Below, one piece after another: positions 1 through 49,511 of a stretch of 49,511 nucleotides of DNA (the first letter of the stretch is position 1; each line of letters starts with the position of its first letter). Source of the stretch: an uncultured Clostridia bacterium (GTDB lineage Bacteria; Bacillota; Clostridia; TANB77; CAG-508). A program made the translations under genes and the position numbers. Location of the stretch: contig CALXFG010000011.1 in NCBI GenBank assembly GCA_944387505.1, positions 1 to 49,511 of the forward strand, written 5' to 3'. Below the pieces are notes generated by a model. That model saw nothing but the letters and a program-made list of their open reading frames with translations. It was not told the origin of the DNA and ran no database searches.

Positions 1-13
1 ATCAAACATATAT

Positions 14-56
14 AAAAATATCCCTGTTAGCATATAGCTAATAAGGATATTTTTAT
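14..56 (+). terminator. Rho-independent terminator of the gene upstream of the window
   Basis: AAAAATATCC at 14-23 pairs with GGATATTTTT at 45-54 around an A/T-rich loop and is followed by more T. It precedes the pyk promoter, so it most likely ends a transcript entering from the left. Confidence 0.7.
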
Positions 57-115
57 TTTTCTAGTCTGAACAGTAACATTTTTTATAGTTTTTTTGCAAA
101 AAATATTTAAAAACA

Positions 116-145
116 TTGAAAAATACTATAAAGCTATGATATAAT
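116..145 (+). promoter_or_regulatory. SigA-type promoter of pyk
   Basis: TTGAAA at 116-121 and TATAAT at 140-145 are separated by 18 bp. A GGGAGGAATAAG ribosome site lies just before the pyk ATG at 183. Confidence 0.6.
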
Positions 146-182
146 ACGAAATGGTTTTTAAGAAATAAGGGAGGAATAAGAA

Positions 183-1628
183 ATGAAACAAGTTTTAAGA
201 AAAACAAACATCATTGGTACAATCGGACCAGCAAGCGAAAGTGAAGAAATGTTTACAAACCTAGTTAAAGCAGGATTAGGTATAGCAAGAATTAACTTTT
301 CACATGGAGGATATGAAGAAAACGCAGAAAAAATAGCAACAATAAAAAGAGTAAGAGAAAAATTAAACAAACCAGTTGCTTTATTATTAGACACAAAAGG
401 ACCTGAAATTAGAACAGGAAAACTTGAGTCTGGAGATGAAAAAGTAACTATAAATGAAGGACAAGAATTTACATTTGTTTATGATGATATTATTGGAAAT
501 GAAACAAAAACAACAATTAGTTACAAAAACTTATATCAAGACGTAAAACCAGGAGCTAAAATCCTAGTTGACGACGGAGCTTTAGAGTTTGAAGTTGTAG
601 AAATTGTTGGAAAAGATATTAAATGTAAAGCATTAAATACAGCAAGATTAGGAAGCAGAAAAACAATGAATGTTCCTGGATTAAAATTAAACTTACCAGC
701 TTTAGCACAAAAAGATATTGATGATATTACAAACGGAATTAAAGCAGGATTTGATATGATAGCTGCTTCATTTGTAAGAAGAGCATCAGATGTTCAAGCA
801 ATCAAAGACTTATTAAAAGCAAATGGTGGAGAACACATCAAAATTATATCAAAAATTGAAAGCCAAGAGGGTATTGATAACTTTGAAGAAATTTTAGCAA
901 TATCAGATGGTATCATGGTAGCACGTGGAGATATGGGTGTTGAAATACCAATGGAACAAGTTCCAATTGTTCAAAAACACTTTATCAAAAGATGTAACCA
1001 AGTTGGTAAACCAGTAGTAACAGCTACACAAATGTTAGAATCAATGACTTCTAACCCAAGACCAACAAGAGCAGAAGTTAGTGATGTTGCAAATGCTGTA
1101 TATGATATGACAAGTTGTATCATGCTTTCTGGAGAATGTGCTATGGGTAAATATCCAGTAGAATGTGTTGAAACAATGGTTAAAATATCAAAATCAATTG
1201 AGGGAACAGTTAATTACTGGAAGAGATTTAGCAAAAAGAACTTCAAAAAAATAGATTCAGAAGATTTAGAAAAAAATATTGCTTATACAACATGTGTAAC
1301 AGCTTACCAAGTAGAAGCAGATGCAATTGTTGCTTATACACATAAAGGTGATTCAGTAAGAATGATTGCTGGTATGGGACCAGGTTGCCCAATATTTGCT
1401 ATAACAGATAATGAACAAACATATTATCAATTAGCAATTACATGGAATGTAACACCAATCTTAGTTAAAGATGGAAAAACAATTGAAGATACAATTCAAA
1501 AAGGAATTGCTGAATTAGAAAAAGAAGGAATCTTAGAAAAAGGTGATAAAGTTGTTCTTGCAGGAGGACCAAAAATATTACCAGATGCAACAGAAAACAA
1601 AGTTATAGGTGGAGTTGCTATCGTATAA
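183..1628 (+). CDS. pyk: Pyruvate kinase
   Basis: Catalyses the last step of glycolysis in the cytosol, phosphoenolpyruvate plus ADP to pyruvate plus ATP. The 481-residue product opens with the family strand KTNIIGTIGPAS (from residue 7). It has the active-site loop ISKIESQEG near residue 222, ARGDMGVEIP near 247 and MLSGECAMGKYP near 314, all expected of the TIM-barrel domain. The length matches the short form, without the extra C-terminal PEP-utiliser-like domain of Bacillus Pyk. The ATG at 183 is preceded by a strong GGGAGG site. It appears monocistronic: a promoter lies upstream and a large palindrome with terminator-like arms begins 3 bp after the stop. In many Firmicutes pfkA sits directly before pyk; here the upstream gene is outside the window. 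Confidence 0.97.
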   Translation: MKQVLRKTNIIGTIGPASESEEMFTNLVKAGLGIARINFSHGGYEENAEKIATIKRVREKLNKPVALLLDTKGPEIRTGKLESGDEKVTINEGQEFTFVYDDIIGNETKTTISYKNLYQDVKPGAKILVDDGALEFEVVEIVGKDIKCKALNTARLGSRKTMNVPGLKLNLPALAQKDIDDITNGIKAGFDMIAASFVRRASDVQAIKDLLKANGGEHIKIISKIESQEGIDNFEEILAISDGIMVARGDMGVEIPMEQVPIVQKHFIKRCNQVGKPVVTATQMLESMTSNPRPTRAEVSDVANAVYDMTSCIMLSGECAMGKYPVECVETMVKISKSIEGTVNYWKRFSKKNFKKIDSEDLEKNIAYTTCVTAYQVEADAIVAYTHKGDSVRMIAGMGPGCPIFAITDNEQTYYQLAITWNVTPILVKDGKTIEDTIQKGIAELEKEGILEKGDKVVLAGGPKILPDATENKVIGGVAIV

Positions 1629-1631
1629 TAT

Positions 1632-1933
1632 AAAAAAGGGAAATTGGGGACGGACCCATTTTTCCCTTTTTGGGTTCTAAACAAAAATATAGAATATAAA
1701 ATCATTACACAATTTTGTATAAGCTAAATTTTCATAGAAATTCTAAAAGAAAAAAGTGAGCCGCTCTCATTGTTGCTATAAATCTTAAGCAAAATGAGCA
1801 TTCCTCACTTTTTTCTTTAATAATTTCTAAATTCAAATTTAGATACGCAAAATCGTTTCATTTTTTTATATTCTATATTTTTGGATTTTTAATATAAAAA
1901 GGGAAAAATGAGTCCGTCCCCAATTTCCCTTTT
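1632..1933. repeat. About 300-bp palindromic element (MITE/REP-like) filling the pyk-cdd gap
   Basis: The whole gap is one imperfect palindrome. The outer arm at 1632-1671 (GGGAAATTGGGGACGGAC core) is mirrored at 1897-1933. A second layer ATATAGAATATAAAA near 1688 is mirrored near 1867. The innermost arm AAAGAAAAAAGTGAG near 1747 is mirrored by CTCACTTTTTTCTTT near 1803. Each outer arm is itself a small hairpin ending in T, so it can end transcription of the convergent genes pyk and cdd. A half-copy lies at 21798-21929. No reading frame is evident. Confidence 0.85.
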
Positions 1934-2320
1934 CTATAAACTAAAATTATTAGGTAGCAATTCCTCTAATGTTTTTTTATCTATTTTATCATTACCATAA
2001 TACATATAAATTTCAAAATTTTTATCACAAAACTCAGACATGAATTGTCGACAATATCCACAAGGAGAGGTATATTGTAATTCTTCTTTTCCACCTAACA
2101 CTAAAATACATTCAAAATCTTTTTCACCTTCGGAAATGGCTTTGGTAAAAGCAACTCTTTCTGCACAAATAGACATAAGTCCATCATTTTCAATATTACA
2201 TCCAGAAAAAACCTTTCCGCTTTTAGTCAGTAAAGCACAACCTACTTTATAATTAGAATATGGGGTATAGGCATTTTCTCTGGCTTTTTTGGCAGTTTCT
2301 ATTAATATATGTAAATCCAT
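1934..2320 (-). CDS. cdd: Cytidine deaminase
   Basis: Zinc enzyme of pyrimidine salvage that deaminates cytidine and deoxycytidine to (deoxy)uridine in the cytosol. The 128-residue product shows the family signature: CNIEND, then CAERVAFTKA with the zinc-binding Cys and the catalytic Glu, then PCGYCRQ with the other two zinc cysteines. Length agrees with the small homotetrameric bacterial form (about 130). The ATG at 2318-2320 is chosen because GGAGGAATCAA lies just upstream; a longer frame to 2353 has no ribosome site. It stands alone on the minus strand, convergent with pyk, with the palindromic element between them. Confidence 0.95.
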   Translation of the reverse strand: MDLHILIETAKKARENAYTPYSNYKVGCALLTKSGKVFSGCNIENDGLMSICAERVAFTKAISEGEKDFECILVLGGKEELQYTSPCGYCRQFMSEFCDKNFEIYMYYGNDKIDKKTLEELLPNNFSL

Positions 2321-2399
2321 TATTTGATTCCTCCTTTGAAAGTAATATATCATAAAATTAAAGATTTTACTATAAAAAAGATAAAATATATAATTGTTG

Positions 2400-2428
2400 T
2401 TGACAAAATAAATTTCTTGATATAAACT
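2400..2428 (+). promoter_or_regulatory. Putative promoter of the 2473 gene
   Basis: TTGACA at 2400-2405 with TATAAA starting at 2421 or TAAACT at 2423-2428 (15 or 17 bp spacer). It lies between the divergent cdd and the membrane-protein gene at 2473. Confidence 0.45.
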
Positions 2429-2472
2429 ACAAATGGTTTACAAATGTAATCTAATAAAAGGAGAACGTTCAA

Positions 2473-2973
2473 ATGCTATTTTTTGAAAAATATAAAAAAA
2501 CAATATTATTTTACTGGTTTCTATATCTTTTTATTTTAGTGGCATCAAGGGAAATTTTACTGAAATGTAATATGGAATATAGAGGATGGGTTTATATAGT
2601 ATCTTGGGGTGTCTTTATAATAGGATTTATAGCAGGAATCATACAACTCATATTAAGGACAAAAAAGAAATCCATAAAAATTATAGGAATCATATTATTT
2701 ATTATTTTAATCATGTTTTGTACTCCATATGCGTTATTATTTTTTGCTGTTACTTGTGAAGAAGAAAATATTGTTACTTATGAAAATCAAAAAATGGTAA
2801 CATATACACAATCATTTTGGGACAAACGTATTAACTATTATGAATATATAAATTTTCTAGTTAGAAAAAGATATCCAAAATTAAAAGAATATTATGGTGA
2901 AAATGGAGAGCATATACTTACATATTATAATGATAAGGGAGACGTTATAAAAGAAGAAAATTTGAATGAGTAA
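2473..2973 (+). CDS. Hypothetical membrane protein, 166 residues
   Basis: Not recognised. Three hydrophobic segments are visible at about residues 11-29, 39-62 and 70-93, followed by a soluble, charged C-terminal half rich in Tyr, Lys and Glu (residues 94-166) with a YENQKMVTYTQ-type beta pattern. It is probably an inner-membrane protein with a small globular tail. The start has a GGAGAACG ribosome site 10 bp upstream. The next gene begins 24 bp after its stop and is also a small membrane protein, so the two probably form a bicistron. No conserved catalytic motif is apparent, and I assign no function. Confidence 0.7.
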   Translation: MLFFEKYKKTILFYWFLYLFILVASREILLKCNMEYRGWVYIVSWGVFIIGFIAGIIQLILRTKKKSIKIIGIILFIILIMFCTPYALLFFAVTCEEENIVTYENQKMVTYTQSFWDKRINYYEYINFLVRKRYPKLKEYYGENGEHILTYYNDKGDVIKEENLNE

Positions 2974-2997
2974 TCATTTTTTGGGGGGAGGTTTGCC

Positions 2998-3411
2998 ATG
3001 GATATAGCACTTGTTGCATCATTAATAATTAGTTGTATTAGCTCTATTTTATTATTAAATAAATATCGTAAATCAGAAAGGATTGCTATGTATATCGTAA
3101 TACAATTTATACTATGGTTTATTAATTGTATATATGTATTTTTAGCAATGATGTTAATGCATGCGATGTTTCATGGTATAATTGACGATATGAAGATATA
3201 TGTAATAGGATGTACAATTGGTATATATTTAGTTCCTGTTTATGCTTTTTGTATTAATAAAAATAAGGGAGATAGGAAATCAATGTGTATAGATATGATT
3301 ATTTCGACAATTATTTTTATTATTTTACTAGCATTTGTATTTCTATGTATTGCATTTTTGGATGAAAAATATAATATTTTAAATTATATACAGATATATA
3401 AACAAAATTAA
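2998..3411 (+). CDS. Hypothetical membrane protein, 137 residues
   Basis: Not recognised. Four hydrophobic stretches (about residues 3-20, 29-52, 66-84 and 97-121) account for most of the protein, with short Lys/Asp-rich loops, so it is almost certainly integral to the membrane. The ATG follows a very strong GGGGGAGG site with good spacing. It lies 24 bp downstream of another small membrane-protein gene and is followed by a perfect bidirectional terminator, which suggests a two-gene transcript from the promoter near 2400. Function unknown. Confidence 0.7.
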   Translation: MDIALVASLIISCISSILLLNKYRKSERIAMYIVIQFILWFINCIYVFLAMMLMHAMFHGIIDDMKIYVIGCTIGIYLVPVYAFCINKNKGDRKSMCIDMIISTIIFIILLAFVFLCIAFLDEKYNILNYIQIYKQN

Positions 3412-3420
3412 TACATATAT

Positions 3421-3470
3421 AAAGTAAAAAGTGAATTTGGGGGATGGACCCCAAACTCACTTTTTACTTT
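3421..3470. terminator. Bidirectional terminator of the GGGGA(C/T)GGAC hairpin family
   Basis: AAAGTAAAAAGTGA and its complement at the other end enclose TTTGGGG-GATGGA-CCCCAAA, giving a nearly perfect hairpin with A- and T-tracts on both sides. It separates the convergent genes ending at 3411 and 3471. The loop GGGGGATGGACC relates it to the dispersed repeat found at 1632, 1897, 21798 and 25562. Confidence 0.85.
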
Positions 3471-4559
3471 TCACCACTTTAACTCCCAACCGAAAAAGGA
3501 ATATGCAGCATATATGGCTGCGCCTTTTTGAGGCTGTTCTTCTTTTTTCATTATAAGAGGTCCAGAGCAATTCAAATATAAAAAATTCGCAATTTCATTA
3601 TATGTAGTAAAAATTTGAGTGTTTTCTTGATAAAAGTCATAAAAATATGGTTCTTTTACCCATTTACCATCTATAATGAAATATTCTGGATTTAGTATAG
3701 ATCTTACCTGAAGATTTGTCTGATCGATAATAGACAGAATTCCTGATGATATGATGGTATCTAATTGAAACACATATTTTTCATCAGATAAAGATTCCAA
3801 AGCCTTTAATGTATTCTTCTGTTTATCAGTATATCTTGGAAATACAAGTCCAGATGCGATATTGGATTCTTTTGAAAGTATATTGTGTTTTACATATCCA
3901 ATTCGGCCATCATCTAAATCATAATATATGATTGCGTCAGATTCGTAGACTTTTTCCCGTAAATACAATGTATATGCTAATACATTATCTACTTGTACGA
4001 TATTTTCAAATGCCTTAGGTAAAAAGGATGAACAATTGTTAATCATCAGTGATAAAGCATCATTTTGGAAAGTGTTTCCTTGTATATTGTACGCAATATC
4101 TTGATTTTCACCATAGCACATATATTTGTTGAAAACAATAGAACCAGACACAAAGGGAACAATATCCCATAACTTTTGTACCAGGTCTTGTAAAACACGT
4201 AAGCAATTATTACCTTCAAAAATGACCTTATGTGGAAAGTTTGGTGCTATTTTCTCTAATACAGGTTCAAACTGAAAATTTATGAGTTCAATCTCTATTT
4301 CATTTTCAGTTATATAAAAACCTGCAAAATAGGCAAATTCAGGATTGATGACAAAGTTGTCATCCAATATAATTTTGTATTTTTTTAACAGTTGTATTTT
4401 CTTTAATATGGTTGGAAAAGATTCATTTAGATATTTACGTAATTCAGTCTTGTGTTTTTCTAATAAATTTGTTCCTCCTTTTAAATTTGCTCCTCCTTTT
4501 CTGAAAGTATAAAGTAGTTTTTTGTTTTCTTTAATTAGTTTCCGTACCTCCGGTAACAT
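3471..4559 (-). CDS. Hypothetical protein, 362 residues
   Basis: Not recognised. Predicted soluble, mixed alpha/beta, without signal peptide or membrane segment. The N-terminal about 60 residues are Lys-rich and helical; the rest alternates hydrophobic strands and acidic loops, ending in ...SFFGWELKW. Two tandem near-identical 18-bp units (encoding GGANLK and GGTNLL, residues 22-33) both resemble Shine-Dalgarno sequences, but no start codon follows them at useful spacing. The ATG at 4559 has an AAAGGAGG site upstream. It is convergent with the preceding gene pair and divergent from the cotJ operon. Its protein style (Tyr-rich strands, aromatic end) resembles the unrelated-looking 328-residue product at 30656-31642, but I see no convincing alignment. 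Confidence 0.7.
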   Translation of the reverse strand: MLPEVRKLIKENKKLLYTFRKGGANLKGGTNLLEKHKTELRKYLNESFPTILKKIQLLKKYKIILDDNFVINPEFAYFAGFYITENEIEIELINFQFEPVLEKIAPNFPHKVIFEGNNCLRVLQDLVQKLWDIVPFVSGSIVFNKYMCYGENQDIAYNIQGNTFQNDALSLMINNCSSFLPKAFENIVQVDNVLAYTLYLREKVYESDAIIYYDLDDGRIGYVKHNILSKESNIASGLVFPRYTDKQKNTLKALESLSDEKYVFQLDTIISSGILSIIDQTNLQVRSILNPEYFIIDGKWVKEPYFYDFYQENTQIFTTYNEIANFLYLNCSGPLIMKKEEQPQKGAAIYAAYSFFGWELKW

Positions 4560-4762
4560 ATAAATAACCTCCTTTAAAATATTTATTTTATTTTGGAGTT
4601 CATATAAAATGAAACTAACAAAATTTTAATTAGTATATCAAAAAGATTATGTTAAGTCAAATAATGCAAAACAATAATATACAGCATTTATAAATAAATA
4701 GAAACCTAAATTTAGAGCAAATTATAAAAGAAAAAAAGAATAAAGAAGAATAAAAAATGTCA

Positions 4763-4789
4763 ACCTTTTTTGTTACTGTACATATAATG
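4763..4789 (+). promoter_or_regulatory. Possible mother-cell (SigK/SigE-like) promoter of the cotJ operon
   Basis: AC at 4763-4764, 16 bp, then CATATAATG at 4781-4789 resembles the SigK consensus AC-N16-CATANNNTA, and CATATAAT also resembles a SigE -10. No SigA -35 sits at the right distance. The 5' leader would be short, with the AAAGGAGG site at 4795-4802 close to the start of the transcript. Confidence 0.35.
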
Positions 4790-4811
4790 TAACAAAAGGA
4801 GGAATTTTAAT

Positions 4812-5171
4812 ATGTTTAGTAGAAGAAAATGCTATTGTATGAACAACAATTATTCAAATAATTCATGTGAAATGCAAAATGATATCATGGAAACAAAATG
4901 TAATCATGTTGTATCTTATGAAGACAATTCAAATAGTTGTGCTTGTGGCTTTGATGAAGAACAAAGTGTATTCCCAGAAAATCCAATGTTAGCACAAAGT
5001 TATGTTCCAATCCAATACATGGATAGAACATTTAAACCATGTGTAGGATTAAAAATGGGAACGATTTTTCCTGAATTAGTAAGCCCATATTCACCAGGTC
5101 AATCAATGGAAGAAATTAATTATATTGCAATGACCAATAAAATAGGAAAGGGGTGCAACAAATGTCAATAA
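4812..5171 (+). CDS. cotJA: Spore coat protein CotJA
   Basis: First gene of the cotJABC operon, which makes inner-coat proteins in the mother cell during sporulation. The family core is visible at about residues 60-95: QSYVPIQYMDRTFKP followed by GLKMGTIFPELVSPYSPGQS. The N-terminal about 50 residues are Cys/Asn/Met-rich (CYCMNNNYSNNSC, CACGFDEEQ) and longer than in Bacillus CotJA (about 80 residues). The extra cysteines suggest cross-linking or metal binding in the coat, which is inference. The start has an AAAGGAGGAAT site. Its last 10 bases overlap the cotJB start at 5162, as expected for translational coupling. Confidence 0.93.
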   Translation: MFSRRKCYCMNNNYSNNSCEMQNDIMETKCNHVVSYEDNSNSCACGFDEEQSVFPENPMLAQSYVPIQYMDRTFKPCVGLKMGTIFPELVSPYSPGQSMEEINYIAMTNKIGKGCNKCQ

Positions 5172-5503
5172 ATCAAAATAGAAATTGTGGATGCGAAGAA
5201 GAAAATGAAATGATGTGTTGCAATCAAATGCAAGATGTTGAAAGAACAGTAGATTGTGATGAAAGAAGAGAAATGGCTGAGCGCATTAGATGTCTTGAAT
5301 TTGCAATAAATGAATTAGCATTATATTTGGATACACATCCAAATGATCAAAAAGCACTTTGTTTGCACAGAAAATATTGTAAGGAAGTAAAAGAATTAAA
5401 GGATAAATATCAAAAAGTATATGGACCATTAACGATTAATTATCCTTGCAATAAATGGAGATGGCTTGAAGAACCATGGCCATGGGAAAGGGGGAATTTT
5501 TAA
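5162..5503 (+). CDS. cotJB: Spore coat protein CotJB
   Basis: Second gene of the cotJ operon. The CotJB signature is clear: LALYLDTHPNDQKAL, then KYQKVYGPLT and the terminal WRWLEEPWPWE. I choose the ATG at 5162 because AAAGGGG lies 5-8 bp upstream; a GTG at 5153 is in frame but sits inside that site. The product is then 113 residues, with a Cys-rich head (CGCEEENEMMCCNQM). It overlaps cotJA by 10 bp, and its stop codon is immediately followed by the cotJC ATG at 5504, so the three genes were built as one coupled unit. Confidence 0.94.
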   Translation: MSINQNRNCGCEEENEMMCCNQMQDVERTVDCDERREMAERIRCLEFAINELALYLDTHPNDQKALCLHRKYCKEVKELKDKYQKVYGPLTINYPCNKWRWLEEPWPWERGNF

Positions 5504-5713
5504 ATGTGGACATATAATAAAATGTTACAATACCCAATCAATATCAAATGTACAGATCCAAAACTTGCAAAAGTCATTATATCACAATATGGTGGACCAG
5601 ATGGAGAATTAGCAGCATCACTTAGATATTTATCTCAAAGATTTGGAATGCCAGACCAAAATGCAAAAGCTATCTTAAATGATATTGGAACAGAAGAATG
5701 TGTACCAATATGA
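5504..5713 (+). pseudogene. cotJC: cotJC, 5' segment (interrupted by the 9.4-kb element)
   Basis: Encodes the N-terminal 65 residues of CotJC, a coat protein of the manganese-catalase-like family: MWTYNKMLQYPINIK, then QYGGPDGELAASLRYLSQRF and MPDQNAKAILNDIGTEE. After GAA GAA (ending 5698) the chromosomal frame is lost and four element-derived codons (CVPI) lead to TGA at 5711-5713. The missing part, starting with LAHLEMVGTIVHQ, lies at 15062-15472. Both halves keep intact reading frames and meet at an identical 14-bp core. This is therefore better described as a split gene awaiting excision than as a decayed pseudogene. Whether excision happens is inference. Confidence 0.93.
5686..5699 (+). 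other. Left attachment-site core (attL)
   Basis: TGGAACAGAAGAAT is identical to 15049-15062. Bases to its left match cotJC coding sequence (GAT AT), and bases to its right (GTGTACC) are element DNA. Confidence 0.88.
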
Positions 5714-5714
5714 T

Positions 5715-5820
5715 GTCAATAGCTTAAGGAAGCTGTTAGGTTTCACAAACGAAGTGAAGTGAAATCTTACAGATAACTTATGCAGTAGCAAAGACAGGGA
5801 TTACAATCTTAGCTATTGAC
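5715..5820. repeat. 106-bp stem-loop just inside attL
   Basis: GTCAATAGCT at 5715-5724 is perfectly complementary to AGCTATTGAC at 5811-5820. A second layer, GTTTCAC near 5748, pairs with GTGAAAT near 5758. It lies downstream of the two minus-strand element genes and could be their terminator, a structured RNA, or part of the extended attachment region. Confidence 0.7.
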
Positions 5821-5836
5821 TGTAAAATTAGTTGAT

Positions 5837-6613
5837 TTATTCTCTTATTCCTGGAAGTAGTTGTTCAAGTTTTTCTTGATATTGTTTTCCACTAAAACCA
5901 AATGTTTTTCTAATACTATCCAATCTTTGTCTCACTACTTCTTCATCATTTATATTGGTATCAAATAGTGATAGAAAAAAATCTTTTATATTTTTTAAAT
6001 CACCCTCAAATAGTACATCATTACTAAATTTTTTTGTTAATCTAATAATCCCATTTGAGTGGTTAACCCCATAATCTAAATCCTCACCTAAGGCTATAAT
6101 TATATATGGTAAATCTCTATCTTTTGGAATTTCTCTAATTCTAGCTGAAAAAGTATATTTTTCATTCAATTTTTCTGAATCAATTTTACCACTAGCTATT
6201 TCAGATAAATACATTATCTTCATTGTTATCAATCTGTTATTTCCTCCACCAGCTTTATCAAAAATATAATATTTTCCATCAACCTTTATTAATCCTAAAT
6301 CTGTTTTATTAGGGTCTCGAATTTCCTTATAATAATTTGGATTTTTATTGTATAATTCAATAATATTTGCACCTCTATCTAAATCTAAATATGCTTCTAT
6401 CCATGTTTTTCCAGCATATCTTTGATGATTTGTTCCAACAAGATCTCGTATATGAAATTCTTCTTTTTTTCCATCACAATAGTTTGGAACCGCACAATAT
6501 TCTGTTTCTATGTTTGACAGAGGAATATTCTGAATTCTCTCATAAAAAGTGGCAGGATAATTGTTTGTATTTATATGTATACTTTCCAAAAAATCTTTTC
6601 TTATATCATTCAT
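5837..6613 (-). CDS. Hypothetical protein with ParB-like segment, 258 residues
   Basis: Not firmly recognised. The segment GLIKVDGKYYIFDKAGGGNNRLITMKIMYL (its core is within residues 108-135) resembles the ParB/Srx-type pattern in which a strand is followed by a glycine-rich G-x-N/H-R loop and a helix, suggesting a ParB-like nuclease fold. Later parts are Lys/Glu-rich with no further motif. No membrane segment or signal peptide is seen. The ATG at 6613 has GAAAGGAATTT upstream. It is the gene closest to attL, lies just downstream of the recombinase on the same strand (81 bp apart) and may be co-transcribed with it. A role in element maintenance or defence is possible, but this is inference. 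Confidence 0.7.
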   Translation of the reverse strand: MNDIRKDFLESIHINTNNYPATFYERIQNIPLSNIETEYCAVPNYCDGKKEEFHIRDLVGTNHQRYAGKTWIEAYLDLDRGANIIELYNKNPNYYKEIRDPNKTDLGLIKVDGKYYIFDKAGGGNNRLITMKIMYLSEIASGKIDSEKLNEKYTFSARIREIPKDRDLPYIIIALGEDLDYGVNHSNGIIRLTKKFSNDVLFEGDLKNIKDFFLSLFDTNINDEEVVRQRLDSIRKTFGFSGKQYQEKLEQLLPGIRE

Positions 6614-6694
6614 AATTTTAAAATTCCTTTCTCAATACCTTTTTATTATATAATAAAAAATAAAAATACTATATTTTAAGACGGATTTGCTAAT

Positions 6695-8254
6695 CTAAGT
6701 TTTAGATATCTTTGGATATATATGTAATTCAAAGCTCACAGGACTAGAATCCTTTTTTATAGCCTTTTCCGTTTTTAGATAAGTAACTTTACTAATTATA
6801 CTTTTTAATAGAACATTTTTGTCTTCAGCTGTTTCTAAATTATAATATAAATCTATAATATTTTCTAGCTTTGGTATTATAATTTCTTTTTGATTTTGTA
6901 TTTCTAGATTTTTTTGTAATATAGAACTGTATTCTTCTAACTTACTTTCTAAACTTTGAATATTGTATTTTATTGCTTTAGAACGACTTATAAATTCGTT
7001 ATTAGTGTATATTCCATTTTCTAAAAATTCATAGATTTTATTGAGTTTAGCATTTTCTTTTTCTAATTCTTTTTTAGTTGTGCTAATAGACTTTTCTATT
7101 ATTTTATTATTATCAGAGTTTAGATTATTTTTTCTTGAATAATCTACTTTATAATTTTCAAGCCATATTTTTAAGGCATCAATGATTTTATCTTCTACAA
7201 TATAAAGTTTAGAGCTTATATTATCACATTTAGAATTAGAACACATAAGAGTAGCAGGCTTGTCATTTTTGGTATATGGTCGTCTTTGCATAGGTTTGCC
7301 ACATTTCTCACAAAACACTAAACCGGCTAAGGGATTTTGAATAGTGTTATTATGTTTTACTTTTGGAGCATTTTGTTTTCTTTTTTCTTGTACGAATTCC
7401 CAAGTTTTATTATCAATAATAGGCTCATGCAATCCATCATAAATTAAATAATCTTTATTTCGAGGTCTACTAATAATAAGATGTCCATTTTTTGTTTTCT
7501 TTTTTTGCTTTCTTCTATTCCAAACAATTTTACCAATGTATACAGGGTTAGAAAGAATATCTTTAATAGAAGAAATAGACCATTCACTTGCAATCCTAGG
7601 TTTTAAATTTAGTTTATTTAATTGTTTTGCAACTGAATTTATAGTGGCATTTTCAAAAGCATATAATCTAAAAATTTCTTTAACAATAGGGGCTTCATCT
7701 TGGTTTATAGATAGGGTATAGCCTTTTGCATTTTTTAGTTTTACTCTATCATAACCAAAAGGAGCAATATTTCCAACAAATTTACCTTCAGATACAGAAA
7801 GTTCTCGACCTCTTTGTAAACGCCTATTTATAGTTTTATATTCTCTTCTGGACATAAACAAGCCAAACTCAAAGTATTCTTCATCAAATTCATTATCAGG
7901 GTCATATGTTTTAACAGGGGTAATTATTTTTGTATGAGAATATTTAAAGGCTTTTGAAACTCGGCCTTGGTCGGCTGTATCTCCACGAGCAAGTCTTTCT
8001 ACCTCAACAACTAAAACACCTGTCCATTTCTCATTCTCAACATCTCTAAGAAGTTTTTGCATTTCTTTTCTTTCACTAATTGTTTCACCACTTACAACTT
8101 CTCTATAAATTTTTGAAATATGTAGTTTTCTTTTTTTAGCCAAAGTTGTTAAAATTTTCTCATGTCTTGCTAAAGTTTCACCTTCACCATATTTTTCCGC
8201 TTCAATATCTTCTCTTGATTTTCTTAAATATATTGCATATGTGCCATCTTGCAC
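6695..8254 (-). CDS. Large serine recombinase (site-specific integrase/excisionase)
   Basis: 519 residues in the classic large-serine-recombinase order. The resolvase-type catalytic domain has YAIYLRKSRED with the nucleophile Ser13, then VVEVERLARGD and SRREYKTINRRLQRGRE. The recombinase domain (about 160-300) includes NPVYIGKIVWNRR. A zinc ribbon has CEKCGKP and CSNSKC (about 313-340), followed by a coiled coil (about 380-470). This family recombines attB and attP sites through a short central core and needs a directionality factor for excision. The same class includes SpoIVCA of the sigK skin element. The start is GTG at 8252-8254 behind AAAGGAGG. It reads toward attL, 1 kb inside the element, so it is the obvious enzyme for the 14-bp core. 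All catalytic landmarks are intact. Confidence 0.95.
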   Translation of the reverse strand: MQDGTYAIYLRKSREDIEAEKYGEGETLARHEKILTTLAKKRKLHISKIYREVVSGETISERKEMQKLLRDVENEKWTGVLVVEVERLARGDTADQGRVSKAFKYSHTKIITPVKTYDPDNEFDEEYFEFGLFMSRREYKTINRRLQRGRELSVSEGKFVGNIAPFGYDRVKLKNAKGYTLSINQDEAPIVKEIFRLYAFENATINSVAKQLNKLNLKPRIASEWSISSIKDILSNPVYIGKIVWNRRKQKKKTKNGHLIISRPRNKDYLIYDGLHEPIIDNKTWEFVQEKRKQNAPKVKHNNTIQNPLAGLVFCEKCGKPMQRRPYTKNDKPATLMCSNSKCDNISSKLYIVEDKIIDALKIWLENYKVDYSRKNNLNSDNNKIIEKSISTTKKELEKENAKLNKIYEFLENGIYTNNEFISRSKAIKYNIQSLESKLEEYSSILQKNLEIQNQKEIIIPKLENIIDLYYNLETAEDKNVLLKSIISKVTYLKTEKAIKKDSSPVSFELHIYPKISKT

Positions 8255-8294
8255 AGTTCCTCCTTTCCTTGTAATTTGTCTTTAACTTGCAGAT

Positions 8295-8323
8295 ATTATA
8301 TATGAAAACAGTACAAATTACAA
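8295..8323 (-). promoter_or_regulatory. Putative promoter of the recombinase gene
   Basis: On the minus strand, TTGTAA (8318-8323) and TATAAT (8295-8300) are 17 bp apart, a SigA-like arrangement overlapping the stop codon of the small upstream gene. The same stretch contains CATATATAA, loosely like SigE/SigK -10 elements, so sporulation control cannot be decided from sequence. Confidence 0.4.
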
Positions 8324-8455
8324 TAAAGAGGATTTATTCATCAAATTAATTATAATATTGTCTATATATTCTTTTTGATTATTACTATCTTGAACGATAT
8401 AGTCATCATAAAATTTGATTTTAGTATTTCCAATAGTATATTCTTCTAACATCAT
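8318..8455 (-). CDS. Small protein of 45 residues upstream of the recombinase; candidate directionality factor
   Basis: A short frame starting with two methionines (ATG ATG at 8450-8455), with GAGAGGCG as ribosome site 8-9 bp upstream, and ending with TAA at 8318-8320. The product is acidic-to-neutral with Tyr, Asn and Ile: MMLEEYTIGNTKIKFYDDY at the start, NLMNKSSLL at the end. It lies 64 bp before the recombinase on the same strand. Small proteins in this position act as recombination directionality factors in some serine-recombinase elements (SprB of SP-beta; a small skin-encoded protein in C. difficile). No sequence similarity is claimed; the assignment rests on size and place. Confidence 0.6.
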   Translation of the reverse strand: MMLEEYTIGNTKIKFYDDYIVQDSNNQKEYIDNIIINLMNKSSLL

Positions 8456-8846
8456 ATAAATCGCCTCTCTAAAATTTATGAGAAAAACATAAATAAATGC
8501 TTGTGTTAGAGCTTTAGCTCTTACAAAGCATTATATGCAGTGTAAACGCAAAAATACCCAAGACAAGCTGCCTTGAGTAAATTCATATTTTCTATAGTAA
8601 CATTATATGATGTGCGATTTATGAAATCAATTCCTTTTTATTTCCATGATTCTATTTAGAAAATCTAACCTATTATAAAAATAATATCAAATTAAATTTA
8701 CTTTGATATCATTGTTAATAGTAATTAGAGAAATATTGGATACTAATATCTGTTCTAAGTTGTAAATTACTGGATTTTATGATATAGTTTAGATGTAAAA
8801 AAGAGATATAAATATTTTTAAAAAAAGTTATAAGGAGTGGAAGTTT
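8456..8846. other. 391-bp divergent intergenic region with two hairpins
   Basis: No gene is seen. It separates the leftward recombinase pair from the rightward cargo. Hairpin one at 8498-8530 pairs TGCTT and GAGC with GCTC and AGCA across a TTTA loop. Hairpin two at 8555-8581 pairs ACCCAAG with CTTGAGT. The rest is A/T-rich DNA expected to hold promoters for both directions. Confidence 0.6.
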
Positions 8847-9398
8847 ATGGAAAATTATTTTATAATACATGGTTCATTTGGAAGTCCATTTGAAAATTGG
8901 TTTGGTTGGTTACATGATTTTATTGAAGATGATGATAAACAATGCTATGTACCTCAATTTCCAATAGGAGCAGGATATCAAAATTATGAAAATTGGAGTA
9001 AATTACTAAAATATTATTTAGATTTAGGACTAATAAATCAAAACACAACTATTATTGCTCACAGTATAGCACCAGTTTTTGTTTCAAAATTTTTAACTGA
9101 AAACAAGATAAAGATTAAAAAATTAATATCTATATGTGGATTTAATAATTATTTAGGAATAAATGAAGAATATGATAATGTAAATGAATCAATGTACTTT
9201 GATAATTTGAAAGATGTAAAACAGTATGTAGATGAAATAATTTGTTTTTATTCAGATAATGACCCATATGTAAAATATGAAGTAGAAAAAGAGTTTGCGG
9301 ATGAAATTGCCACAGAACAAATTATAATACCAGATGGAGGACATATAAATAGTGAAAGTGGATATGATACATTTGAAGATATAGTAAGTTTTTTATAA
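8847..9398 (+). CDS. RBBP9/YdeN-family alpha/beta hydrolase
   Basis: 183 residues, the usual size of this compact serine-hydrolase family. Motifs in order: YFIIHGSFGSP near the start (oxyanion region), the nucleophile elbow AHSIAP (Ser at about residue 73), FYSDNDPYV with the catalytic Asp, and PDGGHINSESGY with the catalytic His near 155. Substrate unknown; relatives are small esterases of unclear role. The ATG has an AAGGAGTGG site. It begins the rightward cargo of the element and is followed 12 bp later by the 505-residue gene, so the two are probably co-transcribed. Confidence 0.85.
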   Translation: MENYFIIHGSFGSPFENWFGWLHDFIEDDDKQCYVPQFPIGAGYQNYENWSKLLKYYLDLGLINQNTTIIAHSIAPVFVSKFLTENKIKIKKLISICGFNNYLGINEEYDNVNESMYFDNLKDVKQYVDEIICFYSDNDPYVKYEVEKEFADEIATEQIIIPDGGHINSESGYDTFEDIVSFL

Positions 9399-9410
9399 GG
9401 AAGGAAAAAA

Positions 9411-10928
9411 ATGAAAATTCAAAATAAATATTCCAAAAAGAGAAAAACTACTAAAGATAGAATATTTGAAAATTATCAAAGATTAAGAAAAAGCATAAGA
9501 TTAAAAACTTGCAAGATAATACCTTTATCAATAAACGAAAATTTATTATATAATGATAAAGTTCCTAGAATGAAGAATACAAAAATAGATAAAAATAGGT
9601 ACTTCGGATTAAACGGACAAATTTATATACTTGATACTTATCCTAAAGCGAAGATTAGTAATTTATATGTAGAACTAAATGAACTAATTAGGAAAAATCC
9701 GGTTACAAAAAAGATAATTTCTACTGTTATGGAAAAAGATTTAAAATCAGCTGTGTTGCAATTCGCGTCTGCTGATAATATGAATAGATACTGTCAACAT
9801 TTTGATATAACACCAAAAGATAGGAAACTTGATAAAATAGTTGATTTTATTTCTATAACAATGTTTGAATTGTCAAATGATTTTATTGGGATTAGTTTTG
9901 AAGTTAATCTTTCTGATGAATGCAAAAAAGAAATAAATAATTTGATAATATCTGATTGTGAGGGAGAAGAAGAATATATTAAATATTATAGTAGAAAAAA
10001 GACATTAGTTACGAAAACGTCATGGAATCCAGATATTACAAGAAGAAAAATTATAAATGACTATATAATAGAAATAAAAACTAGGACAATTGATTTTATA
10101 TCTAAATATATTAGTTTAAATAAAAAGAATAATAAACCTCCTATTAGTATCGATGTTTATACTACAAATTATAACTTAAATGAGGATAATAGATTTCTAC
10201 ATACATATGATGTATTTAATTTTGACAAAACGAAAGATAATATATCTGTTGTATATAGATATACTGAAAAAAGTGATGAATTTATAGATTCTGAATTCAT
10301 ATTTGATTGTGAAGAGAACTCTCAAGAAATAAATAGGTCAGCTAGACTTGTTATATATAAAGCCGATGAGTTACAAAAAATGTTTATTATTCAATCTGAG
10401 TTAATTAACTTTTTTATTATTACTTTATATTTTTATAACATAGGAGAATTTAGTAGAAAACTTTCTATTATAAGAAATAATTTATATAAATTCTATTCTA
10501 AAAAAGAAAGTAAAATTTATAGAGAATATGATAAGTCAATAAAAGCAATTCAAAAATATAAAATGATGTTTAATAATGTAAAATTATCTAACAATTTTTA
10601 TAGTTATAAATATTTAGAAGATAGTTTGCAATTCCAAAATAAAAGATATGAAGAATTGTTAGAAAGTTATGAACAACTAGAAGTATCTTATAATAATAAA
10701 ATGTTAGTTGCTAATTATAAAAGTACGTCTTGGTTAGCAAAGGTATCGATTCTTATTGCTATAATTAGTATTTTTATTACTATAGGTTTGACATTTTTAA
10801 AAGATCCAAATATAGAAAATATTGATGACAACATAAAAATTCAGTTGGAAGAAATAAAGAAACAAAATAATAAAATAGATTCCATCGATGACAAAATTGA
10901 ATATTTTATAGATAAAAATAACAAATAG
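9411..10928 (+). CDS. Unknown 505-residue protein with C-terminal membrane anchor
   Basis: Not recognised. A long soluble N-terminal part (residues 1-370) is Lys/Asn/Ile-rich with alternating strands. It is followed by a probable coiled coil (about 380-435), a single strongly hydrophobic segment (about 441-463: VSILIAIISIFITIGLTFL) and a charged 42-residue tail predicted to be coiled. This is a tail-anchored topology with most of the protein on one side of the membrane. It starts 12 bp after the hydrolase gene with an AAGGAAGG site, implying one transcript. Accessory elements of this kind often carry membrane-linked defence effectors, but no effector motif is visible, so this is only inference. 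Confidence 0.75.
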   Translation: MKIQNKYSKKRKTTKDRIFENYQRLRKSIRLKTCKIIPLSINENLLYNDKVPRMKNTKIDKNRYFGLNGQIYILDTYPKAKISNLYVELNELIRKNPVTKKIISTVMEKDLKSAVLQFASADNMNRYCQHFDITPKDRKLDKIVDFISITMFELSNDFIGISFEVNLSDECKKEINNLIISDCEGEEEYIKYYSRKKTLVTKTSWNPDITRRKIINDYIIEIKTRTIDFISKYISLNKKNNKPPISIDVYTTNYNLNEDNRFLHTYDVFNFDKTKDNISVVYRYTEKSDEFIDSEFIFDCEENSQEINRSARLVIYKADELQKMFIIQSELINFFIITLYFYNIGEFSRKLSIIRNNLYKFYSKKESKIYREYDKSIKAIQKYKMMFNNVKLSNNFYSYKYLEDSLQFQNKRYEELLESYEQLEVSYNNKMLVANYKSTSWLAKVSILIAIISIFITIGLTFLKDPNIENIDDNIKIQLEEIKKQNNKIDSIDDKIEYFIDKNNK

Positions 10929-11110
10929 AGCAGGATAGTAATGCTTAACACATCACCTACACACGTAGAAGGACAAGCCTCCTAGAGTTATTAAAAGAAC
11001 AAAAATTTTAAGCAAATTTGATGTAAAAATTCACCAAATGAACGACTTAAAAATGCCCTTTAGAGTACGTAAGTTCACTGAATGAATTCAAAATTTCACC
11101 ATTCTTTAAG

Positions 11111-11129
11111 TAAAAGTTCACTTAGTGTA
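11111..11129 (+). repeat. 19-bp direct repeat, left copy
   Basis: TAAAAGTTCACTTAGTGTA, identical to 14954-14972. The two copies bracket the RhuM fragment, SDR fragment, KAP NTPase and toxin-antitoxin genes (3,843 bp apart). Confidence 0.75.
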
Positions 11130-11176
11130 TTAATAAAAATCATTAAACAAAATATAATAAATATATAATAAATCAA

Positions 11177-11205
11177 TTGACAAAAGAACAATTGTTTGAT
11201 AATAT
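11177..11205 (+). promoter_or_regulatory. Promoter in front of the RhuM remnant
   Basis: TTGACA at 11177-11182, 17 bp, TAATAT at 11200-11205. It is flanked by the direct repeat CAATTG (11174 and 11188), a possible operator. Because the -10 lies beyond 11196, translation must start further downstream than the first available TTG. Confidence 0.6.
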
Positions 11206-11813
11206 ATAACAAACAAAAAACGGAGTTGGTTTATTATAATAACAAATTAATTGGAAATAAAAATAATATCGTATTTTATACGAATGAAGAAGGAAATACT
11301 AATATAGAAGTAATTTTACAAACTGAAGATGTTTGGCTAAATGCACAAGCTATTGCAGAATTATTTGATGTTAATGATAAAGCAATTTATAAACATATAG
11401 CAAATATCTATGAACAAGAGGAATTAGAAGAAGATTCAACATTCTCCATTTTGGAGACTATTGGAAAAAATGGACATAAGTATAAAACAAAATATTATAA
11501 TTTAGATATGATTATATCAATTGGATATAGAGTAAATTCAAAAAAAGCAGTGAAATTCAGACAATGGGCAAACAAAATAATAAAAGAATATATGGTAAAA
11601 GGTTTTGCTTTAGATGATGATAGATTTTTAAAAGGTGGCAAAGTAAATAGACAATATTTTGATGAGTTATTAGAAAGAATTAAAGTAATTCGTACAAGCG
11701 AAAGAATGGCTTATCAAAAAATAACAGATTTATTTATAGCGACATCTATTGATTATGACAAAAAATCAGAAGAAGCATATACATTTTTCAAAATAGTTCA
11801 AAATATGCTATAG
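11196..11813 (+). pseudogene. RhuM-family protein, C-terminally truncated
   Basis: The frame encodes EGNTNIEVILQTEDVWLNAQAIAELFDV in its first third, then KHIANIYEQEEL, YYNLDMIISIGYRVNS and FRQWANKIIKEYMVKGF. These are hallmarks of the RhuM/virulence-protein family of mobile elements. Family members are about 330 residues; this one stops after about 205 at ...FFKIVQNML, exactly where a copy of SDR-gene DNA begins (11796). The junction shows about 10 bp of microhomology (GTTCAAAATA). The start is uncertain: the frame opens with TTG at 11196 inside the promoter, so a later non-ATG start is more likely. Biochemical role of the family is not established. Confidence 0.8.
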
Positions 11814-12183
11814 ATTTAATGAATGATGAAGGTTGGATTGTTAGCACATCTTCAATTAGAGGTATAGATTATTCTGGTAGAGCAGGTATTATTGGATATT
11901 GTTCTGCAAAAGCAGGTATGAATAGTTTCACAAAGACTTTAGCAATGGAATTAGCCCCTAAAATATATGTAAATGCAGTTGCACCAGGATTTGTATATAC
12001 AAACTATATGGATACAGTAACAGATGAAATGAAACAAGCTTGGCTTAAAAATATACCAATTAATAAATTTATAGAACCAAAAGAAATTGCAGAAGTATAT
12101 TTAATGTTAGCAACATCTAAGATATTTACGGGTTCAATAGTAACGCCAGATGGTGGATATTCATTATTAAATAAATAGCAAAT
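11796..12183 (+). pseudogene. 3' half of an SDR gene, duplicated inside the element
   Basis: 388 bp that match 16390-16777 (3' end of the intact SDR gene) with about nine mismatches by eye, roughly 98% identity. A 119-codon frame from ATG 11819 to 12178 keeps the catalytic YCSAKAG motif and C-terminus but lacks the TGxxxGIG nucleotide-binding half, so no functional oxidoreductase is expected. The left edge is fused to the RhuM frame; the right edge ends at TAGCAAAT, the same point at which the chromosomal copy switches to toxN-derived DNA. No ribosome site precedes 11819. Confidence 0.9.
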
Positions 12184-12212
12184 AAAAAGGTTGCATAAAA
12201 TAGGAGAATAAA

Positions 12213-14081
12213 ATGAAAAAAATAGTAAAAGTATTTAATAGTTTATCCATTACAAATATAATTATATATTTAATGTTTATGTATGATTCTTCTAGAGAAA
12301 CAATAAAAAAACTGATAATTTTTATATTCAACGATAATATAGCAAGTAAAATATCAGAAATATATGAACAAATTATAAAATATTGTAAAGTAGAGATTTA
12401 TTTGTTTATTATTTCTATTATGGTATATTTTGTGTTTTTTCTAATAAGGAAATATTTATATCAAAATAAATATCTAAAAAGAAAGCAATTAAAAGAATTA
12501 AAAAGCGAAGAAACACAAAAGGTATACAAGTCAATATATGAATATTTAAATAGTAAAGATAAGAGAGCTTTTTTATTAATAGGAGACTGGGGAAGTGGAA
12601 AAACTTATACAATAAATAGATTTTTTAATAATTATTATAAGTATCAAAATAGAAAAGTTTATAAAATTTCATGCTTTGGCTTAGAGGGTAGAGAGACAAT
12701 ATTAAAAGAAATGAAAACAATTTTTGAAACTGAAGATGATTCAATAACTAAAAAAATATTAAATTTAATTAACAAAATTCCGATAATAGGAGACTTTTTG
12801 GTTGGAATATTAAAAAGTGACTATGAATTAAAAGATATATCACAAAACTCCATTTTTATCTTTGATGATTTTGAAAGGATTACACCATTAGGAGATATAA
12901 ATGATAGGATAAATAAAAGAAAAATGAGAAGAGCTCTTACTAGACTTCAGATGAGTAACAGAAGAATGTATAATACATCTGAACATAGAAGTAGTGATGA
13001 AAGTAGTGTAGAGTACCAAGTTTTATCAAGATACAATGTAGTCATAGGAATTATTAATGAATTAGTTGACAGATATGATATGAAAGTTATAATTTTATGT
13101 AATACTAATGAAATTAGTAAAACTTTTGTGCATGAAATGTTTGAATGTAAATTAGATTGTAAAAAATTTAGGATTGTTTCAAACGAAAAAATATTTATAG
13201 AATTATCTAATAAAATTTTAGATAACAATATGGATTTTTCATTAGAGAAAAAGGGACAATTAGTAAAATTTTTCTATGACATTAGTGATGATATAAATAA
13301 AATATGGCACAACACGAGAATTGAAAATATTAGAATTCTTTCTGGAATAATATCAGCTTTTTTAGAATTAGTAGAGAACAACGATGTGGATTCAAATTAT
13401 TATTTAGATATATTTTATAGTATATATGTATATCATATTCTGTATTATAATGATGAACTAGATTTTTTTAGAAATTTAAATACGGGACAAAATATATATT
13501 GTTATTATCAAAAATTAAAAAAGATTGAGAGAATAAAAGAAAATGATATTATTTTATCAATTGAAGATACTAGGAATAAAAAAGCAAAATGGGTTGGAAT
13601 AGAAATAGCCTCAAATTGGTTAGTTGGAGAAAATGCTAATTGTATATTAAATTTACAAAAAATGGATGATTACGATATTGGATTAGAAGATTACATTGTA
13701 GAGAATAAGGAAATTCCAAAAATCGCGAAATATAGATTTGATGATTTGATGTATATTCTATCATGTGACAATACAAAAATAGATGAAATCCAAGAAATTA
13801 TAGACAAAAAAACAATTGATTTTGAATATAGGAATTATAAACGTAGAAATATAGAAGAAGACTCCTTATTGTTAAAAATAAAACCTTTGACTGAATATAT
13901 TAAAAATAATAATATACTAGAAAATCAAGATTTTATCACAGTTATATTTAAAAAAATATATGAAACATATCAATATAAAAATATTGATATAAACTCATAT
14001 ATTGGCTTTGAACAAAACCTTATAAAAAAATATAATGAATGGATAAAAAGCAAAGAGATTAGTGAACTAGATAAAAAATAG
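12213..14081 (+). CDS. KAP-type P-loop NTPase, membrane-anchored
   Basis: 622 residues. Two N-terminal hydrophobic segments (about 9-24 and 61-79) anchor it. The NTPase core follows: Walker A GDWGSGKT near residue 125, a conserved FGLEGRETILKEM helix and Walker B SIFIFDDFERI near residue 215, then IILCNTNEI as the likely sensor strand near 295. The order and the membrane segments fit the KAP family, which includes the phage-exclusion protein PifA and is often found in defence loci. The remaining 300 residues are helical and unrecognised. Start ATG 12213 has ATAGGAG upstream. The frame ends with TAG at 14079-14081 but stays open for 42 more codons to TAG at 14208-14210, so the C-terminus may be truncated. 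An anti-phage role is inference. Confidence 0.85.
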   Translation: MKKIVKVFNSLSITNIIIYLMFMYDSSRETIKKLIIFIFNDNIASKISEIYEQIIKYCKVEIYLFIISIMVYFVFFLIRKYLYQNKYLKRKQLKELKSEETQKVYKSIYEYLNSKDKRAFLLIGDWGSGKTYTINRFFNNYYKYQNRKVYKISCFGLEGRETILKEMKTIFETEDDSITKKILNLINKIPIIGDFLVGILKSDYELKDISQNSIFIFDDFERITPLGDINDRINKRKMRRALTRLQMSNRRMYNTSEHRSSDESSVEYQVLSRYNVVIGIINELVDRYDMKVIILCNTNEISKTFVHEMFECKLDCKKFRIVSNEKIFIELSNKILDNNMDFSLEKKGQLVKFFYDISDDINKIWHNTRIENIRILSGIISAFLELVENNDVDSNYYLDIFYSIYVYHILYYNDELDFFRNLNTGQNIYCYYQKLKKIERIKENDIILSIEDTRNKKAKWVGIEIASNWLVGENANCILNLQKMDDYDIGLEDYIVENKEIPKIAKYRFDDLMYILSCDNTKIDEIQEIIDKKTIDFEYRNYKRRNIEEDSLLLKIKPLTEYIKNNNILENQDFITVIFKKIYETYQYKNIDINSYIGFEQNLIKKYNEWIKSKEISELDKK

Positions 14082-14139
14082 AGTATATTAATTAATTCAC
14101 TTGATGTATGTGAAATTTATGAAAATTCAACAAAAAATA

Positions 14140-14168
14140 TTGATTTTGTAAATAAAATGAAGTATAAT
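14140..14168 (+). promoter_or_regulatory. Promoter of the type III antitoxin RNA
   Basis: TTGATT at 14140-14145, 17 bp, TATAAT at 14163-14168, placed about 40 bp before the first RNA repeat. It lies in the stretch that continues the KAP NTPase frame beyond its stop codon. Confidence 0.6.
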
Positions 14169-14208
14169 AAATATACTAATATTGATAAATTAATTTATCA
14201 AATAAACT

Positions 14209-14370
14209 AGGTTGCACAAGCCTTTGATTAATGTCATAAACAAGTGCAAATTTAAACATTAGGTTAGATATGAGCCTTTAGAATGCGAATTCTATAAACG
14301 AATATCCTATTGAACATTAGGTTAGAAACGAGCCTTTAGTTTACTATAAACGAGTTTCCAGAAAAATTAT
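14209..14370 (+). ncRNA. Type III antitoxin RNA: three structured repeats
   Basis: Three tandem repeats begin with AGGTT at 14209, 14261 and 14319 (about 52, 58 and 52 bp). All share (A/G)AGCCTTT and later ATAAAC. Outer arms differ in sequence but stay complementary: TTGCAC with GTGCAA in repeat 1, GATAT with ATATC in repeat 2, GAAAC with GTTTC in repeat 3. An inner hairpin also covaries (AGAAT/ATTCT in repeat 2, AGT/ACT in repeat 3). In type III systems each repeat is cut out by the toxin and folds into a pseudoknot that inhibits it. Position just before a terminator and toxN fits exactly. Confidence 0.85.
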
Positions 14371-14398
14371 GGGGGTACTTAAAAAAGTATCCCCTATA
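14371..14398 (+). terminator. Terminator between antitoxin RNA and toxin gene
   Basis: GGGGGTACTT pairs with AAGTATCCCC around AAAA and is followed by an A/T-rich run. In type III systems a leaky terminator here sets an excess of antitoxin RNA over toxin mRNA. Confidence 0.85.
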
Positions 14399-14418
14399 TT
14401 TGTAATACGGAGGAATAA

Positions 14419-14949
14419 ATGAAAAATTCAAAGAAAATAAAATTAGGAAAATTAAATTTTTATATTATAGATGATAATTATATTAAATATTTAAGTCAAT
14501 TTGATAAACATATTGCTTATAACAAAAATGAAAAAAGACCATACATAGGAGTTGTGATTATTGTTGAAGAACATTATTATTTTGCACCTTTATTTTCTCC
14601 AAAGCCAAAACATAAAACATATAAAGATAATTTAACTTTTTTCAAAATTAGAAATACTAAAACAAAAAATGATTTAGGTATAATTAGATTTTCAGATATG
14701 ATACCAGTACCACAAGAAAGTGTTTATTTATTAGATATAAAAAGTAAAAGTTATGGATATAAAAGACTACTTTCAGAACAATATTCTTACATAAACAAGC
14801 CCGAAAATAAAGCAAAAATTATGGAAAAAGCAGAAAAGATTTATAGTATAGTTACTAAAAATAGTAAAAGTAAGATGGCTAAATTTTATAAGGAGCTAAG
14901 TTGTGATTTCAAACTATTAGAAGAAAAAAGTGCTGAATATAAAGCTTAA
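14419..14949 (+). CDS. Type III toxin, ToxN/AbiQ-family endoribonuclease
   Basis: 176 residues, the usual size. Family motifs are clear: FYIIDDNYIKYLSQFD at residues 12-27, KRPYIGVVIIVEEHYYFAPLFSPK at 41-64 (the Tyr-Ile-Gly strand and the FAPL-SPK active-site region), a KHKTYKDN stretch with the catalytic Lys/Thr area, then GIIRFSDMIPVP and YKRLLSEQYSYI. The enzyme cuts mRNA at A-rich sites and processes its own antitoxin RNA, and is held inactive as an RNA-protein complex; it is known in phage abortive infection and plasmid stabilisation. ATG 14419 has CGGAGGAAT upstream. RNA repeats and a terminator precede it and a strong terminator follows. A near-identical 142-bp part occurs at 16778-16919. 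Confidence 0.93.
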   Translation: MKNSKKIKLGKLNFYIIDDNYIKYLSQFDKHIAYNKNEKRPYIGVVIIVEEHYYFAPLFSPKPKHKTYKDNLTFFKIRNTKTKNDLGIIRFSDMIPVPQESVYLLDIKSKSYGYKRLLSEQYSYINKPENKAKIMEKAEKIYSIVTKNSKSKMAKFYKELSCDFKLLEEKSAEYKA

Positions 14950-14953
14950 AAAA

Positions 14954-15000
14954 TAAAAGTTCACTTAGTGTACTTTAATTCACTTGGTGAACTTTTTTGT
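14954..15000 (+). terminator. Terminator of toxN, including the right 19-bp direct repeat
   Basis: AAAAGTTCAC pairs with GTGAACTTTT, followed by TT. The left arm (14954-14972) is identical to 11111-11129. Confidence 0.85.
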
Positions 15001-15048
15001 ATATTATTTCACAGCCAATAACTATAAATTTTTTTGTTGACAACATAA

Positions 15049-15062
15049 TGGAACAGAAGAAT
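15049..15062 (+). other. Right attachment-site core (attR)
   Basis: TGGAACAGAAGAAT, identical to 5686-5699. To its left is element DNA containing TGTTGACAACA (a short palindrome, 15035-15045); to its right the cotJC frame resumes with TTG GCT CAC. Confidence 0.88.
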
Positions 15063-15472
15063 TGGCTCACTTAGAAATGGTAGGAACCATTGTACACCAA
15101 TTAACTAAAGGAGCTAGTATTGAAGAAATTGAAAAAGCAGGATTAAGTGCATATTACACAGACCATGGTGTGGATGTATATCCACAGGCAGCAGCAGGAT
15201 TTCCATTTAATGCAGGGGTTCTTGCTTGTAAAGGAGACCCAATTGCAAACTTGCAAGAAGACTTAGCTGCAGAACAAAAAGCAAGAGCAACTTATGAAAA
15301 ATTAATTGATTTATGTAGAGATAACCCAGATGTACTAGATCCATTAAGATATTTAAGAGAAAGAGAAATTGTACACTTCCAAAGATTTGGAGAAGCATTA
15401 AGAGGTGTTCAAGATAAATTAGCAGAGAAAAAATATTATATGAATCATAATAACAATTGTGGTTGTAATTAA
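15063..15472 (+). pseudogene. cotJC: cotJC, 3' segment
   Basis: Carries residues 66-201 of the rejoined CotJC: LAHLEMVGTIVHQ (Glu and His of the manganese-catalase-like four-helix bundle), DPIANLQEDLAAEQKARATYEKL, LRYLREREIVHFQRFGEAL and a Cys/Asn-rich tail NHNNNCGCN. The metal-ligand Glu/His residues of both helix pairs are split between the two segments, so neither half alone can fold as the family does. There is no ribosome site and no natural start here: the codon at 15062 is TTG in the body of the gene. The frame is undamaged, which suggests selection has kept it useful. A terminator follows at 15477. Confidence 0.93.
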
Positions 15473-15476
15473 AAAG

Positions 15477-15508
15477 AAACTCCTATATTTTAATAATATG
15501 GGAGTTTT
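15477..15508 (+). terminator. Terminator of the cotJ operon
   Basis: AAACTCC at 15478-15483 pairs with GGGAGTTT at 15500-15507, with an inner TAT/ATA pair, directly after the cotJC stop. Confidence 0.85.
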
Positions 15509-15646
15509 AAATAATATAAAAAAATATTTGCAGATGTCATGAAATTTAATAAAGATAAATATTATGTATGAATATTGTAAAAAAATACTATGAAAAAAAC
15601 ATATTTTATGATATTATAATGAAAAAATGAAAGAGGTGTGATTGTT

Positions 15647-16012
15647 TTGTTAAAAGAAAAATATGAAAATTGGACTAAAGAATTTATGGATTCATGGAAA
15701 AGTTTAGATTGGAAAAGAACTTTAGAATTATTCTCCAAAAATGTGCAGTATTATGAAAATCCAATAGATGAACCATGTAGTAATTTTGACGAAGTAACTA
15801 AATTATGGGAAGTTGTAGCAGACAATCAAAAAGATATAGAGTATAAATATAATATTATAAGTTATACAGAAGATGTATGTATTATTAATTGGCAAATGAC
15901 TAGAACAATGACCAGCAATAATCAAAAGCAAGAAATTGATGGGATATTTCAAATTTCATTAGATGAAAAAGGATTATGCTCTTATTTTAAACAATGGAGA
16001 TTTACAAAATAG
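15647..16012 (+). CDS. NTF2/SnoaL-like protein
   Basis: About 121 residues with the cone-shaped NTF2-like pattern: an N-terminal helix pair (WTKEFMDSWKSLDWKRTLELFSK), an aromatic YYENPIDEP strand, then strands IINWQMTRTM, EIDGIFQISLDEKGLCSYFKQWRF. This superfamily binds or isomerises small hydrophobic molecules; the specific role here is unknown. I prefer TTG at 15647 as start because AGAGGTG lies about 8 bp before it; GTG at 15638 overlaps that site. It lies 16 bp upstream of the SDR gene, so the two are probably one operon, perhaps acting on the same small molecule. Confidence 0.75.
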   Translation: MLKEKYENWTKEFMDSWKSLDWKRTLELFSKNVQYYENPIDEPCSNFDEVTKLWEVVADNQKDIEYKYNIISYTEDVCIINWQMTRTMTSNNQKQEIDGIFQISLDEKGLCSYFKQWRFTK

Positions 16013-16028
16013 AAAGGTGGATTAAATA

Positions 16029-16772
16029 ATGAAATTAAAAGGTAAAGTAGCATTAATTACAGGTTCTTCTTCTGGAATAGGTAAAGCCATAGCATTATTA
16101 TTTGCAGAAGAGGGAGCAGATGTAATAATAAGTTCTAATACTTCAAGTGAAGAAGGAAATAAAGTATTAGAAGAAGTGCTAAAAAAAGGTTCTGATGCAA
16201 TTTATGTACAAGCTGATGTAACAAAAGAAGCTAATATAAAGAATATGTTTAATAAAATAAAGGAAAAGTATGGAAAACTAGATATATTAATTAATAACGC
16301 AGGAAGAACTTTCAATACTCAATTTAAAGATATAACAGAAGAAACAATAGCAAGAGATATTAATACCAATTTAACATCTGCAATTCTATGTTCAAAATAT
16401 GCTATAGATTTAATGAATGATGAAGGTTGGATTGTTAACACATCTTCAATTAGAGGTATAGATTATTCTGGTAGAGCAGGAATTATTGGATATTGTTCTG
16501 CAAAAGCAGGTATAAATAATTTCACAAAGACCTTAGCAATGGAATTAGCTCCTAAAATATATGTAAACGCAGTTGCACCAGGATTTGTATATACAAACTA
16601 TATGGATACAGTAACAGATGAAATGAAACAAGCTTGGCTTAAAAATATACCAATTAATAAATTTATAGAACCAAAAGAAATTGCAGAAGTATATTTAATG
16701 TTAGCAACATCTAAGATATTTACGGGTTCAATAGTAACGCCAGATGGTGGATATTCATTGTTAAATAGATAG
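16029..16772 (+). CDS. Short-chain dehydrogenase/reductase (FabG-like SDR)
   Basis: 247 residues, complete. The Rossmann motif TGSSSGIG is at residues 12-19, then the NNAG motif (ILINNAGRT near 87), the catalytic Ser in VNTSSIRG near 141 and YCSAKAG with the catalytic Tyr/Lys near 155. It ends in TGSIVTPDGGYSLL, typical of the 3-oxoacyl-ACP-reductase-like branch. Substrate unknown; the real fabG of the fatty-acid cluster is at 45195. ATG 16029 has GAAAGGTGG upstream, 16 bp after the NTF2-like gene. The last 388 bp are duplicated inside the cotJC element (11796-12183), and the 3' flank switches abruptly to toxN-derived DNA at 16778. Confidence 0.9.
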   Translation: MKLKGKVALITGSSSGIGKAIALLFAEEGADVIISSNTSSEEGNKVLEEVLKKGSDAIYVQADVTKEANIKNMFNKIKEKYGKLDILINNAGRTFNTQFKDITEETIARDINTNLTSAILCSKYAIDLMNDEGWIVNTSSIRGIDYSGRAGIIGYCSAKAGINNFTKTLAMELAPKIYVNAVAPGFVYTNYMDTVTDEMKQAWLKNIPINKFIEPKEIAEVYLMLATSKIFTGSIVTPDGGYSLLNR

Positions 16773-16777
16773 CAAAT

Positions 16778-16919
16778 CCAAAACATAAAACATATAAAGA
16801 TAATTTAACTTTTTTCAAAATTAGAAATACTAAAACAAAAAATGATTTGGGTATAATTAGATTTTCAGATATGATACCAGTACCACAAGAAAGTGTTTAT
16901 TTATTAGATATAAAAAGTA
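16778..16919 (+). pseudogene. Fragment of a toxN gene
   Basis: 142 bp identical, apart from one base, to 14605-14746 inside toxN (the segment from PKHKTYKDN to VYLLDIKS). It has neither start nor end of the gene and no antitoxin repeats, so it is inactive. It abuts the SDR duplication exactly, marking a recombination junction outside the element. Confidence 0.92.
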
Positions 16920-16954
16920 TTTGTAAAAAAACGTAAAAAAATAGAAATATTTTC

Positions 16955-16983
16955 TAAAAAAGGCTTGTTTTTCAAGCTTTTTT
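16955..16983 (+). terminator. Terminator upstream of the pheS leader
   Basis: AAAAAAGGCTTG and CAAGCTTTTTT form a hairpin with a T-rich loop and tail. Confidence 0.6.
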
Positions 16984-16987
16984 ATGA

Positions 16988-17269
16988 TACAATATTATCT
17001 GTAAGAAAAATAGAGCAAAACCAATTAAAAAGCAAAGTATATATATTTCAAATATTTACAAGAGAAAATGGTCATTGGCTGGAAACCATTAAATATCGTA
17101 TATAGAAAATTCACTTTTTAGGTCCTTTTTTGAAATGATAGTAGGAAAAGGCGGTTGGACCGTTAAAACTATAACGAGGTTAGTATAAAACATACTAATA
17201 AATTTAGGTGGTACCACGGAAAATAACCATTTCGTCCTAATATAAAGATATAGGAAGAGATGGTTTTTT
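16988..17269 (+). promoter_or_regulatory. T-box riboswitch (tRNA-Phe) controlling the pheS-pheT region
   Basis: TACAAT at 16988-16993 is a good -10 element. The leader has a stem I region, a probable specifier TTC (Phe) at 17110-17112, the canonical T-box AGGTGGTACCACGG at 17206-17219 and a terminator pairing AACCAT...TCCTA with TAGGA...ATGGTT plus T-run (17225-17269). Uncharged tRNA-Phe should stabilise the antiterminator and switch on the downstream synthetase genes. It also explains the 560-bp gap after the SDR gene, together with the toxN fragment. Confidence 0.93.
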
Positions 17270-17332
17270 GTATTCTGTAAAAAAACAATGATTTAAATTT
17301 TAAGTAAAATTTAATAAAGGATGTTGATAGAT

Positions 17333-17662
17333 ATGAATAATGAAGGTAAATGTATTGAATATTATTTTGATTCAAAAACCTTTACAAAAGAACAATTAAT
17401 CAAAAATATTGAAGAGGCAAAACAAGAATTTCCTAATAAGAAAGTAGAACCAAATTTATTTTTAAATGAATGGGGTGTATATATTTTAAAAATCCATTTT
17501 ACAGACAAGATAGAATATGTTAGTAACTTTAAAGAAAAAAGAAAAAAGAAAAAGGTACTACTTCTTACAGAAAAAAATAGGAAAATTAGTGAAAAAAGAA
17601 CATCATTTTTAAACAGAAAATATGGACAATATAAACAAACAAAAGAATATCGTCCATTATAA
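17333..17662 (+). CDS. Small basic protein of unknown function between T-box and pheS
   Basis: 109 residues from the ATG at 17333; an in-frame ATG at 17321 sits directly against the AAAGG site, so the later one is likelier. Not recognised. The N-terminal 60 residues form an alpha/beta unit (YYFDSKTFTKEQLIKNIEEA, WGVYILKIHF), followed by a very basic tail (KEKRKKKKVLLL, NRKYGQYKQ). No membrane segment. Because it lies between the T-box terminator and pheS with no new promoter seen, it should be expressed when tRNA-Phe is uncharged. Nucleic-acid binding would suit the charge, but that is inference. Confidence 0.7.
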   Translation: MNNEGKCIEYYFDSKTFTKEQLIKNIEEAKQEFPNKKVEPNLFLNEWGVYILKIHFTDKIEYVSNFKEKRKKKKVLLLTEKNRKISEKRTSFLNRKYGQYKQTKEYRPL

Positions 17663-17757
17663 AAAAGTGTGCGTCGAAATCAAAGATGTTAATTTTTGCT
17701 ATACAGTAGAAAAGGTTTATGGGCAACCTTTAAAAAACCTAAATTTAAGAATAAGGA

Positions 17758-18786
17758 ATGGACGAGATGAAAGAACAAATTGCAAGTATCAAAGAAAAAT
17801 CTATTAAGGAGATATCAGATTCTAAAGATTTAAAAGAATTAAATGAATTAAGAGTAAAATACTTAGGAAAAAAAGGAGAGTTAACCCTTATTTTAAGAGG
17901 AATGGGAGGATTATCTCCAGAAGAAAGACCAGTTATAGGAAGTTTAGTAAATGAATTAAGAGAAGAAATTGAAAATTTAATTCAAAGTAAAGAAAAAGAA
18001 TTTAAAAATCAAGAACTTTTAAAAAGATTAGAAAATGAGACAATTGATGTTACAGAACCAAGCAAAAAAGTTGTTTTAGGATCTTTACATCCAATTACCA
18101 AAATTATACAAGAAGTAGAAGAAATATTCTTAGGAATGGGGTATGAAATTGCTGATGGTCCAGAAGTAGAAAAGGCAACATATAATTTTGACAAATTAAA
18201 TACACCACCAGATCACCCAGCAAGAGATGTTCAGGACACATTCTATATCACAGATGATATCGTATTAAGAAGTCAAACATCACCTGTTCAAGCAAGAGTT
18301 ATGGAAAATCAAAAACCACCAATCAAAATCATATGCCCAGGAGCCGTATACAGATCAGATAGTGTGGATGCAACACATTCACCAGTGTTCCATCAAGTAG
18401 AAGGTTTAGTGGTTGATAAACATATTTCTATGGCAGATTTAAAAGGAACATTAGAGATGTTTGCCAAAAAATGTTTAGGGGAAAATACAAAAATAAGATT
18501 TAGACCACATCACTTCCCATTTACAGAACCATCAGCAGAAGCAGACGTATCATGCTTTGTATGTGGTGGAAAAGGTTGTAAAGTATGTAAAGGAGAAGGA
18601 TGGATAGAATTATTAGGATGTGGAGAAGTTCATCCAAATGTTTTAAGAAATTGTGGAATTGATCCAGATATTTATTCAGGATTTGCATTCGGATTTGGTG
18701 TAGAAAGAATTGCTATGGCCAAATATGGAATCGAAGATATGAGATTATTATTTGAAAATGATATCAGATTCTTAAAACAATTTTAG
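17758..18786 (+). CDS. pheS: Phenylalanyl-tRNA synthetase alpha subunit
   Basis: Catalytic subunit of the alpha2-beta2 enzyme that charges tRNA-Phe. 342 residues: an N-terminal coiled coil (about 1-90), then the class II catalytic domain with [20 protein letters not shown], motif 2 ([22 protein letters not shown]) and motif 3 (GFGVERIAM) near the end. [18 protein letters not shown] insert is present, as in many Firmicute PheS. Start: ATG 17758 or ATG 17767; AAGGA at 17752-17756 favours the second by spacing, so residues 1-3 are uncertain. It is under the T-box at 16988-17269; pheT follows after a small gene. Confidence 0.97.
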
Positions 18787-18840
18787 GAACGTTAGGGACG
18801 TGTCAAATCGTTCCAAAATGAAACGAAAGGGACAGACCTA
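18786..18840 (+). repeat. Hairpin with GGGAC motifs after pheS
   Basis: GGAACG (18786-18791) pairs with CGTTCC (18809-18814) around TTAGGGACGTGTC, and a second GGGACAGACC follows at 18829. It looks like a decayed member of the dispersed GGGGACGGAC hairpin family. Confidence 0.5.
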
Positions 18841-18941
18841 TAATAAAATAAAAAATAAAAATAAATTGTTATTATATAATATATAAATTAACAAATAACA
18901 AAAATTAATTAAAAATTTAATTGATTAAGGAGAAATGAAAA

Positions 18942-19295
18942 ATGACGTTATTTAAAAGAAAGGAAAAAGTATATTCATTAGCTGAGGCTATGAAAAAGTT
19001 ACAAGATGAAGAATTTAAAAATCATATAGCAGTACCAACTAATCCAGATGATATATTACATACAAAATATTGGTTAAGATTAGATGAAAATTTATTAAAA
19101 CAAGTTCCAGAAACACCTTTCAAAGAAAAAAGAAGAAAAATGATGAAAGAAATTGGTGTGAGTGAAGATTGTAGAAAAAGAACAGATAACATTAGCCGAA
19201 ATTACGCCTCAAGACAAGGGGAAAAACCTAGATATAATGATTATCAATCGGCTAAAGATTATCAAAAAAAATATGGAGACTATGGTAGATGGTAA
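18942..19295 (+). CDS. Hypothetical protein, 117 residues, between pheS and pheT
   Basis: Not recognised. A soluble, charged protein: helical N-terminus (SLAEAMKKLQDEEFKNH), a central VPTNPDDILHTKYWLRLDENLL segment, basic KEKRRKMMKEIGVSEDCRKR and a Tyr/Asp/Lys-rich low-complexity tail (NDYQSAKDYQKKYGDYGRW). The ATG has an AAGGAGAAATG ribosome site. The gap of about 155 bp after pheS holds a weak hairpin, so it may be partly uncoupled from the T-box transcript. Its tail suggests disorder. No function is assigned. Confidence 0.7.
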   Translation: MTLFKRKEKVYSLAEAMKKLQDEEFKNHIAVPTNPDDILHTKYWLRLDENLLKQVPETPFKEKRRKMMKEIGVSEDCRKRTDNISRNYASRQGEKPRYNDYQSAKDYQKKYGDYGRW

Positions 19296-19379
19296 AAAAT
19301 AACATAAGAAGGGAATAGAAGGTTGAAAAATGAATTCTTTTCCAACCAGATTTGCACCTAGAGAAAGGAATGAAATAAA

Positions 19380-21794
19380 ATGAAAGCAAGTAGAGAGTGG
19401 TTAGAAGAATATAGTGATATAGATGTTGACACAGTAAAATTAGGAGACATCTTAACAATGACAGGTTCTAAGGTTGAAACCGTAGAACAGAAAGGAAACA
19501 ACATAAAAAATGTAGTTGTTGGAAAAATTTTAGAAGTTACAAAACATCCAGATGCTGATAAACTAGTGGTAACAAAAATAGATGTTGGAAACGGAGAAAT
19601 TCTTCAAATTGTAACAGCAGCACCTAATATTAAAGTAGGAGAAACTGGACAAATTGTACCAGTAGCAAAAGATGGAGCAGAGTTACCCAAAGGTGTAACT
19701 ATCCATACAGGAAAATTACGTGGTGTAGAATCACAAGGTATGATGTGTGGGATGGAAGAACTAGAAATTGATCCAGCAAGTTATCCAGATAAAGTGGTAG
19801 ATGGTATCTTTATTTTAGATGACAAATACGAAAAAGATTTAGGAAAAGATTTAGTAGATGTATTAGAATTAAAAGAAGATATCATTGAGTTTGAAATCAC
19901 ACCAAACAGACCAGATTGTTTGTCTATTGAGGGATTGGGAAGAGAAACAGCAGTATCTTTAGGAAAACCATTTAAAAATCCTAGAAAAAATATTGATGAA
20001 TTAAAAGTAGAAGATAAAAAAGAAATCGAAGGATTAAAAGTCGATATTACAGCACCTGACTTATGTTACAGATATATTGCAAGAGTCGTAAAAAATGTAA
20101 AGATTGGTCCATCACCTAAATGGATGGTTAGAAGATTAAATGCTTGTGGTGTCAGAAGTATTAATAATATTGTTGATATTACCAACTATGTCATGCTAGA
20201 AATGGGTCAACCAATGCATGCATTTGATATTAATTCAATTGAAGGAAAACATATTACAGTAAGAAGAGCAAAAAATAATGAAAAAATCATCACGCTAGAT
20301 GAACAAGAAAGAATATTAGATGAAAATGATTTAGTCATCGCAGATGATAAAAAAGCAGTAGCCATTGCAGGTGTCATGGGAGGACTAAATTCAGAAATCG
20401 AAAATGATACAGAAACAGTTGTATTTGAATCAGCTGTATTTTACGGTGGAGCTGTTAGAAAAACAGCTAAAAAAGTAGGATTAAGAACAGAAGCATCTTC
20501 TCGTTTCGAAAAAGGATTATCACCAGAAAATGCATTAAGAGCAGTAAATCGTGCAGTAGAATTGGTAGAAATTTTACATGCAGGAGAAGTGGTAGATGGA
20601 AAAGTAGATGTATATCCAACAAAACAAAAAGTACATCAAATTAAATTAGATAGTGAAAGAATTAATCAATTATTAGGAACACATATTTCTAAAGAAGAAA
20701 TGATTGATATTTTGAATAAGTTAGACATAAAAGTTGAAAATGATATTGCTACTGCACCATATTTTAGAATGGATGTAGAACAATTAGCAGATTTAGCAGA
20801 AGAAGTATTAAGATTTTATGGATATGACAAATTAGAAACAACATTAATTAAATCTGATACAACATTAGGTATGAGAAATAAAGAACAAAAAATAGAGAAG
20901 AAAATACAAGAAGTTCTTGTCAATAGTGGTTTATCAGAAATATATACTTATGGATTTTTAAGTGAAAAAGATTTAGAAAAATCAAATATTAGTGATACAT
21001 TAAAGAAAACAGCAATTACCATTCAAAATCCATTAAGTGATGAATACAAATTGATGAGACCATCAACCATACCAAGTATGTTACAAATATTAGCTAATAA
21101 TGCTAATAAGAAAAATCAAAATGTAAAATTATTTGATATTTCAAGAAATTATAAAAACATGCATGGTGAAGTAGAAAAAGGAGAAGTACCTTTACAAGAA
21201 AATATTTTAACCATTGGTATGTATGGAGATGATGTTGATTTCTATATCTTAAAAGGAATCGTAGAAAATGTATTAGAAGCAACATATATTAATCATTATG
21301 AAGTAGAAAGAGAAACAAATAATAAATCATATCATCCGGGAAGATGTGCCAATATTACAGTAGGAAGAGACGTGATTGCTACTTTAGGTGAAGTACATCC
21401 AGTTGTTTTAAACAATTATGATATTGAAAAAAGAGTATATTTAGCAGAAATTAATATCAGTAAATTAGAAAAATATTCAAGAAACAATAAAAAATATGTA
21501 GAAGTTCCAAAATTCCCAGCAGTAGAAAGAGATATTGCCATTATCGTAGATGAAACTGTTGAGGTGGGACAAATCGAAAAAATTATTACAAAGAAAGCTA
21601 AGAAATTATTAGAAGGATTAAAATTATTTGACATCTATAGAAATGAAAAACTAGGAGAGAATAAAAAGAGTGTGGCATATGCTTTAACATTCAGAGATAA
21701 GAATAAAACACTAAGTGATGAAGAAGTAAATATTGCAATGGAAAATATTATTGCTGAATTGGAAAAAACAGTAGGTGCAGAATTAAGAAAATAG
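19380..21794 (+). CDS. pheT: Phenylalanyl-tRNA synthetase beta subunit
   Basis: 804 residues, the normal length. Domains in order: N-terminal tRNA-binding OB-fold (about 40-150, with HPDADKLVVTKIDVGNG), B3/B4 editing region (about 215-380, with SINNIVDITNYVMLEMGQPMHAFD), B5 domain (about 400-475), the catalytic-like core (KLMRPSTIPSMLQ, ISRNY) and the C-terminal FDX-ACB anticodon-binding domain (VPKFPAVERDIAIIVDE onward, about 710-804). It edits mischarged Tyr-tRNA-Phe and positions the tRNA. ATG 19380 follows GAAAGGAATG. It is separated from pheS by a small unknown gene, an unusual interruption, and is followed by a GGGGATGGAC hairpin. Confidence 0.97.
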   Translation: MKASREWLEEYSDIDVDTVKLGDILTMTGSKVETVEQKGNNIKNVVVGKILEVTKHPDADKLVVTKIDVGNGEILQIVTAAPNIKVGETGQIVPVAKDGAELPKGVTIHTGKLRGVESQGMMCGMEELEIDPASYPDKVVDGIFILDDKYEKDLGKDLVDVLELKEDIIEFEITPNRPDCLSIEGLGRETAVSLGKPFKNPRKNIDELKVEDKKEIEGLKVDITAPDLCYRYIARVVKNVKIGPSPKWMVRRLNACGVRSINNIVDITNYVMLEMGQPMHAFDINSIEGKHITVRRAKNNEKIITLDEQERILDENDLVIADDKKAVAIAGVMGGLNSEIENDTETVVFESAVFYGGAVRKTAKKVGLRTEASSRFEKGLSPENALRAVNRAVELVEILHAGEVVDGKVDVYPTKQKVHQIKLDSERINQLLGTHISKEEMIDILNKLDIKVENDIATAPYFRMDVEQLADLAEEVLRFYGYDKLETTLIKSDTTLGMRNKEQKIEKKIQEVLVNSGLSEIYTYGFLSEKDLEKSNISDTLKKTAITIQNPLSDEYKLMRPSTIPSMLQILANNANKKNQNVKLFDISRNYKNMHGEVEKGEVPLQENILTIGMYGDDVDFYILKGIVENVLEATYINHYEVERETNNKSYHPGRCANITVGRDVIATLGEVHPVVLNNYDIEKRVYLAEINISKLEKYSRNNKKYVEVPKFPAVERDIAIIVDETVEVGQIEKIITKKAKKLLEGLKLFDIYRNEKLGENKKSVAYALTFRDKNKTLSDEEVNIAMENIIAELEKTVGAELRK

Positions 21795-21797
21795 GAT

Positions 21798-21929
21798 GAA
21801 AAGGGAAATTGGGGATGGACTCATTTTTCCCTTTTTTAAATTTGAAGAATTATAAAAAATATAGAATATAAAGCCATTACACTATTTTGTATAAGCTAAA
21901 TTTTCATAGAAATTTTAAAAGAAAAAAAT
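21798..21929 (+). repeat. Half-copy of the palindromic element, terminator of pheT
   Basis: The hairpin GGGAAATTGGGGATGGACTCATTTTTCCC at its left end and the following 80 bp match the left half of the element at 1632-1760 nearly base for base (ATATAGAATATAAA, TTTTGTATAAGCTAAATTTTCATAGAAATT, AAAAGAAAAAA). The mirrored right half is missing. Confidence 0.85.
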
Positions 21930-21980
21930 AGGAACTTCTTCAAGAATATTGCATATATTTTATTATTAGAGGTGAAGAAA

Positions 21981-22427
21981 ATGGCATATTCAGATAGAGA
22001 ACTCATTGCTAGAATTGTTCAATGTGAGGCACGGAGGAGAAGGAGAGAATGGAATGAAGGCAGTAGCAAGTGTGATTTTAAACAGAGTAAATGTATCAGA
22101 TGGAGAATATGCAAGAATATCACAAGGTGGTAGTGTTAGAAATATTATTTTCAAACAGGGCAATTTGATTGTGCAACAGAAACACTATTTAATCGATACA
22201 ATCCTCAAAATATCTATAATATGAATCCAACAGAAGAACACTATTACATAGCTGATTGGGCATTAGCAGGAAATCGATCAAATGAAATAGGAGAATGCTT
22301 ATGGTATTTAAACCCATTTAAACCTAGTTGTGATACAACATTTCCAAGAAATGGTTCTGGAACACTTCATACAAGACTGGGAGAACATTGCTTTTATCGT
22401 CCCACAAGCCAGTATGCTAATACATAA
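21981..22427 (+). pseudogene. cwlJ: CwlJ/SleB-family spore cortex-lytic hydrolase, two frameshifts
   Basis: Read across three frames the protein is continuous: MAYSDRELIARIVQCEARGE..., GMKAVASVILNRVN, FKQG then FDCATETLFN, YIADWALAG and GEHCFYRPTSQYANT. This is the Hydrolase_2 fold, with the probable catalytic Glu in CEARGE. Total 149 codons, close to CwlJ (about 142 residues), which degrades spore cortex at germination. One extra G near 22033 shifts the frame and one missing G near 22158-22160 restores it, so about 42 codons are misread. Both events are next to G runs and cancel out, so sequencing error is plausible. AGAGGTG precedes the ATG. The GerQ-like gene follows, as in the Bacillus cwlJ-gerQ pair. 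Confidence 0.85.
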
Positions 22428-22558
22428 GAACATTTTTTTAATGAAAGTTACAATAGAATATGAAGATTTTATAAATGAAAATTAAGATGAGAAAAACTGT
22501 ATTTTCAATAAAACAAGAAAAAATTGAAAATAGTATTATGAAATTAAGGAGGTTCGTT

Positions 22559-22888
22559 ATGGCAGATGAGAAACAAGATAAAAGAGAAAATAGAAATGTA
22601 ACTATTAATCAAGATTCACCGGAAATTTTAACAAATGCAATTTATACACCAGCTTTTTTACGAGAACAAATTGGAAAATTGATGAGAGTAGAGTTTTTAA
22701 TTGGAACGAATAATTTAGTAGATAGAATAGGAATATTAGAAGATGTTGGGGCAAGTTATATTTTATTACGTTCTTTGGAAAGTGATACAATTACCTATTG
22801 TGATATTTATTCCATAAAATTTGTTACCATATCTAATAGAAGAATTAATAACTTTATGAACAATGGGTATGGATATAATTATTATTGA
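22559..22888 (+). CDS. gerQ: GerQ-like spore coat protein
   Basis: 109 residues. The conserved block FLREQIGKLMRVEFLIGTNNLVDRIGILEDVGASYILLR, followed by CDIYSIKFVTI, corresponds to the small LSm-like domain annotated as GerQ in Clostridia (inference from pattern). In Bacillus, GerQ is needed to place CwlJ at the coat-cortex boundary so that the spore can germinate. I choose ATG 22559 because AAGGAGG lies 6 bp upstream; an in-frame ATG at 22475 has none. The N-terminal 30 residues are charged and disordered; the tail is Asn/Gly/Tyr-rich. It follows the cwlJ-like gene, supporting the pairing. Confidence 0.75.
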   Translation: MADEKQDKRENRNVTINQDSPEILTNAIYTPAFLREQIGKLMRVEFLIGTNNLVDRIGILEDVGASYILLRSLESDTITYCDIYSIKFVTISNRRINNFMNNGYGYNYY

Positions 22889-23046
22889 GTTTCTTTATTG
22901 CATTTAGCATCTATATGAATGATATGATACAGACCTGAAACCGAAGAGTATTGTCATCTCATATTTTTTGTTCTTATGATATATTGACAGATCTTGATAA
23001 AAAAGATTTAAGTTCATAAAGCAGAAAGAAGTATTAATGGGAAAAC

Positions 23047-23075
23047 TTGATAAAAAAATAAGAATATGGTATAAT
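23047..23075 (+). promoter_or_regulatory. Promoter of the 23165 membrane-protein gene
   Basis: TTGATA at 23047-23052, 17 bp, TATAAT at 23070-23075. A more GC-rich leader with a possible CACC/GGTG hairpin (23098-23122) follows. Confidence 0.6.
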
Positions 23076-23164
23076 AATTATGTAAATGTAAATTGCCACA
23101 CCACCGTCCGCTTTCGGGGTGAGCCTCATATTATAGTCTTATAAGAGAGGAAAAAGCTAAAAAA

Positions 23165-23512
23165 ATGAAGGAAATACTTATAGAAATTGCTACTTGGCTT
23201 GCAACATGGCCAATAGCGATGTTGGCAATTGAGTTTGCCATATCACTTTTACTAAGAATAGTAAAAGTGATAGCCTGGAATCGTTTGGACGACGATGATC
23301 CAGAGAAGGCAGATATTTGCTATGGCGTTATTAGCGCTATCACTATGATAGTGATTGCTATAGTAAATATAGGAGGAACAATTTTGGCCTTGTATTTACA
23401 TACAAGGATAGAATTATCCTCGCAGCTTTTAACATTAGAAGGGGGAACAATATTCCTCCTGACGTGTAGCCTTATTGCTATTGTATGTACGTACAATAGA
23501 TTCAAGGATTAA
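23165..23512 (+). CDS. Hypothetical membrane protein, 115 residues
   Basis: Not recognised. Three hydrophobic segments (about 5-32, 53-77 and 88-108) are separated by an acidic loop NRLDDDDPEKADICYG, giving a small integral membrane protein. Codon use is more GC-rich and varied than in neighbouring genes (GCC, CTT, TGG, CGT codons). The gene has its own promoter, GC-rich leader and a perfect terminator, so it looks like a self-contained acquired cassette. AGAGAGGAAAAAG serves as ribosome site. No function is assigned. Confidence 0.65.
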   Translation: MKEILIEIATWLATWPIAMLAIEFAISLLLRIVKVIAWNRLDDDDPEKADICYGVISAITMIVIAIVNIGGTILALYLHTRIELSSQLLTLEGGTIFLLTCSLIAIVCTYNRFKD

Positions 23513-23562
23513 CACACCAAAAGAGGGTTTCTAAAAAATAGGATCCCTCTTTTGGTGTGTTA
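23509..23562. terminator. Strong bidirectional terminator
   Basis: TTAACACACCAAAAGAGGG and its perfect complement CCCTCTTTTGGTGTGTTAA flank an 18-base loop. It begins inside the stop codon region of the preceding gene. Confidence 0.9.
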
Positions 23563-23691
23563 ATGTATCAAGCATGGATAACGACTGGTAGTTAAAAACA
23601 AATAAAGGAACTAGTGAAATCTAAGTTTTTTTGAATACATACTCGTTTCTTCGTGCATTTGATAGTTTTTATTCTATTTTTAAAAAAACTA

Positions 23692-23720
23692 TTGACAAAT
23701 TGAAAAAAATAGTGTAAAGT
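23692..23720 (+). promoter_or_regulatory. Promoter of the ylxM-ffh cluster
   Basis: TTGACA at 23692-23697, 17 bp, TAAAGT at 23715-23720, about 35 bp before the ylxM ATG. Confidence 0.6.
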
Positions 23721-23754
23721 ATATTAGCATTACATTTTAAAGGAGTCGTTATTT

Positions 23755-24102
23755 ATGGAGAAAAATGTAGAAATCAGTATTTTATGTGATTTATATGGAA
23801 AATTATTAACTGAAAAACAATTTGAATTCATAAATGACTACTATAATAATGACTTGTCTTTATCAGAAATTGCAGAAAATAATGAAATCACAAGACAAGC
23901 TGTTAGAGATATCATCAAAAAGGGGGAAAAGAAGCTTTTTGAATATGAAGAAAAGCTATTGTTTATGAAAAGGATGTTAAAGCAAGAAAAAAAGATTGAA
24001 CAAGTTTTATCAGAATTAACAAAGATTCAAAAAGAATCTTCAGATGAGCAAATAGCTGTTGTATTAGAACATATAAAAAAAGAATTAAATTGTTTAGTTT
24101 AA
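23755..24102 (+). CDS. ylxM: YlxM-family SRP-associated DNA-binding-like protein
   Basis: 115 residues. The N-terminal helix-turn-helix (LLTEKQFEFINDYYNNDLSLSEIAENNEITRQAVRDIIKKGEKKL in its middle part, residues 17-61) is the sigma-4-like fold of the UPF0122/YlxM family, followed by a long acidic-basic coiled helix. Relatives are encoded directly before ffh and are thought to act with the signal recognition particle. Here ffh starts 23 bp downstream, in the same orientation and from the same promoter. Start ATG 23755 has AAAGGAGTCG upstream. Confidence 0.9.
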   Translation: MEKNVEISILCDLYGKLLTEKQFEFINDYYNNDLSLSEIAENNEITRQAVRDIIKKGEKKLFEYEEKLLFMKRMLKQEKKIEQVLSELTKIQKESSDEQIAVVLEHIKKELNCLV

Positions 24103-24125
24103 AAAGATGAATGGAGTTGAAAAAT

Positions 24126-25479
24126 ATGGCTTTTGAAGGATTATCTTCTAGATTACAAGAAATTACAAGAAAAATCAGAGGAAAAGCAAGAATTACAGAA
24201 TCAGATTTAAAAGAAATGCTAAGAGAAGTAAAACTTGCGTTATTAGAAGCTGATGTTAACTATAAAATCGTAAAAGAATTTATTGCAACGATTCAAGAAA
24301 AAGCCTTAGGTCAAGATGTTTTAAAATCTTTAACTCCAGGACAACAAGTTGTAAAAATTGTAAAAGATGAATTAGTAGAACTACTAGGTGGACAAACAAG
24401 TCAAATTAATTTTACACCAAATCCACCAACGATTATCATGTTAGTAGGTCTTCAAGGTTCAGGTAAAACCACAACAGCAGGAAAATTGGCAAATATACTT
24501 AGAAAACAAGGTAAAAAACCTTTATTGGTTGCTTGTGATGTATATAGACCAGCTGCTATCAAACAATTACAAGTTGTTGGTGCACAGTTAAACATACCTG
24601 TTTTTGCAAATGAAAACTCAAAAGATGTTGTGCATATTGCAAGACAAGCATTATCTGTTGCGATGTCAAAACTAAATGATATAGTAATCTTAGATACAGC
24701 AGGTAGACTACATATTGATGAAGAATTAATGCAAGAATTAAAGAATTTAAAAGCAAATATTAAACCTCATGAAATATTACTTGTTGTAGACAGTATGACA
24801 GGTCAAGATGCGGTAAATGTTGCACAAAGTTTTAGTGATAATGTTGGAATTGATGGAATTATCCTTACAAAGCTTGATGGTGATACCAGAGGTGGTGCAG
24901 CACTTTCTGTTAAAAAAGTAACAGGAAAGCCAATTAAATTTGCAGCAACTGGAGAAAAACTAAGTGACATCGAAGTATTCCATCCAGATAGAATGGCTCA
25001 AAGAATTTTAGGAATGGGAGACATTCTAGCAGTTATTGAAAAGGCTGAAGAATCATTTGATATGGAACAAGCTGAACAGCTTGAAAAACAAATGAAGAAA
25101 AAAGAATGGGATTTAGATGATTATTTAGCACAAATTAGACAAGTAAAGAAAATGGGTTCATTTTCATCATTATTAAAATTAATACCAGGCTTTAATCAAA
25201 TAAAAGATTTAAAAGTAGATGATAAAGAATTTGTTAAAATTGAAGCAATTATTTGTTCAATGACAAAAGAGGAAAAACGAAATACAAAATTATTAAATGC
25301 GAGCAGAAGACAAAGAATTGCAAAACGGAAGTGGAACAACTGTACAAGATATTAACAAATTTATCAAATCTTTTGAAATGACACAAAAAATGATGAAACA
25401 GATGAAAAACAACAAAGGTGGTATGAAGAAATTATTAAGTGGAATTGATGAAAATGCATTAAAGAATCTTAAATTCTAA
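24126..25479 (+). CDS. ffh: Signal recognition particle protein Ffh (apparent frameshift near the C-terminus)
   Basis: GTPase that binds SRP RNA and signal peptides of nascent membrane proteins. N domain MAFEGLSSRLQEITRKIRG; G domain with GLQGSGKTTTAGKLA, DTAGR and TKLDGDTRGG; M domain with GMGDILAVIE and SRRQRIA. At 25322-25325 an A run appears one base too long: the frame should continue into GSGTTVQDINKF and the Met-rich MTQKMMKQMK helix, but instead runs to a stop at 25355. With one A removed the protein is about 450 residues, the normal size. Losing the RNA-binding GSG-containing helix would be lethal, so a sequence error is more likely than a mutation. I use ATG 24126, after TGGAG, rather than the in-frame codon at 24111. 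Confidence 0.92.
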
Positions 25480-25561
25480 AATATCATAGAAACAAAAACA
25501 AAATATGTATTAAAAAAATGTTATTAACTTTTTAAATTTATATATAAAAATAAAGTGATTA

Positions 25562-25614
25562 GAGGGATGACAAAAATCCGAAAAAGGAAATTTGAGTCCG
25601 TCCCCATAATCCCT
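25562..25614 (+). repeat. GGGGACGGAC-family hairpin between ffh and rpsP
   Basis: AGGGAT at 25562 pairs with ATCCCT at 25608; the right part carries GAGTCCGTCCCC, the complement of GGGGACGGAC seen at 1646 and 21808. Confidence 0.7.
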
Positions 25615-25637
25615 AAATTTCAGGAGGTGAACCAAAA

Positions 25638-25871
25638 ATGGTAAAAATAAGATTACAAAGACAAGGAAAGAAAAAAGCTCCATTTTATCACATTGTAGTA
25701 GCTGATTCAAGAGCTTCAAGAGATGGGAAAATTATAGAGCAAATAGGAACATATGATCCAATGACAGATCCAGCAACAATCGTATTAGACAAAGAAAAAG
25801 TTGAAAAATGGATTAAAAATGGTGCAAAACCAACAGATACAGTTAAAGCTTTAATTGAAAAAGCTAACTAG
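25638..25871 (+). CDS. rpsP: 30S ribosomal protein S16
   Basis: 77 residues with the full S16 pattern: [25 protein letters not shown] at its start, then [15 protein letters not shown] and [20 protein letters not shown]. It binds 16S rRNA in the 30S body. The start follows AGGAGGTGA, a nearly perfect anti-16S match. Placed after ffh and before khpA, rimM and trmD, the usual Firmicute order. A long palindrome separates it from khpA. Confidence 0.97.
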
Positions 25872-25872
25872 T

Positions 25873-25992
25873 AAACAAATGAAAAACTTCGTCTTACTTC
25901 GTCAAACGTCGCAAAAAATTTCTCAATATACAAACGTATGATTTTTAAATTTTTTGCTAGTTTTCCTAGTAATACTCGTTTTTGATTTGTTT
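25873..25992. repeat. 120-bp palindrome between rpsP and khpA
   Basis: AAACAAATGAAAAAC at the left is mirrored by GTTTTTGATTTGTTT at the right. An inner layer GCAAAAAATTT is mirrored by AAATTTTTTGC. It ends just before the khpA ribosome site. Confidence 0.75.
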
Positions 25993-26011
25993 AATAAGGA
26001 AGGATTCAATT

Positions 26012-26242
26012 ATGGAAGAATTTTTAAGAATTATCATTTCAAATTTAGTAGAGAATAAAGATGCTATCGAAATCAATACGATAGATAAAGGAAAATCTGT
26101 TACATTTGAAGTAAAAGTAGCCCAAGAAGACATGGGTAAAGTAATAGGAAAGCAAGGTAGAATTGCACAATCTATTAGAAATGTTATGAAGGCTGTTGCA
26201 AATAAAGAACATAAAAAAGCATCAGTAGAATTTTTAGGATAA
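26012..26242 (+). CDS. khpA: KH-domain RNA-binding protein KhpA (YlqC)
   Basis: 76 residues, essentially one KH domain: strand VTFEVKV, then the signature GKVIGKQGRIAQSIRNVMKA (GxxG loop GKQG) and the closing KKASVEFLG. With KhpB it binds RNA and influences cell division and elongation in Firmicutes; placement between rpsP and rimM is diagnostic. ATG 26012 has AAGGAAGG upstream; an in-frame earlier ATG lies inside the palindrome region without a ribosome site. Confidence 0.93.
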   Translation: MEEFLRIIISNLVENKDAIEINTIDKGKSVTFEVKVAQEDMGKVIGKQGRIAQSIRNVMKAVANKEHKKASVEFLG

Positions 26243-26256
26243 TAGGAGTAACCAAT

Positions 26257-26763
26257 ATGTTACCAAATCTAGAAATTGGTCAAATCGTCAATACATTTGG
26301 AATAAAAGGAATGGTGAAAGTAAAACCATTTACAGATGATATTAGAAGATTTGATGAATTAAAAACAGTATATGTTGAAAAAAACAGTAATCAAACAGAA
26401 TATGAAATTGAAGAAGTAAAATATCATAAAGATATGGTATTAATAAAATTCAAAGGTATAGACAAAGTAGAACAAGCAGAAATGCTTCGAAATAGTTATC
26501 TAACAGTTTCTAGAGATTCAGTAGAAAAACTAGAAGAAGGGAGATATTATATCGTCGATTTACTTGGACTAGAAGTTTATACAGATGAACAAGTTTTATT
26601 AGGAACTTTAGAAGACATATTCAATACTGGTAGTAATGACATATATGTTGTAAAAGATAAACAAGGAAAACAAATTCTTTTACCAGCCATACAGGATGTA
26701 ATTAAACAAATTGATATAGAAAATAAAAAAATCATTGTACACTTACTTCCTGGGTTAATATAA
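26257..26763 (+). CDS. rimM: Ribosome maturation factor RimM
   Basis: 168 residues. The N-terminal beta-barrel opens with LEIGQIVNTFGIKGMVKVKPFTDD in residues 5-28, and the C-terminal PRC-barrel has YYIVDLLGLEVYTD and GTLEDIFNTGSNDIYVV, ending in LPAIQDVIKQIDIENKKIIVHLLPGL. It assists 16S rRNA processing and S19 assembly in the 30S head. AATAGGAG precedes the ATG, 14 bp after khpA; trmD follows after 12 bp. Same operon. Confidence 0.96.
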   Translation: MLPNLEIGQIVNTFGIKGMVKVKPFTDDIRRFDELKTVYVEKNSNQTEYEIEEVKYHKDMVLIKFKGIDKVEQAEMLRNSYLTVSRDSVEKLEEGRYYIVDLLGLEVYTDEQVLLGTLEDIFNTGSNDIYVVKDKQGKQILLPAIQDVIKQIDIENKKIIVHLLPGLI

Positions 26764-26775
26764 AAGGAGTATTTT

Positions 26776-27438
26776 ATGAAATTTGATGTTTTAACACTAT
26801 TTCCAGAAATGTTTGAGATATTAAATCAAAGTATTATTGGAAAAGCAATTGAGAAGGAACTAATAGATATTAACTTAATTAATATTAGAGATTTTTCAAA
26901 AGATAAACATAAAAAAGTAGATGATACACCTTATGGTGGTGGTGCTGGAATGGTAATGAAACCAGATGTAGTATATGATGCATATCAATCTGTAACAGAT
27001 AAAGATGCAAAAGTTATCTATATGTCACCACAAGGAAAGCCATTAAATCAAAAAAAGGTAGAAGAATTATCAAAAGAAAACCATTTAATTATACTTTGTG
27101 GGCATTACGAAGGAATTGACCAAAGGGTATTGGATAAAATTGTAGATGAAGAAATATCTATAGGAGACTATGTATTAACAGGTGGGGAAATCCCAGCAAT
27201 GGTGTTAATAGATAGTGTCAGTAGATATGTAGAGGGTGTTTTAAAAGAAGATTCTATAAAAGAAGAAAGCTTTTCAAATGGACTTCTAGAATATCCACAA
27301 TATACAAGACCAGAGGTTTTTGAAGGAATGAAAGTTCCAGAAGTATTACTTTCAGGGCACCACGAGAATATAGAGAAATGGAGAAAAGAAAAGTCTTTAG
27401 AAATGACAAAGAAAAAAAGACCAGAATTATTAAAATAA
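26776..27438 (+). CDS. trmD: tRNA (guanine-37-N1)-methyltransferase
   Basis: SPOUT-family enzyme that methylates G37 next to the anticodon using S-adenosylmethionine, preventing frameshifts. 220 residues, slightly short of the typical 240. Visible motifs: [12 protein letters not shown] at the start, [27 protein letters not shown], the knot [18 protein letters not shown], and YTRPEVFEG plus [12 protein letters not shown] near the C-terminus. ATG 26776 has AAAGGAG upstream and follows rimM closely. Confidence 0.96.
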
Positions 27439-27449
27439 ATTAATATTAG

Positions 27450-27546
27450 CAGGGGTAAACATGTATTCATAAGGGTAGGGTCATATCTTGTCCTAATAGG
27501 AATACCCAAGGGAAAAATATGTTCCCTGACATTAAGAAGAAGGAGG
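27450..27546 (+). promoter_or_regulatory. Probable structured leader of rplS (L19 leader)
   Basis: AGGGGTAAACAT near 27450 can pair with ATGTTCCCT near 27520, enclosing GGGTA (27472) and TACCC (27504). Known L19 leaders lie in this position and bind L19 for autoregulation; match to the known consensus was not computed. The rplS ribosome site GAAGGAGGAA follows. Confidence 0.5.
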
Positions 27547-27556
27547 AAATTCTAAA

Positions 27557-28199
27557 ATGGATATTATAAAATCAATTGAACATGAACAATTGAAAAATAA
27601 GATACCAGAATTAAAAGTTGGTAATACAGTAAGAGTACACGTAAGAATAAAAGAAGGAAACAAAGAAAGAATCCAAGTTTTTGAAGGAATCATTATAAAA
27701 GTACAAGGTGGAGGAGTGAACCAAACATTTACAGTAAGAAAAAATTCTTATGGTGTAGGTGTTGAAAAAACATTTTTAGTACATTCTCCATTAGTTGAAA
27801 AAGTAGAATTAGTAAGAGTAGGTAAAGCAAGAAGAGCAAAATTATACTACCTAAGAGATAGAGTAGGTAAAGCTGCTAAGACTAAAGAACAAGTTGGAGC
27901 AAGAATTGAAGATAGAGAAATTACTATCAAAGAAGATTTAGTAGAAGAACCAGCAGTAGAGGAAGCTCCAGAAGAAGCACCAGCTATTGAAACAGAAAAC
28001 GTAGCTGTTCAAGAAACAGTTGATACAGTTTCTGAAGAAGTTGTTGAAGATGTTAAAGAAGTAGAAGAACCTAAAAAAGAAGAAAAAGCTGAAAAAGTAG
28101 AAGAAGCTAAAGCTGAAGAACCATCTAAAGAAGAAGTAAAAGAAGATTCTAAAAAAAGCTGAAGAAAAAACAGCAACTGAAGAAGATAAAAAAGCATAG
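27557..28199 (+). CDS. rplS: 50S ribosomal protein L19 with long acidic tail (frameshift near the end)
   Basis: The first 115 residues are standard L19 ([19 protein letters not shown], then [53 protein letters not shown]). Then comes about 95 residues of Glu/Ala/Val/Lys-rich low complexity ([25 protein letters not shown]), far longer than usual L19. At 28151-28157 seven A bases break the frame and give a stop at 28162; with six, it continues ...[16 protein letters not shown] to TAG at 28197-28199, directly at the terminator, so the longer form is likely the true one. L19 bridges the two subunits; the role of the tail is unknown. Confidence 0.9.
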
Positions 28200-28200
28200 T

Positions 28201-28239
28201 AAAACAAAAAAGATGAGTTTGTCTCATCTTTTTTGTTTT
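28201..28239. terminator. Strong terminator after rplS
   Basis: AAAACAAAAAAGATGAG and its perfect complement CTCATCTTTTTTGTTTT surround a TTTGT loop. It works in both directions and also lies downstream of dapB. A further GGACC/GGTCC hairpin is at 28247-28276. Confidence 0.93.
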
Positions 28240-28285
28240 AATAACGGACCTAAATGGGCCTGATTCCAACGGTCCCAAATTGTCA

Positions 28286-29035
28286 TTAATCAAACATGTC
28301 TTCCATAGCATACATGCCAGGTTGTTGATTTACAATAAATTCAGCAGCTCTTAAAGCACCTTCTGCAAATACATTTCTAGAATAACTGGTATGTTTGATT
28401 TCAAAAGTTTCAAAATTACCAATAAATTGAACAGAATGTTCTCCAACAATATTTCCACCTCTAATAGAAGACATACCAATTTCATTTTTATCTCTTTTTT
28501 CATGTTTATCATGTCTGTTATATTCGCAATGAAGCGTATTTCCTAAAGATTCATTGATACTATCTGCTAACATTTGAGCAGTACCACTTGGACTATCTAC
28601 TTTTCTATTATGATGTGCTTCAATAATCTCAATATCTGTGTTTTTTAAAAGTGGTGCAAGCCAAGAAACAATTTTTTTCATAAGCATAATGTCAAAAGAC
28701 ATATTTGCAGATTTAAAGATAGGAATTGTTTTACTTGCTTCTTCGATAATCTTGGTTTCATCTTCTGTAAATCCAGTTGTGGCAATAACCATTGGTATTT
28801 TATTTGCTTTTGCATAATTTAATATATTTAGTGTTGCAACAGGAAGTGAAAAGTCGATGATAACATCTGGTTTTACATTAATATTTTCTATTTCTGTAAA
28901 AATTGGAAATTTCGAATCAGAATAACTTACCTTGTCAAATCCACCTATGACTTGCATATTTTCATTTTCTTCTACTAAATTACATACTACATTTCCCATT
29001 TTTCCATTACAACCATTTACAAATACGTTTAACAT
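28286..29035 (-). CDS. dapB: 4-hydroxy-tetrahydrodipicolinate reductase
   Basis: Second step of the diaminopimelate/lysine branch, NAD(P)H-dependent, feeding peptidoglycan and, in spore formers, dipicolinate. 249 residues. N-terminal Rossmann motif VNGCNGKMG (residues 6-14), IDFSLP and IATTGFTEDE, then the catalytic EAHHNRKVDSPSGTA (His pair and Lys) and ISxxxxRGGNIVGEHSV-type segment MSSIRGGNIVGEHSV. The ATG at 29035 has ATGGAGGTATC upstream. It lies 127 bp downstream of dapA on the same strand; the two are probably co-transcribed. Confidence 0.96.
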   Translation of the reverse strand: MLNVFVNGCNGKMGNVVCNLVEENENMQVIGGFDKVSYSDSKFPIFTEIENINVKPDVIIDFSLPVATLNILNYAKANKIPMVIATTGFTEDETKIIEEASKTIPIFKSANMSFDIMLMKKIVSWLAPLLKNTDIEIIEAHHNRKVDSPSGTAQMLADSINESLGNTLHCEYNRHDKHEKRDKNEIGMSSIRGGNIVGEHSVQFIGNFETFEIKHTSYSRNVFAEGALRAAEFIVNQQPGMYAMEDMFD

Positions 29036-29162
29036 TTGATACCTCCATATTTAATAAAATTTAATATTATGTTTTTAATTTATATTTTTTACTATATATA
29101 GTTGTTGTTTATAATATTTTAAAATTCATTCGTTTTATTTGCATTAATCTGATTTATTTATA

Positions 29163-30041
29163 TTAATCTAATTTATCTAGTTCTTCAATTAATTTTTGTT
29201 CTTTATCACTACTCATTTTGGTAAGTGGTAATCTAGGAATTCCATAGTTATAACCAATATGATTTAAAGCAGCTTTAACAGGAATAGGGTTAACCTCTGA
29301 GAATAAAGCTTTTATTAAAGGTAAAGCATCTAATTGCATTTTTGTAGCTTTTTTAATATTACCATCAAAAAAGTTTTGAACCATATCATGTGTATATTGT
29401 GGTTTTACATTTGATAAAACAGATATGACACCAAGTCCTCCTAATGATAAAATAGGTAATATTTGATCATCATTTCCTGAATAAATATGTAAATTATCTC
29501 CACATAAATGTGCAATTTCAGCAACTTGTGATAAATTGCCACTTGCTTCTTTAATAGCAACAATGTTATCAATTTTAGATAGTTCTAAACAAGTTTCTGG
29601 TAAGATATTGACACCAGTCCTACTTGGTACACTGTATAGTATGATTGGTAAAGATACACTTTCAGCGATTACTTTATAATGTTCAACTAATCCTTTTTGA
29701 GTACATTTGTTGTAATAAGGTGTAACAATTAAAAGTCCATCAACACCTAAAGCTTCTGCTTTTTTAGAATTTTCAATAACCTTCATTGTGTTATTTCCAC
29801 CAGTACCTGCAATAATTGGCACTCTTCCATTAGCCGTTTTGACAGCACAAGAAATTGCAGCATCTTTTTCTTCTTTTGTCATAGTAGAAGATTCTCCTGT
29901 TGTTCCACACACGATAATGGCATCTACGCCATTTTCGATTTGAAAATGAATAAGTCTTTCAAATTCTTTAAGATTGACACCGTTTTCATCAAAAGGTGTA
30001 CTGATAGCTGTTCCACAGCCTTTGAATAAAATTTTTTTCAT
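29163..30041 (-). CDS. dapA: 4-hydroxy-tetrahydrodipicolinate synthase
   Basis: Condenses pyruvate with aspartate semialdehyde, the first committed step to diaminopimelate, lysine and spore dipicolinate. 292 residues, a TIM barrel. Motifs: GCGTAISTPF at the N-terminus, CGTTGESSTMT, the Tyr-bearing YYNKCTQKG and YSVPSRTGVNI, and the Schiff-base Lys in VAIKEASGN. I use ATG at 30039-30041, preceded by CAGGTGAT; a GTG three codons upstream overlaps that site. Divergent from the zinc-ribbon gene at 30247. Confidence 0.96.
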   Translation of the reverse strand: MKKILFKGCGTAISTPFDENGVNLKEFERLIHFQIENGVDAIIVCGTTGESSTMTKEEKDAAISCAVKTANGRVPIIAGTGGNNTMKVIENSKKAEALGVDGLLIVTPYYNKCTQKGLVEHYKVIAESVSLPIILYSVPSRTGVNILPETCLELSKIDNIVAIKEASGNLSQVAEIAHLCGDNLHIYSGNDDQILPILSLGGLGVISVLSNVKPQYTHDMVQNFFDGNIKKATKMQLDALPLIKALFSEVNPIPVKAALNHIGYNYGIPRLPLTKMSSDKEQKLIEELDKLD

Positions 30042-30170
30042 AAAAATCACCTGATTTTCTTAAATAGTAGATAAAAAATATAATTATATTTTTTATACAT
30101 TGTCATTATATTACAAAATGTATAAAAAGAGAATAGAAAAGTGAAAATATCCAGTAATTTTAAATCTTTA

Positions 30171-30199
30171 TTGACATGAATAAATAAAATGTATATAAT
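30171..30199 (+). promoter_or_regulatory. Promoter of the zinc-ribbon gene
   Basis: TTGACA at 30171-30176, 17 bp, TATAAT at 30194-30199: a consensus SigA promoter. Confidence 0.75.
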
Positions 30200-30246
30200 G
30201 GCAAAAAATGGGATGTATAAATAAATTTATCATAGGAGGTAAGTGT

Positions 30247-30582
30247 ATGAAATGTCCAGTATGTAAAGATGTCACATTACTAATGTCTGAAAAGAAGGGG
30301 GTAGAAATTGACTATTGCCCAGAATGTAGAGGTATTTGGCTTGATAGAGGAGAATTAGAAAAATTAATTGAAAAAGAAGAAACATATAACAGAGAACATT
30401 ATGAATCTAGACGTGAAAGTAAAGAATATCGTGATGATAAGTATGATGATAAATATGCAGAAAGAAACCGTTATCATGATGATGACTATGATGACAAATA
30501 TTATAAAAATAACAAGTATGCTAAAAAAAGAAGAAAAGAATCATTTATGGGAGAGATATTTGATATATTTGGTGGAGATTAA
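30247..30582 (+). CDS. Zinc-ribbon (TFIIB-type) protein
   Basis: 111 residues. A single zf-TFIIB-like ribbon occupies residues 1-42: MKCPVCKD, then DYCPECRGIWLDRGELEKLIE, with two CxxC pairs for one zinc. The rest is a low-complexity Asp/Tyr/Lys-rich stretch (about 45-95: DDKYDDKYAERNRYHDDDYDDKYY) and a short helix ending EIFDIFGGD. Such proteins are common, small and of unknown cellular role; nucleic-acid or protein binding is likely. ATG 30247 follows AGGAGGTAAGTGT; an in-frame ATG at 30208 has no ribosome site. Own promoter and terminator, so monocistronic. Confidence 0.85.
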   Translation: MKCPVCKDVTLLMSEKKGVEIDYCPECRGIWLDRGELEKLIEKEETYNREHYESRRESKEYRDDKYDDKYAERNRYHDDDYDDKYYKNNKYAKKRRKESFMGEIFDIFGGD

Positions 30583-30614
30583 ATTTACGAAATATTTAAT
30601 GAATAATCGAAGAG

Positions 30615-30646
30615 AAGAGAAGGCTCACTACTTATAGCCTTCTCTT
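30615..30646. terminator. Terminator between the convergent genes at 30582 and 30656
   Basis: AAGAGAAGGCT pairs with AGCCTTCTCTT around CACTACTTAT. Confidence 0.8.
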
Positions 30647-30655
30647 CCTGAGGTA

Positions 30656-31642
30656 CTAAAAATTCCAATCAGTACATGTCAGTTTAAATTGCATGTACTG
30701 ATTATTATCTCCGATAATCTGAATAAAAATCTCCTTTTCGCCGTCACAATAGGAGATTTGCCATAAATCTACAGCTTCATCAGGATATGGAGAATTATTA
30801 AGACCTTCTTTTAAAATGATTCTCCTTGAAAATTTCATCATTTCTGCGGGTTTTGTGAGTATTATCTTATAGGAATACTTACTTTTTGAAGATTTACTAC
30901 CAGCAATATAAACTCCCGTCATGTTTCCATGCATATCTTTAGCAATATGAGCACTATAGCAGTCGTTGATTACCGGATAAAACGCTCTGCCCATTTCTTC
31001 TATAGAAAAAGCAGGACCAAAACTAGTCACTAGCTTATTTTCAAGAAGATGCTCCACAGAACAAATGGATTCATCTCCGTTTTCATGAATGAGCTTTAAC
31101 TCATTGCTAGAAGGAAATGGGCGTATTTCTTCATCTATTCTTTTAGCCGTGATTCCTGCCTCATCAGAATAAACATTGTGGTCTATTATTCCAATAAGAT
31201 AGTTAATACCATCTATTTGGACAAATATATTTGAATCCAAATATTCAAACCCATCTAAAAATTTTGCTGTAGTTTTTTCCTGAAAAAGAATTTTCGGGAG
31301 ACTTTTAAAACGGCTTTGACAACGCTCTTCTGTCAAAAAAGCAGAAAAACTTTTAGGATATAACATGGTCCAATATCCTATATTCTCTCCGGTCTTTACT
31401 TTCATAAGTAGAAGAGAGGTTGACTCTCTTTCAGTATATAGGATTTTTTCCACATTATAGCATACACAATATAACTTATCAAAATGTATACCAGAATCAG
31501 AATAATAATGATAAGGTGAAAAAATTGTGTATAAACCATTAGGTTGTTTGGCAGTAATGATGATGTCACCGATAACATCCAACAAGTTATCGGAAAAGTT
31601 CAGAGTTTCCCGTGCCATTTCCAGTATGTCCTTTTTGGTCAT
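30656..31642 (-). CDS. Hypothetical protein, 328 residues
   Basis: Not recognised. Soluble, without signal peptide or membrane segment; mixed alpha/beta with many short strands (YTIFSPYHYYSDSG, VQIDGINYLIGIIDH, IAKDMHGNMTGVYIAGSK) and a C-terminal strand pair ending FKLTCTDWNF. Base composition is clearly less AT-rich than that of neighbouring genes, with mixed third codon positions, hinting at acquisition from elsewhere. ATG 31642 has an AAAGGAGGTATAAT site; a CTACTATACTCTAGTAG palindrome (about 31667-31683) just upstream could be an operator. No function is assigned. Confidence 0.7.
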   Translation of the reverse strand: MTKKDILEMARETLNFSDNLLDVIGDIIITAKQPNGLYTIFSPYHYYSDSGIHFDKLYCVCYNVEKILYTERESTSLLLMKVKTGENIGYWTMLYPKSFSAFLTEERCQSRFKSLPKILFQEKTTAKFLDGFEYLDSNIFVQIDGINYLIGIIDHNVYSDEAGITAKRIDEEIRPFPSSNELKLIHENGDESICSVEHLLENKLVTSFGPAFSIEEMGRAFYPVINDCYSAHIAKDMHGNMTGVYIAGSKSSKSKYSYKIILTKPAEMMKFSRRIILKEGLNNSPYPDEAVDLWQISYCDGEKEIFIQIIGDNNQYMQFKLTCTDWNF

Positions 31643-31756
31643 ATTATACCTCCTTTTTAAATGTTCTACTATACTCTAGTAGAGTTGTGGTAATTTGTTA
31701 CAAAGATGATTATACAATAAATTAACATAAAAAGCAAGGAAGTGTTTCTGTAAAAT

Positions 31757-31863
31757 AAAAAAACTAGGACTTGAAATGAAATATGCAATGTTTGGTAGAT
31801 ACAATAAAATAGCATATTAAAAATTAAATGGGATATATTATTTCATTCAAACTAGTTTTTTGG
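31757..31863. repeat. About 107-bp palindrome upstream of the 328-residue gene
   Basis: AAAAAACTAG at the left is mirrored by CTAGTTTTTT at the right, with a second layer CTTGAAATGAAATAT mirrored by ATATTATTTCATTCAA. It probably ends leftward and rightward transcripts. Confidence 0.7.
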
Positions 31864-31898
31864 AGATATATCTATTAATAATATTTATTGTAAATTCG

Positions 31899-32450
31899 TT
31901 AAAATCGTATCATTAATAAGCTAAAGAATACATAAGTATAACGAAAAGCTTTTTTCATAAACATTTTAGATTTTAATACTTCAAAAGTTTCAGACATAGC
32001 ACAGTATTTATCTACAAAAGTTAAAATAAGTCCTTCTATGGATGTTGGAAATTGCATTGTTACTGGCCACATATGTGTCAAAATCATATCTTTTTCTTTT
32101 TGAGATAAATCAAATAATTTACTTGCATTGTCACAAGCTGTTTTTCCATGGGTAAAAGCATGTAGCCCTTTTCTATCAGGCTGACGTATACGCCAGTCAT
32201 ATAAAAACAAGTCATGTAACATAGCTGCTCTTGTGGCTGATTTATAATCTAGATGATATTTTTTACATATTAAATAACAATAATAAGACACCATATAACA
32301 ATGATCAAAACAGGTGGTTTCATAATGTTGTCTATATCTTTTCATCTCTTGTACAGTCTCATTATTTACCAAGTCTTCAATAATATTTAAAAATTCTTTA
32401 TTATTTATGGAATTACTTATAGAATTCCATTCTTTGATTTCTTTTTTCAT
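31899..32450 (-). CDS. HD-domain protein (putative phosphohydrolase)
   Basis: 183 residues. HD-superfamily signature: FDHCYMVSYYCYLICKKYHLDYKSATRAAMLHDLFLYDW in residues 47-85 (first His, then the His-Asp pair LHDLF), followed by HGKTACDNASKLF and LTHMWPV supplying further metal ligands. This pattern is typical of small metal-dependent phosphohydrolases acting on nucleotides, and of uncharacterised Firmicute HD proteins. The C-terminal 20 residues are hydrophobic and aromatic (AFRYTYVFFSLLMIRF), perhaps membrane-touching. ATG 32450 follows AAGGGGTTTTT. Monocistronic as far as visible. Confidence 0.85.
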   Translation of the reverse strand: MKKEIKEWNSISNSINNKEFLNIIEDLVNNETVQEMKRYRQHYETTCFDHCYMVSYYCYLICKKYHLDYKSATRAAMLHDLFLYDWRIRQPDRKGLHAFTHGKTACDNASKLFDLSQKEKDMILTHMWPVTMQFPTSIEGLILTFVDKYCAMSETFEVLKSKMFMKKAFRYTYVFFSLLMIRF

Positions 32451-32753
32451 AAAAACCCCTTTTAAGTTTATGATTTATTCAGGATTCTTGTTATTGCATA
32501 GAAAAAATTAGTTTTATGGTAATTATATATAAGATTTTTTTTGTATACAATAAGAGTAAGTTTCTCATTTTTGGTAAATATTTATCCCTACCTTTTATTA
32601 TACCATAAAATGCAAAAATAGTAAATGAAAATTTTCTTAAATTATTGAAGAAAAACAAGAATTATACTATAATATAAAAGAGAGAAAGAGAATAGGCGAA
32701 TATATTAGAAATAAGGAAAGGAGATATGTATATAGTATATACATAAAAAAGTT
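32451..32753. other. Divergent intergenic region with two promoters
   Basis: No gene seen. For the leftward HD gene, TTGTAT (complement at 32545-32550) and TATAAT (complement at 32522-32527) lie 17 bp apart. For the rightward gene, TTGAAG, 17 bp, TATAAT ends near 32671. A tandem AAAGGAG site at 32714 is followed by TGTATATAGTATATACA, a near-palindrome. Confidence 0.5.
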
Positions 32754-34064
32754 ATGAAAGTATTAGGTAGTATAAATGTGAATGGTGAAAATAAACAATT
32801 AGGAGTAGAAAAAGAGGGAGACTTATATAAATATATTTTAGGAAATGAAGTTGTAGGCGTATTTGATCCAGACGTGATGGCAGATTCATTAATTGTATTT
32901 AGAGAAAATACATTAGAAAATGAGTTATCTGATCAAATAAGGGATGAAATAACACAAATAATAGAAATAGTAGGAAAAAAAGAAATTCTAAAAACAGAAC
33001 CAGAAAAGGAACAAGAAGAAAATGTTTATGATAGACAAATGGGATATCAAAAGACAATTGGAGAGGAAGAAAAAACTAAAAAGCCAGAAAAAGCAGATGT
33101 AAGCCAAGAAAAGGATGGAAAACAAGAAGAACCACTTAGAGGAAAAAAAGAAAAAGTAGAAAATACAACAGGTGATATACAAATAAAACAAGAAGTAGAT
33201 ATGGATGCAATGGCTACAGATTTTGATTCAGTGGGGGAAAGATTAGAAAAAGCAGGAAAAATTAAAGGTGCAGACGAAAAACATGGAAAGCTAGGAATTG
33301 TGGAATCAGACGACTTAGATAATTTAAGAGATGAAAATGGAAATAAATTACATGGACATTCATCAAGATATGAAGCAGTCGTAATAACGAACAAAACCGG
33401 AAAAGATGGAAAACCAATTGTGAGGGCTTTAGACTTAGAAAATGATACACAAGAAGGAACGAATCCAGAAGAGCAAGTCTATCAAGTTAGTCAAAATAAA
33501 AATCAACCTGCTAAAAAAGGAGATGTATTAACTAGATTAAAAATACAAGGACCAGAAACAATTGGAATAGAAAAAAGAAAATATGGAGAAGTAGAAGTGT
33601 ATCATTCAAGTGATAAAACTATAGGTGGAAATGGTATTGAAGGAAATAAAAGTTTAGATAAGCAACTAGAAACTTCAAATTCGAAAAATCCAGTAGAAGG
33701 TATGGATGAACAAACACAAAAATTATCACAAGAATATCAAGATGGATATCGTTCAGTAGAAGCTTCATATCAAGAAGCAAAACAACATGAAAATGCAAAG
33801 GAAGAGCCTTGTGAAGAATTACAAGTAGAAGATATAGATGGGGATCCCAATACGGCATCTCATAGTCATATAGATGATATTGTTGAAAAATTAATGCAAA
33901 ATGGAGAGATTAGAGATAATTTTACGGAAAGAGAGATTAGGGAAAGAGTAGAAAGAGAATGGAACAAAAAAGAAGAAAATGTTAGTAAAGAAGAATTTCA
34001 AGAAAATATAGAAGAAGACATAGAATTAGATGCTGAAAACATGCGTGGCAAAAGAGGTAGATAA
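32754..34064 (+). CDS. Unknown highly charged protein, 436 residues
   Basis: Not recognised. Residues 1-75 look folded (MKVLGSINVNGENKQLGV, YKYILGNEVVGVFDPDV); residues 75-160 are a Lys/Glu low-complexity linker; the middle (about 165-275) is again folded (GKLGIVESDDLDNLRDENG, YEAVVITNKTGKDGKPIVRAL, KKGDVLTRLKIQGPETIGI); the C-terminal third is acidic, Glu-rich and probably disordered (TEREIRERVEREWNKKEENV). No membrane segment. No ideal ribosome site precedes ATG 32754: the nearest AAAGGAG lies 33 bp upstream beyond a near-palindrome, so translation may be controlled or the start may be misjudged. Monocistronic. Confidence 0.65.
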   Translation: MKVLGSINVNGENKQLGVEKEGDLYKYILGNEVVGVFDPDVMADSLIVFRENTLENELSDQIRDEITQIIEIVGKKEILKTEPEKEQEENVYDRQMGYQKTIGEEEKTKKPEKADVSQEKDGKQEEPLRGKKEKVENTTGDIQIKQEVDMDAMATDFDSVGERLEKAGKIKGADEKHGKLGIVESDDLDNLRDENGNKLHGHSSRYEAVVITNKTGKDGKPIVRALDLENDTQEGTNPEEQVYQVSQNKNQPAKKGDVLTRLKIQGPETIGIEKRKYGEVEVYHSSDKTIGGNGIEGNKSLDKQLETSNSKNPVEGMDEQTQKLSQEYQDGYRSVEASYQEAKQHENAKEEPCEELQVEDIDGDPNTASHSHIDDIVEKLMQNGEIRDNFTEREIRERVEREWNKKEENVSKEEFQENIEEDIELDAENMRGKRGR

Positions 34065-34101
34065 AATTTTATTAAAAAAATATTAAATTTTACTAAAAAA
34101 G

Positions 34102-34130
34102 TTGCAATATTTTGCCAATAATAGTATAAT
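34102..34130 (+). promoter_or_regulatory. Promoter of the glycosyltransferase gene
   Basis: TTGCAA at 34102-34107, 17 bp, TATAAT at 34125-34130. Confidence 0.65.
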
Positions 34131-34185
34131 ATAAAAGGTAGTATAATAATATATAGAAAGTATTATTAAAAAGAGAGGTAGAAAA

Positions 34186-35451
34186 ATGGATTATTTATAT
34201 ATACTAAGAGAAGCTTTAGTATGGACTGTAACAATATTTTGGTTATATCAAGTTGTTGTTAGTTTATGTTCTTTAGTAAAACTAAAGGATAAACCTTTAA
34301 AAGTAAAAAAAGATCACCGTTTTATGGCAATTATACCAGCACATAATGAAGAAGCGGTTGTAGGAAATTTAATTGAAAGTTTAAAAAATCAAACATATAA
34401 TAAAGATTTGTATGACATATATGTTATTGCAGATAACTGTACAGACAATACCGCAAAAATTGCAAAAGAAGCTGGAGCAATTGTTTATGAAAGATATGAT
34501 GAAACCAAGAAAACAAAGGGATATGCACTAAATTGGTTTTTACAACAAAAAATAGCAGAAGATGCACCATATGATGCTTTCTTTGTATTTGATGCAGATA
34601 ATATTGTTGATAAGAATTTTATAAAAAATATGAATAAAAAACTATGTCAAGGAGAAGATGTTGTACAAGGTTACAGAGATATTAAAAATCCATCTGATAA
34701 CTGGATAACAGCAGGATACGCTATTTTCTATTGGCAAATGCATAGATTTTATCATTTAGCTAGATACAATTTAGGATTATCACCATTATTAAATGGTACA
34801 GGTTTTATGGTAAAATTTGATGTCGTTAAACCACAAGGTTGGGACACAGAAACTTTAACAGAAGATATTGAATTTTCTTTAAAGAGAATTATAAAAGGTA
34901 AAAAATTAGGTTGGGCAACAGATGCTATCGTATATGATGAACAACCTACAGGATTTAGACAAAGTTGGTCACAAAGAAGTAGATGGACAGTTGGTCATAT
35001 TCAATGTATCAAAAGATATACAAAGGAATTGGCAATAGCAGCAAAAGAAAATAAAAAGATGATAAATCTTGATGGATTATTATACATTGTTGGAAGTATA
35101 CCAATGTTTATCATCACCATTGCATTATTATTAACAAACTTTATCATGTATAATTCAGCATCTATTACAACAGCAGAATTAGTCAAAAACTTAATCATGT
35201 ATTTGGTTCCAACATTTGTTTTACCAATATTTGTAGGAATGTTTGCAATGTGGTTAGATGGAAGAAAAATAAAACCAATGGCAAAAGGATTACTTTGTTA
35301 TCCACTATTTTTATTAACATGGATATGTATAAACTTTAAGTGCTTATTTATTAGAAATACTTCATGGGAAAAAATAAACCATGTAAGAAGTATAAAAATA
35401 TCAGATGTTTCTAATAATGATGAAACACAAACAGAAAAAGAATTAGTTTAA
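34186..35451 (+). CDS. Membrane-bound family 2 glycosyltransferase
   Basis: 421 residues. One N-terminal membrane helix (about 7-30), then a GT-A domain with IIPAHNEEAVVGNLIESL (nucleotide-sugar binding), IADNCTDNTA, FVFDADN (the DxD metal site), LTEDIEFSL (catalytic Asp) and SQRSRWTVGH (the Q-x-x-R-W motif of processive polysaccharide synthases). Three further membrane helices (about 300-325, 337-365 and 375-395) follow. The order matches cellulose/poly-GlcNAc-synthase-like enzymes, so it probably makes or extends an envelope polysaccharide at the inner membrane. AGAGAGG precedes ATG. It is followed by a second membrane glycosyltransferase. Confidence 0.9.
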   Translation: MDYLYILREALVWTVTIFWLYQVVVSLCSLVKLKDKPLKVKKDHRFMAIIPAHNEEAVVGNLIESLKNQTYNKDLYDIYVIADNCTDNTAKIAKEAGAIVYERYDETKKTKGYALNWFLQQKIAEDAPYDAFFVFDADNIVDKNFIKNMNKKLCQGEDVVQGYRDIKNPSDNWITAGYAIFYWQMHRFYHLARYNLGLSPLLNGTGFMVKFDVVKPQGWDTETLTEDIEFSLKRIIKGKKLGWATDAIVYDEQPTGFRQSWSQRSRWTVGHIQCIKRYTKELAIAAKENKKMINLDGLLYIVGSIPMFIITIALLLTNFIMYNSASITTAELVKNLIMYLVPTFVLPIFVGMFAMWLDGRKIKPMAKGLLCYPLFLLTWICINFKCLFIRNTSWEKINHVRSIKISDVSNNDETQTEKELV

Positions 35452-35638
35452 AATAAAATAGATAAAAAATATAAGTGGACATTTTAAATATTGTTTAATG
35501 ATGACAATAGAATAATGTTCACTTATTGCTTGTTGCTAGACCTTAACGAATATAGTAAATGAAAAAAGCAGAAGAAAGGTATAGTAAAACTAGATTTATA
35601 TAATTGAAAAATTGATAATAGTGAAAGGACAAGTAAAG

Positions 35639-37159
35639 ATGGAACAACTAAAAAAGATTGACAAAAAAAATACATATATACATATAGGAATTATTGTATT
35701 AGGAATTATATTTATCTGTTTATCAGCATTTCATGAAGATATTTGGTTTGATGAAAGTTATTCGGTAGCCATTGCAAAACATAGTTTTAGTGAAATATGG
35801 AACATAACAGGTCATGATGTTCATCCACCACTATATTATTGGATGTTGCATATTGTATGGATGATTTTTGGGAATCAAATCATTGCTTTTCGATTATTTT
35901 CTGTTTTAGCAATTGCTATTTTAGGTGTATTAGGATATACCCATATACGAAAAGATTTTGGAGAAAAAGTAGGAATGTTATTTTCATTTTTAGTCTACTT
36001 TTTACCAGTTATGTGCACATATAGCCAAGAAATTAGAATGTATTCATGGTCATGCTTAATTGTGACAATATTAGCTATCTATGGATATAGGTTATATAAA
36101 AATATAAAAGAAAAAACAGCATTGAAAGTACAAAATAGAAATTTAATCATTTTTGGCATTTTTAGCATAGCTGCATGTTATATACATTATTATGCATTGG
36201 CTGCTGCAGGGTTAATTAATTTTATGATACTTGTGTATCTAATAAAAAATAGAAAAGGAAATATAAAACTATTACGAAATTTTATTGCTTTAGCTGTGGT
36301 ACAAATTATTTTATATATTCCATGGTTATTATATTTAAAAGGACAAGTTGATCATGTAGAATCAGGATTCTGGATAGAATTAGAATATAGTACATGGATA
36401 GAAGTTTTAAGTTTTCAATTTAGAAGACAGTTAGATACAGAATTTGTATTTGATGTACATACAATTATTGCATTAATTGCAGCTTTAATGATGTATTTAT
36501 ATGTGGGATATAAAATATATCAAACCAAAAAAGAAAAAGGAATTTTATTTCCAGGAGTATTATCTATTGTAACTTATATATTGGTCATTTTAGCAGTATA
36601 TATTATTTCACTTAGAACACCAATTTTATATGCAAGATATTTAATTGTTATTACTGGATTATATATTTTCGGAATTGCATTTTTTATGTCAAAAGAAAAA
36701 AGAAAATGGGTAACTGGAATTGTATGTGCTATTATTTTAGTTTTGGGATGTGTTAGTAATATAACAAATATGACAATTAATTATGATGATAGTAATATGA
36801 AACAAATAGAGTATCTAAGAGAAAATGTACAGCCAGAAGATATTTTGATTTATTCGAATATAGGTAATGGTGGTGTAATTGCAGCATTTTTTCCTGATAA
36901 TAAGCAATATTTTTACAATAGTGAATTTTGGGATGTAGAAGAAGCATATAAAGCTTATGGACCAGAAATGGAAATTATTTATAATTATGATGATATATTA
37001 AAAGATTATCATGGAAGAATTTGGCTAATTGATTCAGATAATTGTGAACTATACAATTCATTCCCAAAAGAAGGTTTAACAACGGTTATCGAACCAATAG
37101 AATTTAAAACCAAATACCAAAATTATGTATATACATTTGTGTTATTAGAAAAAGAATAA
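35639..37159 (+). CDS. GT39/ArnT-like membrane glycosyltransferase
   Basis: 506 residues, about ten or more membrane helices. The GT-C hallmarks are present: IWFDES near residue 36 in the first external loop (acidic catalytic motif) and HDVHPPLYYWML near 60. The C-terminal 120 residues are soluble. Enzymes of this family move a sugar from a polyprenyl-phosphate carrier onto protein, lipid or polymer outside the membrane. I choose ATG 35639 (after AAAGGACAAG); an upstream in-frame codon at 35612 has no site. The last A of its stop codon is the first base of the next gene, so the two are translationally coupled. Confidence 0.88.
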   Translation: MEQLKKIDKKNTYIHIGIIVLGIIFICLSAFHEDIWFDESYSVAIAKHSFSEIWNITGHDVHPPLYYWMLHIVWMIFGNQIIAFRLFSVLAIAILGVLGYTHIRKDFGEKVGMLFSFLVYFLPVMCTYSQEIRMYSWSCLIVTILAIYGYRLYKNIKEKTALKVQNRNLIIFGIFSIAACYIHYYALAAAGLINFMILVYLIKNRKGNIKLLRNFIALAVVQIILYIPWLLYLKGQVDHVESGFWIELEYSTWIEVLSFQFRRQLDTEFVFDVHTIIALIAALMMYLYVGYKIYQTKKEKGILFPGVLSIVTYILVILAVYIISLRTPILYARYLIVITGLYIFGIAFFMSKEKRKWVTGIVCAIILVLGCVSNITNMTINYDDSNMKQIEYLRENVQPEDILIYSNIGNGGVIAAFFPDNKQYFYNSEFWDVEEAYKAYGPEMEIIYNYDDILKDYHGRIWLIDSDNCELYNSFPKEGLTTVIEPIEFKTKYQNYVYTFVLLEKE

Positions 37160-38529
37160 TGAAAAGGAAAATAAAAATGAAAAAAAGTAGCAATGTGAAA
37201 GCATTAATGATTAATATTTTTACTTTTATTATTTTAATACTAGCCATATATTTGGCATACCAATTTTATCAGAGCAATAATTTTAATGGATTTGTACGAA
37301 GTGAAGCAAATTTGGGTGTGTCAGAATTTAAAAGAGATAAAGAAGTGAAATATAATGATACTAGAAGTTATAAAATAATATCAAATGAATTCAATGATGC
37401 AATGTTTTCAAAAGAAATAGAAGTAGAAAAAAATACACCCTATAAAGTTACTTGTATGATAAAAACGAAAGGTGTGGAAGCAGACAAAAATACTTCTAGT
37501 ATTGGTGCACAAATTTCTATATCGAATACAGTAGAAAGATCGGTTGCTGTTAGTGGGGATAATGAATGGCAAGAAGTAGAATTGATTTTTAATTCTAAAA
37601 ATAGAGATATAGTAGACATTGCCTTCCGATTAGGAGGAACAGAAGGATATGCAAAAGGAGTAGCTTGGTTTTCAGATTTTAAAATTGAAAAAGGACAAAT
37701 CGAAGAAGATAGTGATTGGAATTTTGCATGTTTCATATTTAAAAATACAAACGTAACAGTTGATAATAAACAAATTGATATACAAGTAACAAATACAGAT
37801 ATAGACGATATAAAAAATACAATAAAACGATTTGAAAATTCATGCACACAATTATCTAATGGAAAAATGACAGCAAATTGTGATATATATGAAATACAGG
37901 TACCAATTACCTCTTTGTCTTATGACAATGAATTTGGGTATTATGTTGCACCAGAAGATATAGAAACACAAATTAAAGATATTATTAATCAAAATAGTTA
38001 TGATCATATTTTCGCTATTGTAAGATTGGGAAATGAAGAATATGAAGATGATATAGAAATCAAAGATTGGATTGGGTTAGGAGCGATGGATTATTATGGA
38101 GTTGGATTTTCCAATATTCGATTACCAAATAGTACTAAGAGCTATATATATAAATATGATACAAGAGTCAATCAGTTCCCAGAAGAAGTATTCTTGCATG
38201 AATTTTTACATTCATTAGAAAGAACCGCAAAAGAATATGGATATACAGTACCTGCTTTGCATGATTATGAAAAATACGGGTATGAGAATGCGTATCTAAT
38301 AGGACAAAGACAGTGGTATACAGATTATATGAATCAAGAAATCTATACATCAAATGGATATGTTGGACTACCAAACGAAATCTATACATTAAAGCCTGCG
38401 AAAAGATCAGATTTTGAATATTCCTATGCGTTAGACGTATATACAGAACCACAAAATATCATAGAGGAAATTAAAGGAATATTTGAAAATTTATTTACAA
38501 ATATAGAACTTATGATAGCAAAGATATAA
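37159..38529 (+). CDS. Membrane-anchored protein with carbohydrate-binding-like domain and HExxH-type site
   Basis: 456 residues. A signal anchor at about 15-35 exports the rest. Residues about 45-185 show the CBM4/9-like jelly-roll pattern (YKVTCMIKTKGVEADKN, EWQEVELIFNSKN, IAFRLGGTEG, AWFSDFKIEKG). The C-terminal half contains FLHEFLHSLER (HEFLH, near residue 347), a zinc-metalloprotease-type motif, with YGYTVPALHDYEKYGYEN downstream as a possible third ligand region. A surface protease that binds glycan is the best guess; the family is not recognised. It overlaps the preceding glycosyltransferase by one base (TAATG), and queA follows 51 bp later. Confidence 0.8.
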   Translation: MKRKIKMKKSSNVKALMINIFTFIILILAIYLAYQFYQSNNFNGFVRSEANLGVSEFKRDKEVKYNDTRSYKIISNEFNDAMFSKEIEVEKNTPYKVTCMIKTKGVEADKNTSSIGAQISISNTVERSVAVSGDNEWQEVELIFNSKNRDIVDIAFRLGGTEGYAKGVAWFSDFKIEKGQIEEDSDWNFACFIFKNTNVTVDNKQIDIQVTNTDIDDIKNTIKRFENSCTQLSNGKMTANCDIYEIQVPITSLSYDNEFGYYVAPEDIETQIKDIINQNSYDHIFAIVRLGNEEYEDDIEIKDWIGLGAMDYYGVGFSNIRLPNSTKSYIYKYDTRVNQFPEEVFLHEFLHSLERTAKEYGYTVPALHDYEKYGYENAYLIGQRQWYTDYMNQEIYTSNGYVGLPNEIYTLKPAKRSDFEYSYALDVYTEPQNIIEEIKGIFENLFTNIELMIAKI

Positions 38530-38580
38530 ATGTCCTTATTAAAAACAAATATTACATTAAAAGAAAAGCGAGGAGGAAAA

Positions 38581-39603
38581 ATGAAAGTATCAGAATTTAA
38601 TTATGATTTACCAGAAGAATTAATTGCACAAACACCAATAGAAAAAAGAGATGAATCAAGATTAATGGTTTTAGATAGAAGTAAGCAAACCATTGAACAT
38701 AAAACATTTAAAGATATTATTGACTATTTAGAGCCAGGTGATTGTTTAGTAAGAAATAATACAAAGGTTATTCCTGCCAGAATCTATGGAAAAAAGGAAA
38801 CAGGGGCAAAAGTAGAATTTTTGTTATTAAATAATATTGAAGGCGATATTTGGGAGAGTATTGTAAGACCAGGTAATAAACTTCATGTAGGTACAAAAGT
38901 TATTTTTGGTGATGGGTTATTAACAGCTGAAATTTTAGAGATTATGCCAGGAGGCACAAGAAAAGTTAAATTTTCATATAAAGGTATATTTAATGAGATA
39001 TTAGATAAAATAGGATTAATGCCATTACCACCATATATTCATGAAGAATTAAAAGATAATGACAGATATCAAACGGTTTATGCAAAATATAATGGATCAG
39101 CGGCAGCACCAACAGCAGGGTTACATTTTACACCAGAATTATTAAAGAAAATAGAAGAAAAAGGTGTCAAAATTGCTAATGTAACATTACATGTTGGTAT
39201 TGGAACTTTTAGACCTGTAAAAGAAGAAAATGTAGAGAACCATGAAATGCATACTGAACATTTTTATATCAAACAAGAAGATGCCCAAAAAATCAATGAA
39301 ACAAAAAAACAAGGAAAAAGAGTAATTGCAGTTGGAACAACCTCTTGTAGAGTATTAGAAACGATTGCAGATGAAAATGGACTTGTAAAAGAAACAGAAG
39401 CAGATACTAGTATCTTTATTTATCCAGGTTACCACTTCAAATGTTTAGATGGATTAATTACCAATTTCCATTTGCCAAAATCTACTTTATTGATGTTAGT
39501 ATCTGCCTTAGCTGGAAAAGACTATATTATGAAAGCATATCATGAAGCAGTAAAAGAAAAATATCGTTTTTTTAGTTTTGGAGATGCCATGTTTATCCAA
39601 TAA
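38581..39603 (+). CDS. queA: S-adenosylmethionine:tRNA ribosyltransferase-isomerase
   Basis: Penultimate step of queuosine formation on tRNAs with GUN anticodons; transfers and rearranges the ribose of S-adenosylmethionine onto preQ1-tRNA. 340 residues. N-terminus [19 protein letters not shown] is the family signature, followed by [54 protein letters not shown] and [20 protein letters not shown] 38581 has CGAGGAGGAAAA upstream; the earlier frame start at 38530 has none. tgt lies two genes downstream, as usual. Confidence 0.97.
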
Positions 39604-39634
39604 ATTTATAAATAAGAATTAAGTAGGTGATAAA

Positions 39635-40105
39635 ATGAAAATAAGAAAAGCTAAAAAAGAAGATATGAAAGATATACAAGATTTAAGATATTTGCTTGCA
39701 AAATATGACAAATCTTTAGGGTTAGATATTGTTGTAACTGAATGGGGATATACGGAAGTAGGAAAAAAGGATTTGGAATATTTTTTAAATCAGCAATATA
39801 TTTATGTAGCAGAAGAAAATCAGAAAATTGTTGGATTTATAACAGCAGAAATATTCAAGAAAAAAGTATGGTATAGTGTGCAATTAGGTTCAATAAATAA
39901 TATATTTGTTTTGGAAGAATATAGAAATCAAGGAATTGGAACAGCATTAATGAAAACAATGATGAATGCTTTAAAAGAAGTGGGAATAACCAATATTCAA
40001 TTAGATACATACAACAAAAATAGTAAAGCAATAAAATTTTATGAAGGATTAGGATTTGAAAAGTGTAATGTTCAAATGCTATATCAAGAAGATAAACAAA
40101 AATAA
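39635..40105 (+). CDS. GNAT-family N-acetyltransferase
   Basis: 156 residues. Standard GNAT order: IRKAKKEDMKDIQDLRYLL at the N-terminus, central strands IYVAEENQKIVGFITAEIF, the acetyl-CoA loop LEEYRNQGIGTALMKTMM (R-x-x-G-x-G/A near residue 95-104) and the closing LDTYNKNSKAIKFYEGLGFEKC. Substrate unknown. AAGTAGGTGATAAA precedes ATG. Sandwiched between queA and tgt in the same orientation, so co-transcribed, but a link to queuosine is not implied. Confidence 0.92.
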   Translation: MKIRKAKKEDMKDIQDLRYLLAKYDKSLGLDIVVTEWGYTEVGKKDLEYFLNQQYIYVAEENQKIVGFITAEIFKKKVWYSVQLGSINNIFVLEEYRNQGIGTALMKTMMNALKEVGITNIQLDTYNKNSKAIKFYEGLGFEKCNVQMLYQEDKQK

Positions 40106-40152
40106 TAAAATACCTTTTAAGAAATTCGAATTATAAAAAATAAAGCAAATAA

Positions 40153-41301
<1,149 letters not shown>

Positions 41302-41311
41302 GAGGGTGTAT

Positions 41312-42859
41312 ATGAATTTATTAGATGAAGATTTTTCAAACAATAAAGAAAATAAGACAAAAAACATTATTAAAATAATAATTGTTTTTATCGTATTAAT
41401 TGTGATTGCAATTATAGGAATTGTTTCATATATGATGTATTTGGAAGGTAGTACCTTGCGTGTATATGTCAATGATATGGAAAATGCAAATGTTAAAAAT
41501 TTATTAGTATTTGAGGAAGATGGAACCATATATGTCCCAGTAAGAGCAATATCTACATATTTAGGATATAATAGTTACAGTGGAGAATATAGCAATAAAT
41601 CTGAGGATAGCAGTAAATGTTATGTAGAATGTGAAGGAGAAGTAGCAAACCTTACATTAAACTCTAATAAAATATATAAATTAAATTTAGAAGAAAATGA
41701 TAATAATTATACATATATATATATGGATAAGCCTGTGAAGGCAATAAAAGGAGAATTATATATAACAACAGATGGAATGCAAAAAGCTTTCAATACAACT
41801 TTTTTCTATGATCAACAAAACAATAGAATTACAATTTATACAACTCCATATTTAATTACTTCTTATACAAATACTATTTTAGACTATGGATATACAAAGT
41901 TAAGTGAAGTATTTGAAAATGAAAAAGCAGTAGCCAAAAATATGTTAGTTGTTACAAATGATAAGTATTATGGAGTGATTAATCCAACAGATGGAACAGA
42001 AATTCTAGAATGTAAATATGATGATATCCGATATCAAGAAGCTACAGGAGATTTCATTGTAAGTAGTGGAGAAAAATATGGAATAATAGGAACAGATAAG
42101 AAAACAAAAGTTAATATTAATTATGATAGTATAGAATTAATGGATTATGATGCAGGATTATATTTAGTTCGTAGAAATAACAGATATGGAGTGGTAGATT
42201 TAAGCGGAAATAATATCATATATACTGAAAATGATCAAATTGGAGTAGATATATCTAAATTTGAAGACAATGATTTAAAAACAGGATATATTTTAGTAGG
42301 TAATTTAATACCTGTTAAGAAAAATAATAAATGGGGATTATTTGATACTAAAGGAAGGCAAGTAGTGGATTTTGAGTATGATAGTTTTGGATACATTGCA
42401 AGTAGTAATAGAGAAGCAACAAATCTATTAGTAATACCAGATTATAATGTGATTGTAGCATGTATAAATAATAGATATACACTATTAAATGCATCTGGAG
42501 AACAACCAATTAAAGCTTTTGTTGATGATATTTATATGGTTATTAATGGAGGAAAAAAACAATATTTAATGACTGCTAATGATAAAACTTATGATGTAGA
42601 AGAATATTTAGATAGATTAGGCGTATCAGAATTTGATAATACAAATACCTCAGGCGATACTACTAATAACAATGAAAATAATCAGGTGAATAATGAGACA
42701 ACTCAAGAAAATGGTGAACAAAATAATAATGAAGAACAAAATAATGGAGAGCAACAAAGTAGTAGTGAACAACAAAATGATGAAGTACAACAAGATAATG
42801 GTCAAGAACAGAATAACGAGGAACAACAAAATGGTGAGGAACAACAAGGAATTGAATAA
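41312..42859 (+). CDS. Surface protein with Cu-amine-oxidase-N-like domain, WG repeats and Gln/Asn/Glu-rich tail
   Basis: 515 residues. A membrane anchor at about 19-43; then a stalk domain (about 50-190) of the copper-amine-oxidase-N type (LRVYVNDMENANVKNLLVFE, IYVPVRAISTYLGYN, YITTDGMQKAFNTTFFYDQQNNRITIY). At least three WG-type repeats follow (YYGVINPTDGTEIL, RYGVVDLSGNNII, KWGLFDTKGRQVVDFEYD) at about 215-400, and finally about 70 residues of low-complexity Asn/Gln/Glu (EQNNNEEQNNGEQQ). Such proteins are external, often cell-wall-associated, function unknown. ATG 41312 has AGGAGGGTG upstream and starts 10 bp after tgt, so it shares that transcript. A terminator follows. Confidence 0.85.
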   Translation: MNLLDEDFSNNKENKTKNIIKIIIVFIVLIVIAIIGIVSYMMYLEGSTLRVYVNDMENANVKNLLVFEEDGTIYVPVRAISTYLGYNSYSGEYSNKSEDSSKCYVECEGEVANLTLNSNKIYKLNLEENDNNYTYIYMDKPVKAIKGELYITTDGMQKAFNTTFFYDQQNNRITIYTTPYLITSYTNTILDYGYTKLSEVFENEKAVAKNMLVVTNDKYYGVINPTDGTEILECKYDDIRYQEATGDFIVSSGEKYGIIGTDKKTKVNINYDSIELMDYDAGLYLVRRNNRYGVVDLSGNNIIYTENDQIGVDISKFEDNDLKTGYILVGNLIPVKKNNKWGLFDTKGRQVVDFEYDSFGYIASSNREATNLLVIPDYNVIVACINNRYTLLNASGEQPIKAFVDDIYMVINGGKKQYLMTANDKTYDVEEYLDRLGVSEFDNTNTSGDTTNNNENNQVNNETTQENGEQNNNEEQNNGEQQSSSEQQNDEVQQDNGQEQNNEEQQNGEEQQGIE

Positions 42860-42929
42860 TCAATCAAGTAGAAAAAATCTATGTAATTATGATTGATTAA
42901 CAAATAAATCTTCTATATAATAAGAAAAG

Positions 42930-42968
42930 TAGAGAATATTTGCTTGAATGGTAAGTAAATATTCTCTA
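42930..42968 (+). terminator. Terminator after the WG-repeat gene
   Basis: TAGAGAATATTTGCTT pairs with AAGTAAATATTCTCTA around a short GAATGGT loop, then ATTTC. Confidence 0.85.
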
Positions 42969-43068
42969 TTTCATATTTTGACCACTCATACTAATAGAAA
43001 AAAACAGAAAAATAGTATATAAATATATAAGGCATATTTTTATATAAAAAACAAGAAAGAGGTATTAA

Positions 43069-44004
43069 GTGAGTAATATACATATAGTAGCCAATGGAAT
43101 CTATTTTCCTAAAAATCAAATAGAAAATAATCGATTAGAAAAAATATTGAATTTAGAAAATGGATATATTGAGAAAAGAACAGGAATAAAAAAAAGATAT
43201 TATGGAATAAATGAAACCATACAAGATATGGCAGTAGAGGCTGTAAAAACATTGATTCCTTCAGAAATAGAAACGCAAAACATAGATCTTATTATTACAG
43301 CAACAACAAGTACAGATATGTTAATGCCAGGAATATCAAATTATGTACAAAAAAAATTAAACTTTTCTCCATGTATATGCTTAGATATATTAGCTGGATG
43401 TGGAGGATATATAAATGCATTTGATATAGCTAAGGCGTATATAGATTCACGAAATATAAAGAGAGCACTAATTATTGGGGTAGATAAATTATCTGAAATT
43501 ATTGATAAAAAGGACATAGGAACAATGGTAGTGTTATCTGATGGTGCTGGAGCAACATTAATAGAAAATGAAGAGGAAAATGCGCATCAAAAAATGTATA
43601 TATCGAATATTAAAGCAGAAGCAGATAAAAATAATATTTTAACATATCACTATGGACAAAATGTATATATGAATGGAAAAGAAGTATATAAATATGCAGT
43701 AACCAAAACAGTTGAAAATATAAATGAATTATTGGAAAAAGCTGATATGACATTGCATGATGTAAAATATATTGTAGCACATCAATCAAATTTAAAAATT
43801 ATGAAAGCAATTGCTACAAGATTACACATAGAAATGGAAAAGATGTATACAAATATACAAGAAAGAGGAAATACCTTTTGTGCTAGCATTCCAATTGCTT
43901 TATATGATATGCAAAAAACAGGACTTTTAAGAACAGGTGATAAAATCATTTTATTAGGATATGGTGGAGGATTAAATACAGGCAGTATTTTGATGGAAAT
44001 ATGA
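43069..44004 (+). CDS. fabH: 3-oxoacyl-ACP synthase III (FabH-like)
   Basis: Starts fatty-acid chains by condensing an acyl-CoA primer with malonyl-ACP. 311 residues, thiolase fold. The catalytic triad is recognisable though the surroundings are divergent: Cys in DILAGCGGYINAF near 111, His in YIVAHQSNLKIM near 237, Asn in ERGNTFCASIPIAL near 267. The normal Cys context is AACSGF, so this may be a distant FabH or a specialised KAS III. N-terminal YFPKNQIENNRLEK and RTGIKKRYY fit the family. The start is GTG 43069 behind AAGAAAGAGG. First gene of the fab cluster; a long palindrome separates it from fabD. Confidence 0.88.
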   Translation: MSNIHIVANGIYFPKNQIENNRLEKILNLENGYIEKRTGIKKRYYGINETIQDMAVEAVKTLIPSEIETQNIDLIITATTSTDMLMPGISNYVQKKLNFSPCICLDILAGCGGYINAFDIAKAYIDSRNIKRALIIGVDKLSEIIDKKDIGTMVVLSDGAGATLIENEEENAHQKMYISNIKAEADKNNILTYHYGQNVYMNGKEVYKYAVTKTVENINELLEKADMTLHDVKYIVAHQSNLKIMKAIATRLHIEMEKMYTNIQERGNTFCASIPIALYDMQKTGLLRTGDKIILLGYGGGLNTGSILMEI

Positions 44005-44014
44005 AAGAGTATAA

Positions 44015-44209
44015 TTGCTTATATATTTATATTTCATAAATTTTTCGGTTCAATACGATATTTAAGAATTTGTAACATCATATATTGAGCCTCTTTCACT
44101 CAGACCCTCACTTACGTGAGTACCGTGAACATCCCTCAATATATGATTAACAAATTCTAACATATCTCCAATCACATTCAAAATTTATTCCATATAAATA
44201 TATAAACAA
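44015..44209. repeat. 195-bp long-arm palindrome between fabH and fabD
   Basis: The left arm from 44015 (TTATATATTTATAT, then AAGAATTTGTAACATCATATATTGAG) is mirrored by the right arm ending at 44209 (CTCAATATATGATTAACAAATTCT, then ATATAAATATATAA), with about 75-base imperfect arms. The centre has its own hairpin CTCACTTACGTGAG. There is no reading frame with a ribosome site. Confidence 0.85.
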
Positions 44210-44256
44210 TAAAAAACAGATGATAATAAAAAATAAAAAGAAAGGATGAAGAAAGA

Positions 44257-45192
44257 ATGAAAAGGGCATTTTTGTTTCCAGGACAAGGCGCACAAGTCGT
44301 AGGAATGGGAAAGGATATTTATGAAAAATATGATGAAGCTAAAAGAATTTATGATGAGGCTTCAAAAATTTCTGGAATTGATGTAAAAAAACTTTGTTTT
44401 GAGGGTCCAGAAGAAGAATTAAATAAAACAGAAAATACACAAATTGCTATTTTAACAACAAGTTTAGCAATATTAGAAGTTTTAAAAGCAAAAGGAATAG
44501 AAGCAGATGTTGCAATTGGATTGAGTTTAGGAGAATATGGAGCTTTAATTTATGCAGGCATTATCAGTTTTGAAGATGGAATTAAACTAATCCAAAAAAG
44601 AGGTTATTACATGGGAAATCTTTTGCCAGATGAAAAATTTTCTATGGCAGCAATCATCGGTTTAGATTCAGAAAAAATTGAAGAAGTTTGTAAAGAAATT
44701 GCTAAAGAAAATAAATTTATTGTTGTGGCAAACTATAATTGTAGTGTACAAACTGTTATATCAGGACAAGAAGATGCTATTGACGAAGCAATGGAAATAT
44801 TAAAAAACCAAGGTGCCAAAAGAGCCATAAAATTAAATACAAGTGGACCATTCCATACAATAAAATTGGAAAAAGCAAAAGAAGCATATGAAAAAGAATT
44901 GGTAAATATTGATTTTCATCTTGATACAAAGGTTAAAGTGATAAAAAATATTGATGGTACATATTATATGGCAAATGATAATATAAAAGAAATCTTAGCA
45001 AATCATATTATCAGTCCAGTAAGATTTGATAAGGCAATCAAATTAATGGAACAAGAGAAAATAGAAGAATATTTAGAAATTGGACCAGGAAGAACCTTAA
45101 CAGGATTTATAAAGAAAGATAATAAAGAAGCTAAAACATTTAATATAAATAACGTGGATAGCTTAGAAAAATATTTAGAAGGGAATGAATAG
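44257..45192 (+). CDS. fabD: Malonyl-CoA:ACP transacylase
   Basis: Loads malonyl onto acyl carrier protein. 311 residues. FLFPGQGAQVVGMGKD at the N-terminus, the nucleophile Ser in GLSLGEYGALIYAG near residue 90, the catalytic His in SGPFHTIKLEKA near 200, and YLEIGPGRTLTGFIKK at the end. Start ATG 44257 with AAAGGATGAAG. The fabG start lies 2 bp after its stop, so they are coupled. Confidence 0.97.
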   Translation: MKRAFLFPGQGAQVVGMGKDIYEKYDEAKRIYDEASKISGIDVKKLCFEGPEEELNKTENTQIAILTTSLAILEVLKAKGIEADVAIGLSLGEYGALIYAGIISFEDGIKLIQKRGYYMGNLLPDEKFSMAAIIGLDSEKIEEVCKEIAKENKFIVVANYNCSVQTVISGQEDAIDEAMEILKNQGAKRAIKLNTSGPFHTIKLEKAKEAYEKELVNIDFHLDTKVKVIKNIDGTYYMANDNIKEILANHIISPVRFDKAIKLMEQEKIEEYLEIGPGRTLTGFIKKDNKEAKTFNINNVDSLEKYLEGNE

Positions 45193-45194
45193 AG

Positions 45195-45935
45195 ATGGAA
45201 GAAAATAAGACTGTATTTGTAACAGGAGCTTCAAGAGGAATTGGAAAAGAAGTAGCCTTGAAATTTGCAGACAATGGATACAATGTTGTCATTAACTATG
45301 TTTCAAGTAAAACAAATGTAGAAGAATTAAAGGCTGAATTTGAAAGCAAAGGTGTAAAAGCACTTATTATGCAAGCAGATGTAACAGACAAAGATGCAAT
45401 TGAAGAATTGGTAAAAAAAGCAATTGAACAATTTGGAAGTATAGATGTATTAGTCAATAATGCAGGTATTACCAAAGATAATTTATTAATGAGAATGAGT
45501 GAAGAAGAATTTGACAAAGTCATAGAAGTAAACTTAAAAGGAACTTATATTGTCACAAAAGCAGTTACAAAATATATGATGAAAAAAAGAAAAGGAAGTA
45601 TTATCAATTTATCATCAGTTGTAGGTGTTGCAGGAAATGCAGGACAATGTAATTATGCAGCATCAAAAGCTGGAATTATTGGATTTACAAAAAGTGTAGC
45701 AAAAGAATTGTCTTCAAGAAATATTAGAGCAAATGCAGTAGCACCTGGATTTATAGAAACAGATATGACAGCCGTTTTATCAGATGAAGTAAAAGAAAAT
45801 ATACATAATCAAATACCATTAAAGAGAATGGGAACAGCTAAAGAAGTAGCAAATTTAATTTATTTCTTAGGTTCAGATGAAAGTGCATATATAACTGGGC
45901 AAGTGATTAATGTAGATGGTGGAATGGTTATGTAA
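45195..45935 (+). CDS. fabG: 3-oxoacyl-ACP reductase
   Basis: NADPH-dependent reduction of the 3-oxo intermediate in each elongation cycle. 246 residues, an SDR. TGASRGIGKEVA (residues 11-22), LVNNAGITKDNLLMRM, catalytic Ser in NLSSVVGVAGNAGQ, Tyr/Lys in YAASKAG, and TGQVINVDGGMVM at the end. The position 2 bp after fabD is the classic fab order and separates it from the unrelated SDR at 16029. A hairpin-rich 364-bp gap follows before fabF. Confidence 0.96.
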   Translation: MEENKTVFVTGASRGIGKEVALKFADNGYNVVINYVSSKTNVEELKAEFESKGVKALIMQADVTDKDAIEELVKKAIEQFGSIDVLVNNAGITKDNLLMRMSEEEFDKVIEVNLKGTYIVTKAVTKYMMKKRKGSIINLSSVVGVAGNAGQCNYAASKAGIIGFTKSVAKELSSRNIRANAVAPGFIETDMTAVLSDEVKENIHNQIPLKRMGTAKEVANLIYFLGSDESAYITGQVINVDGGMVM

Positions 45936-45942
45936 GAAAGGC

Positions 45943-46210
45943 GTGCGTTAACGAAATCAAAGATTTCGACGCACACATGTGAAGACTGCTTCGCAGTACT
46001 TCACAAATATAAGAAGCCTAACCTTGTTGTATACGGAAAAATCCATATAGGGTGAAGATAAAAGCCGATTTTTCCTATACAATAAAAACAAATTGAAAGC
46101 GGCATCTTGCACATTTTCGATATTAAATTCAAACTTCGACATACAAAAAGTATGCCTTCAGCTTGAATTTAATATCAAAAATGCACAATATACTACTTTG
46201 AATTTGTTTT
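45943..46210. repeat. Cluster of four hairpins between fabG and fabF
   Basis: Hairpin 1 at 45943-45974: GTGCGT and GAAATC mirrored by GATTTCGACGCAC. Hairpin 2 at 45978-46005: TGTGAAGACTGC, TTC loop, GCAGTACTTCACA. Hairpin 3 at 46027-46082: TTGTATACGGAAAAATC mirrored by GATTTTTCCTATACAA. Hairpin 4 at 46086-46210: AACAAATTGAAAG, then GCACATTTTCGATATTAAATTCAA mirrored in full. It accounts for the 364-bp gap without a gene. Confidence 0.85.
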
Positions 46211-46299
46211 GAAACAGATGAATATCAACATCTAAAAAATAGTATTAGCTGTCAATTGTAATAATGAACAAACAATAAAAAAATGAAAGGAAGAGAAAG

Positions 46300-47541
46300 A
46301 TGGAAAGAAGAGTAGTAATTACAGGATTAGGAGCTTTGACTCCAATAGGAAACAATACAGAAGAATTTTGGAATGGTATTAAAGAAGGCAAATGTGGAAT
46401 TGATGAAATAAAAAGTTTTGACATTACAAATTTTAAAGTAAAATTAGCAGCAGAATTAAAAGGATATAATCCAGAAGATTATTTTGAGAAGAGAGAAGCA
46501 AAAAGATTAGATAAATTTTCTCAATATGCAATGATAGTTGCTAGAGAAGCTTGGAAAGATAGTGGTTTAGATAAAGAAACTGAAAATATGGAAAGAGTAG
46601 GAATTATTATAGGATCAGGAATTGGAGGAATACAAACAATTGAAACAGAACATGAAAAATGTATGACAAAAGGACCAGATAGAGTTTCTCCAATGTATAT
46701 TCCTATGGGAATTTCCAATATGGCAACAGGAAATGTAGCAATTGATATTGGGGCAAAAGGAGAATCTATTGCAATAGTTACTGCATGTGCTACAGGTACA
46801 CATAGTATTGGAGAAAGTTTTAGAATGATTAAACATGGATATCAAGATGTGGTATTAGCAGGAGGAACAGAAGCAGGGATTACACCACTTGGAATAGCAG
46901 GATTTGCCAACATAAAAGCATTGACAAAATCTGAAGACAAAACAAGAGCTAGTATCCCATTTGACAAAGAAAGAAGTGGTTTTGTTATGGGAGAAGGTGC
47001 TGGTGTTATTGTCTTAGAAGAACTAGAACATGCTAAAAAAAGAGGTGCTAAAATTTATGCAGAAATCGTTGGATATGGTGCAACATCTGATGCATATCAT
47101 ATCACATCACCTGCTCCAGGAGGAGAAGGCGGTGCAAGAGCCATGAAAATTGCTATGGAAGAAGCACATGTAAACCCAGAAGAAATTACATATATTAATG
47201 CACATGGTACATCAACACATTTAAATGATTCTTATGAGACACAAGCAATTAAAACAGCATTAGGAGAAGAAGTAGCTAAAAGAGTAATGGTAAGTTCTAC
47301 AAAGGGGCATACAGGACACTTGCTAGGCGCAGCAGGTGGAGTAGAAGCCATTGTATGTGCAAAAGCTATTGAAGAAGGATTTGTTCCAGCAACGATTAAT
47401 TACAAAGTTCCAGATGAAGAATGCGATTTAGATGTGGTTCCAAATGAAGGTAGAAAAGTAGAAGTTAAATATGCAATGTCAAATTCATTAGGATTTGGTG
47501 GACATAATAGCAGTATTTTATTGAAAAAGTATGAAGAGTAA
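46300..47541 (+). CDS. fabF: 3-oxoacyl-ACP synthase II
   Basis: Elongating condensing enzyme of fatty-acid synthesis. 413 residues, thiolase fold. Catalytic Cys in VTACATGTHSIGE near 165, His pair in NAHGTSTHLND near 303 and KGHTGHLLGAAGG near 340, and SNSLGFGGHNSSIL at the end. N-terminus RRVVITGLGALTPIGNN is standard. ATG 46300 has AAAGGAAGAG upstream. A long palindrome follows before accB. Confidence 0.97.
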   Translation: MERRVVITGLGALTPIGNNTEEFWNGIKEGKCGIDEIKSFDITNFKVKLAAELKGYNPEDYFEKREAKRLDKFSQYAMIVAREAWKDSGLDKETENMERVGIIIGSGIGGIQTIETEHEKCMTKGPDRVSPMYIPMGISNMATGNVAIDIGAKGESIAIVTACATGTHSIGESFRMIKHGYQDVVLAGGTEAGITPLGIAGFANIKALTKSEDKTRASIPFDKERSGFVMGEGAGVIVLEELEHAKKRGAKIYAEIVGYGATSDAYHITSPAPGGEGGARAMKIAMEEAHVNPEEITYINAHGTSTHLNDSYETQAIKTALGEEVAKRVMVSSTKGHTGHLLGAAGGVEAIVCAKAIEEGFVPATINYKVPDEECDLDVVPNEGRKVEVKYAMSNSLGFGGHNSSILLKKYEE

Positions 47542-47567
47542 GTAAATGTTTATAATTTCTTATTGAT

Positions 47568-47750
47568 TAGAATGTTGATATATAATATTCTTAAAGATTC
47601 TCGGCTACCCTGCATTCCCGTTTAACAAATTCTAAAGATAAAGCCACAACAATACCCGGAGACAGGACCCTTTATGGCTTTACCTTAAGAATTTGTTAAA
47701 CGATTCCGGTCGCATTCGAATTCTTTAAAATATTATATATCAACATTCTA
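47568..47750. repeat. 183-bp long-arm palindrome between fabF and accB
   Basis: TAGAATGTTGATATATAATATT at the left is mirrored perfectly at 47729-47750. The inner arm GTTTAACAAATTCT (47620-47633) is mirrored by AGAATTTGTTAAAC (47688-47701), and AAAGCCA by TGGCTTT near the tip. It accounts for the 329-bp gap without a gene. Confidence 0.9.
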
Positions 47751-47870
47751 TAAAATAATTTTTGGATATGAATAGTAACATTTTATAACTAAATTTATAA
47801 TAATTTATGCTTTGTGCTTTTCAAATTAAGAAAAATGATGTAAAATGAAAACAAAAATGGAGGTAGAGAG

Positions 47871-48338
47871 ATGGATTATAAGGAAATTAAAAAATTAATG
47901 GATGATATGGGGAATTCTAAATTAGAGGAATTAGAAATTGAATTTCCAGATGGTGTAAAAATCAGTATGAAAAAAAGTGAAAAAAGAGAAGTGATTGTAG
48001 AACCACATGTTATAGAAGCAAGTGCACCAATGTCTGTTCCTGCTGTAAGACCACAAGAAGAAAAAGGAATGGTTACAGTACCAGAAAAGAAAGAAGAAGA
48101 AAATTACAAAGTTATTAAATCACCAATGGTAGGAACCTTTTATGCAAGTTCATCACCAGATAAAGATCCATATGTAAAAGTAGGAGATAAAATTTCAAAA
48201 GGACAAGTAGTATGTATAGTAGAAGCTATGAAATTAATGAATGAAATTGAATCAGAATTTGATGGTGAAGTTGTAGAAATTTGTGTAAAAAATGAAGATG
48301 TTGTAGAATATGGTACACCATTATTTAAAGTTAAATAA
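47871..48338 (+). CDS. accB: Biotin carboxyl carrier protein of acetyl-CoA carboxylase
   Basis: Carries biotin between the carboxylase and transferase subunits that make malonyl-CoA. 155 residues: helical N-terminus (MDYKEIKKLMDDMGNSKLEELEIEF), a Pro/Glu linker, and the biotinyl domain with the biotin Lys in VEAMKLMNEIESEFDGEV (near residue 120). ATG 47871 has AATGGAGGTAGAG upstream. fabZ follows 19 bp later; accC, accD and accA are not in the window. Confidence 0.97.
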   Translation: MDYKEIKKLMDDMGNSKLEELEIEFPDGVKISMKKSEKREVIVEPHVIEASAPMSVPAVRPQEEKGMVTVPEKKEEENYKVIKSPMVGTFYASSSPDKDPYVKVGDKISKGQVVCIVEAMKLMNEIESEFDGEVVEICVKNEDVVEYGTPLFKVK

Positions 48339-48357
48339 TAAATGGAGGGTAATATAA

Positions 48358-48780
48358 ATGCTAAATAAAGAACAAATTAAAGAAATTATACCACAAAGAG
48401 AGCCATTTTTAATGATTGATGAAGTGGAAGAATATATACCAGGAGAAAGTGCAGTAGCATATAAAAATGTTAGTGAAGATGAATATTATTTTAAAGGACA
48501 TTTTCCTGGAAATCCAATTATGCCAGGTGTTTTAATTGTAGAATCTTTAGCACAAACTGGCGCAGTAGCGATTCTTTCTATGGAAGAAAACAAAGGAAGA
48601 AACGCACTTTTTGGAGGGATTGATAAATTAAGATTTAAAAGACAAGTAGTTCCAGGAGATAGATTAAAATTAGAAGTGAAAATCATAAAAAGAAAAGGCC
48701 CTATTGGGATTGGAGAAGCATTAGCAACTGTTGATGGTAAAGTAGCAGTAAAAGGTGAATTAACATTTGCAATTGTTTAG
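48358..48780 (+). CDS. fabZ: 3-hydroxyacyl-ACP dehydratase
   Basis: Dehydrates 3-hydroxyacyl-ACP to the trans-2-enoyl form. 140 residues, hot-dog fold. [19 protein letters not shown] at the N-terminus, the catalytic His in [20 protein letters not shown] and the Glu in ESLAQTGAV, and [21 protein letters not shown] 48358 follows AATGGAGGGTAA and lies close behind accB. Strong terminator downstream, so it ends this cluster; enoyl reductase and acpP are elsewhere. Confidence 0.97.
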
Positions 48781-48844
48781 ATATAAAAGAACTTTAAAAG
48801 AATACCATTTAGAACTAAATTTGTTATAAGGAGTATTCTTAATT

Positions 48845-48886
48845 AAAACTCCCTAGAATTGCATAAAAACAATTCAGGGGAGTTTT
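48845..48886 (+). terminator. Terminator of the fab cluster
   Basis: AAAACTCCCTAGAATT pairs with AATTCAGGGGAGTTTT around GCATAAAAAC, then T. Confidence 0.9.
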
Positions 48887-48946
48887 TCAATTTCTATAAA
48901 AAGTAAATTTTAATTTTAATAAATCAAAAAAAATCCTTCTAAAAAC

Positions 48947-48974
48947 TTGTAATTTCAAATATTATTGATATAAT
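48947..48974 (+). promoter_or_regulatory. Promoter of the phosphofructokinase gene
   Basis: TTGTAA at 48947-48952, 16 bp, TATAAT at 48969-48974. Confidence 0.6.
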
Positions 48975-49011
48975 AATATATGGACATAAATGAGAGAAAG
49001 GGAGGATTTTT

Positions 49012-49511
49012 ATGTTAAAGAAAGTAGCAATACTAGCAAATGGTGGAGATGTATCAGGATTTAATGCAGTAATTAGAGCCATTAAAAAAACATGTGAAAC
49101 AAATGGAATAGAATGTTACGGTTATATTGATGGATACAGAGGCCTTGTAAAAAATAATTATATTAGATTAGATGGAAATGAAATCGCTTCAGGGATATTA
49201 CCAAAAGGTGGTTCAATTATTGGTTCTTCAACAAATGCCATTGTTTTCCATTATAAAGTAGAACATGAAGATGGAACAGTGACATATGAAGATCTATCAG
49301 ATCAATGTGTAAAAAATGTAAAAGAGGCAGGATTTGATTGTGTATTTACATTAGGTGGTGATAGTACACAAAAATCAGCAAGAGACTTATTCTTAAAAGG
49401 AATTAATACAATTGGAGTACCAAAAACAATAGACAATGATGTTGCATGTACAGATATTACATTTGGATATAATACAGCTGTTCATGTAGCAACTGAAGCA
49501 ATAGATAGATT
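49012..49511 (+). CDS. pfkA: 6-phosphofructokinase, 5' part (runs off the window)
   Basis: Phosphorylates fructose 6-phosphate in glycolysis. The first 166 residues are visible: KVAILANGGDVSGFNAVIRAI (usual GGDAPGMNA changed to GGDVSGFNA), CYGYIDGYRGLV, ILPKGGSIIGSS, TLGGDSTQKSARDL (usual GGDGS changed to GGDST) and the well-conserved PKTIDND. The changes at the nucleotide-binding positions make the phosphoryl donor (ATP or pyrophosphate) uncertain. ATG 49012 has AAGGGAGGA upstream and its own promoter. Confidence 0.88.
   Translation, partial: MLKKVAILANGGDVSGFNAVIRAIKKTCETNGIECYGYIDGYRGLVKNNYIRLDGNEIASGILPKGGSIIGSSTNAIVFHYKVEHEDGTVTYEDLSDQCVKNVKEAGFDCVFTLGGDSTQKSARDLFLKGINTIGVPKTIDNDVACTDITFGYNTAVHVATEAIDR

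Follow-up and report, generated by a model that had tools for sequence, protein, structure and literature searches.

In this gut bacterium of the Clostridia, the cotJC gene lies on the chromosome in two parts, which raises the question of whether it is a broken coat gene or one that is put together again during sporulation. In the window, the whole stretch of 49,511 nucleotides that was analysed, cotJC follows cotJA and cotJB and is divided between codons 65 and 66 by an element of 9,363 bp (Table 1). The initial annotation had described the gene as split by a serine-recombinase element whose removal restores the frame exactly, and this description held in all its parts. Both pieces match the Mn_catalase family above the cut-off, the core TGGAACAGAAGAAT is present as exact copies at both ends with the identity stopping at 14 bp on either side, and joining 5504-5699 to 15063-15472 yields an open CotJC frame of 201 codons. 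A null set of 302 random end pairs contained no pair with 14 shared bp on the diagonal tested, and 0.3% had at least 8 bp in common there.

A second intact cotJC, which would have spoken against rebuilding, was sought in the assembly of the window's genome (G000; 1.86 Mb, 65 contigs, 93.9% complete), and only the two CotJC pieces were present. The predicted empty site was found in relatives: all five other species of the genus that were fetched have cotJC whole, and the window sequence joined without the element matches these sites through the junction at a nucleotide identity of 89-95%. Public data also hold near-identical, full-length CotJC proteins. Judged from its sequence, the element can be classed as a sporulation gene-intervening element, as it splits a sporulation gene, carries a recombinase near one end and is bounded by frame-restoring repeats that correspond to empty sites in relatives.

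Table 1. Features of the cotJ region and of the element inserted in cotJC (window positions).
Feature	Position	Strand	Evidence or remark
cotJA	4812..5171	+	Pfam CotJA 48.3 bits, above cut-off
cotJB	5153..5503	+	Pfam CotJB 93.2 bits, above cut-off
cotJC 5' piece, residues 1-65	5504..5698	+	Mn_catalase 71.5 bits
attL core TGGAACAGAAGAAT	5686..5699	+	exact repeat
attachment site, left inner arm	5700..5723	+	close similarity in most site-A elements listed
258-aa ORF, no assigned family	5837..6613	-	no match in Pfam, PADLOC, NCBIfam, PHROG
large serine recombinase, 519 aa, class A	6695..8254	-	
recombinase promoter, sigma-A-like	8267..8323	-	TTGTAA, 17 bp, TATAAT; flanking inverted repeat TTGTAATTTGT / ACAAATTACAA
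small ORF, 45 aa, candidate recombination directionality factor	8321..8455	-	
sigma-E-like promoter of small ORF	8473..8500	-	GCATTT, 14 bp, CATAAATT
cargo: serine hydrolase-like	8847..9398	+	Pfam Ser_hydrolase 57.9 bits
cargo: 505-aa ORF	9411..10928	+	no family match
cargo: RhuM-type gene, shortened at SDR fragment	11196..11813	+	Pfam Virulence_RhuM 164.6 bits, profile 7-126/252
host SDR gene fragment	11796..12183	+	379/388 bases, 98% identity to 3' part of 16029-16772
cargo: possible AAA-type ATPase, 622 aa	12213..14081	+	AAA_22 25.2 bits, just under cut-off 27; PADLOC PDC-S49 52.6 bits
pair of 30-bp direct repeats ahead of the toxN-like gene, may encode an antitoxin RNA	14252..14339	+	
cargo: ToxN/AbiQ-like gene, type III toxin-antitoxin	14419..14949	+	Pfam ToxN_toxin 142.3 bits; PADLOC AbiQ 154.7 bits
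attachment site, right inner arm GTTGACAACATAATGG	15036..15051	+	
attR core TGGAACAGAAGAAT	15049..15062	+	exact repeat
cotJC 3' piece, residues 66-201	15062..15472	+	Mn_catalase 88.7 bits

Recombinase and Cargo of the Element

The large serine recombinase reported inside the left end proved to be an uninterrupted reading frame in which Pfam recognises Resolvase, Recombinase and zinc-ribbon domains. Its best match in the PDB is SprA (172 bits), with residues 9-510 aligning to SprA 18-526 and YLRKSRED standing opposite YLRRSRQD in the region of the catalytic serine; we assigned it to the SprA type on the basis of full-length homology that includes this region, the recombinase domain and the zinc ribbon. 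Ten relatives on viral contigs share 41-50% identity with it, and none of the ten adjoins cotJC. Class A also includes seven entries from viral contigs, none seen next to cotJC, and all matches in a search of annotated phages stayed below 60%. Some recombinase matches in other genomes are fragments or contain stops.

Searching seven element proteins against PHROGs (hydrolase ORF excluded) returned integrase, weak antirepressor-type and unknown-function families only and no phage structural or packaging gene, so the element was not classed as a prophage. Likewise, it was not classed as an integrative conjugative element, since no relaxase or conjugation gene was found by Pfam among its seven largest ORFs. 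An Rfam search of positions 4700-15600, which include the direct repeats before the toxN-like gene, found no family. The SDR gene at 16029-16772, whose 3' part the fragment within the element matches, sits outside it.

Candidate Directionality Factor and Promoters

The 45-aa ORF upstream of the recombinase is a candidate directionality factor by its position and conservation, with a homologue in 31 of 35 site-A elements. It gave no convincing match to PDB sequences and none in PHROGs or Pfam. Its promoter, which looks sigma-E-like by comparison with the consensus, has a motif that occurs in 33 of 43 upstream regions of the small ORF vs. 8 of 796 of ordinary ORFs and 0.39 per shuffle, counts that refer to motifs picked after inspection of an alignment of related rows. 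In the window, the −35 box carries a small insertion and so differs from the form seen most often. The recombinase promoter, presumably sigma-A-like by the same kind of comparison, is kept across 66 aligned unique class A upstream regions; a sigma-E or sigma-K promoter directly before the recombinase was looked for and not seen. A small gene with a sigma-E-like promoter followed by a recombinase with a sigma-A-like promoter looks, from these motifs, like the layout of the Clostridioides difficile skin element.

The reading we favour, with a probability of roughly three in four (0.77), is that the SprA-like recombinase element after codon 65 is excised precisely in the sporulating mother cell, which would restore the gene for the coat. 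The recombinase would be produced from the sigma-A-like promoter and the 45-aa protein, acting as the directionality factor, from the sigma-E-like one, and only in the mother cell would the factor then drive attL x attR excision. The forespore line would keep the element and pass it on, the terminal mother cell would lose it without cost, and in genomes with several elements every recombinase would remove its own. The initial proposal that cotJC is rebuilt in sporulation thus gains support, at the level of sequence, from the core and restored frame, the five empty sites, the SprA-like recombinase, the candidate factor and, as described below, the presence of SpoIVA and the recurrence in the genus.

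Recurrence of Split cotJC Genes in the Genus

The earlier reading of a single element did not stand: the one in the window is one of many cotJC elements across the genus. In a survey with one genome per species, 67 of 210 genomes contained a full-length CotJC and 18 had no Mn_catalase match. Six codon positions account for the breaks: of the 125 counted genomes without full-length CotJC, 116 are interrupted at one of them at least and 39 at two or more, so that the gene is split in more than half of the species surveyed. The 125 exclude G101, in which the search of 126 genomes found only a distant homologue, the count also omits distant or very weak matches elsewhere, and match ranges were trimmed by hand in G049, G098, G118 and G162, where alignments continued past stops. 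In 68 genomes, one site or more shows both sides of the break, and in 60 distinct junctions both pieces share one contig. The joined frame was free of stops in 56 of these 60, 50 of which also have a core of at least 5 bp; four junctions retain a stop and nine have a core below 5 bp. The maximum was found in G130, whose cotJC consists of five pieces separated by four elements; two of these elements end on different contigs in that assembly. Because the site F break of G110 coincides with contig ends, site F is supported by G130 alone. From a sample, the elements probably spread beyond the genus across the family.

The insertion sites correspond to distinct classes of large serine recombinases. 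In the recombinase tree, a supported branch separates each of the classes A, B, C and D from the rest, and identity between classes A-E is 23-45%. The cargo differs from element to element.

SpoIVA was detected in 196 of the 210 genomes, including that of the window, so these species look like spore formers; RecA as a control matched in 205. A first impression that SpoIVA is also split by elements in some genomes was rejected after inspecting 20, as no two element-separated pieces occurred on one contig. CGGN stands at the frame shift in 13 of the 20, shifts are contiguous in three (G088, G121, G184), and the other four (G177, G180, G183, G195) are incomplete or lie at the end of a contig. We found no description of natural CGGN decoding in the literature searched on four-base decoding.

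Alternative Explanations

Instead of being rebuilt on schedule, cotJC may be a favoured landing site of horizontally moving serine-recombinase elements, which inactivate a dispensable coat gene. The genomes without any Mn_catalase match and the differing cargo agree with this, as does the report, in its accessible part, that C. difficile showed no significant coat defect after two of its cotJC paralogues had been mutated by insertion (PMC11222575). The divergence of the elements also fits: over 231 pairs, recombinase divergence was uncorrelated with that of cotJC (rho −0.03) and weakly correlated with that of cotJB (0.25), compared with 0.70 between cotJB and cotJC. Dating the insertion by codivergence was therefore rejected, and insertions may be young. 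Against mere inactivation, the split pieces have low dN/dS ratios (median of the C part 0.128, although higher than the 0.070 of intact ones). These low ratios may date from before insertion and are not proof of selection after it, since the elements move horizontally and give no date for selection on the pieces. Decayed halves, which the initial annotation had named as a refuting observation, look rare, with a stop within the matched stretch at four loci, a number that may understate decay because local alignments can end at a stop. Both the small ORF and the sigma-E-like promoter in front of it are conserved, the sites are intragenic, and the frames remain open at nearly all junctions despite the frequent and often multiple breaks. 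We consider inactivation by landing elements unlikely.

An element that leaves and re-enters in growing cells, as an on/off switch of cotJC or in active lysogeny without tight sporulation control, would be in line with the sigma-A-like recombinase promoter and with the C. botulinum yin element, found both integrated and excised at all time points in the available part of that study (PMC10747680). The sigma-E-like promoter upstream of the candidate factor argues against such a loose switch, because the factor sets the timing in two described systems, skin and SPbeta, as far as the accessible accounts go, and we give the switch a slim chance. Chimeric contigs or misbinned pieces are very unlikely: although the named records are metagenome assemblies and some breaks fall at contig ends (e.g., G110 site F), the same architecture recurs in many assemblies from several projects, with breaks at the same six positions, recombinase classes that correspond to them and 60 junctions on single contigs.

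Comparison with Known Systems

Developmental excision is known from the heterocyst elements of cyanobacteria, such as the fdxN element with XisF and those in several nif genes. The window recombinase is related to XisF (107 bits), but falls below the cut-off of that profile (375), and the setting is spores rather than heterocysts.

The following comparisons refer to the accessible parts of the cited reports. In C. difficile, sigK is split by the skin element (CD1231/CD1234) and rebuilt in the mother cell, with the recombinase under sigma-A and the factor under sigma-E and SpoIIID (PMC5025042). The cotJC element resembles it in a serine recombinase with a sigma-A-like promoter, a small candidate factor with a sigma-E-like promoter and a sporulation gene as target; unlike sigK with one element at one site, cotJC is a coat gene with six sites. 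SPbeta in spsM of B. subtilis expresses sprA vegetatively and sprB, coding for a factor of 58 aa, in the mother cell (PMC4191935). Our recombinase shows full-length homology to SprA, the enzyme that reassembles spsM, whereas SPbeta is an active prophage and no phage structural gene turned up in the seven proteins scanned from the cotJC element. The 28.6-kb gin element in gerE of B. cereus, with three recombinases and the small factor GirX (PMC5595907), is likewise a non-phage gene-intervening element using serine recombinases, and the candidate factor here would be the counterpart of GirX; in contrast to three recombinases in one element, cotJC hosts several elements with one each. With yin in yabG of C. 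botulinum (PMC10747680), the cotJC element shares a 14-bp repeat, a recombinase adjoining the 5' piece and a sporulation gene as target, but yin was reported as unique to one strain and cotJC elements are widespread in the genus. The phi027 prophage of C. difficile R20291 is also a mobile element at a cotJC-type gene, CDR20291_1465 (PMC11222575), which is described as a prophage neighbour and not as split and rebuilt. The serine recombinases of C. tetani prophages group according to where the prophage is inserted, with sigK among the sites (PMC5553647), as recombinase families correspond to sites here; those sites are different loci of one genome, whereas ours lie within one gene. We found no description of cotJC as a rebuilt gene in the literature searched on cotJC and intervening elements.

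Implications

We think it likely, with less confidence than for the excision itself, that cotJC is a gene in pieces with six sites and distinct recombinase classes, and that several elements (four in G130) have to be spliced out of this 600-bp gene within one mother cell before it can yield functional coat protein. The described sporulation cases (sigK, spsM, gerE, yabG), in the parts of the reports available, each comprise one element in one gene, compared with six sites and up to five pieces in cotJC. Gene callers are expected to miss or truncate cotJC in these species. The elements supply a collection of recombinases for which the corresponding attachment sites and candidate directionality factors are at hand, and the system allows the joint action of several serine recombinases in one cell to be tested, as well as why a mother-cell gene serves as a safe harbour. 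If the reading is true, competing elements share a safe harbour in one coat gene thanks to the disposable chromosome of the mother cell, and cotJC would be a bacterial counterpart of the eliminated sequences in ciliate genes.

Interruption and predicted repair of cotJC in the window

The initial annotation had described cotJC as split by an element whose removal restores the reading frame exactly, and this observation of a split, rejoinable gene in the window proved to be exact. The genes follow each other in the order cotJA, cotJB, cotJC codons 1–65, a 9,363-bp element and codons 66–201. Both 14-bp cores are identical, with the match stopping at the core edges, and joining them computationally yields a single open cotJC frame. 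A search for a second intact copy and the suggested comparison with empty sites in relatives agreed with this description: no further CotJC was found by searching the G000 assembly of the window's genome (93.9% complete), and the gene is uninterrupted in all five other species of the genus fetched (G038, G202, G203, G055 and G061), each of which aligns across the junction of the joined window with 89–95% nucleotide identity. Near-identical full-length CotJC proteins are also present in public databases (P0003, 99% over 98%; P0001, 97% over 100%) and may represent other strains or species.

Among the fetched loci, 60 distinct junctions were counted which contain an element of more than 1 kb and both cotJC pieces on one contig. 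Joining is stop-free at 56 of them, a core of at least 5 bp is present at 51, and both apply to 50. The ten exceptions are loci L031, L032, L133, L123, L096, L114, L244, L109, L048 and L073, the first three of which contain a CGG variant in the N piece.

Positions and occurrence of insertion sites and other features
Feature	Position	Occurrence
Insertion site E	cotJC codons about 35–37	3 genomes
Insertion site A	cotJC codons 62–66	81 genomes
Insertion site B	cotJC codons 100–103	31 genomes
Insertion site C	cotJC codons 114–119	16 genomes
Insertion site D	cotJC codons 134–137	29 genomes
Insertion site F	cotJC codons 176–178	2 genomes, G110 among them doubtful
cotJA upstream box	window about 4781–4791	
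Inverted repeats at recombinase	window 8267–8323	
RhuM-type gene	window 11196–12183, SDR fragment included	
ToxN/AbiQ-like gene	window 14252–14949, upstream repeats included	
Host SDR gene	window 16029–16772	
ffh-like ORF	window 24111–25352	
ORFs with unshifted CGG	window 3471–4559 and 30658–31642	
Contiguous cotJC with CGGN	L062 (G100) 1170–4432, possible element remnant included	
cotJC with CGGN		L040, L061, L062, L233–L236
spoIVA with CGGN		L153–L155, L160–L163, L165–L168, L170, L171
Variant tRNA-Gly(UCC)	G000:C39:6241–6311	L204

Distribution of split cotJC genes and their elements

A Mn_catalase match is present in 192 of the 210 genomes of the genus, and 67 of the 210 show a full-length CotJC row. 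With the joined protein as query, a search of the remaining 125 matching genomes together with G073 (55 + 71 genomes) gave a match in every one at an E value of 0.01 or better; G101 was left out of the break count because of its distant match only. Breaks at one or more of the six positions were found in 116 of the 125 genomes left after this omission. Two or more sites are affected in 39 genomes, and 68 show a break from both sides at one site or more. A one-sided break may be a contig end. In genome G130, cotJC is present in five pieces with four elements, of which those at B and F are closed within one contig; the genome encodes class A, B, C and F recombinases. Genome G047 apparently contains two cotJC copies, one split at site A and the other at site D (L026, L228). 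At locus L062, the contiguous cotJC is followed 2.2 kb on by a gene resembling the window toxN by eye, by an attR-like site and by another CotJC 3' piece, which looks as though part of an element had remained after restoration of the gene.

The window recombinase (519 aa) shows the domain set of a large serine recombinase. Its closest solved relative by sequence is SprA (YokA) of SPbeta (residues 9–510, 172 bits), the matched SprA entries including the SprA-YotN (SprB) fusion, and its similarity to XisF stays under the cut-off of that family. Scanning seven element proteins with PHROGs revealed one integrase, weak antirepressor-type and unknown-function matches, and no structural phage genes. 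Site A elements are 3.3 to 11.7 kb long; the cargo genes vary among elements, nearly all of which contain a recombinase (L062 is one exception). The RhuM-type gene of the window element is truncated by a 388-bp copy (98% identical) of a host gene's 3' end, the gene being an SDR gene located just beyond the element. A pair of 30-bp repeats precedes the ToxN/AbiQ-like gene, which is probably type III toxin-antitoxin cargo; a possible RNA at these repeats gave no Rfam match.

Divergence was compared over 231 pairs from 22 loci. It correlated between cotJB and cotJC (rho 0.70) and between the two cotJC pieces (rho 0.79), whereas recombinase divergence was uncorrelated with that of cotJC (rho −0.03) and weakly correlated with that of cotJB (rho 0.25). 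Therefore, the elements seem to travel from one lineage to another, landing in the same codon. The median dN/dS of the split pieces is 0.128 (C part) and 0.101 (N part), with values of 0.070 and 0.083, respectively, in 20 intact genes; because the insertions cannot be dated, part of the low dN/dS may be older than the insertion. Stops within the matched stretch occur in four loci, a count which underestimates decay because a stop may terminate a local alignment.

In a tree of 49 recombinase rows, with class labels assigned by sequence motif and one row each for E and F, a supported branch sets apart each of classes A, B, C and D. Identity between classes A–E is 23–45%, and the class fits the insertion site in the inspected elements having an intact recombinase. 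Seven class A rows derive from viral contigs and do not adjoin cotJC. In two Oscillibacter contigs, one uncultured Clostridia contig and one Halothermothrix contig (L139–L142), class A relatives adjoin a piece of cotJC, again at site A, so the target is probably used outside the window's family. A family sample yielded matches in 171 of 195 genomes (39 genera). Outside the genus, 74 of 160 genomes contain a row from residue ≤13 to ≥193, a few of these with stops; in the other 86, most pieces among the matches listed have a boundary at site A, B, C or D, and some do not, as in G369 (1–122), G352 (1–88) and G244 (33–200).

CGGN as a putative glycine codon

Some cotJC genes are apparently frameshifted at residue 62, where the glycine codon is preceded by an additional C, giving CGGN, in all seven contiguous cases. 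When 905 ORFs were scanned for shifts against 167 loci, with counts in which a single junction may appear more than once, an in-frame CGG was recorded near the junction in 93 of 95 +1 shifts and 15 of 16 −2 shifts, and in 0/13 −1 and 0/6 +2 shifts. Almost half of the in-frame CGG codons (67 of 139) fall within the last tenth of the ORF. One of three tRNA-Gly(UCC) genes in G000 has CTTCCGA as its anticodon loop, in which UCCG could base-pair with CGGN, and no tRNA-Arg(CCG) was seen among 30 tRNA matches in this genome. The window ORF which we take to be ffh from its C-terminal sequence reads RQRIAK-CGGA-SGTTVQDINKF, with CGG as codon 405 of 414. Judging from these sequences, many species of the genus seem to decode CGGN as a single glycine, either as a four-base codon or by +1 frameshifting; an earlier description was not found in the literature searched. 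Two window ORFs contain an in-frame CGG without a shift, which goes against universal CGGN decoding, and may be recent acquisitions. Such decoding would imply that some seemingly broken recombinases may be whole.

Proposed control of excision and sporulation context

When aligned, the 66 unique upstream regions of class A show a sigma-A-like recombinase promoter within an inverted repeat. Inverted repeats of differing sequence surround the recombinase promoter or ribosome site in classes A, B, C and D and are possible operators. A conserved CATATAAT or CATATTAT box was observed upstream of cotJA in 23 of the 25 listed among 100 unique upstreams.

A small ORF, which encodes 45 aa in the window, is located immediately upstream of the recombinase; 31 of 35 site-A elements have a homologue of it. 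A looser search, whose counts include duplicates of a contig, detected small ORFs there at 84/84 class A loci (66 unique), 11/12 B, 6/9 C, 3/5 D, 3/3 E and 1/1 F. The promoter motif upstream of this small ORF is sigma-E-like. With the motif fixed after inspecting the alignment and the rows being related, CATANANT occurs in 39 of 43 unique class A small-ORF upstreams vs. 65 of 796 ordinary ones (3.2 per shuffle), and the box pair in 33 of 43 vs. 8 of 796 (0.39 per shuffle). The window boxes are GCATTT and CATAAATT, spaced by 14 bp, with the −35 side altered by a small insertion. According to two reports, a small factor sets the timing of excision for the C. difficile skin element (PMC5025042) and the timing in the sprA/sprB system (PMC4191935), a logic which the layout of recombinase and upstream small ORF in the cotJC elements would share. 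By analogy, we predict that the element is excised in the mother cell, with the small ORF product as a candidate timing factor.

SpoIVA is present in 196 of the 210 genomes of the genus, including G000, and no inserted element was seen in it in the 20 genomes whose matches to it were low or multiple. Of these two sporulation genes, cotJC seems to be the preferred target. The interpretation that cotJC is rebuilt during sporulation by element excision is thus far supported at the sequence level. Elements intervening in sporulation genes were already known; remarkable here are the six sites and the presence of several elements in one gene.
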